From a virus, in the IMG/VR virus record IMGVR_UViG_3300038825_001249, positions 1-33,711 of that record: a DNA stretch of 33,711 nucleotides; one strand, written 5' to 3'. This document shows positions 1-33,711 of this stretch, piece by piece. The position numbers and the translations under genes are program-made. Below the pieces are notes generated by a model. It worked only from the letters and a program-made list of their open reading frames with translations, ran no database searches and was not told the DNA's origin. Position 1 is the first letter of the stretch, and each line of letters opens with the position of its first letter.

Positions 1-13
1 GTTTAAAACGAGG
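1..13. other. Tail of the attC(YXW) site joined directly to cassette A (cassette Z missing)
   Basis: Bases 1-13 are identical to 33309-33321, the last 13 bases of the attC site that follows the Y-X-W cassette. Shared identity runs to base 16 only because both following cassettes start TTA. From base 14 the sequence is cassette A, identical to 33638 onward. The junction falls exactly at the G|TT crossover point used by integron integrases. At the right-hand end of the window the same attC is followed by cassette Z, so this junction is what clean excision of Z would leave. Confidence 0.8.
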
Positions 14-87
14 TTATATTGCCTAATCTAAATCTTTTGTTTCTTCGCAATTAACACATTCGTAATACTGTATTTGTTCGCACCCAA
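14..87. repeat. Terminal repeat, identical to 33638-33711
   Basis: These 74 bases recur at the right end of the window; with the conserved GG before them the identity is 76 bp (12-87 and 33636-33711). This is the overlap of a circular or circularly permuted genome. The bases before 12 differ from those before 33636, because the two copies of cassette A are preceded by different attC sites. Confidence 0.9.
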
Positions 88-214
88 ATTCATGATCAAA
101 GCTATCGTCCTTCAATCCCCATTCGTGATCACATTCACTTTGTTCAATCTGCGCTAGCTGTTCGTTATGTTCATTTAATTCTTGTTCGCTGTCTGCTATA
201 TAGTAATTTGGCAT
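23..214 (-). CDS. Cassette A protein: small acidic protein with Cys/His cluster
   Basis: This is a 63-residue acidic protein, the only gene in cassette A. An acidic N-terminal half is followed by a CDHEW motif (residues 28-32), SFDHEFGC, and then ECVNCEE near the end. Together these give four cysteines and two histidines that could bind one zinc ion. Small phage proteins with a similar C-x-H...SFDHEFG...C-x2-C pattern are familiar to me, but I cannot assign a function. The start ATG has a good AGGAG ribosome site about 11 bases upstream, inside the cassette. No promoter fits between the preceding attC and this start, so expression probably depends on leftward read-through from upstream phage genes. 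Confidence 0.75.
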   Translation of the reverse strand: MPNYYIADSEQELNEHNEQLAQIEQSECDHEWGLKDDSFDHEFGCEQIQYYECVNCEETKDLD

Positions 215-241
215 TCGCTTTTACTCCTATGTTTACGGCAA

Positions 242-302
242 ATATAACAACCGTAATTAAAATCTGACCAGCTAAAGCTGGCAGTTTATTACATGGTTAT
301 GT
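242..302 (+). other. attC-like recombination site of cassette A
   Basis: R'' is ATATAAC (242-248), followed by AACC, so the TAACAA hallmark is present. R' is GTTATGT (296-302) with crossover 296/297. The centre folds as CTG-A-CCAGCT (264-273) against AGCTGGCAG (275-283), leaving one extra A in the left arm. That is the position of the extrahelical base in classical attC sites. Bases 245-300 are identical to 33586-33641, the site of cassette Z. The R' bases 297-299 also serve as the stop codon of gene B. Confidence 0.75.
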
Positions 303-494
303 GTTTTTAATTCTAGCCGCTACATAGTCAACACATCTAATCATAGCCTTACGTCCGTCAATTATATTTTCCTCGCAATTAGGGTTGTGCTTACTTCGAT
401 CTACATGCCTCATTAATACTTCCATAATTGTGTTTATGGCGTGTAGCTCCTTGTCTTCTGTTTTAACTTCATAACTTTCTGTAACTGGTTCCAT
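297..494 (-). CDS. Cassette B protein, 65 aa, unknown function
   Basis: This is a small charged protein predicted to be mostly helical, with about 20 variable N-terminal residues followed by the segment LHAINTIMEVLMRHVDR. It has two cysteines and no recognisable domain. The start ATG at 494 has a strong GAGGAAG ribosome site. The TAA stop (297-299) is formed by the first three bases after the attC crossover, so the reading frame fills the cassette to its edge. I do not recognise the family. An antitoxin or a small phage accessory factor is possible but unsupported. Confidence 0.7.
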   Translation of the reverse strand: MEPVTESYEVKTEDKELHAINTIMEVLMRHVDRSKHNPNCEENIIDGRKAMIRCVDYVAARIKNT

Positions 495-602
495 ATCTTC
501 CTCACTATTTAAAAACTAACATAACAAAAACTTCAACGTGACAAAAACAGCTTGCCACTACGTGTCTTTTAACGCTGTTTTCGGCAACGTTAATATAAAA
601 GG
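297..602. mobile_element. Integron-like gene cassette B
   Basis: The cassette is 306 bp between crossovers 296/297 and 602/603. Start box GTTATGT (296-302) is the exact reverse complement of its R'' box ACATAAC (519-525). It holds one minus-strand gene and the attC at 519-608. Confidence 0.78.
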
Positions 603-608
603 TTAAAA
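519..608 (+). other. attC-like recombination site of cassette B
   Basis: R'' is ACATAAC (519-525), continuing AAAAACTTCAACG, which resembles the 5' half of classical attC sites. The right half contains GGCAACGTT, and R' is GTTAAAA (602-608), crossover 602/603. The arms pair as AACGTGACAAAAACAGC (535-551) against GCTGTTTTCGGCAACGTT (574-591), with mismatches and one unpaired base, around a 22-base loop. Confidence 0.72.
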
Positions 609-898
609 AGAATTAACTCCAACTCGCCTTTTCGTCTAAAAATATATCTGTGTCTTTTTGATTTAACCACTTTGTTTTCTTATGTCAGCATTGGCACTCA
701 AATCTGTTTCTAATGTGCCTGCGCCTTGTTCCTTTTTTATGTTCAGTCCATCGCTGGTGGTAGCTCGGTATATACTTATGCTTACCAAATAAACACATTA
801 TCAATCTAATCATATTTACCTCGTCAATTCATTTTTAACAACCCGCATAAAAGGAATTTAACTGTCGGTTCCCTCGGTTAAATCCTATTTGCTATGGG
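603..898. mobile_element. Integron-like gene cassette C2
   Basis: The cassette is 296 bp between crossovers 602/603 and 898/899. Start box GTTAAAA (602-608) is the exact reverse complement of R'' TTTTAAC (833-839), and the match extends to 8 bases. It carries one very short minus-strand gene (685-813) and the attC at 833-904. About 70 bp next to the left crossover are without a recognisable gene. Confidence 0.75.
685..813 (-). CDS. Cassette C2 protein: 42-aa basic peptide ending in C-x-C
   Basis: The ATG at 813 has a GAGG ribosome site 7 bases upstream, and the frame stays open for 42 codons to TGA. The protein is very basic, with EHKKGTRRRHIRNRF near the C-terminus, and ends in a CQC motif. 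It looks like a small nucleic-acid-binding or zinc-binding phage peptide, but I do not recognise it. It is the only plausible gene in its cassette. The cassette context and good ribosome site argue that it is real despite its length. Confidence 0.55.
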   Translation of the reverse strand: MIRLIMCLFGKHKYIPSYHQRWTEHKKGTRRRHIRNRFECQC

Positions 899-904
899 TT
901 ATGT
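833..904 (+). other. attC-like recombination site of cassette C2 (last site before phage backbone)
   Basis: R'' is TTTTAAC (833-839), continuing AACCCGC. R' is GTTATGT (898-904) with crossover 898/899. The central stem pairs GGA-A-TTTAAC (852-861) with GTTAAATCC (877-885), again with one extra A in the left arm. The outer parts also pair (AACCC against GGGTT). Beyond the crossover lies gene C, which has no intact attC of its own, so this is taken as the right border of the array. Confidence 0.73.
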
Positions 905-912
905 TGCCTAAA

Positions 913-1131
913 CTACATCAAGCCCATAACATTATTAAATAGCTTGCTGTTATCTTTTGATTTATAACCGACACCTAAAGCCCTCCTTTTGATTCCGGCC
1001 TTTCTGTTTCGGTCTGATGAAGCATGGCTGTTATTGTGGTATTTACCCCAACCGCGTTTTACATCAGCAACTTCAACCATTCGCTTTAAACCGCAACCAC
1101 AAGCACATGTTATTTCTGTTTTCTTTCCCAT
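913..1131 (-). CDS. Small basic protein with N-terminal C-x-C-x-C cluster
   Basis: This is a 72-residue basic protein. The N-terminus CACGCGLKR is followed by the segment VKRGWGKYHNNSHASS. The same cysteine cluster then 'Y/K-G-x-F/Y-x-(N/K)-SHA' layout occurs at the start of the NinG-like protein of this phage, where KCKCGCK precedes FFDKSHA. This suggests a shared small zinc or nucleic-acid-binding module. The gene lies just downstream of a terminator, so it needs read-through or a weak promoter. The ribosome site (GGGTGA, very close to the ATG) is poor. It sits at the backbone edge of the cassette array. Function unknown. Confidence 0.7.
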   Translation of the reverse strand: MGKKTEITCACGCGLKRMVEVADVKRGWGKYHNNSHASSDRNRKAGIKRRALGVGYKSKDNSKLFNNVMGLM

Positions 1132-1161
1132 ACATCACCCAGTCAATGAATACTTTTACCC

Positions 1162-1184
1162 AAAAAGCCGCAATTAAGCGGCTT
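1162..1184 (-). terminator. Rho-independent terminator after the early leftward operon
   Basis: Read on the minus strand, AAGCCGC pairs with GCGGCTT around a TTAATT loop and is followed by five Ts. It lies about 20 bases after the stop codon of the DUF2303 gene. It would end transcription of the recombination operon before the cassette array. Confidence 0.75.
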
Positions 1185-1205
1185 GATTGTCTTTCAAGTA
1201 AAAGC

Positions 1206-2024
1206 CTAGCCTTCACCGATAAAGGTTTTAAGCTCTGAATCTTTAAAAGCATCAACCAAAATTTCTTTAAACTCTTCAGCCATATCTTCTTCTTGTGCTT
1301 CAAGTCTAACAATTCGAAGGCTGATTTTAGGTCTATCACCACTCGTCAAGATGGAAACGCGAACCGTGAACGCTCGGTTATCTAATCCATGATAAGGATT
1401 ACAAGTAAATTCAATTATTGCCGGGATAATATCTTGGTTTTTAGCTTCTATTTTTTCCATTGCCGACATACTTTCACTAAAGTCACTTACCTTACTGTCA
1501 ACACTAGCCATTCTTTCAATGGTGATTTCACGAAGCTGTTTAACTGCTTGTTGAATACTCATTGATTTACCAGCTTTGCAAAGCACCTTGATATTACCAG
1601 CCCAATCTTCAACAAAGTTAGCCGCGTCTTTTTGATTAAGGTGTTCGCCGTTGACATTTAATAGTGCTTTGAACGCCGCCGTTTTATCAAGTTGGAGTTT
1701 AGCGTTGTGGCGTTGGTGAAGTGGGGCTTCTTCAGTACCAAGATCAAAGATTGTATTAGCTCGCATGTAATCAGAGTTAACGAAGCATTTAGCGCCTTCT
1801 TTGTCGAACTCTTTACAGTATTCGCCAAAGTCTTTAATTGACTTAGTAGCAAAAGAAAAGCGGTATGAATCACGCGTTGGCATGCTTGATTCAAGGTTGC
1901 TAACATCAAAGCCGCCGGGAACTACTAATAAATTTGATTTGGTATTAATTTTTGATAATTCTTCGTTTACATCGTTAAGTAAAACAGTTTTTTCTAAATG
2001 AGCAATCGCTTCTTTTGATAACAT
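1206..2024 (-). CDS. DUF2303 (YfdQ-like) phage protein
   Basis: The 272-residue protein matches the DUF2303 family found in prophages (E. coli YfdQ type). Supporting segments are HQRHNAKLQLDKTAAFKALL near residues 103-122, then the 'L-x-Q-x-x-A-x-F-V-E-D' signature (NQKDAANFVEDW), and a C-terminal beta-rich part. No catalytic residues are evident and the biochemical role of the family is not established. In this genome it is the last gene of the leftward operon with Bet and the YqaJ exonuclease, so a role in phage recombination or replication is a reasonable inference. Confidence 0.75.
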   Translation of the reverse strand: MLSKEAIAHLEKTVLLNDVNEELSKINTKSNLLVVPGGFDVSNLESSMPTRDSYRFSFATKSIKDFGEYCKEFDKEGAKCFVNSDYMRANTIFDLGTEEAPLHQRHNAKLQLDKTAAFKALLNVNGEHLNQKDAANFVEDWAGNIKVLCKAGKSMSIQQAVKQLREITIERMASVDSKVSDFSESMSAMEKIEAKNQDIIPAIIEFTCNPYHGLDNRAFTVRVSILTSGDRPKISLRIVRLEAQEEDMAEEFKEILVDAFKDSELKTFIGEG

Positions 2025-2088
2025 AATTTATATCTCTAATTAAAGTTTAAGTTGTGCCGGGAATAACCCGGCGTTTATTGATTAATGA

Positions 2089-2493
2089 TTAGTTTGCTAT
2101 ACGGCGAATATTTGATTTAACTTCACCAGTTTCTTTATCGATATTTTCAGCATCAAGGGCGAATTGCCCATTATCATCTTCTTTTGGTTGATTGATAGTA
2201 AGTTGACCGCCTTTGCCAACAAAAAAAGCTGTATCAGTAACATCTTCTTCAAACTTTTTACCGCGTTTAGTTGGGTTGCTGGTTGAAAGTTTATGTGAAA
2301 CGATAACTTGTTCATTATCGCCCATCTGTTGAAAAGTAAATTCAATCGTTACTTTTGCTTTTTTACTGCCGATACCGTGATTAAGTTGTGACATTGCCGC
2401 ATCACTTAAAGCCAATGCTAACTTGTCGTTTAAAATACCAGCGTTACATTCGCCGATAAAATCAGATACGTTTGTTTCTCTTTGATTTGACAT
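2089..2493 (-). CDS. Conserved phage protein of the recombination operon
   Basis: This is a 134-residue protein. The first 60 residues are predicted to be helical and then beta (KAKVTIEFTFQQM), and the C-terminus is charged and polar (NQPKEDDNGQF, IDKETGEVKS). It sits between the DUF2303 gene and the exonuclease, and similar small proteins often accompany DUF2303 in prophages. I see no catalytic motif. An accessory or DNA-binding role in recombination is possible. Confidence 0.65.
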   Translation of the reverse strand: MSNQRETNVSDFIGECNAGILNDKLALALSDAAMSQLNHGIGSKKAKVTIEFTFQQMGDNEQVIVSHKLSTSNPTKRGKKFEEDVTDTAFFVGKGGQLTINQPKEDDNGQFALDAENIDKETGEVKSNIRRIAN

Positions 2494-2555
2494 AATTGTA
2501 TTCTCCGTTGGTTTAAAAGTTGAACTATCTGGAAATTCCGGATAGTTCGATTAAA

Positions 2556-2867
2556 TTAATGTGTTGATGGTTCGGTTATTACATAAGCATAATTATCATC
2601 ACCAAGTTTATAAAACTTATAATGAGATCTGAAGTGATCGCCAAAGTCTGATAATCCTGCTCTTAATTCTGAAAGGTATTGTTCACTTGTTAATTCACAC
2701 TTGCGAACATGTTCAGTACAATAAGCTTTAACTTCACTTTCTGGCTTGTCTGACTTTACAGTGAACTCGCGGAAAGTATCGCCGTATCGTCTTTTTTGGC
2801 CTGAGTGAGTACATTCAACGTTATAACCGTTATCTTTGTGCTTTTCTGCCATTGGATCTTGAATCAT
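2556..2867 (-). CDS. Hypothetical protein in the recombination operon
   Basis: This is a 103-residue protein with three cysteines (CTHSGQKRRYG, AYCTEHVRKCEL) and an aromatic, tyrosine-rich C-terminal part. No family is recognised. The ribosome site before the first ATG is weak, and a second ATG five codons in could be used instead. Its place between the exonuclease and the DUF2303 group suggests a DNA-metabolism accessory role, which is inference only. Confidence 0.6.
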   Translation of the reverse strand: MIQDPMAEKHKDNGYNVECTHSGQKRRYGDTFREFTVKSDKPESEVKAYCTEHVRKCELTSEQYLSELRAGLSDFGDHFRSHYKFYKLGDDNYAYVITEPSTH

Positions 2868-2927
2868 AATATTTACTCAGTTTATTTGAAGTTTGGTGCC
2901 GTAATCAATTACGGCACCATTGGTTAA

Positions 2928-4679
2928 TTACTTGTATTTATTTAAAATTCTAAATAGGTCTTGATGTTGTGAGTTTATAACGTGATATTCTTCACACCAG
3001 AAATTAACCTCTCTAAGCATTTCTTCATGTGGTGTTAGTTCTTTTTTGGTAGTATAGCCGCCCGGTGCTTTAGTTTGCTTGGTTGGCTGTTCTTCCTGAG
3101 CATCAGCGAATGTTTCAGCTAGTCTTTGTTCAACTGTCTTTTGCTCTATTGCTGGATCTAAATAAAAATCTTTAGGGGAAATTCGCTTGCCATCTTGCAC
3201 AATGCCAGTACCAGTAATAACAGCATCTTCAATAACTTTTTCTTGCTCAGTTTTTTCTTTCTGCTCAGTTTCAATTTTAAGGCGTTCTTCATCGCGAATG
3301 CGTTTTTCCTCAGCTTCAATTTTAGCTTTTGCTTCACGTTCTGCTTTAACTTTTGCTTGGCGTTCGATTTCTTCTTTCTCTAAACGTTTACGCTCAGCTT
3401 CAGCTTTTTCATGTTCATTGATACGGGCTTTAATTAGATTGATAAGATCATCGTTATCTTTAAGCAATAACATAGCGTGATCACTAAATAAAAATCTATG
3501 GTCTTTTGCCAACTCAGACAAGCTATCTAAATTTTTACGGATAACTTGAGAAATTTCGTTTGCTTCAATTTTAGCATTAGCTAAAGAAGAATTAACCGCC
3601 TCTTCCATTTTTTCAAAGCTACGTTTACCCTTCATCACCGCTTCAAAGTCAACGACTACTTGAGTGATTTGAACCTTGTTTATGGTTTCGCTTAACTTGG
3701 CTAAATGCTCGTTAAAGGCTTTATAAGCGCTGTTAACAATAGAGGATTTCTTGGCTTCTTTGGCTTGCTTAACTTGCTTTTCACCATGCGATTGAAGCTT
3801 TTGAAGGATAGTATCGGCCTGACTAACAAAGCCATTGAATTCAGCGAGGCTTTCAAATTGCTTTTCAATATCGGTAGCTTGAGTTTTTAATGTTGCTCGA
3901 CCAGCCTTAACGTTTTTATTGAAAGCTTCTTTGTCGGCGAAGTCTTGATCAGTTTCAAGGACAAGTCTCATTTGCTCGTCAGCGAGTTGCTTTATTACCG
4001 GGATATATTCGCCTAAGTTTGAAACAACAAGCGAACCTTCAACGCTACATTTGATAACAGGAAAGCTTTCTTGTTCGTTAGCAATGATAACTTCTTTTTC
4101 TGCTTCAGGTTGATAATCAGCTAAATCTTTTTCGAATTGTTCCCAACCTAAAATTAAAGCCTTTCTTCTTTCGGGCATTGATTCATACCACATTGATTCA
4201 AAGTTTTCTTCTGTACCGTCACTAGTAACAAAAATTACTTTTTCAGCACCAGAAACTAAAAGCTGTTGTTCTAATTGCCAGTAGTAATGAGGCTCTAAAA
4301 TGTTGTTTTTAACATTTTCAGCTAAAGTTTTATTATAAAGCTTATGTTCAAAAGCAATATCCTCAAGCATTGTTAACCCATCAAAAGAAGCTAAAATTTT
4401 ACTGCTTTCTAAAACACCTGTTACCGGGTAAAGTTCATCACCAATTAATTTTTCAACAATTGGTCGAGCCATTTCTTCAGTTGCGTGGCCTTTATCAAAA
4501 ATCTTTTGTTGATGTGAAGAAACTGGCTTTGACTCACCCGTAAACTTCATTTTTAAAAGCTCATTGCGCCCCATGTACTTTGATTCATTCATCATTGCCG
4601 GGGCTTCACTTGCACCAAAGTTATTTAAACGTGTTGCTTTCCACTCTTCACTACCTTGAATTAAATTTAATGTAATCAA
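2928..4679 (-). CDS. YqaJ-type viral recombinase exonuclease with long coiled-coil extension
   Basis: The N-terminal 200 residues match the YqaJ/lambda-exonuclease family, which digests double-stranded DNA 5' to 3' so that an annealing protein can load. Visible motifs are GSEEWKATR (9-17), FGASE (21-25), KGHATEE (63-69), the metal-binding aspartate in ILASFDG (D100) and the E-x-K motif EHK (111-113), then a conserved YYWQLEQQL. Residues from about 330 to 470 are a highly charged coiled coil, making the protein (583 aa) much longer than a minimal exonuclease. The start is TTG, supported by an AGGAG ribosome site and by the first motif lying at residue 9; the first ATG (residue 29) would cut into the domain. 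It lies one base after bet. Confidence 0.9.
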   Translation of the reverse strand: MITLNLIQGSEEWKATRLNNFGASEAPAMMNESKYMGRNELLKMKFTGESKPVSSHQQKIFDKGHATEEMARPIVEKLIGDELYPVTGVLESSKILASFDGLTMLEDIAFEHKLYNKTLAENVKNNILEPHYYWQLEQQLLVSGAEKVIFVTSDGTEENFESMWYESMPERRKALILGWEQFEKDLADYQPEAEKEVIIANEQESFPVIKCSVEGSLVVSNLGEYIPVIKQLADEQMRLVLETDQDFADKEAFNKNVKAGRATLKTQATDIEKQFESLAEFNGFVSQADTILQKLQSHGEKQVKQAKEAKKSSIVNSAYKAFNEHLAKLSETINKVQITQVVVDFEAVMKGKRSFEKMEEAVNSSLANAKIEANEISQVIRKNLDSLSELAKDHRFLFSDHAMLLLKDNDDLINLIKARINEHEKAEAERKRLEKEEIERQAKVKAEREAKAKIEAEEKRIRDEERLKIETEQKEKTEQEKVIEDAVITGTGIVQDGKRISPKDFYLDPAIEQKTVEQRLAETFADAQEEQPTKQTKAPGGYTTKKELTPHEEMLREVNFWCEEYHVINSQHQDLFRILNKYK

Positions 4680-4680
4680 G

Positions 4681-5412
4681 TTATTCTCCTTTAATTGTTT
4701 TGATTTGATCTTTAGTTAAATTGCCTTTAGTGCTAACCATTGCAATTATTTCATCTGGTGTTTTTTTACCGCTTTCAATTGCCATTGACCATTTAGGGTA
4801 ATTAGCATCAAAATCTTCTTGGCTATATTCATTAATAACCTTTTCATCTTTTGGAGTTTCTTTTTCAACAACGCCAGCTTCTTCAAAACGTTCAGCTTCA
4901 TCAGGATCAATTATCCCACTAAAACCAAAAGCATAACGGGCGCATTGAATTGTTGCTTTATGGCGAAGCATACGAGCCGGAAACTTACCCCAAGGAGTTT
5001 TATTTTTATAGCGATCTTCTGTATCGCCTTGACACTCCGCCAAATACTCTATTACCTCAACAGGGTGTTTTCTGTCAGTACGAAACATTTTACAAGTAAC
5101 AGCCTTTAAACCTCCTTCACTATCAAAGCTATCTTCAAAAGACATACCGTCAAAGCTTGGGTGAGAATTGATTATTTTTAACCATCCATCAATTGAAACT
5201 ATTGGTTGAATGCCACCGCCTTTAGTTGGAAAAGCATAAATTTCTTTAGTTAAAGGGTTTAGTTTGTATTCGTTGGCAACCGCAATAAACACATTGAATT
5301 GTTCAACTGTTGGTTGTTGTTTTGATGGCATAACCGTATTTAACACGATATTTTCAAGCTCTTGAACATTCACTTTTAAGTGAGTTGCCATTTCTGTTAA
5401 TGCTGTTGTCAT
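4681..5412 (-). CDS. bet: Bet/RecT-family single-strand annealing protein
   Basis: The 243-residue protein matches the phage recombination protein Bet (Red-beta/RecT) family. The segment FNVFIAVANEYKLNPLTKEIYAFP, then QPIVSIDGWLKIINSHPSFDG and the CQGDTEDRYKNKTPWGKFPARM/LRHKATIQCARYAFGF blocks, are typical. It anneals complementary single strands made by the adjacent exonuclease during phage recombination. Its start overlaps the previous stop codon (TAATG), so the two genes are translationally coupled. Length and gene order (bet, then exonuclease) are standard. Confidence 0.93.
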   Translation of the reverse strand: MTTALTEMATHLKVNVQELENIVLNTVMPSKQQPTVEQFNVFIAVANEYKLNPLTKEIYAFPTKGGGIQPIVSIDGWLKIINSHPSFDGMSFEDSFDSEGGLKAVTCKMFRTDRKHPVEVIEYLAECQGDTEDRYKNKTPWGKFPARMLRHKATIQCARYAFGFSGIIDPDEAERFEEAGVVEKETPKDEKVINEYSQEDFDANYPKWSMAIESGKKTPDEIIAMVSTKGNLTKDQIKTIKGE

Positions 5413-5621
5413 TACTTAGTACCTTCTAAATAATTTTTAATTTCTGTATCTGATATGTGATCAAGGATTGTTTCAACGCCAACTTCTTTTATAAGTGAAG
5501 CCATTAATTCAAAGATACGAACATCTTCAAGCGTCATTTTAATATGTGGGTTATCTTCGCCGCGTTTTACCGGGCTTGTGCAAACTACTTGTTCACACTC
5601 TATTGCTAAAGTTTTATTCAT
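5412..5621 (-). CDS. Small early leftward protein, unknown
   Basis: This is a 69-residue protein, the first gene of the leftward early operon, starting some 40 bases below the predicted promoter. It has a central acidic-helical segment (LEDVRIFELMASLIKEVG) and no known domain. It overlaps bet by one base (TAATG). First genes in such operons are often host-takeover or regulatory peptides, but nothing in the sequence shows this. Confidence 0.65.
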   Translation of the reverse strand: MNKTLAIECEQVVCTSPVKRGEDNPHIKMTLEDVRIFELMASLIKEVGVETILDHISDTEIKNYLEGTK

Positions 5622-5658
5622 GTTGTTACCTATTTGCTTAGTTACTTGGACGATTTAA

Positions 5659-5686
5659 ATAATAGCATACCATTTCGATAAAACAA
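5659..5686 (-). promoter_or_regulatory. Putative early leftward sigma-70 promoter
   Basis: On the minus strand, TTGTTT (5681-5686) and TATTAT (5659-5664) are separated by 16 bases. A TG-plus-one-base just before the -10 gives an extended -10. It lies about 40 bases upstream of the first leftward gene. Confidence 0.5.
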
Positions 5687-5710
5687 CAATTAATTTTAAT
5701 TTATTTATAT

Positions 5711-5739
5711 TTGACAATTATAATAATTTAATTCATTAT
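5711..5739 (+). promoter_or_regulatory. Putative early rightward sigma-70 promoter
   Basis: A perfect -35 TTGACA (5711-5716) and CATTAT (5734-5739) are separated by 17 bases, about 30 bases before the regulator gene. The region between the two divergent promoters is very AT-rich, as expected for a control region. Confidence 0.6.
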
Positions 5740-5770
5740 TAGCCCAACTTAAACAAATAGAGTGATAAAA

Positions 5771-5980
5771 ATGGTTAATACTAATCTAGCAAAAATAGTT
5801 CAAGACGCGGCAAGAGATAAGGGTTTAAAAATAATGGAGCTTGACGAATTATGTGAAGATCTAATATACGCCCGTGTTTCTAAGGTTTGGCATGGCATTA
5901 GTTCTGCTAAGTTTTGTGATGTTGAATATGTTTTAGAAAAGCTTGATGTGAAAATTCATTTCGTTGTCAATAAAAAATAA
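5771..5980 (+). CDS. Small Cro/XRE-like regulator candidate
   Basis: This is a 69-residue, mostly helical protein, the first gene rightward from the divergent control region. The layout (helix LAKIVQDAARDKG, then LDELCEDLIYARVSKVWHG, then a beta-like VKIHFVV end) is compatible with a Cro-like helix-turn-helix, but the match is weak. An in-frame GTG at 5762 exists; the ATG at 5771 is preferred for start quality. Position and size suggest a switch or early regulator. It could also be an antirepressor. Confidence 0.5.
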   Translation: MVNTNLAKIVQDAARDKGLKIMELDELCEDLIYARVSKVWHGISSAKFCDVEYVLEKLDVKIHFVVNKK

Positions 5981-5981
5981 A

Positions 5982-6011
5982 AAATGCGCCGACCCTTCAG
6001 TAAGCGCATTT
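5982..6011 (+). promoter_or_regulatory. Stem-loop between regulator and initiator genes
   Basis: AAATGCGC (5982-5989) and GCGCATTT (6004-6011) form a perfect 8-bp stem with a 14-base loop. It starts right after the regulator's stop codon and ends 3 bases before the AAGGTG ribosome site of the next gene. With only TATT after it, a strong terminator is unlikely. It could attenuate transcription or protect an mRNA end. Confidence 0.5.
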
Positions 6012-6026
6012 ATTAAGGTGTATAAA

Positions 6027-6767
6027 ATGACTAAGAGAAAATCATTCATTATTCACATTGACAGTTTAAATATACTTGATGAACTAAGTGATGATCAAGC
6101 TGGTAAATTATTTAAAGCAATCAAAGCTCACCAGTTGGGTGATGAATTTGAATTCGATGCTTTAACGCGAATAGCTTTTTCACCATTTAAAAATCAGTTC
6201 AGTAGAGATGATGAAAAGTACATAAAGCTTTGTGAAAAGAACAGGTTAATAGCAGAAAAAAGGTATAGCACCAAACCTACCACTGGTGTTTCTGGTAACG
6301 ACTCGTTACCAAGTACCACCAAATCTACCGATAATGATAGTAAGAGTAAGAGTGATAGTAAGAATGATAGTGATAGTAATAGTAAAGAGATAGTAACTAA
6401 GTCAGCTAAAGCTAACCCTTCTTTCGAATTGTTTAAATATTGGTGTGACGTTATGGGTAAAAACATTTCAACCAGCAAACTAACTCCTAAACGTGACAAA
6501 GCAATCAAAGCCCGGTTGAAAGAAGGTTATTCATTTGAACAAATCAAAGAAGCTATTAACGGTTGCCGTAATGATCCGTTCTCCATGGGTCAAAACGACA
6601 GACAGAAAAAGTTTAATGATATTGAATTAATTTGTCGCAGTGGTGAAAAACTAGAAAGCTTCCTAGAAGTAACTGTTCAGCAAACAGGTAATAAGCGAGA
6701 TATAAACGCCATAGGTACTGATTTTTCAACAATACCTGAAGGCTTTAACCGTGAAAAACCTTATTAA
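6027..6767 (+). CDS. Replication initiator (O-like) with N-terminal DUF6291 domain
   Basis: This is a 246-residue protein in three parts. The N-terminal 75 residues (KRKSFIIHIDSL, LSDDQAGKLFKAIKAH, KNQFSRDDEKYIKLCEKNR) match DUF6291, which is common at the front of phage replication proteins. A linker of about 45 residues is nearly all S, D, N, K and T. The C-terminal domain (FELFKYWCDVMGK, LTPKRDKAIKARLKEGYS, NGCRNDPFSMG) resembles the C-terminal domain of phage replisome organisers that contacts the helicase loader. The start ATG at 6027 follows AAGGTG; an upstream in-frame start would overlap the regulator gene. The DnaC-like gene follows directly. Confidence 0.75.
   Translation: MTKRKSFIIHIDSLNILDELSDDQAGKLFKAIKAHQLGDEFEFDALTRIAFSPFKNQFSRDDEKYIKLCEKNRLIAEKRYSTKPTTGVSGNDSLPSTTKSTDNDSKSKSDSKNDSDSNSKEIVTKSAKANPSFELFKYWCDVMGKNISTSKLTPKRDKAIKARLKEGYSFEQIKEAINGCRNDPFSMGQNDRQKKFNDIELICRSGEKLESFLEVTVQQTGNKRDINAIGTDFSTIPEGFNREKPY
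6331..6392 (+). repeat. Degenerate AGTRAK/GATAGT-type hexamer tract inside the initiator gene
   Basis: About ten imperfect 6-base units (GATAGT, AAGAGT, AATGAT and similar) run in frame and encode the Ser/Asp/Lys/Asn linker between the two domains of the replication protein. Such tracts can gain or lose units by slippage without a frameshift. Confidence 0.7.
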
Positions 6768-6783
6768 TTAACTGGTGATCAAA

Positions 6784-7494
6784 ATGTCAGCAAAAGAAAT
6801 TTTAGCCAAAGCAATACACCTTGCTAAAACAGGGGGTTTAAAATATTCAGAAGAAGATTTACTTAGACTTCGTGAGCAAGGCGCTATTGAGGCCGCGAAA
6901 GCTTTTGATACTAGAAGGCATGAAGCGGCGGTTAACTCAATTGTGGGCCGCTCTGGAATCCTGCCAGTACACCAAAGGTGTTCACTTGATAATTTTATTG
7001 TAAATAACAAAGAACAAGCTGAAGCGCGTAATTTTGCAAAATACTACATTGATTATTTTAATACTAATAATGGTTCATGTTTTATTTTTTCCGGCAACAC
7101 TGGGACGGGTAAAAATCATTTGTCAGCGGCAATATGTAATTCATTAATGTCAATTGGCAAAAGATGCTTAATCATTACTATTTCAGAGTTAATGATCAAA
7201 ATGCGGAAGTGTTACGGTACTGATGCTGAATATTCTGAAGATGAATTTATTAAACAACTAATCAAATATGATTTATTAATAATTGATGAAATTGGCGTAA
7301 ACAAAGGTACTGATGCTGAAAAAATGCTTCTTAATCAAGTTGTAGATCAGCGTACCGGGAATTTAAAACCCGTTGGCATTTTAACGAATCTTGATGCTAA
7401 TGAATTAACCAAAATGTTAGGCCCTAGAATAATAGACCGATTAAAAGCCAATAACGGGCAATGGCTGTTTTTTAATTGGGGGAGTTACAGATAA
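6784..7494 (+). CDS. DnaC-like helicase loader (AAA+ ATPase)
   Basis: This is a 236-residue ATPase of the DnaC/IstB type that would load host DnaB helicase onto the phage origin. Walker A is GNTGTGKN (about residues 104-111) and Walker B is LLIIDEIG (about 164-171). A sensor-like TNLD follows, and the C-terminus has DRLKANNGQWLFFNW. Unlike many phage DnaC proteins there is no cysteine cluster in the N-terminal 70 residues. The start at 6784 is preferred over the in-frame GTG at 6775. It follows the initiator gene closely, the classic O-P arrangement. Confidence 0.88.
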   Translation: MSAKEILAKAIHLAKTGGLKYSEEDLLRLREQGAIEAAKAFDTRRHEAAVNSIVGRSGILPVHQRCSLDNFIVNNKEQAEARNFAKYYIDYFNTNNGSCFIFSGNTGTGKNHLSAAICNSLMSIGKRCLIITISELMIKMRKCYGTDAEYSEDEFIKQLIKYDLLIIDEIGVNKGTDAEKMLLNQVVDQRTGNLKPVGILTNLDANELTKMLGPRIIDRLKANNGQWLFFNWGSYR

Positions 7495-7775
7495 TGAAAT
7501 ACATAACAAACGTTCAAACCGATAAAGGCGTAAAACATATTATTGATTGTGGTAATGGCAACGAAGAAATACTTCAGCCCGAAGGAGTTTATCAATATGG
7601 TGATAAGAAAGGTCTTCCATTTTTCCAGCCTTTTTATGAACTAAAGGTTTTTAAAGATTTTACATTTATGTTTACAAGTAATTCTCACCGTTCAACGCAC
7701 TTAGCACAAATTGTTGTTGGTATAGAAAAAGTTAAATTCATTGTTGAGCATTTAAAAGGTAAAAACCATGAGTAA
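7494..7775 (+). CDS. Hypothetical early protein, 93 aa
   Basis: The ATG overlaps the stop of the helicase loader (TAATG) and has a strong GGGGGAG ribosome site. The protein is predicted to be beta-rich (YITNVQTDKGVKHIIDCGNG, FFQPFYELKVFKDF). No motif is recognised. Tight coupling with neighbours makes it a real gene; function unknown. Confidence 0.7.
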   Translation: MKYITNVQTDKGVKHIIDCGNGNEEILQPEGVYQYGDKKGLPFFQPFYELKVFKDFTFMFTSNSHRSTHLAQIVVGIEKVKFIVEHLKGKNHE

Positions 7776-7971
7776 AAAATTATTAGTAGAACAAGATTGT
7801 ATTATTGAACGCTTTAAAATAGTTGAAGATAAATCACCTTTACCTATTCTTGATGTTCAATTTGATGGTAAAAGCATTTCAATTGCTGATTTAGTTCATG
7901 TTGCTAATCAGCTGGCAAGTGCTTTGAATGATCGCGGTTGTTATTTTGAGGTGAAGAAAAATGGCTTGTGA
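7768..7971 (+). CDS. Hypothetical early protein, 67 aa
   Basis: It overlaps the preceding gene by 8 bases and the next by 11, typical of packed nin-like regions. One central helix (ISIADLVHVANQLASALND) follows a beta-like part. No known family. Confidence 0.65.
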   Translation: MSKKLLVEQDCIIERFKIVEDKSPLPILDVQFDGKSISIADLVHVANQLASALNDRGCYFEVKKNGL

Positions 7972-8188
7972 TATATGCGATAAAAAAGGAACTCCTTTAG
8001 AAGATATTGTTCCTGACTATCAAACTAAAGATATTAAGTGTGTTTGCGCTGAATGTGCCAGTAGAGTTAACGATCACTTATGGAAGTTAAGGGCAATGTC
8101 TCGAAAGCAAGAGAATGTTTTCTTAAAGCTTTTCATGAAAGAAAGAAAAGTTAATTTGGCAACAAGTGAGGTTGATAAAAATGCTTGA
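7961..8188 (+). CDS. Small zinc-ribbon protein (first of a pair)
   Basis: This is a 75-residue protein with CDICDKKG (residues 3-10) and CVCAEC (residues 28-33), giving a C-x2-C...C-x-C-x2-C zinc-ribbon arrangement, then a basic helix. It overlaps the next gene, which has the same layout. A DNA- or RNA-binding accessory role in the early region is likely but not shown. Confidence 0.68.
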   Translation: MACDICDKKGTPLEDIVPDYQTKDIKCVCAECASRVNDHLWKLRAMSRKQENVFLKLFMKERKVNLATSEVDKNA

Positions 8189-8381
8189 AGAAAGTGATTT
8201 TGATATTGATTGCCCCGGTTGCGATACACCAATAACAATTGAAAACGCTGGTGGTTACCGTTGCTTTTGTGAAAAGTGTGTTAGTGCAATGCCTTCAATC
8301 CCTAATGGTGGCCTTGGTTATAATATAACTGGTAAATACCCTGATTTTAAATGGGAGGTTAGCGAATATGAGTCAGACTAG
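8181..8381 (+). CDS. Small zinc-ribbon protein (second of a pair)
   Basis: This is a 66-residue acidic protein with CPGCD near residue 11 and CFCEKC near residue 28, the same cysteine spacing as the previous gene. The ATG at 8181 follows a GAGG ribosome site; an upstream in-frame GTG at 8166 is less likely. It overlaps the 3' end of its neighbour. The matching cysteine layout suggests an old duplication with strong divergence. Function unknown. Confidence 0.66.
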   Translation: MLEESDFDIDCPGCDTPITIENAGGYRCFCEKCVSAMPSIPNGGLGYNITGKYPDFKWEVSEYESD

Positions 8382-8592
8382 TTTTGATTTTCCATTAACT
8401 GAATTTGAAAAAGCAACAGCTGAACAATTAGTTTCTTATAAAATCGCTAAGAGTGAAAAAGAAACTGATGCAAGTGTAAAGCGTAGAATATCAGCTATGA
8501 TCAAAAGCGATAAATTAATAACTGAAGTTAAAGCGCTTGTTCATAAATGGAATAGCAAACGAATTAAATTAGGATTAAAGCCCTTTAAATAA
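8368..8592 (+). CDS. Small basic helical protein
   Basis: This is a 74-residue protein. An acidic N-terminus (FDFPLTEFEKATAEQL) is followed by lysine-rich helices ending KWNSKRIKLGLKPFK. It overlaps the upstream gene by 14 bases, with a GGGAGG ribosome site inside it. No family recognised. Confidence 0.65.
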   Translation: MSQTSFDFPLTEFEKATAEQLVSYKIAKSEKETDASVKRRISAMIKSDKLITEVKALVHKWNSKRIKLGLKPFK

Positions 8593-8618
8593 AAAAGCCT
8601 AACCGATTAAGGTTAGGC
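8591..8618 (-). terminator. Hairpin with U-tract on the minus strand
   Basis: GCCTAACC (8597-8604) and GGTTAGGC (8611-8618) form a perfect stem with a GATTAA loop. The run of six As at 8591-8596 makes it a good terminator only for leftward (minus-strand) transcription. No real leftward gene lies upstream of it, so it may block antisense transcription. On the plus strand it may just separate two gene groups. Confidence 0.55.
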
Positions 8619-8672
8619 GATCTTATTAACAACATGAAATACCACGTCCAAGCAGTGAAGGAACTATAACAC

Positions 8673-8843
8673 ATGAATAAAACAAGCGAAATAATAAAAA
8701 ACGAGTGTTGCGGAATTGGATTGCTCACAATTGAAAAAGAAGAATTAGTTAAGCAAGTTAAGACACTTGAAGCGGAAAAAGATTTTCTTGAAAACCAGCT
8801 TAAAAATGCAATAGCTAAAATACAAAGCGATAGCAAAAAATGA
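8673..8843 (+). CDS. Small coiled-coil protein, 56 aa
   Basis: The ATG at 8673 follows AAGGA by about 10 bases, and the stop overlaps the next start (ATGA at 8840-8843). The protein has a short N-terminus with a CC pair (NECCGIG), then a run of heptads (LVKQVKTLEAEKDFLENQL) typical of a parallel coiled coil. It may be an oligomerisation or inhibitor peptide. Not recognised, but the coupling supports it. Confidence 0.62.
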   Translation: MNKTSEIIKNECCGIGLLTIEKEELVKQVKTLEAEKDFLENQLKNAIAKIQSDSKK

Positions 8844-9283
8844 AAATTCAGATGATAAAAGAACCGGGCGGCTTGTTTCGTCCTGCTGATGATATGGAAT
8901 ATGAGAAAACAACCAAGTTTAAAACGGGTGAACCATATTTTGCAGAAATAAAACTTTCAAGAAATCCGGCATTTTTACGAAAAACAATGGTTTTCTTTCG
9001 TTTCTGTTTTGCTCATTGGAATGGTGACAACGTTTATGAGTTTTGCTCTCCAACAGAGCAATTCGAACGTTTTAGAAAAGATTTAACGATACTTGCAGGT
9101 TTTTATGTTCAAACGCCTAGGTTAGACGGAACATTAAGAACTGAAGCCGAATCATTGTCATTTGAAAATATGTCAGAAGAGCGCTTTCAGGAATGTTACT
9201 TAGCCTTGATTCGCGCATCGTTAAAACATATTTTTCACAATGCTGATGTAAACACTGAAAATCAACTGATGGGTTTTTTCTAA
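8840..9283 (+). CDS. DUF1367 phage protein
   Basis: The 147-residue protein matches DUF1367, a family found in nin-type regions of lambdoid and related phages. Typical segments are LSRNPAFLRKTMVFFRFCF near residue 38, then FERFRKDLTILAGFY (about residues 73-87) and the C-terminal YLALIRASLKHIF. Its biochemical role is not established. It is coupled by overlap to both neighbours and lies just before the NinG-like gene, as in other phages. Confidence 0.82.
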   Translation: MKIQMIKEPGGLFRPADDMEYEKTTKFKTGEPYFAEIKLSRNPAFLRKTMVFFRFCFAHWNGDNVYEFCSPTEQFERFRKDLTILAGFYVQTPRLDGTLRTEAESLSFENMSEERFQECYLALIRASLKHIFHNADVNTENQLMGFF

Positions 9284-9501
9284 TGATCACTTATAACGAT
9301 ATAGCAACAAGGGAAGATAAAATATTTCTTTCAAATGCCCGGCGATCACTTGGTAAACATAAATTTGAATCATTAATTCCAAAGGTTAAAGTTGTTTTTC
9401 GTGAAGCTTACAATGACGAGCCAAACGAAAATAAAAAAGAGAATATTGCAAGACGAGCGGCAAATATGATTTATACAACAGCCATTAATGAAAAGGTTTA
9501 A
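9283..9501 (+). CDS. Hypothetical protein between DUF1367 and NinG
   Basis: This is a 72-residue basic protein. It has an N-terminal YNDIATREDKIFL segment, then two helices rich in K, R and N. Its start overlaps the DUF1367 stop by one base (TAATG). No motif recognised. Confidence 0.65.
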   Translation: MITYNDIATREDKIFLSNARRSLGKHKFESLIPKVKVVFREAYNDEPNENKKENIARRAANMIYTTAINEKV

Positions 9502-9504
9502 AAC

Positions 9505-10137
9505 ATGCCAGTAGCAAAACTAAAATGTAAGTGTGGCTGTAAAAAATATCAGCTTCGTGAAAAGGTAGCAAAATACCCTTACGGCAACTTTTTCGACAAG
9601 TCACACGCGGATAAATGGATTGAGGATAAATATAAGCGCGATATAGCAAAGAAACTAGCGAAACTTAAGCAAGTAGCAGTTAAAGAAAAGAAAGCTTTTA
9701 ACAAAGAGACTAAGCGCCGAAAAGAAGCCATCAAAAAAAGAACGGGTGAAAATGGCTTTTATGACAACTTAAAAACTCAATTGCATAAATATATTAAGCA
9801 CGTACTTCGAAAAGGCGAACCATGTTATACATGCGGCAAACTTCAACGAGTAGGTGATTCAGGCCAAGCTTTTCACGTTGGTCATTTTATACCACAAAAG
9901 TCAGTTGATCCCCGGCGGTTTATGTTAATCAATTTAAGAATGCAATGTTACAAATGTAATACGCATAATTCAGGCATGAGGGCCGAATATAGACAGCGAT
10001 TAATTGAAGAAATTGGCCTTGAAAAAGTTGAATGGCTTGAATGTGACGCGAATCATAAAGAGCTAAAAGATCAATACCCTGAGATTTCCGATATAAAAGC
10101 AGAAACATCAAGGTATAGAAAGTTAGCCATAAAATAA
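9505..10137 (+). CDS. ninG: NinG/Rap-like recombination protein
   Basis: The 210-residue protein resembles lambda NinG (Rap), which binds and resolves branched recombination intermediates. It starts with a KCKCGCK zinc motif. A long lysine-rich helix (about residues 36-80) follows. The C-terminal half has an HNH-like zinc fold: C107/C110 (CYTC), H124 and H127 (HVGHFIP), C148/C151 (CYKC) and HNSG. NinG acts in the same recombination process as the Bet-exonuclease pair encoded leftward. It is the last gene before the strong terminator at 10144. Confidence 0.85.
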   Translation: MPVAKLKCKCGCKKYQLREKVAKYPYGNFFDKSHADKWIEDKYKRDIAKKLAKLKQVAVKEKKAFNKETKRRKEAIKKRTGENGFYDNLKTQLHKYIKHVLRKGEPCYTCGKLQRVGDSGQAFHVGHFIPQKSVDPRRFMLINLRMQCYKCNTHNSGMRAEYRQRLIEEIGLEKVEWLECDANHKELKDQYPEISDIKAETSRYRKLAIK

Positions 10138-10143
10138 ATAATT

Positions 10144-10169
10144 GCCCGGAGTTAACCGGGCTTTTTTTT
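10144..10169 (+). terminator. Strong terminator between converging operons
   Basis: GCCCGG (10144-10149) pairs with CCGGGC (10156-10161) around AGTTAA and is followed by eight Ts. It ends the rightward early operon. The tail-fibre stop codon lies within its T-run, so it separates the two converging transcripts. Confidence 0.9.
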
Positions 10170-12330
10170 AAGCTACTACCCTTCCCAATCCAACAGGAAT
10201 CCATTTACCTGACAAGCTCATTACAAAAGTACTTCCAGTGTAATGGCCTGTTCCGCTGCCTAGCGTAAAATTAGTGCCTCCAACCTCCATGTGTGCGCCA
10301 TCGTTAAACTCTACGCCCCAAGTATCACCGTAAACATATATTTTTCTTCCGACCTTGATCCCATCCGAACTAATCTGACAATTCAGCCTGTTTGCTCCGT
10401 TACCGTTAACCCTGTATTCGTCGATGCCATTGGTAACCGCTACTGTTGTACTGTCACCATTAAATGTCAGTGTTAGTGGGTTTGTAGTTTCAGTGCTACC
10501 ACCAGAACCGACTATGTTATTTATTCCTTCCTTATATTCCTTAGCTCCGAACTGTAAAACTAACGGCAAAGTATCGGTGTTCGTAACTGCCGGGCTTATA
10601 TATGAATTAGAATTTATTAACCATATCGAACCAGCTTTACATGAAACTTGTCTTTGATAATTGGAGTTATTATATCTAATCTTCCCTAATTCCGCGTTCA
10701 CTACTTCTGCTGTATCAGTAAATATCAAGTCTAAAATACCGCCTAAGTCAACAGTTACAGGATTACTTACAAGTATGTGGTTTGAAGCGTCTGCACCTCT
10801 AAATTCAACTATAGCCCCAGACTGTACCGATATTGAATTTAATGAACAGTTCTTTATTTCTTGACCAACCAGACCAGAAGCAACAAATTTAACGTTTGAG
10901 TTATTAAAAGCTAATATGCCAGTGTCCGCCGTATCTAACGTTAACTGTCCAGACATTGTTAATGTATCGCCAGCCGTTAACGTACTGGCAAGAATTGCAC
11001 AATTTTTAATGTCTGTTTGAGTTAAAGTAGTGGTAAATTCAAGTTGACCACCGCTTTCAGTTAATATACCTCTCGATGTTATTGTTTTATCTCTGCCATC
11101 ACACGTGACATTAAGAGAATGTACGTAGCTATCCATCCTGTGAGATGTTAGCAAGTTATTTACATTTGTTGATCCTGCGGCGGTAACTATATGAAAATCT
11201 TGAAGCCCGATCTGTCCTTGAGCATTATAGATCCCGTAAGAATAAGTGTCATTGGGCGCTATAACAACGTTGCTTGGTGTGGTTGAGTTTCCTTTTATGA
11301 CAATGCCACCAATTAAATCATTACCGTTTTTTTGTGTTCTTGCTGATATAAATTTACTGCTTGCAAATAATATTGCATCTCGAGGATACGATCCAGTAGG
11401 TAAATAACTTGTAGAAAAAATCCCATCATCAAGTTGAAGTGTTTGCTGATGCAATATTTCTATTATTGGGGGTATCTGATCATAAGCAAATTGTATTGTC
11501 TTAAAGGCATTTGAACCAGTGCCGAACCCATGAAGTAAATCATCAGTACCTAGCGCTTCATTAACAAAGTAAGTAACCGCTTTTTCAGTTATTAAAATTG
11601 AATTTCTTCTAAAGATTGCTAGTGTAGGAACTCCAGTACAAGCAAAGTAATTTATATTATCAATAGTCACTGTTGAAGCTAAAACCACATCACCAAAAAA
11701 CCCCCTTCCCATGTTAAATATTAATTCTTTAACACTTATAGTCTGATTCAATTTAATTGAAGTGTCAGATTGTGCCGACAATAAAGTATCATAACTAATA
11801 ACAACTTTATCATTTGCTATTTCTTCATTGCTCACGGTTGAAGGATCGTAGTTTTCTAGCCCTGTCAACCCACCGTTCCATCTAAGGCTAAACCCTGCAA
11901 TGGGATTAGGTAAAGATAAAGGCTTTGAACCTTGTTGGGATTGTGCAGAAACTAATGTTCTGTTGGTTACATCTTCAACTTTTTTAGCAATAGAAACAAC
12001 GCGATCAAAATCGTCATTTACTGTATCTGGTCTAAAGTCCCCGTTGTTTTGATAGTCTATTGATCGTGCTGATGGAACATTTGAAACAATAGTTACCAAG
12101 TCATTTGCATTAGCGCCAACCGATAAAATTACAGTACCCCCATCTTCATCACCCAAACCAGTTACAGTATAAGCGGTTGTCAAGTCGGTTGAATCATTGG
12201 CATCTTGACCGCTTGGGGTGATATAAACATTTAAATCAGTGCTTTCAAAAATCTTGAAAGTATAATTAAAGATAGCTTGGGATGCATTGGCTGTGTATTC
12301 GTTTCTTGCTGGTGATACTGTAATAGTCAT
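10168..12330 (-). CDS. Tail fibre or tailspike with T7-type N-terminal anchor
   Basis: This is a 720-residue virion protein and the last late gene. Residues 1-140 (TVSPARNEY, FNYTFKIFESTDLNVYI, VTGLGDEDGG, SIDYQNNGDFRPDTVNDDFDR) match the anchor that attaches T7-like fibres to the tail. The rest is beta-rich with repeated short strands (about residues 300-620, for example QTLQLDDGIF, GGIVIKGNST, LGKIRYNNSN). This suggests a right-handed beta-helix that binds or cleaves host surface sugar. No catalytic residues can be assigned. The ATG at 12330 follows a GAGG ribosome site and overlaps the upstream stop (ATGA); an upstream in-frame extension is unlikely. Confidence 0.82.
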   Translation of the reverse strand: MTITVSPARNEYTANASQAIFNYTFKIFESTDLNVYITPSGQDANDSTDLTTAYTVTGLGDEDGGTVILSVGANANDLVTIVSNVPSARSIDYQNNGDFRPDTVNDDFDRVVSIAKKVEDVTNRTLVSAQSQQGSKPLSLPNPIAGFSLRWNGGLTGLENYDPSTVSNEEIANDKVVISYDTLLSAQSDTSIKLNQTISVKELIFNMGRGFFGDVVLASTVTIDNINYFACTGVPTLAIFRRNSILITEKAVTYFVNEALGTDDLLHGFGTGSNAFKTIQFAYDQIPPIIEILHQQTLQLDDGIFSTSYLPTGSYPRDAILFASSKFISARTQKNGNDLIGGIVIKGNSTTPSNVVIAPNDTYSYGIYNAQGQIGLQDFHIVTAAGSTNVNNLLTSHRMDSYVHSLNVTCDGRDKTITSRGILTESGGQLEFTTTLTQTDIKNCAILASTLTAGDTLTMSGQLTLDTADTGILAFNNSNVKFVASGLVGQEIKNCSLNSISVQSGAIVEFRGADASNHILVSNPVTVDLGGILDLIFTDTAEVVNAELGKIRYNNSNYQRQVSCKAGSIWLINSNSYISPAVTNTDTLPLVLQFGAKEYKEGINNIVGSGGSTETTNPLTLTFNGDSTTVAVTNGIDEYRVNGNGANRLNCQISSDGIKVGRKIYVYGDTWGVEFNDGAHMEVGGTNFTLGSGTGHYTGSTFVMSLSGKWIPVGLGRVVA

Positions 12331-14648
12331 TTTATTTCCTCGGGTAAAGTTTGGCCTTTCTTCCACCAGTAATCTTGATTGAATTCTTTTTTACGCTTTT
12401 TCATTATGCGATTAAATTTTTTCTGTGCTTTAGGATCAGACATTAATTCTAATTGGTCGAATATAGCATTTTTAAATAAATGAGTTTGCCAAATATCCGG
12501 CGTATAACGATCAATAAATTGAATACTTTCGCTTAATACGTTTGTTTCTTCTCCTTTAAACGCTTGCTGAACATTACCTAAAGTTAAACTGGTTACTTTA
12601 TTAAACAGTTCACCAGTTGGCCCGGCTAACGTTTGTTCAATGCCACCACCAAATCTATTTTTATCACTAAAAACAAAATCACCCAATATGCCTAAGCCGC
12701 CGCCCTGCATAAAAGCGGCACCAACAAATTTTTCATCAACCGGGCGAGGTTCACGACCAGCCGCGATATCTTTCATTTGTAAAGCGGCACCACCTAAAGC
12801 AGATGTACTTGCGGCTAATAATCCAACATAAGAAAGCTTTTCGCCTATTGTTGATTGCATGGCGGCACGATAAAAATGCGTTGTCATGATTGTTATAGGG
12901 AATGATTTTAGCATCATAGCAGACCGCCAAGCTTGACCAGCTATTGAAGCGCGACCTAAGCCACCAGTGGTAAAAGCCCTAACCCTTGAATCAGGCGTTG
13001 GTACTGCAAAATCAGTTTCAGATAAAACCATTTGATGAAATTTCTTTCCACCGTCTTGAGTCATATCGGCAAACTTTGCGCCTTTATGTGTTAAAGGTTT
13101 TTGTGCTCTGAATACGTCCCAATCTTGTTCGCTAATTCCGTATGATGCAAAAGCCTTCTTGGTGCTTGGGTCTAAGTCATTGAATTTAATGGTAAAGTTA
13201 TCAGCAAGCATTGAAGAATATTCCATACCAAAAGCTTTTCGGCCTGCATCAGTCCAAGGGGCTAATAATGAAGCCCTCATTACGCCTTCAGCCATCTTTT
13301 GAGTTGCATCAGTGCCGTAAACATCAGCATAACGATTTGCACCAGTGGCGCGACCTTTCCAAGCTTCGGCAATCAAACCCATTTTAACGGCGGCTATTCT
13401 ATCGGCCTCGTTAGCTGGGTTCATTAAGCTCATTTGTTTATTCAATACTTTTAACGCTGGCAAGTTATTATATCTAGCTGTTATTGCTTGAAAGCCAATA
13501 TCACTAAAAGCAGATAAAAAAGCTTTGCCTAGTGTTGAAGCGGTTATTACATTTCTAACCGATTGCATAAAATCAGCAAGTGTTGTTAATTCGCCTTGGT
13601 TAATTCGCCCGGTTGCAACATCAAAAACCATTTCAGCAAATCGGCCTTGTCTTGGTTTGATCTCGCCTTCTTTTTTTACTTGATTTAATAAAGCGTCAAA
13701 AGTTGATTTTGGGCTAGTGCCGAATATTTCCATATTAGCAATATCATTAGCTTTTGAACTAACGTGATCAGTTAGTGTTGTGAAAATATCACCTTTACCG
13801 TAAACCTTTTGGTATTCAAGCCAAGAATCAGCATCTTTGAAGAATAAAAAGCGTCTTTCACTTCCTTTACGTGACAATTTAGCGCCCATTCTAGGTACAG
13901 TGAAATCTTTAGTTTTATTCAGCCCACCGCTAACAATAGTTTCAAAGGTAAAATCTAAAGCTTCATCAAATGCTTCATCAGTTAATTGATTGCCGTTATC
14001 ATCAAGCATGTTGTTTCTATCGAGCATTGGCGTTATTTTTTCTTTCCATAACGCTTTAGATTCTAATTCTGTTTTACCTTTAGCAAGTAATTCACGAGCA
14101 TCATGATTCTGAGGCATTAACCACTTTTCGTTTTTAGATATTGAACCGCCTTTAGCATTAAAATCAGTTCGAATAGTTTCAGTTACATCAGCCCATTGTT
14201 TAGCAAATTTCATTATCTGAGGATCATCAACCGCTTCACCATAAATAGCGCGAACAAGATTTCTAAGCCCGGCTTCATCTTGGCTAAAGCCTATATTACG
14301 AGTTCTGAAAACTGATAAAGCTTCAGCAAGCATTGAATCATATTTACCTTCATAAAACTTACCAAGGTATTCAACGTTAAAATATCCGGCTTTTCCTTTG
14401 GGATCTTTGGTTAAAAGGCTAATAAGCCCTTCATAAGCTCCGTTTGGGTGAGTTTTGATATTATCCCAAGCTTGAGACAATCTAACAGCCTGAATAGCCG
14501 CCTCTCGCTTTTGTCGTGATAAGTCAGTTAATACAGAATCAATTGCTAATTCAGGATCATCAGCCGCCTTTATTCGCTCAGCAATATCTTTTGTGATTTT
14601 GCCAGCCTTAAAAGCTATATCTATACATTTATCGAATTTAGATGGCAC
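12327..14648 (-). CDS. Large ejection (internal virion) protein
   Basis: This is a 773-residue protein in the position of T7 gp16-like ejection proteins, directly after another ejection protein and before the fibre. It is mostly helical. A hydrophobic, glycine- and alanine-rich part around residues 560-650 (LGRASIAGQAWRSAMMLK, LLAASTSALGG) could insert into the host membrane during DNA entry. The track frame opens at a TTG at 14666, but the GTG at 14648 has an AGAGG ribosome site at good distance and starts MPSKFDK like its neighbours. No transglycosylase motif is evident. Confidence 0.75.
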   Translation of the reverse strand: MPSKFDKCIDIAFKAGKITKDIAERIKAADDPELAIDSVLTDLSRQKREAAIQAVRLSQAWDNIKTHPNGAYEGLISLLTKDPKGKAGYFNVEYLGKFYEGKYDSMLAEALSVFRTRNIGFSQDEAGLRNLVRAIYGEAVDDPQIMKFAKQWADVTETIRTDFNAKGGSISKNEKWLMPQNHDARELLAKGKTELESKALWKEKITPMLDRNNMLDDNGNQLTDEAFDEALDFTFETIVSGGLNKTKDFTVPRMGAKLSRKGSERRFLFFKDADSWLEYQKVYGKGDIFTTLTDHVSSKANDIANMEIFGTSPKSTFDALLNQVKKEGEIKPRQGRFAEMVFDVATGRINQGELTTLADFMQSVRNVITASTLGKAFLSAFSDIGFQAITARYNNLPALKVLNKQMSLMNPANEADRIAAVKMGLIAEAWKGRATGANRYADVYGTDATQKMAEGVMRASLLAPWTDAGRKAFGMEYSSMLADNFTIKFNDLDPSTKKAFASYGISEQDWDVFRAQKPLTHKGAKFADMTQDGGKKFHQMVLSETDFAVPTPDSRVRAFTTGGLGRASIAGQAWRSAMMLKSFPITIMTTHFYRAAMQSTIGEKLSYVGLLAASTSALGGAALQMKDIAAGREPRPVDEKFVGAAFMQGGGLGILGDFVFSDKNRFGGGIEQTLAGPTGELFNKVTSLTLGNVQQAFKGEETNVLSESIQFIDRYTPDIWQTHLFKNAIFDQLELMSDPKAQKKFNRIMKKRKKEFNQDYWWKKGQTLPEEIK

Positions 14649-16062
14649 AAGTAAGAACCTCTTCAATACCTTTCATTTCATCATCAATGCTTTTCATAAA
14701 CGCGCCAGCATCAACAACCTGATCATCTTGAACTATACGCGGATTTTCTAAAGCTTTAAACGCTTCAATATCAGCATCATATTCTTTAGTTAACCCATTA
14801 CGTTCAACAACTGATCTTTCTCGCTGGCTAACTGAGCCCGTTGTTGCTTTTTTTCTTTCTGGTTGAATGTAATTTTCTTTTACTTTAGATGGTTGATTAA
14901 CTGCTTTCATTTTATTATTTGTTTCAGTTAAAAACCTTGAATCAACATCAACTTCAGCTTCAGTTTTTATTTCATTTAATCGGCGTTGGTGTAATTCAGT
15001 AAGTTTTCCTTTTTCCAATTGAACTAAATCTGATTTTGCTTTAACTGATAATTCATCATTAGCCAGCTTAATTTTTATTTCATCAATATTAGCTTTGACA
15101 GTAATTAAATCTTCACCATCAAGTTTTTTAGCTGAAGTTTCTAGCGTTGATAGTTGTTTGTTTAAAGCGGTTCTTTCAGCTTTTGAAATTTTAGCTGAAG
15201 CATTAGCTGTTAATTCAGCTTTAATTTCTTGAATAAAGTCTTTTTCAACTCGTTCTAAATCAAGGTTAATTTTTTCAGGGTTTAAATTCAAATCATCTTC
15301 AACGCGAGATAAGGCTTCAAGTGACATAACAGCGTCATCATCAAGCGGTAAGCCTTTCGTTTTTTGCCTAACGTTTTTTATATAACCTGATATGCCACCA
15401 GTAAAACCACCAATAGCGGCGGCGCCAGTGGCGGCGGTAACAATATTCAACAAAGCGTCTTTGAATTCGAATGGTGAATTAATATCGTGCTTGTGTTGAT
15501 AAACCAAAGGCTGAATCATTAGTTCAGCGGCAATAGCTAAACCAGCCTCATTTCTGCCAACAGTGATCGCCCGGCCTAAAGTGCTTAAACCTTTTACTGA
15601 AGTTCCAGCTGTAGCAATCGGCATTGTTGCAATGTTAATAGGGTCTAGCATGTAAGCCGTTGCCATACCTAAAAACTGAGCCATGCCATTTCCGCGCTCA
15701 AATACATCGTTTGCATATTCACGGCGTTGTTTTAATAACTGAGCTCGTTCATCAAATAAGGTTTGATCACTCTTTAAATTAAACTCAGGAAAATCTTCAC
15801 CTATTTTTTTGTAATTAACATCACCCACCGGGCTAGTATATTCATCAATGTTAAATGCGCCTGAATCACCATGCTCTTTTACTTGCTCTTTACGTTGATT
15901 AAAGCCTTGCATATTTAGCATTGAAGAAATTGATAATTCTTCATCGAACACTTGACCAACACCAGCCGCGAAAGTTTCACTAAAGCTAGCCTCTTCAACA
16001 AAACTAGCTTGTGATAAATTTTGTGATACTTCCCTTTTATCTAAGGTTGATAAAAACGGCAT
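14638..16062 (-). CDS. Ejection (internal virion) protein with glycine-rich hydrophobic region
   Basis: This is a 474-residue protein of the ejection block. A polar N-terminus (about 110 residues) is followed by hydrophobic segments around residues 115-150 and 195-225 (NIVTAATGAAAIGGFTGGI). Residues about 255-380 form a long charged coiled coil. This pattern fits proteins that form or line the DNA-ejection channel. It overlaps the next gene by 11 bases. No enzymatic motif seen. Confidence 0.72.
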   Translation of the reverse strand: MPFLSTLDKREVSQNLSQASFVEEASFSETFAAGVGQVFDEELSISSMLNMQGFNQRKEQVKEHGDSGAFNIDEYTSPVGDVNYKKIGEDFPEFNLKSDQTLFDERAQLLKQRREYANDVFERGNGMAQFLGMATAYMLDPINIATMPIATAGTSVKGLSTLGRAITVGRNEAGLAIAAELMIQPLVYQHKHDINSPFEFKDALLNIVTAATGAAAIGGFTGGISGYIKNVRQKTKGLPLDDDAVMSLEALSRVEDDLNLNPEKINLDLERVEKDFIQEIKAELTANASAKISKAERTALNKQLSTLETSAKKLDGEDLITVKANIDEIKIKLANDELSVKAKSDLVQLEKGKLTELHQRRLNEIKTEAEVDVDSRFLTETNNKMKAVNQPSKVKENYIQPERKKATTGSVSQRERSVVERNGLTKEYDADIEAFKALENPRIVQDDQVVDAGAFMKSIDDEMKGIEEVLTCAI

Positions 16063-16064
16063 AA

Positions 16065-18122
16065 TTAAAAGCCTCTCAATTTAGAAATAGCTGATTCAAT
16101 TGTTTTAGCTTTAACGAATTTTTTAGCTTCTTGTTGTGCTTGTTGCTCTTGAGTGTATTCAATGATCAACGGCTCACCATCAGCCTTAAATAATGCTTGG
16201 GATTCATTAGCCATAACAATGTATTTATTTGCGCCAACACTTTTTATTTTACCGTTCTGAATAACGTTAGCTGCTTGATTATCAGTAAACCCAAGTACAC
16301 CGCCCAAAGCTTCAACCTGAAGCCCTGAAAATTCATCAATAAAATCTTCAAAAGTATCTTCATCAACTCCGCGAGGCAATTCAATCTTGTTACCGTTAAC
16401 CTCTCCTATTCCACCAGTAACAGCGCTTAAAGAGTTTTCCCAAGCATCAACATCAAATACATCAACATTGCCAGCAGTTGACGCGTAATGAGCTTTAGCC
16501 GCTTCTAATATTGACGTTTTATCTTGTACACCATAAACATCACCAAGAAAATCTTCAGAAACGCTTAAGTATTCGCTAGGTTTTGCGGCGGTTACTAATT
16601 TATTTTTTAATAATTCTTGCCCTTGAAACACAGTAGCCATCAAAACATTGTCACCAGTTGCGCCAGCCATTGAAAAAGCTTGCTGGTTCTTTGGTGAAAT
16701 TTGAGCCCATACCGCCGGGGCTTCATTTAATGCATTGGCAAGCTGAACTTTTTCAGCAACCGTCATAGCTTCAATATTTCTTGATAACGAATTAGCTTCT
16801 ATATCACTTAAAGGTGATACAGGCACACCGTAATGATTGCTTAATGTTTCAGCTTGATCAGCTTTTAAACTTAAAGATAAAGGATCTGAAGGGTCAAATG
16901 ATACTTCTTGAATCAATCCTTGCTGAACACCTAAAGAATAACCGTCTTTAGTTGCCGCTTTATTTATTTCATTATTTGCTTTTAGCATTGCGGTTAAATC
17001 AGCCACATCATCTAACTTGCCAGTTTCTAAATCGTTTAATTGTGCATTTCTATCTTCAATAGATAGCACTGAAAAAGAAGCGGTTTTATTTATGCGATCA
17101 AAATGTTCTTGTTGATTAGTTCCGGCAACTAATTCTTTAACGCGAATTTTTTCTTGTGGGTCAACTTCAAAGCCAAGGCTAACAGCTGTTTCATATTGCT
17201 TTAATGCTTTATTAGCTTCTTTAGTAACAGTTTGTGAGCGAGCGTTAGCTTTTGCTTTTTGGCGGTTAATATCCGTTTGTTGTGAATTGGTATAAGTTGA
17301 CCATTCGTCAGGAGTCCAGCCTTTTGGGGCTTTACCTCTAATTTTATTTAATTCAGTTTCAGCTTCTTCAATGCCTTTATCTTCTAAAATATCATCAAAC
17401 TTTTTACGAGAAATTTGTTCAGTCATTTCACGGTTTATTTCACGTTTTATATTTGAAGCTTTATCACTTTTTAAATCACCAGATTCAACAAGGCCATCAA
17501 TAGTTGTAAATGCTTGTAATGCAGATTCAGCGGCCCCGGTTGAATTACCTTCGCGGGCTAATCTTGATGATTCATTACTAAAAGAAGTTATTGCTTCAGA
17601 ACTTTCAGCAACAGCATTCTCTTTATTTTTAATAATGTTTTTTCTATGGACTCGCATTCTTGAATTTAGAATTTGATTTTCGGCAAACTGAGCAACTTCA
17701 TTTTGTACCGAAGGATCAATAGACTTTAAAACACCATTGATATAGCCTTGCGCTTTTTCATTGAACTGAGCAACGTTATCAGGGTTTTCAGCTTCAATAG
17801 CATTAATAGCTTCTTTGGTATCATTGCCAAGCCCGGCAAGATAAGAAGTTTCTAAAGCTTTATTGTATGCCTTGGTTGATACGCCACCCGTTAAAATGGT
17901 TTCAGCAACACCAGCTTCTTTACGTTTAAATGGCTTACCTTCTTGAATGGCTTGTTGTGCTTCTTCTTCACCACGCTTAGTTTCAACAGTGTCAACCAAT
18001 CGTTCAGTTGACTGTTTAAATGATTGAAGGCGATTCAATAAAGAATTAGCACCTTGAACAAAGCCAGTTGATAAATTTTGTTGCTGAATTCCAACTTGAT
18101 CAGTAAATCTTTTTGCTGGCAT
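16065..18122 (-). CDS. Large helical ejection (internal virion) protein
   Basis: This is a 685-residue, almost entirely helical acidic protein in the gp15-like position of the ejection block. N-terminal residues (FVQGANSLLNRLQSFKQST) are followed by many Ala/Glu/Lys-rich helices. There are no membrane segments and no catalytic motif. The start overlaps the upstream stop (TAATG). Role inferred from order: gp14-like, gp15-like, then two large proteins before the fibre. Confidence 0.72.
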   Translation of the reverse strand: MPAKRFTDQVGIQQQNLSTGFVQGANSLLNRLQSFKQSTERLVDTVETKRGEEEAQQAIQEGKPFKRKEAGVAETILTGGVSTKAYNKALETSYLAGLGNDTKEAINAIEAENPDNVAQFNEKAQGYINGVLKSIDPSVQNEVAQFAENQILNSRMRVHRKNIIKNKENAVAESSEAITSFSNESSRLAREGNSTGAAESALQAFTTIDGLVESGDLKSDKASNIKREINREMTEQISRKKFDDILEDKGIEEAETELNKIRGKAPKGWTPDEWSTYTNSQQTDINRQKAKANARSQTVTKEANKALKQYETAVSLGFEVDPQEKIRVKELVAGTNQQEHFDRINKTASFSVLSIEDRNAQLNDLETGKLDDVADLTAMLKANNEINKAATKDGYSLGVQQGLIQEVSFDPSDPLSLSLKADQAETLSNHYGVPVSPLSDIEANSLSRNIEAMTVAEKVQLANALNEAPAVWAQISPKNQQAFSMAGATGDNVLMATVFQGQELLKNKLVTAAKPSEYLSVSEDFLGDVYGVQDKTSILEAAKAHYASTAGNVDVFDVDAWENSLSAVTGGIGEVNGNKIELPRGVDEDTFEDFIDEFSGLQVEALGGVLGFTDNQAANVIQNGKIKSVGANKYIVMANESQALFKADGEPLIIEYTQEQQAQQEAKKFVKAKTIESAISKLRGF

Positions 18123-18523
18123 TAAGCACCCCCTGAAGCGGCTTTAGTGGCCTTTTCTTCAAGCGAAGTTATCAAACCAATATTAGCGCCTGTTTTAGCT
18201 TGTCTTTGCGCTATTTTTCCACGGGCTTTTAAAGTCATTGCTTTTAGTTTTGTTTGGAATACATCGCGCTCAGTTGCTACTTTTTCACGGCGAACATCTT
18301 CTTTCATTACGGATAATGGCGAACCCTCAAAAGCGGCAATACCACTAGCGCCAGCGCTAGCATTTTGACTCGCCAAAGCTTCAGCTAATCGACCTTTGCG
18401 ATCGGCTTCTCGTGAAACTCCGGCGGCTTCCTCTGCTTTAGCGGCAATTTCTGCTTCGCCTCTTGCAATATCACCTTGAGCCCTTTGCAATCCAAATGAT
18501 GCAATATCAGCTGAAATACCCAT
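18122..18523 (-). CDS. Small ejection (internal virion) protein, gp14-like position
   Basis: This is a 133-residue alanine-rich helical protein (GDIARGEAEIAAKAEEAAG, LAEALASQNASAGASGIAAF). A small protein of this type sits directly after the tail nozzle gene in many podoviruses and is packaged in the head or tail core. The middle segment GASGIAAFEGSPLSVM is a conserved-looking hairpin. Starts and stops overlap both neighbours by one base. Confidence 0.72.
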   Translation of the reverse strand: MGISADIASFGLQRAQGDIARGEAEIAAKAEEAAGVSREADRKGRLAEALASQNASAGASGIAAFEGSPLSVMKEDVRREKVATERDVFQTKLKAMTLKARGKIAQRQAKTGANIGLITSLEEKATKAASGGA

Positions 18524-20553
18524 TATGCTTTCACCTCTTGCCCTATTGACAATATAGTCATATTAAAGGGCGTATCTTGAGTTATAGTAATATCAGCCTC
18601 TAAACTCCAACCTGATAAAGTAATTCTTTTCAAGCCTGTTTGCGGCTCTGGTGCATCAAACTGATTAATACCAATCGTTTTATCGGCTAGTCTTTGCCCG
18701 TTAACAATAACACCATTTGATTCAAATAAATTTAAAGCGGCTCTTAATATTTTTTTCTTGCTTGCCGCATTTGGCCCGTCTTGCAAACCAATATTTAAAG
18801 GCATTGTTTTAATTATTGGTGTATAGGCAAGCCCGGCTTCAATTATATCAGCATCACGAGTAATTGTTATTTGACCACCTGAAACAGTAAACTTGCCTTG
18901 GTAAGCGCCATCAGCTTTAACATCAACCTCTTTACCTTCCAAGTGATTAAGCCCGGTTAATGTAGGGGAGCCGCCAACGCTTGTTATTACAGCACTGTCA
19001 GTTAAAGCGACTAATGATTCAACTTCGACATAATAAACCGTTTGTGAGTTAATCTCGCGCTCTACTAGTAAATACAAAGTGTCGCTAACAACTGAAATTG
19101 ATTTAATTAAACCACTCGCCCAACTTGTGAACGCCTGAACGCCTTCAGAAGCTAAAGTATTAAATACGGTTAATGAACCATCAGCATTTAAAATATAAAC
19201 ATAATTTGCATCGCTTTCTTCAGTGCCACGGCTAGCCACCATTTCAACGGGGCTTTTAATTAAATGCGGAGCCAGTGAAGAAACTGAACCTGATTGATTC
19301 GATTGAAACTCATTAACAAAAACAAATTGATTGATCACTTTACCCGTTCTTTGAACAAATAAAGTAACACCATCAATACTAACCGGGCGAACTCTTTTTG
19401 AACCTAAATTAGTTTGCGGAATAACAGCAACCGTTGAAGGTGTAACTGGTGAAGCTTTAACGTAAAATTCAGCGCCAGAAGTAAACACTTGTAAAGAGCG
19501 ATTTGAAAATATACCTGTAATAGCGTTTACTTGATCTGTATCAAGTGTTGCATCAATGCTTTCATCATCACGAGCCCGACCATCATCAAAATTAAAAAAG
19601 TCGTTTACGTTTGAGCCCCATAAAGTGGCAGGGCGAGAAGTTGAACCGCCAAAATACAAGCGCCCTTCATGGAAGGTACACGTTCTAGGCCAGCCACGAA
19701 GAACAGACCAAACATTTTCAGCGCCAGAAGTGCCAGCTTGATCACGAGTTGTAACGCCTTTAAATGTTGTTTTTTCTGTCAATACTGGTGTTACTGTCAA
19801 TAACTCCCAAGCATCAGCAGAATCACCGCTCAAGGTTATTTGATAAGCGGTTAGCGGGGTTGTTGTTGTAACCGTTACACCTGTGTTGCTAGTGTTAGGT
19901 AAATTTTGAATTGCATCTCTAATGCCTTCCTGATTTGTTGAATCATCACCACCAAAAACAATTTCTTCAGAAAGAATGCCATTCAAAGCAATTTTATACC
20001 GATCACCTTCACTAGCATCAGTGAAAGTTATCGTTTGAATCTCACTAACTGGAACGGGGCTTGAGCCATCATTAAAGTTAAATTGTGGAAAATTAACCAA
20101 AGGCAAAGCATTAAAAGCCCATGCAGTATCAGAAGTCCTTGATAATGATTGCGGGGCAATGCCTTCTTGAGTTATCACTGCAGTATCAGCCGACTGAATA
20201 TAATCAGCTTCTTTAATTTGCGCTAACGTAAATGGTGAAACTAAGTAATCATTGCCTGAACCATTAATATTAGTTTGAAGGACGCCATCTTTATAAATTT
20301 CAACTTTAAGATCAGTAAAAACTAAAAGGTAACTTTGTTCAGTATTGAAAGAAAAGTTTTCTAATCGACCATTACCAAAAGTTGAACCTAAAAATTCTTG
20401 TCCGGGTCTGCGTTTAACCCCACCTTGTGGAAGTGTTAAAATATTTGAAGCAGTACGCAAGCCGTTATAATAAGCTTGTATATCAATTCGACCTAATAAA
20501 AGAGGGTCTAACTCCCCTCTGTTCATGTTGCTTTGAAAGTTCCAAATTCCCAT
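18523..20553 (-). CDS. Tail tubular protein B-like nozzle protein (T7 gp12-like)
   Basis: This is a 676-residue protein. The N-terminus WNFQSNMNRGELDPLLLGR and the block ILTLPQGGVKRRPGQEFLG are hallmark features of the tail nozzle family. The rest is beta-rich, as expected for the hexameric tail tube below the gatekeeper protein. It follows the gp11-like gene with one-base overlap (TAATG). Length is close to family members. Confidence 0.88.
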   Translation of the reverse strand: MGIWNFQSNMNRGELDPLLLGRIDIQAYYNGLRTASNILTLPQGGVKRRPGQEFLGSTFGNGRLENFSFNTEQSYLLVFTDLKVEIYKDGVLQTNINGSGNDYLVSPFTLAQIKEADYIQSADTAVITQEGIAPQSLSRTSDTAWAFNALPLVNFPQFNFNDGSSPVPVSEIQTITFTDASEGDRYKIALNGILSEEIVFGGDDSTNQEGIRDAIQNLPNTSNTGVTVTTTTPLTAYQITLSGDSADAWELLTVTPVLTEKTTFKGVTTRDQAGTSGAENVWSVLRGWPRTCTFHEGRLYFGGSTSRPATLWGSNVNDFFNFDDGRARDDESIDATLDTDQVNAITGIFSNRSLQVFTSGAEFYVKASPVTPSTVAVIPQTNLGSKRVRPVSIDGVTLFVQRTGKVINQFVFVNEFQSNQSGSVSSLAPHLIKSPVEMVASRGTEESDANYVYILNADGSLTVFNTLASEGVQAFTSWASGLIKSISVVSDTLYLLVEREINSQTVYYVEVESLVALTDSAVITSVGGSPTLTGLNHLEGKEVDVKADGAYQGKFTVSGGQITITRDADIIEAGLAYTPIIKTMPLNIGLQDGPNAASKKKILRAALNLFESNGVIVNGQRLADKTIGINQFDAPEPQTGLKRITLSGWSLEADITITQDTPFNMTILSIGQEVKA

Positions 20554-21143
20554 TATCTGAACCCACCAACACTACCAAAGCCACCACCGTTTCTAGCATC
20601 AATTAAAGGTGAATCAATAATTGATATTTGCGGTCTGTTTTGGCTATCTATTGCCATTGCTTTATTGATTGCGTTTATTGCTTTTTGCTCATAAAGTCCA
20701 GCCTTGCCAGTATCTTCAGTTACAGCAATTGCAAAATCAGCCGCTAATAAGTATTCAAGCGATTTAACAACGTGAGGCGGCAAATTAACTTCATCAACAT
20801 TAAAAATATAAGTACACAATAATTGTGTTTGATTAGATAAAAGAAGGTTGCCTTCTAAAATATAATTACTATGGCCCTGAACATTCCATATTCTGATTAA
20901 ATCAGTTGGTAATTGAAAGGCGTATTGATAGCCCGTTAAAATATCAGGTGTTTGAGATAATCGGTTTAATCGTTGAGACTTTAAAGCAAATGACCAAGGA
21001 TGTTCGCTTAACATTCTTTTTTTTGTTTCAGGATAAAGGTTGGCGGCGGCTTGAGCGCCAGCGCCGGGATCATCAAATGAGGAAATCGGATTATCTCCGA
21101 TTAAAAGAAGAGCGTTAGACGCTATATCGATAGAACTAGGCAT
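20553..21143 (-). CDS. Tail tubular protein A-like gatekeeper (T7 gp11-like)
   Basis: This is a 196-residue protein with the characteristic start IDIASNALLLIGDNPISSFDD, then ANLYPETKKRMLSEHPWSFA and LPTDLIRIWNV. These proteins form a dodecameric ring joining the portal to the nozzle. Length fits the family. It precedes the gp12-like gene, as in T7-like phages. Confidence 0.88.
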   Translation of the reverse strand: MPSSIDIASNALLLIGDNPISSFDDPGAGAQAAANLYPETKKRMLSEHPWSFALKSQRLNRLSQTPDILTGYQYAFQLPTDLIRIWNVQGHSNYILEGNLLLSNQTQLLCTYIFNVDEVNLPPHVVKSLEYLLAADFAIAVTEDTGKAGLYEQKAINAINKAMAIDSQNRPQISIIDSPLIDARNGGGFGSVGGFR

Positions 21144-21186
21144 AGCTAACCCCTAAATTAAAAGCACTTCCTTGTGCTATTTGTTT

Positions 21187-21453
21187 TTATGCGAAGTCGT
21201 TAGCAGATTCTAAAGTTGCAACGCCATCACCATCAACAGCCATTTTTAAAAAGCTGGTTGTAGTTGCTGAGTCTGTCAAAATAACATCACCATCTTTCAA
21301 ACCCAAGCCGCCAGTTTTTGACGAAGCGGCATTGAAATAACCAGATCCTTTAATGGTAGCGATTGCATCAGCAGATGAATAACTAAATATTCTTGCCGCG
21401 TTACTGTTTGCCATTGCTGACAATGGGATAAATGTACCAGCTGAAAAAGCCAT
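21187..21453 (-). CDS. Small beta-rich virion-associated protein, paralogous to the next head protein's N-terminus
   Basis: This is an 88-residue protein starting at the ATG with a GGAG ribosome site (the longer frame from 21468 lacks one). Segments FIPLSAMANSNAARIFSYSS and KGSGYFNAASSK, then LGLKDGDVILTD, match in order the N-terminal third of the protein at 22585-23388 (NIWTYRTTDSS, QSDYFIKK, IESGDFINL). It lies just after the coat gene. A head decoration or adaptor role is plausible, not shown. Confidence 0.7.
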   Translation of the reverse strand: MAFSAGTFIPLSAMANSNAARIFSYSSADAIATIKGSGYFNAASSKTGGLGLKDGDVILTDSATTTSFLKMAVDGDGVATLESANDFA

Positions 21454-21510
21454 AGTTTTAATCTCCAAAAATTAAAATTGCGACCTAGCAAGCTAAGCCG
21501 CGTTTATTTT

Positions 21511-22392
21511 CTAAGCTTGCGCCACAAGAACGGTTGAATCAGAAAGCACTTTAACAATACCAGCGTTTTCACGAATTACCGCACCAGCTTTATAAACTGC
21601 ATTAGATAACCATGAGGTTTTCTGTGCAATCCAATCAACAGATGTTTTCATATCTAAACCAATAGCGTAACCAACCGCTTTTTTATGGTAAGCAAATGAA
21701 GCACAAGAAGTTGTTCCATCGCCCGGTAAGCCACCTTCTTCACGCGTTTCAATTACGCAGAAAGTAAAACCAAGGAATGTATCAATTTCACCCTGAACCA
21801 AAGCTTTAACGCTATTGTAATCAGCGCTTGTTACTTGAGTTGTAGCAAGTAATTGATCAAGGCTATCAGCTGTAATAGCAAGAGTACGATCACTAGCAGG
21901 AACACCACGTTTAGTTAATCCTTTTGTAGCCGCTCGACGAATTGCGGCAACAGTTAAAGCAACGGTTGCGGTTAAATCAATCAATAAACCTTCAGCTGAT
22001 GAAGCTGGTGTTGCACTGTAAGTACCAGCCGCCATTGCATCAATAATAATTTGATCTTCACGGCGAGCAATTGCCATAGCGATAGTTTCAGCTAACTCTT
22101 GTTTTTCATCAAAGTTAACTTCAGCTTGATCAAAGATATCTGTGTATTCTGGTGCATTCCAATTTTCTAGGTTTGCAGTAGGGCGAGAACGCTCAACGTC
22201 CATCGGTGTTACATCTGCTTGAGATGCTTTTTGATTTGCTAAACCTTTACCAGAAGCGGCGAACTTATATGCTTCGCCTACCACGCCAGTTCGAATTGAA
22301 ACTGTATTTCGTAATTTACCTGATGCTTGATAAGCATGCTTTACTTCACTATCAAATTCCGTGACAGCCGCGTTTGTTAGAAACTTACTCAT
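21511..22392 (-). CDS. Major capsid (coat) protein
   Basis: The 293-residue protein is of the size and position expected for a coat protein of the HK97 fold. N-terminal FDSEVKHAYQASGKLRNTV, the AELENW/NAPEYTDIFDQAEVNFDEKQEL helix region and the segment DQLLATTQVTSADYNSVKALVQGEIDTFLGF are typical of coat proteins of T7-like and related podoviruses. It has a strong GAGG ribosome site and its own long leader with a predicted promoter, fitting a highly expressed gene. Confidence 0.86.
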   Translation of the reverse strand: MSKFLTNAAVTEFDSEVKHAYQASGKLRNTVSIRTGVVGEAYKFAASGKGLANQKASQADVTPMDVERSRPTANLENWNAPEYTDIFDQAEVNFDEKQELAETIAMAIARREDQIIIDAMAAGTYSATPASSAEGLLIDLTATVALTVAAIRRAATKGLTKRGVPASDRTLAITADSLDQLLATTQVTSADYNSVKALVQGEIDTFLGFTFCVIETREEGGLPGDGTTSCASFAYHKKAVGYAIGLDMKTSVDWIAQKTSWLSNAVYKAGAVIRENAGIVKVLSDSTVLVAQA

Positions 22393-22584
22393 AATGAGTA
22401 CCTCTTGATTAAATAAATTTGTTTTTATTAGTAAGGGGTGTGTCCTGAACGGGGCCGCCTAACTAAATTAATCTTTCGATTCAGTTTAATTAGTCATTGT
22501 TCAGGCTCAAAAATGAGGTATCTGATAGACTTAATTAGAATAATATACCTGTTTACTGTTAAAGTAAATTTAATACCTCGCTAA
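22393..22584 (-). promoter_or_regulatory. Structured coat-gene leader with putative promoter
   Basis: This 192-base gap has no gene. A promoter is predicted on the minus strand: TTTACT (22563-22568) and TATTAT (22540-22545), 17 bases apart. A 6-bp inverted repeat (TTTACT/AGTAAA) lies over the -35. Nearer the coat gene, CCTGAAC (22444-22450) and GTTCAGG (22499-22505) enclose an imperfect inner stem (ACTAA..TTAGT), giving a large RNA hairpin in the leader. Confidence 0.5.
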
Positions 22585-23388
22585 CTAAACATAGTTATAG
22601 CCTTCTAGCTTGTAAAAAACAGCCAATGCAGAAGGGGCTGATTGAACGCCAGCAGCAATCAACGCCGCACTAGGGGAGGTAAAAAGAAGATCGCTATCAT
22701 CTACGCCCGATGTAGGATTTAAAGGATCGCCACCTACAGAGCTTTGCGCCCATCTATTTCTTACTATTGTTCCAGCGGTAAAGAAAATAGGGGACATATC
22801 AAAAAAAACATTAATGGTGTTTCCGTTTGCTATTCGTCTATTGACTGACGTGCCTAGCTGTAACCAAGTGGTGCCACCATCGACTGAAGCCTCCGCCTGA
22901 AAGAATGCCTCCACGTTTCCGGGGTTTGTTTTTTTTGCAATCTGAAAGGTTTGCTTTACCATCAATGGCCCTGATTTATTCACAGTTACTTGCCCATTTG
23001 CCGCAACTGTGATTATCCCGTCAGGATCAGAACCCCCGGAACCTAAAGTGACAGTAGTCAAAACATCAAGAGCCGGGCCGGGCTGTGTAGAATTTTCTGA
23101 AAACCTTGCTGATTCAACATAGTACCCTTCAAGGGCGCTTCTTGAGGTGACAACATCAAGAAAAACAGTTGCAGAACCATTTTCATTTAAAAACCTACCT
23201 ACGAAATGACCATCAGAAGCATCTAGATTTATAAAGTCACCACTCTCTATCTCGTTGATTTTTTTGATAAAATAGTCCGATTGCATTGTATCGGCTGAAC
23301 TATCTGTTGTTCTGTAAGTCCATATATTAGGCAAATCGCTGTTTCCGTGACTTGATATAGGGCCAAAAGTTTTTTGATTGAATGACAT
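22585..23388 (-). CDS. Head-associated beta-rich protein (decoration or fibre candidate)
   Basis: This is a 267-residue protein between scaffold and coat. The ATG at 23388 has AAGG about 5 bases upstream; the longer frame from 23412 is less likely. Residues 1-70 share a domain with the small protein at 21187-21453. The remainder is beta-rich: a segment near residue 100-150 (VTLGSGGSDPDGIITVAANG) is followed by one near 165-190 with the look of a phage C1q/TNF-type trimer (FFQAEASVDGGTTWLQLGTS). This fits a head fibre or decoration protein. Function not proven. Confidence 0.68.
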   Translation of the reverse strand: MSFNQKTFGPISSHGNSDLPNIWTYRTTDSSADTMQSDYFIKKINEIESGDFINLDASDGHFVGRFLNENGSATVFLDVVTSRSALEGYYVESARFSENSTQPGPALDVLTTVTLGSGGSDPDGIITVAANGQVTVNKSGPLMVKQTFQIAKKTNPGNVEAFFQAEASVDGGTTWLQLGTSVNRRIANGNTINVFFDMSPIFFTAGTIVRNRWAQSSVGGDPLNPTSGVDDSDLLFTSPSAALIAAGVQSAPSALAVFYKLEGYNYV

Positions 23389-23419
23389 GTTTGCTACCTT
23401 ATTAATATACAATGTGAAT

Positions 23420-23469
23420 GTTAAGCGGTTGTTACCGGGTAGGGGTAGGAGCTACCCGGTACGCTTAAC
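23420..23469 (-). promoter_or_regulatory. Long stable hairpin between scaffold and head protein genes
   Basis: Nested perfect stems GTTAAGCG/CGCTTAAC (23420-23427, 23462-23469) and TACCGGGTA/TACCCGGTA enclose a GC-rich loop. No T-run follows on either strand. It begins 2 bases after the scaffold stop codon. It may be an RNA processing or mRNA-stability element setting the ratio of scaffold to downstream head proteins. Confidence 0.6.
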
Positions 23470-23471
23470 GA

Positions 23472-24269
23472 CTAGCCAACCATTTGGCGGTTTTCTTCTT
23501 GACCGTAAAAATCATTACGTGCCTTTTGATACTTTGCTTTAAACGCTTTATCTGTGTTAATTCTGCGTTGACCGTTATCATCAAGCTCAAATTGCATAGC
23601 TTTAATTTCAGCTTCATCAATACCCGGACTACCTTTAGAATCATCTATATCAACCGATTTAGCACCAGTTAATTTAATGATTTGTTCAAGGGCCTTAACT
23701 GCCCCGGCATTAGTGGCGAAACCTTCAAGCCCTGCCAACGTTTCAGAATCAAGGTTTTTACTAGCCCATTGTTGAATATTAGTAACTCGCGCTTCAGCGT
23801 TATTACCAAGCTGTTTCATTTGATCAGTTTTATAATCTTCATTGGCTTTTTGTTCTGCTACTTGTTGCATAGCATAAAGATTAACAAGGCCGCTTAAGCC
23901 TTCTTGACTCATGTTTGATTCTTTAGCAAATTCTTTAGCGGCTTGAAGCATTGGATCATCAGCGCTAATTTCAACACCAAGTTCTTTAAGTTCGTCACTC
24001 AAAACAACTTCAGCATATTCTTCAGGAGCGCCAGTAAACGCGCCGAACTTAGAAGATAGTTCAGTGTATGCTTTCGCTTGTTCGGCAATAGATTCTTCTT
24101 GTGTTTTACCTTCAGCAACGTATTTACTTTGCAACCATTCAGGGGCTTGGTTTTCTTCACCACCATCATTATTTTCATTGTTGTTTTCTTCACCGCCGCC
24201 GCCTTCGCCGCCATCATCGCCAGCTTCTTCACGAAAAACACGACCTAACCAATCTTTATTAATTAACAT
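23472..24269 (-). CDS. Capsid scaffolding protein
   Basis: This is a 265-residue acidic protein. A glycine/glutamate/asparagine-rich N-terminus (residues 16-42) is followed by WLQSKY and helical acidic regions with EEYAEVVLSDELKELGVEI. The C-terminus is basic (KAFKAKYQKARNDFYG), as expected for binding the coat. Low complexity and position between portal and coat genes are typical of podovirus scaffolds, which are removed or degraded at maturation. Confidence 0.82.
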   Translation of the reverse strand: MLINKDWLGRVFREEAGDDGGEGGGGEENNNENNDGGEENQAPEWLQSKYVAEGKTQEESIAEQAKAYTELSSKFGAFTGAPEEYAEVVLSDELKELGVEISADDPMLQAAKEFAKESNMSQEGLSGLVNLYAMQQVAEQKANEDYKTDQMKQLGNNAEARVTNIQQWASKNLDSETLAGLEGFATNAGAVKALEQIIKLTGAKSVDIDDSKGSPGIDEAEIKAMQFELDDNGQRRINTDKAFKAKYQKARNDFYGQEENRQMVG

Positions 24270-24270
24270 A

Positions 24271-24564
24271 TTACTTAGCCTCTACTGATTTTATAGTTAA
24301 ACAGATATTGCGGATAAATTCTTTTTTACCTTCAGCAATACCAGCTTCGAATTGTGTTGAATTTGGTGTGACCGTTGGGGCCATTATTAAAGCTTCTTTC
24401 CAGATATTCAAAAGCTCTTTACCTTGTGGGTGTTGTTCAAAAACCTGATGAATTATCTGATCTGTTTTATTCCACATTTGTTCATTTTCTGCTTCGATAC
24501 GCGCTAATTCAGCAGGGTCATTAACTCCGCCCATAGCATCAAAGCCGTTAAACTCTTTGTTCAT
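24271..24564 (-). CDS. Bbp19-like phage protein
   Basis: This is a 97-residue protein between portal and scaffold, overlapping the portal gene by 17 bases. The C-terminal half (FEAGIAEGKKEFIRNICLTI) resembles the Bbp19 family of small podovirus head-morphogenesis proteins. The role is unproven, but it is likely part of head assembly. Confidence 0.65.
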   Translation of the reverse strand: MNKEFNGFDAMGGVNDPAELARIEAENEQMWNKTDQIIHQVFEQHPQGKELLNIWKEALIMAPTVTPNSTQFEAGIAEGKKEFIRNICLTIKSVEAK

Positions 24565-26092
24565 CTGTCACACCTTGTTCAAGTTGTTGTTCAGAAGCCG
24601 CTTGAACTTTTGCGGCAACCTCTTTTGTTTCAGCTTCACTTCTAAGCAATGCCGGATCAGTTCCTAATTGTTTTTGGAATGCCGCTGGCAAATCTTCAAC
24701 TTTAACCTTAAGCCCAAGAACTTCTTCAGGTACAAATTGTGCCATAGTTGAAAGCCATAACTGAGTATTCTGAAACTCTTCAATATCTTCAGCTTTAGCT
24801 AATGGCGAAGATTGTTTTATTGTCACATCTTTACCATCAACAGTAATATCAGGTATTTTTCCGCGACCAATAAGAATATCAACAGAAGCCGCAACAATTG
24901 GCTCAATCATTTCTGTTTTCTGTCTACCAATATTTGCACCTGATTGTTTTAAAAACTCTTGGTTTCGAAGAACATTTTCAGTTGCAGAACGAACAGGATC
25001 AGTTATTTCACCCAATGGCGAAGAAAAGAAAGCCTTTCTAATGTTGTTTTGAAAGCCTTCAAGCAAGTTATCAGCAATACCCAAATTACCAGAAAGCGGC
25101 AAAGACCTTAATGTAGGGTTTGCATTATCATTTGAACCAACTGGAATTATTGTGGCTGGTGCGATTCGTGCCGTATGTGGATTAAATATACCGTCACTTT
25201 TACCAGTATAAACACCTGACATTTGCAATGCGGCATTTCCAAGCGTTAGTTCAACTATTTTATTGGCTGTTCTTATGTCAGGTAGCTTTTTAATTGCTGG
25301 CCCTCGACCATAAGCTTCACCCGGTGTAACTGACCAACGAAAAACAATTAAACGGCGAGTTTTAAATTCCTGAACAAGTAAAGAGGATTTTTCCCAGATA
25401 ACAATTTGAGTATAAAGTTTTGATGTAGTGTTAAACAAAAAAGAATTGGTAATATCAACTTCTTTTTCAGGGGTTTTATCAATAATCTTTTGTAGCTTAT
25501 CTGGTATTTCAGCGTTAGGCCATGTAATAGGAATATTTCCGGCTTCGACTTTTTGCTTTCTAAATGTGTTTTTGATTGCTCCCCTTGCTGGCTTTTCAAC
25601 ATATAATTCAGCAAGAGGAATATTAGTGAACTTAAGAGCGCTTGATTCATCAAAATCATTCTCTTCAATAAGAATTGCGCCAGTTCCAACGCCTAAATCA
25701 AGCAATGAAGGTGTTATTTCAGTATCGAAGTTAGAATGGTTCAAGTTGCTAAAAAAAGTATCTGTTGCGGCTTTTAGTGCTTTGTTAACTTCTTCAACCT
25801 GATCTTTCGGTATATCATCGCCAGCTACAAGGTTCATCCATTGAGTCCAGCTAGGAACTAACGAACCTTGGATTCTTGAAGCAAATTGATCAATACCTTC
25901 TTCAGCTGTTGAATCATAAACAAAATGGCCTTTTCTTTGACCGTTAGCGGTTATGGTGAACGTTTCACGATTAGGCAATGAATAATCCATTGCTTCTTGG
26001 TGTAATGTTCGCCATTGCTCATACCGTGAATTAGATGAAGCAAAGCGTTTTAGTATTTTGGCAACTGTACCTAGGCCATTAGGTATCTTCAT
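24548..26092 (-). CDS. Portal (head-to-tail connector) protein, T7 type
   Basis: This is a 514-residue protein of the T7 head-tail connector family. Evidence includes EQWRTLHQEAMDYSLPNRE near the N-terminus, DSTAEEGIDQFASRIQGSL, then WSVTPGEAYGRGPAIKKLPD and ATENVLRNQEFLKQ. It forms the dodecameric ring through which DNA is packaged. The gene overlaps its upstream neighbour by one base. Length matches the family. Confidence 0.92.
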   Translation of the reverse strand: MKIPNGLGTVAKILKRFASSNSRYEQWRTLHQEAMDYSLPNRETFTITANGQRKGHFVYDSTAEEGIDQFASRIQGSLVPSWTQWMNLVAGDDIPKDQVEEVNKALKAATDTFFSNLNHSNFDTEITPSLLDLGVGTGAILIEENDFDESSALKFTNIPLAELYVEKPARGAIKNTFRKQKVEAGNIPITWPNAEIPDKLQKIIDKTPEKEVDITNSFLFNTTSKLYTQIVIWEKSSLLVQEFKTRRLIVFRWSVTPGEAYGRGPAIKKLPDIRTANKIVELTLGNAALQMSGVYTGKSDGIFNPHTARIAPATIIPVGSNDNANPTLRSLPLSGNLGIADNLLEGFQNNIRKAFFSSPLGEITDPVRSATENVLRNQEFLKQSGANIGRQKTEMIEPIVAASVDILIGRGKIPDITVDGKDVTIKQSSPLAKAEDIEEFQNTQLWLSTMAQFVPEEVLGLKVKVEDLPAAFQKQLGTDPALLRSEAETKEVAAKVQAASEQQLEQGVTDEQRV

Positions 26093-26328
26093 TATACCGT
26101 ACCACCTAAATTAGTTGATTTAGTTCCGGCTTCACTTGTTTTAATTAGTGAACGTCTACCACCTGAACCGCTTTTAGCTAAAGCACGCTTGCGAGCAATA
26201 GTGCTTTCTTCTTCAGCAAGGTTTAATTCATCAGCTTGTCTTTGCTTTTGAATCAATAAGCTTTGTTCTTTTTGTGCTCTTTGCGCCGAACTTTTACCAG
26301 TTCTGAACGGTTTATCTGTTGCACTCAT
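26092..26328 (-). CDS. Small basic phage protein before the portal gene
   Basis: This is a 78-residue basic, helical, low-complexity protein (QRAQKEQSLLIQKQRQADEL, TIARKRALAKSGSGGRRSL). Similar short proteins commonly lie between terminase and portal in podoviruses. It is coupled to both neighbours by overlaps. Function unknown. Confidence 0.7.
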   Translation of the reverse strand: MSATDKPFRTGKSSAQRAQKEQSLLIQKQRQADELNLAEEESTIARKRALAKSGSGGRRSLIKTSEAGTKSTNLGGTV

Positions 26329-26696
26329 GATATTAGCCTTTTATATAGTTGATAAGGCGTGAACGTCATAAAAGACTTCATACCGATTAAAGATTTAACA
26401 ACCTCAACACAGTTAAAGCGGCAAAAATGCCCCCTGTCTTTAGTTAAATCATACTTAACAATAACTGTAACAAGTTTATTGCATTTTGTCAGTTGTTCAA
26501 AATTTGCCTTGTTATTAGGTATTATATCAATATCTAAATGGCTTCGCATAGGTTCAGCGATAATTAAGAACTGACCGCCCGGTGATTCTTTGAAGGCGTA
26601 ACAATGACCAAAGCCTTTTTTAATGAATCGCTGAATCCAATGTTTATCGGGAACATCTTTAAAGCAAATGTGCCATTCTTCAATAACGTCATTCAT
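26325..26696 (-). CDS. Conserved podovirus protein with conserved Cys/His (possible papain-like fold)
   Basis: This is a 123-residue protein starting at the ATG after GGTGA. It contains HICFKD, GFGHCYAFKE, FCRFNCVEVVKSLIG and TPYQLYKRL. The conserved histidine and cysteines, and its size, resemble a family of phage proteins near the terminase for which a papain-like or hydrolase fold has been suspected. The catalytic role is not established here. It overlaps both neighbours. Confidence 0.6.
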   Translation of the reverse strand: MNDVIEEWHICFKDVPDKHWIQRFIKKGFGHCYAFKESPGGQFLIIAEPMRSHLDIDIIPNNKANFEQLTKCNKLVTVIVKYDLTKDRGHFCRFNCVEVVKSLIGMKSFMTFTPYQLYKRLIS

Positions 26697-26823
26697 TATC
26701 ATCACCGACAACAATCAACTCGTCTTGTTCGCCTGATGCCAAGCAATTAAAGCACACGAAGCAATCCCCATCATTATCAACCCAATCACTTGAGCAGTTA
26801 GGGCAAGTTTCAACCAAAGACAT
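26689..26823 (-). CDS. Small zinc-ribbon protein overlapping terL
   Basis: This is a 44-residue protein starting inside the end of terL, at the ATG at 26823, and overlapping the next gene by 8 bases. It has CPNCSSDW (residues 7-14) and CFVCFNC (21-27), a C-x2-C...C-x2-C-x2-C cluster, then an acidic tail. The dense packing and cysteine pattern argue for a real gene of the morphogenesis operon. Function unknown. Confidence 0.68.
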   Translation of the reverse strand: MSLVETCPNCSSDWVDNDGDCFVCFNCLASGEQDELIVVGDDNE

Positions 26824-28285
26824 TAAAGCCCCCGGCTTGTGTTGGTGCTGAATTACTGGCTTGCTCGCTTATTACAGCTGAACGACCTTCCCCTTCACCT
26901 TGAACACCATACTCTAAAGCCTCAACGATATGAGAATAATCATTTTTGTCCGGTTCATCTGTGTATTTCTCACCTGACACCATTACGCGCCTATAACAAA
27001 AGCCACCCTGCAAACCCTTTCTAGCCATTTTTGCCTTAGGTAAAATAACAAATCTTGGCTTTCCATCCATGCATAGCTCAATCATTGGCTTTTCTAATGC
27101 GGCCCGCCTTAATGTTGGCTTGTTGCTTTCGGTTGGTTGGCATGGAATGCCAGCGGCCCTAACTATTTGAAATGGTGTGTCATCAGTTCCTTGTCCTTTG
27201 TTGTCACCAGAAGGATCGCCCCACCCTTTATATTTGTGTCCGGGGTAGTTAGCCTCTAAATAAAGCTTTAGTTGTGGCGCAAAATCAACAGCACTAAGAT
27301 CTTCAGCTAAGAATTCATCAAACATAATCCACCTGTTGAAGCTAGCTTGTTGTAAAAAAGCGCACGCAGGAGTACGACCGAAATCAAAACCTAATATTAT
27401 CGGCTTGTCCATGCTTGGTTTAAAGTCCATATCTTGACAGTGAACAGAATCAACATAGCGTGGGTGTACTGGCTTGCCATTTGAGACAAATCCGTATTCA
27501 TTCGCTAAGTTAACCTTTATCCAATCATCTGATTTGTTCGACATACCGCGCTTATAGTAGCCATTAGGCAAGTTGTTGAGATTTTCAGCGTTATGATTTA
27601 TCTTCCAAGTTTCACCGTCCTTATAAACTCCGCCCGGTTGACGAAAGAAAGCCCATCCTTCATCTTTGTTTTCTTCAGCCGCCTTGTAATACCAATGATC
27701 TTCATCTGGTGCGTTTGAATCCCCCACCATTCCATGCCATGTACATTTAATTCCTTCTTTCATTGACGGGAATCGTCCGTGACGCAAATCAAGCATATCA
27801 ACAACAGACTTTGCTAATTCTTTTGTTTCGTTTAGCCATATGCCAGTAGCCTGAATTCCCCTTGCTTTTTTAACATGATCAGGTCTATCAAAAGCAATAA
27901 ACATAATTTCAGCCTGTACTTGCGTTCCATCCTCAAGTTTAAAGTCCAATCTGTGCGTTGGCGGCTCTTTACTGCCTTGCTTGAATACACCTAAATCACC
28001 GTGAATCTCTAGCCAATCCTTGATGGTTGTCGAGAATAATTCACTGTAAGTGTTACGGGCGGCTATGAATCTGGTTAGGCGTTTATTGTAGTTTTTATGG
28101 TCTTCTGATTTAACGGGCTCTTGTTCACACATTAAGTCAAATATCTTTAATATGGTCTGAACTGTTTTACCTGAACCAAGTGGGCCCATGATGAAAGTAT
28201 TGCGCTCTCTTGAGTCAGCAAAGTCTTGAAGAACTTGCCCTTGAGGCTGTAATAAATACTCTATTGTTTTATCACTCACTACCAT
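26810..28285 (-). CDS. terL: Terminase large subunit
   Basis: This is the 491-residue DNA-packaging motor and nuclease. Walker A is GPLGSGKT (about residues 34-41). GIWLNETKEL is the likely Walker B region. The nuclease part has GFDFGRTP, GDPSGDNKG and DYSHIVEALEYG, each supplying an aspartate for metal binding. It cleaves concatemeric DNA and pumps it into the prohead through the portal. The ATG at 28285 overlaps terS by 14 bases; a TTG one codon upstream is also possible. Confidence 0.92.
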   Translation of the reverse strand: MVVSDKTIEYLLQPQGQVLQDFADSRERNTFIMGPLGSGKTVQTILKIFDLMCEQEPVKSEDHKNYNKRLTRFIAARNTYSELFSTTIKDWLEIHGDLGVFKQGSKEPPTHRLDFKLEDGTQVQAEIMFIAFDRPDHVKKARGIQATGIWLNETKELAKSVVDMLDLRHGRFPSMKEGIKCTWHGMVGDSNAPDEDHWYYKAAEENKDEGWAFFRQPGGVYKDGETWKINHNAENLNNLPNGYYKRGMSNKSDDWIKVNLANEYGFVSNGKPVHPRYVDSVHCQDMDFKPSMDKPIILGFDFGRTPACAFLQQASFNRWIMFDEFLAEDLSAVDFAPQLKLYLEANYPGHKYKGWGDPSGDNKGQGTDDTPFQIVRAAGIPCQPTESNKPTLRRAALEKPMIELCMDGKPRFVILPKAKMARKGLQGGFCYRRVMVSGEKYTDEPDKNDYSHIVEALEYGVQGEGEGRSAVISEQASNSAPTQAGGFNVFG

Positions 28286-28790
28286 CAAACCTTTTTCTTG
28301 TTGTCTTAACTACCAAGTCACCAGTTAAATCAACCTTATCAGTGAATAATTTAAAGTGTCGGCCTAGCAACTCAAGATTCTTAACTTTATCGGGCCACTT
28401 TATTTTTTTAAGTAAGGAAATAGTTTTTTCTTCTTTGTTATTACCGCTTATTTCAGTTAAGTCTATTCCGCTTATGCTTGTTCGCCATGTTTTGGGCCAC
28501 TCTGATATTGGCTTGATGTTCATTTCATCATCAAGGATTTCGATAACATCCATTTCATCGATTGATTGAAGTCTTTTTACCACATATTCCGAATTTAATT
28601 CGACCTTCTCAGCGCGTGTATCAAATAAAATTTGGATTTGATTAGCTATGAGAGGTTTTAAGAGGTTTTCACTACCTATCTTTTGTGCGGTCTTTTTGCT
28701 ATATCCTGCCCTTATAGCTGCTTGGGTAGCATTTAAATCAACAAGGTATTCTTTACAGAACATTTCTTGCTTTGCGGTTAGCTTACTCAT
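28272..28790 (-). CDS. terS: Terminase small subunit
   Basis: This is a 172-residue protein of the Terminase_2 type. The start (MSKLTAKQEMFCKEYLVD) is followed by LNATQAAIRAGYSKKTAQKI, a helix-turn-helix typical of the family. It recognises phage DNA and stimulates TerL. The ATG at 28790 is chosen because the domain begins there; the longer open frame to 28922 runs through an overlapping membrane peptide gene. Confidence 0.87.
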   Translation of the reverse strand: MSKLTAKQEMFCKEYLVDLNATQAAIRAGYSKKTAQKIGSENLLKPLIANQIQILFDTRAEKVELNSEYVVKRLQSIDEMDVIEILDDEMNIKPISEWPKTWRTSISGIDLTEISGNNKEEKTISLLKKIKWPDKVKNLELLGRHFKLFTDKVDLTGDLVVKTTRKRFDGSE

Positions 28791-28876
28791 GATATATACC
28801 CCACATAGCAGATAGGTCCAATGTAAAACAATATGGTTAATAGCCACCATGTTAGCTTTTCTTTGTTTGTCTTCAT
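28787..28876 (-). CDS. 29-aa single-pass membrane peptide
   Basis: The ATG at 28876 overlaps the upstream stop codon (ATGA), and its TGA overlaps the terS start (ATGA). That gives perfect coupling to both neighbours. The peptide has a charged N-terminus (MKTNKEK) and one hydrophobic stretch (LTWWLLTILFYIGPICYVGY). It could be a small holin-like or pinholin-like peptide or a membrane regulator. The double overlap and hydrophobicity make it likely real; function unknown. Confidence 0.55.
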   Translation of the reverse strand: MKTNKEKLTWWLLTILFYIGPICYVGYIS

Positions 28877-29130
28877 GGGAATAATAGAAACTCAATAGCT
28901 TCTTCCTTTGTTGGGAATCCATCAGCCATTAATTCAGCCCTTATTGCTTCGGGTTCATTGTAGAATATAGACCAGTAGCCATTTACTTGAGAAAAGATTA
29001 TCTCGTAGTTGTCAGGTAGTGATTGTTTAGCGTTAAGCTGATTGTTTAGCTTTATGGCTTCTTTACCTTCCTGTTCTGTTAGCTTTTCGTTGAACTCTTT
29101 AGTGAATTCTTTAGATGGCTTAATCATCAT
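28873..29130 (-). CDS. Hypothetical protein, 85 aa
   Basis: This is an acidic, charged protein with an N-terminal Lys/Glu-rich helix and a beta-like centre (YEIIFSQVNGYWSIFYNEP), ending FLLFP. It has a strong GAGGTGA ribosome site, overlaps both neighbours, and belongs to the pre-terminase gene run. No family recognised. Confidence 0.65.
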   Translation of the reverse strand: MMIKPSKEFTKEFNEKLTEQEGKEAIKLNNQLNAKQSLPDNYEIIFSQVNGYWSIFYNEPEAIRAELMADGFPTKEEAIEFLLFP

Positions 29131-29326
29131 TCACCTCAACTAGTTTATAGCCAAAATCAGCCAGTACATTTTGAAAGGCATCAAGCAATTGTTCGTTGTG
29201 GGCTTTTTCTTCTTTGACTTGGATTAGTTCAGTGGTGAGTTTGCGGTTTTTTATTCTTAAGTCAGTGATTATAGATTTATATTCTTCTATAAACTCTTTG
29301 TATTGTTCAGAGGTTGGTTCTTTCAT
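29120..29326 (-). CDS. Small coiled-coil protein
   Basis: This is a 68-residue protein starting at the ATG at 29326. The central 40 residues (EEYKSIITDLRIKNRKLTTE) are a coiled coil, followed by FGYKLVEVNDD. It could be a small oligomeric or spanin-like accessory protein, but it has no signal or membrane segment. Function unknown. Confidence 0.6.
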   Translation of the reverse strand: MKEPTSEQYKEFIEEYKSIITDLRIKNRKLTTELIQVKEEKAHNEQLLDAFQNVLADFGYKLVEVNDD

Positions 29327-29387
29327 GGTAATCAGTATCCTATTAAGGGTGATTAGCCGCATGATTGCGGCATTTAATTATTATAGC

Positions 29388-29735
29388 TTATTTTCTTTTG
29401 GTTGGCTCCGTTCTTTTTAAGCCGTATTTACTAAGATAATTAGCATATCCTGACAGTGTGGCAATTTCACTTAAGCAAGCTTTCAAGTTTTCGATTTCAA
29501 TAGCTTGGCTTTCAAGTGTTACTTCAGGCTTTTTAACTTCGTCGGTTCCTTCATCAACAGCGCGATCAAACTTCATTGCTCGTAATTCAGCAACTTTTTC
29601 TTCATTAAGCTTGAAATCAGTAACAGCTTTATCAAAAAAGCTTTTTGCAACACCAATAGTTAATAACCCTTCATGGTCAAGCATTTGTTGGTTTATTTGT
29701 TTATGCGCTTTGTTTAGATTGCTTATTGCTGGCAT
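29388..29735 (-). CDS. Hypothetical helical protein, 115 aa
   Basis: A helical protein with an N-terminal segment HKQINQQMLDHEGLLTIG and an acidic middle (DEGTDEVKKPEVTLES). A good AGG ribosome site lies inside the end of the next gene, with a 35-base overlap. No motif recognised. Confidence 0.65.
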   Translation of the reverse strand: MPAISNLNKAHKQINQQMLDHEGLLTIGVAKSFFDKAVTDFKLNEEKVAELRAMKFDRAVDEGTDEVKKPEVTLESQAIEIENLKACLSEIATLSGYANYLSKYGLKRTEPTKRK

Positions 29736-29997
29736 TTCTTTTACCTCGTAGTTGCTTTTCAGCGTTAGTTAGTTTTTGATTGATTGATTTAATAGATGAA
29801 TTTTTCTTTGCTTCTTCGATTATATAAAAACGAATATCTAAAAATGTTTGTATCTGCAGTCCTACTTCTGAGAATTGCCCGGCAAGATTAGTTAAGCTTG
29901 AAGCGGCTTTTTCCATTTTGCCGCGTCTAACTAGCTCTATTGTTGTTTCAATAAGTTCATCAATATGATTGAACTTGCCTTTTATTTTATATGTCAA
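29701..29997 (-). CDS. Hypothetical helical protein, 98 aa
   Basis: A helical protein with basic ends: the C-terminus RGKRNASNKQSKQSA is strongly basic and the middle ETTIELVRRGKMEKAASSL amphipathic. It lies just downstream of the holin candidate. Function unknown; a DNA-binding or lysis-regulating role cannot be told apart. Confidence 0.6.
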   Translation of the reverse strand: MTYKIKGKFNHIDELIETTIELVRRGKMEKAASSLTNLAGQFSEVGLQIQTFLDIRFYIIEEAKKNSSIKSINQKLTNAEKQLRGKRNASNKQSKQSA

Positions 29998-30006
29998 TTG
30001 AAGCCC

Positions 30007-30372
30007 TTATTTGCTTTGTTTAGTGTTGGCATAGTTAACGCCAAAACTTGCACTTACTATTATTCCGAATAATGTGGTAATAGGCATAAATAAATCAGTT
30101 AACTTTGAAGTAGCTAAAACCATAGCGGTTTTATCGCCGAACCCGAAAAATTCACACGTTAGTAGCATCAAGGAAACAATCAAATATAGCTTGTACATTT
30201 GCGATACATCCTTAGACAAATCTCTTCGCATTTTTCCGTTTGGATCAAGCGCTTTAATTTTAAGAACTTTTGCTTCAGCGCTTTCTAAATCTGTTTCTAT
30301 CCATTCGGTTGCTATGTTTTCAATTGATTTAACTGCGTCACCAGTAAAGAATTTGATTATCTTGTCAAACAT
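30007..30372 (-). CDS. Holin candidate with C-terminal membrane segments
   Basis: This is a 121-residue protein with a charged N-terminal half and two hydrophobic segments (LYLIVSLMLLTCEFFGFG and LFMPITTLFGIIVSASFG). It has a GGGGGC ribosome site. Such topology, next to an endolysin-type peptidase, is typical of phage holins that open the inner membrane. The resemblance to three-segment holins is partial. It is one of two membrane proteins in the lysis region. Confidence 0.65.
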   Translation of the reverse strand: MFDKIIKFFTGDAVKSIENIATEWIETDLESAEAKVLKIKALDPNGKMRRDLSKDVSQMYKLYLIVSLMLLTCEFFGFGDKTAMVLATSKLTDLFMPITTLFGIIVSASFGVNYANTKQSK

Positions 30373-30380
30373 AAAGCCCC

Positions 30381-30674
30381 CTAATTAAATAAACCCATTA
30401 AGCCAGCAAAGAAAGCACTTCCATCAATACTGATAACATCAAGGTAAAGTGCAACGTTTGCCAATACTAAAAGAACTAGTGATATTCTTGTGTCGTTAAC
30501 CTTTGCATTCCTCCAAGAGTTTCTAAACTTAATATCGCCATGCTTTTGAGCTTCTTTTAAGTCGCAAATTCTGCACAATAAATTGTTTGTTATAATTTGC
30601 TCGGCTTTAAGCTCTTTTACTTCAGCAATTAATTCAGCGTTCTTCGGAGCGGCTTTTTGTTTTAGTTCATCCAT
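30381..30674 (-). CDS. Lysis-region membrane protein (holin or spanin-like)
   Basis: This is a 97-residue protein. An N-terminal coiled coil is followed by LLCRICDLKEAQ, and a hydrophobic segment ISLVLLVLANVALYLDVI and a second short one lie near the C-terminus. It overlaps the endopeptidase gene by 8 bases. A holin, antiholin or inner-membrane spanin is possible; the layout alone cannot decide. Confidence 0.6.
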   Translation of the reverse strand: MDELKQKAAPKNAELIAEVKELKAEQIITNNLLCRICDLKEAQKHGDIKFRNSWRNAKVNDTRISLVLLVLANVALYLDVISIDGSAFFAGLMGLFN

Positions 30675-31023
30675 CCCATCGCCCTGTTTTTGTTCTGGTG
30701 TCTATATGCGTAAATAGCGCATAACTACCAATACCAAATTTGTTAGGGTAAGTCCCTTTTAAGTAATCTTGAACAATAGAAGGACTTACATTTTGAATCT
30801 GAATATCGGCGGCCCGGCCTCTTATGTGGTATGAACCTTTAGAGCCGCCAACATCAGAATTGTGAGCCGGGCATCGGTTACCAGAGGTAATTTTTACTGG
30901 TAACTTAAAGTAATCTCTAAGTGATTGAAGTGTAACGATTAATTCAGCATCAACTGTATCATAATCGCACTTGCCACACTTACATTTAAACTCTGCCCGG
31001 CTAAAGTTTTTTGAGAGTTTCAT
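30667..31023 (-). CDS. Endolysin of the M15 zinc peptidase type
   Basis: This is a 118-residue peptidase of the M15_3 family, likely cutting L-alanyl-D-glutamate or D-Ala-D-Ala-type bonds in the cell wall. Zinc ligands are seen as the pair H66 and D73 (SYHIRGRAAD) and H106 with D108 (FTHIDTR). The N-terminal CKCGKC is common in this family. It has no signal peptide, so it would need a holin. Adjacent genes with membrane segments support this. Confidence 0.88.
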   Translation of the reverse strand: MKLSKNFSRAEFKCKCGKCDYDTVDAELIVTLQSLRDYFKLPVKITSGNRCPAHNSDVGGSKGSYHIRGRAADIQIQNVSPSIVQDYLKGTYPNKFGIGSYALFTHIDTRTKTGRWDG

Positions 31024-31403
31024 TACTTAAATCTGCGAATTACATCAGATTTGATAAGATGTAAAATTTTATCAAAAGGAGCCATTGCACTTTTTAAGAT
31101 TTGAACCGCTTCTTCGTGCTCAAGATCAACACTGAAAACATCAGTAAATTTACCTTCGCTTTCGTGAATCAATGGGCGTGAACGTTTACCGTCTTGCTTT
31201 GTTTGCTCAGAATACCAGTAATTAACCTTGTAAGTAATTGCTTCAAGCTCACTTTCAATTTTATAATTATCTTCACAGTTTTCAGAGTGACCCGTATTTT
31301 GTGAGGATTCAGAAAAAGCACGAACAGCAATAAAAGCTTGTGGGTACTCTCCGCCATATTCATCAGTAACTTTAGAAAAGAATGTTTTAACTGGTGTATT
31401 CAT
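31023..31403 (-). CDS. Hypothetical protein upstream of endolysin
   Basis: This is a 126-residue charged protein, overlapping the endolysin start by one base (TAATG). Segments YPQAFIAVRAFSES and AVQILKSAMAPFDKIL are notable, but no domain is recognised. It may be a small late-gene factor; nothing more can be said. Confidence 0.62.
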   Translation of the reverse strand: MNTPVKTFFSKVTDEYGGEYPQAFIAVRAFSESSQNTGHSENCEDNYKIESELEAITYKVNYWYSEQTKQDGKRSRPLIHESEGKFTDVFSVDLEHEEAVQILKSAMAPFDKILHLIKSDVIRRFK

Positions 31404-31418
31404 TTTGTTTGCCTTTTA

Positions 31419-31874
31419 TTAAGCGTGTAAAGCGTGATTATTAGCATCCGCTTCAAGTTCACCCAATGTTATTTCACCATCAGGTAGGTTGTCACCATCA
31501 ACAGAAATAGCCGCTAGCTTTTCCGCTTCAAGCATTTCTTTAAGTGTATCCCCTAGACCACTAATTTCGCAAACCTTTTCACCGACACGATATTTAATAC
31601 AAGGGTCTAAATCAATATCAATTGTTTCTAGGCCCCATAACATATCAATATCTTTTGCTAACTCTTCATCATCAACAACACGTTTACGATTGTATGAAAT
31701 GCCCGAATTAGCCGCCAAAGAAAGCGCTTCTTCATATTTAATGCAAGATTTAACATCATCTATCAAGCTTTCACTTAATGCCATTAATTCAAACTCTACA
31801 CCTTCAACAGTGAACAGTTGAATATTAAGTTTTGCCCGATTTGCAAACCAATCACTAACTATAAATTTACTCAT
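31419..31874 (-). CDS. Hypothetical late-operon protein, 151 aa
   Basis: This is an acidic protein with a beta-rich N-terminus (LFTVEGVEFELMALS) and helical parts. It is reminiscent of tail-assembly-type or packaged phage proteins, without a clear match. It is the second gene of the late leftward run. Function unknown. Confidence 0.62.
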   Translation of the reverse strand: MSKFIVSDWFANRAKLNIQLFTVEGVEFELMALSESLIDDVKSCIKYEEALSLAANSGISYNRKRVVDDEELAKDIDMLWGLETIDIDLDPCIKYRVGEKVCEISGLGDTLKEMLEAEKLAAISVDGDNLPDGEITLGELEADANNHALHA

Positions 31875-31879
31875 TTTAT

Positions 31880-32170
31880 TTATGCCTCTTTGTTTAAAAT
31901 AACTTTATTAGATACCCATTGAACAATATGTTTATGATTAAAATCAACGGGCTCAGTATTACTTTTTTGAAAATGATTTTTATTTTTTAAGCATTTTTTG
32001 CAAATACCAATAACCCTATGATCAATAGTAAATCCATCTTCAGACAAGTCATAATGATTCGCCCTTACTGGTATTAGAAAATCAGCCTTTTTTATTACTG
32101 GTGGCTGTTTATCAAAACAAGTCATACACCAAACTTGCTTTACTAATAATCTAGATTTTTCTTCATTCAT
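31880..32170 (-). CDS. First late-operon gene: small protein with two C-x2-C pairs
   Basis: This is a 96-residue protein with CMTC (residues 15-18) and CKKC (57-60), consistent with zinc binding, and histidines (DHRVIG, HKHIVQW) near the second pair. It is the first gene after the array and a predicted promoter, so it could regulate late genes. That is inference; the fold is unknown. Confidence 0.62.
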   Translation of the reverse strand: MNEEKSRLLVKQVWCMTCFDKQPPVIKKADFLIPVRANHYDLSEDGFTIDHRVIGICKKCLKNKNHFQKSNTEPVDFNHKHIVQWVSNKVILNKEA

Positions 32171-32199
32171 TCTTTATCAATGCGGTATTTGTTTTGTTT

Positions 32200-32228
32200 A
32201 TTGTACACCTTGGGTTGATTTACCACAA
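32200..32228 (-). promoter_or_regulatory. Putative late leftward promoter
   Basis: On the minus strand TTGTGG (32223-32228) and TACAAT (32200-32205) are separated by 17 bases, about 30 bases upstream of the first late gene. The -35 is weak. The tandem repeats just upstream may bind an activator. Confidence 0.35.
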
Positions 32229-32250
32229 TTCCCCACAATTCCCCACATTA
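32222..32250. repeat. Tandem decamer repeat (CCCCACAATT units)
   Basis: Nearly three head-to-tail copies of CCCCACAATT (the outer copies are imperfect) lie between a small gene and the first late gene. They overlap the predicted -35, and the stop codon of the upstream gene lies in the last copy. The 10-base spacing puts units on the same face of the helix, as expected for cooperative binding. Confidence 0.6.
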
Positions 32251-32436
32251 TAAAACATTTACCGTTGTTGCTATTGAATCCTTGTAATAAAGATGAAGTT
32301 TATTATCTAACTTGAATTGAATCTTGGCTTTTTCTATCGCCTTATTCCAGTTTTTAGTATTAACAAAATACTCAGCAACCTTGCAATTGTTCGGCGCTCT
32401 ACGCTTTGGTGTAAAAATTACTTTTGTTATTTTAAT
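32248..32436 (-). CDS. 62-aa basic protein with ATT start
   Basis: The frame is open for 62 codons. An in-frame TGA lies three codons before the start, and the only candidate starts are ATC or ATT. A good AGAGGTG ribosome site lies 7 bases before the ATT. The protein is basic (KITKVIFTPKRRAPNNCKVA, then a helix NWNKAIEKAKIQF). No family is recognised. Starts of this type are rare but known in bacteria. The gene lies just beyond the left end of the array. Confidence 0.5.
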   Translation of the reverse strand: MKITKVIFTPKRRAPNNCKVAEYFVNTKNWNKAIEKAKIQFKLDNKLHLYYKDSIATTVNVL

Positions 32437-32488
32437 GATAAATCACCTCTGGTTGATGAGTGAAAGGCGGAATCAAAATAAAGCTTTC

Positions 32489-32601
32489 CGTCTAATCCGC
32501 GCAATTGCCGAAACAGCAAAATCATAATTAACTGTAAATATTAAAAATTCTGCGATTATGATTCCGTGTTTTTCTGGTTCGGCTTAACATTAGTGTTATG
32601 C
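32489..32601 (+). other. attC-like site at the left border of the array
   Basis: R' is GTTATGC (32595-32601), crossover 32595/32596, and the preceding GGCTTAACATTAGT is the classic right half of integron attC sites. The left half has CGTCTAATCC, where the R'' is degenerate (AAT instead of AAC), then CAATTGCCGAAACAG. The stem pairs CCGAAACAG with CTGGTTCGG, and AAAATCATAAT with ATTATGATT. It is longer (about 113 bp) than the other sites. No cassette start box matching its R'' is seen to the left. Confidence 0.72.
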
Positions 32602-32739
32602 GGATTTGCGTAACTCTGCTAGCGTAGCGTTAATTACATCATGCTCCGCTGGTGTCGCCCAGTATGGGCGCTTAACCTTGCCTTCTGCCTCGCGCCTTGA
32701 CTTTAGTTCAGCTTGGCGCTCTTTGTTTGATTTACTCAT
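32596..32739 (-). CDS. Cassette protein W: small basic, possible ribbon-helix-helix regulator
   Basis: This is a 47-residue basic protein. A Lys/Arg/Glu-rich N-terminus (SKSNKERQAELKSRREAEG) is followed by the segment KRPYWATPAEHDVINATLAEL. The 'R-x-x-W-(x)-T-x-x-E-H-x-x-(V/I)-x-x-x-L-x-x-L' layout resembles small CopG-type ribbon-helix-helix proteins. Its start overlaps the X stop (ATGA), and its TAA stop (32596-32598) is made of the first three bases after the attC crossover. It could bind the palindrome in the cassette promoter; that is inference. The DNA-binding assignment is tentative. Confidence 0.6.
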   Translation of the reverse strand: MSKSNKERQAELKSRREAEGKVKRPYWATPAEHDVINATLAELRKSA

Positions 32740-32984
32740 TTAATTTCCCACATCACACAAGCCTTTTCACCGTATCGAATATCACCAACCAAATCACAGT
32801 TAACGTCTTTCTTGCATTTCTCGGTAAAATAAAGCCCGTGAGCCATGTAAGTATCAAAGTGCTTGCACGAGTCACATCTCTTTTTTAACGGGTCACTGCC
32901 GCACTCTTTTTCGTGTTTTTCTATGCGTGATTTTACGTCTTTTTCATTGCAGAAATCACACTGGTAATAATTTAACTTTTTCAT
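32736..32984 (-). CDS. Cassette protein X: small cysteine-rich zinc protein
   Basis: This is an 82-residue protein from the ATG at 32984 (a TTG three codons earlier is possible). It has CDFC (8-11), then a C2H2-finger-like HEKEC, then CDSCKHF, CKKDVNC and a late cysteine (ACVMW), eight cysteines in all. This pattern fits small phage zinc proteins with an N-terminal C2H2-like finger. It lies between Y and W with a one-base overlap and a short gap. Nucleic-acid or protein binding is likely; function unknown. Confidence 0.68.
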   Translation of the reverse strand: MKKLNYYQCDFCNEKDVKSRIEKHEKECGSDPLKKRCDSCKHFDTYMAHGLYFTEKCKKDVNCDLVGDIRYGEKACVMWEIK

Positions 32985-32985
32985 T

Positions 32986-33165
32986 TTAGCCAACCTTCAT
33001 TTGACCTTTAAATTCACCTTCGTTTCTAGCGCCTTTAACCTCTAGCCCTTTCATCGCCCAATAATCAGAAAGCTTGGAAACTGCTTTTTCAAATGTTTCC
33101 GCTTCAATGTTTCGTGCGTTAACTCTGTTCTCGATTACGATGTAGCTAATATTAAAAGTATTCAT
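32986..33165 (-). CDS. Cassette protein Y, 59 aa, unknown
   Basis: This is a 59-residue protein and the first gene of the cassette operon, about 30 bases after the predicted promoter. The start ATG has GGAAG upstream. The layout is strand-helix-strand: NTFNISYIVIENRVNARNI, then AETFEKAVSKLSDYW, then basic KGLEVKGARNEGEFKGQ. It is not recognised; similar small strand-helix phage proteins exist. Its TAA lies just before the start of X. Confidence 0.65.
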   Translation of the reverse strand: MNTFNISYIVIENRVNARNIEAETFEKAVSKLSDYWAMKGLEVKGARNEGEFKGQMKVG

Positions 33166-33197
33166 TTTATTTCTTCCGTTGCGTTGTTGATGTAGTA

Positions 33198-33226
33198 ACT
33201 ATAATCTATCGTTAGCGCTAACGCAA
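33198..33226 (-). promoter_or_regulatory. Cassette promoter with perfect palindromic operator
   Basis: On the minus strand TTGCGT (33221-33226) and TATAGT (33198-33203) are separated by 17 bases, with gene Y about 30 bases downstream. The spacer and -35 are overlaid by the perfect 14-bp palindrome CGTTAGCGCTAACG (33210-33223), a likely repressor operator. The cassette's own protein W is the obvious candidate binder. Confidence 0.65.
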
Positions 33227-33254
33227 GTATTAAAGTGAAATAATTTGAATATCC

Positions 33255-33327
33255 GCATAACAAGGTTTTCAAAGCGGACACATTACAGCGTGCCGCTTTC
33301 ATTTAGCCGTTTAAAACGAGGTTAGCA
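33255..33327 (+). other. attC-like recombination site of the Y-X-W cassette
   Basis: R'' is GCATAAC (33255-33261), followed by AAGGTTTTC, closely like chromosomal-integron attC sites. R' is GTTAGCA (33321-33327), crossover 33321/33322. The stem pairs AAAGCGG-A-CAC (33271-33281) with GTGCCGCTTT (33290-33299), with one extra A in the left arm. The last 13 bases before the crossover are repeated at 1-13, joined there to cassette A. Confidence 0.82.
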
Positions 33328-33637
33328 GGAATTACTTAATCGCTAAACCACTCGTAATTATCATCGAAAAACTCTTTAGCAACTAACCACATATCTGTTG
33401 CATCTTTGTCATTAAAGGCAATCATATCGCCTTTTTTAGGGCTTCCGTTTTTCTTGTCTGCTTCTGATATACTTACCAAGTCAATAGGTAATCCTTCAAC
33501 CCAAGGCGTCATTTCTTGTAAATATTTCTTTTTGTAAAATGCCATTTTCTTCTTCTCCATTAATGTGGTGCTAGCAATTCACTGCTAACAACCGTAATTA
33601 AAATCTGACCAGCTAAAGCTGGCAGTTTATTACATGG
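33322..33637. mobile_element. Integron-like gene cassette Z (absent from the junction at base 13/14)
   Basis: The cassette is 316 bp between crossovers 33321/33322 and 33637/33638. Start box GTTAGCA is the exact reverse complement of its R'' TGCTAAC (33583-33589). It holds one minus-strand gene and the attC at 33583-33643. The window's left end shows the neighbouring sites joined without it, so it is probably variable in the population. Confidence 0.82.
33336..33545 (-). CDS. Cassette Z protein: small conserved phage-type protein
   Basis: This is a 69-residue protein starting at the ATG at 33545, which has a GGAGAAG ribosome site; an ATG five codons upstream overlaps this site. The pattern is M-A-F-Y-K-K-K, then TPWVEGLPIDLVSISEADKK, KKGDMIAFN, and DMWLVAKEFFDDNYEWF. 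'GDMIA-x-N...D-x-W-(L/Y)-V-x-x-(E/Q)-(F/Y)-F-x-x-N-(Y/F)-E' is a pattern I know from small phage proteins of unknown function. A phage-type gene in a cassette suggests that cassettes circulate among phages. Confidence 0.72.
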   Translation of the reverse strand: MAFYKKKYLQEMTPWVEGLPIDLVSISEADKKNGSPKKGDMIAFNDKDATDMWLVAKEFFDDNYEWFSD

Positions 33638-33643
33638 TTATAT
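33583..33643 (+). other. attC-like recombination site of cassette Z
   Basis: R'' is TGCTAAC (33583-33589), followed by AACCG. R' is GTTATAT (33637-33643), crossover 33637/33638. Bases 33586-33641 are identical to 245-300, the attC of cassette A. The central stem CTG-A-CCAGCT/AGCTGGCAG carries the extra left-arm A. Only the R boxes at the edges differ, each matching its own cassette. Confidence 0.8.
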
Positions 33644-33711
33644 TGCCTAATCTAAATCTTTTGTTTCTTCGCAATTAACACATTCGTAATACTGTATTTG
33701 TTCGCACCCAA
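33638..33711. repeat. Second copy of cassette A start (closes the circle)
   Basis: Identical to 14-87, and part of gene A on the minus strand (cut off by the window end). Here cassette A follows the attC of cassette Z, whereas at the left end it follows the attC of the Y-X-W cassette. Confidence 0.9.

Follow-up and report, generated by a model that had tools for sequence, protein, structure and literature searches.

A tailed phage of 33.7 kb from IMG/VR, whose whole record of 33,711 nucleotides is called the window here, carries five gene cassettes, each with its own attC-type site. With a probability of roughly 0.8, these form a cluster of attC sites lacking an integrase (CALIN), whose cassettes are mobilized by an integrase supplied in trans, by the host or by a co-infecting phage. 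A cluster of this kind inside a phage had been proposed in an earlier note on this DNA, and the covariance model, covariation, box motifs and polarity described below support it. The terminase is nearest to that of Burkholderia phage BcepC6B (49%), and the genome also encodes head-tail and head proteins, a RecT annealase (4681-5412) and a YqaJ exonuclease (2928-4679). Searches of the phage with the IntI model TIGR02249 and with Phage_integrase (PF00589) returned neither an integron integrase nor a tyrosine recombinase; the note, too, had found no integrase gene. The intI gene of a complete integron is thus absent, and the array has five sites in about 2 kb, of which one was recognized by model and four by homology. 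Because the record contains no integrase, the enzyme would have to act in trans.

Seventy-six bases are common to both contig ends, so the halves of the array at the two ends represent one locus. Through this join, the order on the plus strand is an anchor with its crossover at 32595|32596, cassettes 1 to 5 each with its own attC, and the gene at 913-1131; the five cassettes across the contig ends are those of the earlier note. All attC polarities are plus and all cassette genes lie on the minus strand. Cassette 1 (32596-33321, crossover to crossover) holds genes at 32596-32739, 32736-32993, 32986-33165 and 33162-33302, the last of which starts inside attC 1 (33255-33327; R'' GCATAAC, R' GTTAGCA; crossover 33321|33322). 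Cassette 2 (33322-33637) has one gene (33336-33560) and attC 2 (33583-33643; crossover 33637|33638). The start of cassette 3 (33638-33711) is repeated at 14-87 within the 76-base end overlap. Complete from crossover to crossover, this cassette spans 14-296 and contains a gene (23-214) with a homologue in the viral contig L190. Its attC 3 (242-302; crossover 296|297) forms a hairpin nearly identical to that of attC 2. In cassette 4 (297-602), the gene at 297-494 has its stop codon in the core TTA, and attC 4 occupies 519-609 with a crossover at 602|603. The right end of this site is defined by its copy in L193, by which ends at 595 for the attC and at 589 for the cassette were rejected. Cassette 5 (603-898) has a sole ORF of 42 aa (685-813) and ends with attC 5 (833-904; crossover 898|899). 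The first phage gene past the array (913-1131) lies on the same strand as the cassette genes and has a weak match to phrog_22491.

The core boxes of attC sites follow the patterns RYYYAAC (R'') and GTTRRRY (R'). At the five sites, R'' reads xxxTAACAA and R' begins with GTTA; TAACAA and GTTA are present in 5/5 and the outer box letters vary as in any array. Arm alignments and covariation over 31 phage sites reveal an imperfect hairpin with L'' and L' arms and with extrahelical bases in the R''-side arm. The sites were scored with a covariance model, R1, trained on 21 canonical attCs from known integrons (the class 1 array of a P1 phage, Vibrio phage p16, Shewanella M16-3, Tetrasphaera phage TJE1 and a Paraglaciecola MAG (two)). 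As a control, R1 detected 42 sites in known integrons, TJE1 and PH101. Over the whole window, attC 1 scored 32.3 bits on the plus strand only (E=1.6e-5, R1 being a model built for the present analysis, not that of IntegronFinder, with rough E-values). The other four sites scored weakly without filtering, at 7-13 bits, with the plus strand always above the minus: 10.7 against 6.6 bits for attC 2, 12.6 against 10.6 for attC 3 and 12.4 against 3.9 for attC 5, a close copy of which in L252 reached E=0.016. Taken alone, the R1 scores of attC 2 to 5 would not suffice, and an attC finder run with ordinary thresholds might list just one of the sites. The earlier note had counted six attC-type sites, to be checked with a covariance model; five of them hold, the one at 33255 by a clear hit and the other four, with these low scores, through homology to sites in other arrays, and the leftmost one gave a trivial match.

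Other properties of the sites point in the same direction. The hairpins at 33583 and 242 have a z-score of -3.8, better than all 200 shuffles. Each of the five attCs recurs in other viral contigs with 93-99% identity over 56-86 bases. Site 1 has a copy in L206 (98.6% over 70 bases), the type shared by attC 2 and attC 3 occurs in L083 and L193 with 56 bases of attC 2 identical in L083, attC 4 is found in L193 (93% over 86 bases), and attC 5 in L083 (98.7% over 77 bases, with an identical stretch of 72 bases) and in L252. When 31 distinct phage sites were aligned by sequence only, 85 cells had changed on both pairing sides, against 38.6+/-4.9 in shuffles. The covariation score was 0.320, against 0.122 in shuffled alignments and at most 0.143 in slid registers; the R''/R' pairs are uninformative in this respect because they never vary. 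Together, the R1 results, the pairing covariation, the core boxes and the polarity of the extrahelical bases support the assignment of the five sites to the attC family. An Rfam scan yielded no family match, a BLASTN comparison of the array with 50,697 annotated phages gave no match, and an attC of L204 had no real match. A search for repeats returned nothing beyond those expected by chance.

The leftmost of the proposed attCs (32489-32601) was rejected, its R1 hit of 10.7 bits being just a trivial 20-nt match. What lies at this edge is a conserved plus-strand motif at 32572-32600, TTCGGCTTAACATTAGTG|TTATGC, with the crossover at 32595|32596 and a TTA that serves as stop codon of the first cassette gene. 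The motif, ending in AGTG|TTA, is kept at the array edge where the first cassette gene ends in about ten phages (L099, L252, L138, L204, L205, L207 and L134, and more loosely L208, L083 and L206). G|TTA also forms the distal border of the arrays in L099 and L252, before the same ssb-like gene. These features suggest that the anchor could be an attI-like acceptor. No copy was found beside an intI gene, and the pattern matches inspected in 395 genomes of the order of the Paraglaciecola MAG (G006) lay in housekeeping genes. The anchor as a host attI in these genomes was rejected, since the inspected matches fall within ordinary chromosomal genes and are due to chance. In the viral contig L247, an ACATG|TTA core directly upstream of intI supplies the TTA in which the first cassette gene ends.

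Several junctions suggest that these sites are mobile. In contig bases 1-13, GTTTAAAACGAGG, cassette 3 directly follows the right end of attC 1, the two meeting at G|TTA and cassette 2 being skipped. At the other contig end, cassette 3 is joined to the attC of cassette 2, so that both junctions occur in one assembly, the former as read from 11-13 contig-end bases of that assembly. The contig ends do not form a plain terminal repeat, since bases 1-11 derive from the attC at 33255-33324. At a contig end of the L208 phage, a late attC is likewise followed by the sequence of an earlier cassette, with identity over 108 bases from TTA on. The left 150 bases of cassette 1 are found twice in L205, at 90-91% identity, behind two other attCs. 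The homology begins exactly at the crossover G|TTA, with three different left neighbours in all. L099, which is related by its flanking genes (61-65%), and L252, related by gene order and sequence, carry other cassettes at the same locus. With the 37.6-kb L083 phage, the attC sequence alone is common at the DNA level. In the Paraglaciecola MAG, one cassette start is joined to the intI contig and, on a second contig, to a different attC, with the switch exactly at G|TTA. The alternative junctions, the common cassettes bounded by G|TTA and the varying contents of the locus support mobility of the sites, as judged from these assemblies. The exchange route suggested in the earlier note is supported to this extent among phages, and is probable with host integrons.

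Other explanations fit parts of these data. The attCs could be genuine and the cassettes acquired long ago, forming a relic now immobile in this phage. The lack of an integrase in the record and the weak R1 scores of four sites agree with such a relic; alternative junctions inside one assembly, sites 97-100% identical in unrelated phages and differing cassettes at one locus in relatives do not, and we consider it improbable. Genes might also be swapped without any integrase, by homologous exchange at attC repeats identical over 55-77 bases through the RecT and YqaJ proteins that the phage encodes, and long identical attC stretches are indeed common to phages. Annealing, however, would put breakpoints within the repeats. 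The contig-start junction joins two different attCs with GGTTA alone in common, which argues against RecT annealing, and the cassette shared with L205 stands behind three unrelated left neighbours with homology from G|TTA, so that this mechanism appears quite unlikely.

The hairpins could instead be RNA elements, such as processing sites, terminators or translational controls, and no DNA recombination sites at all. They lie between co-oriented genes, it is the gene-sense strand that folds, and several ORFs have their start within a hairpin. Such elements would hardly account for the invariant TAACAA and GTTA boxes, the polarity of the extrahelical bases, the match by a model trained solely on recombination sites or the breakpoints at G|TTA, and sites of PH101 recombine with IntI1 according to the available text of PMC9892861. 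This is the least probable of the explanations and a very unlikely one, and the hairpins may have an RNA role in addition to recombination.

In the canonical cassette, the gene is co-oriented with its attC, and its stop codon adjoins the R'' (TAACAA) side. Every cassette gene of this phage starts on the R'' side and ends at the R' core, on the strand opposite to the attC, so none has the canonical orientation. This inversion was absent from the earlier note and is the more novel feature of the array; no description of a class of phage cassettes with reversed genes was found in the open literature searched. By the longest ORF between neighbouring sites, 28 of 30 phage cassettes have their gene opposite to the attC, against 1 of 13 cassettes from known integrons, figures in which the number and orientation of the sister arrays give no unbiased census, since these were mostly found by attC patterns of this family. 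Both exceptions among the phage cassettes are overlapped by good reverse ORFs. Opposite orientation was also seen in PH101, L252, L134, L193, L190, L154 and the IntI-bearing L247, and the phage arrays identified by homology in this analysis all have genes inverted relative to the attC. L213/L227 was left out as a phage array, as it may belong to the chromosomal integron of the MAG. That integron (L226 13248-13825 and L227, contigs C109 and C80 of G006) begins with a cassette of normal orientation, and its second cassette is inverted; the neighbour of the latter recurs on another contig, where the sequence changes precisely at G|TTA.

ORFs starting inside an attC were found in L205 (8258-8548), L207 (526-747), L252 (2268-2513) and L083 (3143-3490), so that the attC encodes an N-terminal leader. 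In L205 and L207, the leader PTVSNPVEAVV stands before different bodies, and a lipoprotein-like leader derives from the attC in L205 and L252. Cassettes of the sister arrays in L083, L204, L206, L207, L099 and L247 encode N6/N4, D12 and C5 DNA methyltransferases and a Mom protein, which suggests that the cargo gives protection from host restriction. The methyltransferases of L083, L204 and L206 have nearly identical C-termini and differ in other parts. For the cassette proteins of the present phage itself, the searches assigned no function. The cassette 2 protein of the present phage has an 80% homologue at L138 8103-8312, encoded by an ordinary phage gene just outside the array of L138 and not by a cassette, a hint that phage genes become cassettes.

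In the mechanism that we propose for the CALIN, the fixed anchor at 32595|32596 would act like an attI, at which cassettes with their attCs have been inserted successively. The substrate for recombination would be each attC folded as its bottom strand, which is the minus strand of the window, and the integron integrase would come from the infected host or from a co-infecting phage that bears one. Cuts at G|TTA would allow phages to take up and lose cassettes and to exchange them with one another and, probably, with host integrons. Each inverted gene starts beside or inside an attC and has its stop codon at, or close to, the TTA of the following core; the cassette genes thus run with the leftward operon of the phage and not away from an attI-side promoter. 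A likely reason is that the array is read from its distal end, as part of that operon, which would leave only inverted genes expressed. The cargo would be accessory, with anti-restriction functions suggested by the sister arrays.

Candidate sources for the integrase can be named. In a plausible host genus, that of the Paraglaciecola MAG, 18 of 22 genomes have an integron integrase; the attC 5 sequence was absent from 395 genomes of the order, and the cassette 2 protein had no match among 296 genomes of the order. The intI gene was also found in a few viral contigs. L247 (IMGVR_UViG_3300044698_000406, positions 1-9628) has an IntI gene at 6001-6942 (plus), attCs on the minus strand and cassette genes on the plus strand (a C5 methylase, a DUF5131 protein and a PAPS-reductase-like protein), and appears to be a phage integron that combines inverted cassettes with an IntI of its own.

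A wider proposal can be advanced only tentatively. Marine phages might maintain an integron class of their own, made of a phage attI-like anchor and inverted cassettes, in which the attC is a 5' module that in some cases gives the ribosome site, start codon and N-terminal leader. As the recombinogenic strand would be the coding strand of the operon, cassettes could be shuffled by a borrowed integrase in step with infection, and a phage-wide pool of counter-defence genes might also feed host integrons. Independently of this proposal, the recurrence of these sites and of some cassettes in unrelated marine phages points to gene exchange in a network of phages and possibly their hosts. The consistent gene inversion offers a simple signature for finding such arrays, and raises the question of the origin of reversed cassettes in bacterial integrons.

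Attention has already been given to phage CALINs in TJE1, PH101 and P12002L (Qi et al. 2023, PMC9892861). As described in the available text of that paper, they are the same kind of integrase-less attC array with accessory genes such as methyltransferases, and IntI1 recombined the PH101 attCs in assays, the bottom strand better than the top. By the present scan, PH101 has its genes opposite to the attCs, as in this phage, whereas TJE1 has the normal orientation. Gene inversion, a phage attI-like anchor, cassettes common to unrelated phages and alternative junctions do not figure in the available text of PMC9892861. Phage attC clusters were thus previously known, mostly as isolated cases; here, attCs and cassettes are common to otherwise unrelated phages, occupy a fixed locus with changing contents and have crossover-exact alternative junctions. 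The common sites and cassettes with exact junctions provide a testable case that phages swap accessory genes, often for DNA modification, with a borrowed integrase.

Sedentary chromosomal integrons of Vibrio, Shewanella and Paraglaciecola have the same attC structure, extrahelical-base polarity and G|TTA crossover, and they also carry small unknown genes with one attC per cassette. In contrast to them, the present array has no intI in cis, its genes are inverted and it lies inside a phage operon. In spirochaete integrons, intI is reversed (mentioned in PMC9668308); there the integrase gene is turned, whereas here the cassette genes are, and intI of L247 has the usual direction relative to the attCs. 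Single reversed cassettes exist in ordinary integrons, for example at 29527-30195 (minus) in Vibrio phage p16 (L210) and in the second cassette of G006 (L226). The p16 gene, the sole inverted one among the tested cassettes, encodes a methyltransferase. Reversed cassettes are a minority in ordinary integrons and the rule in this array and its sister arrays.
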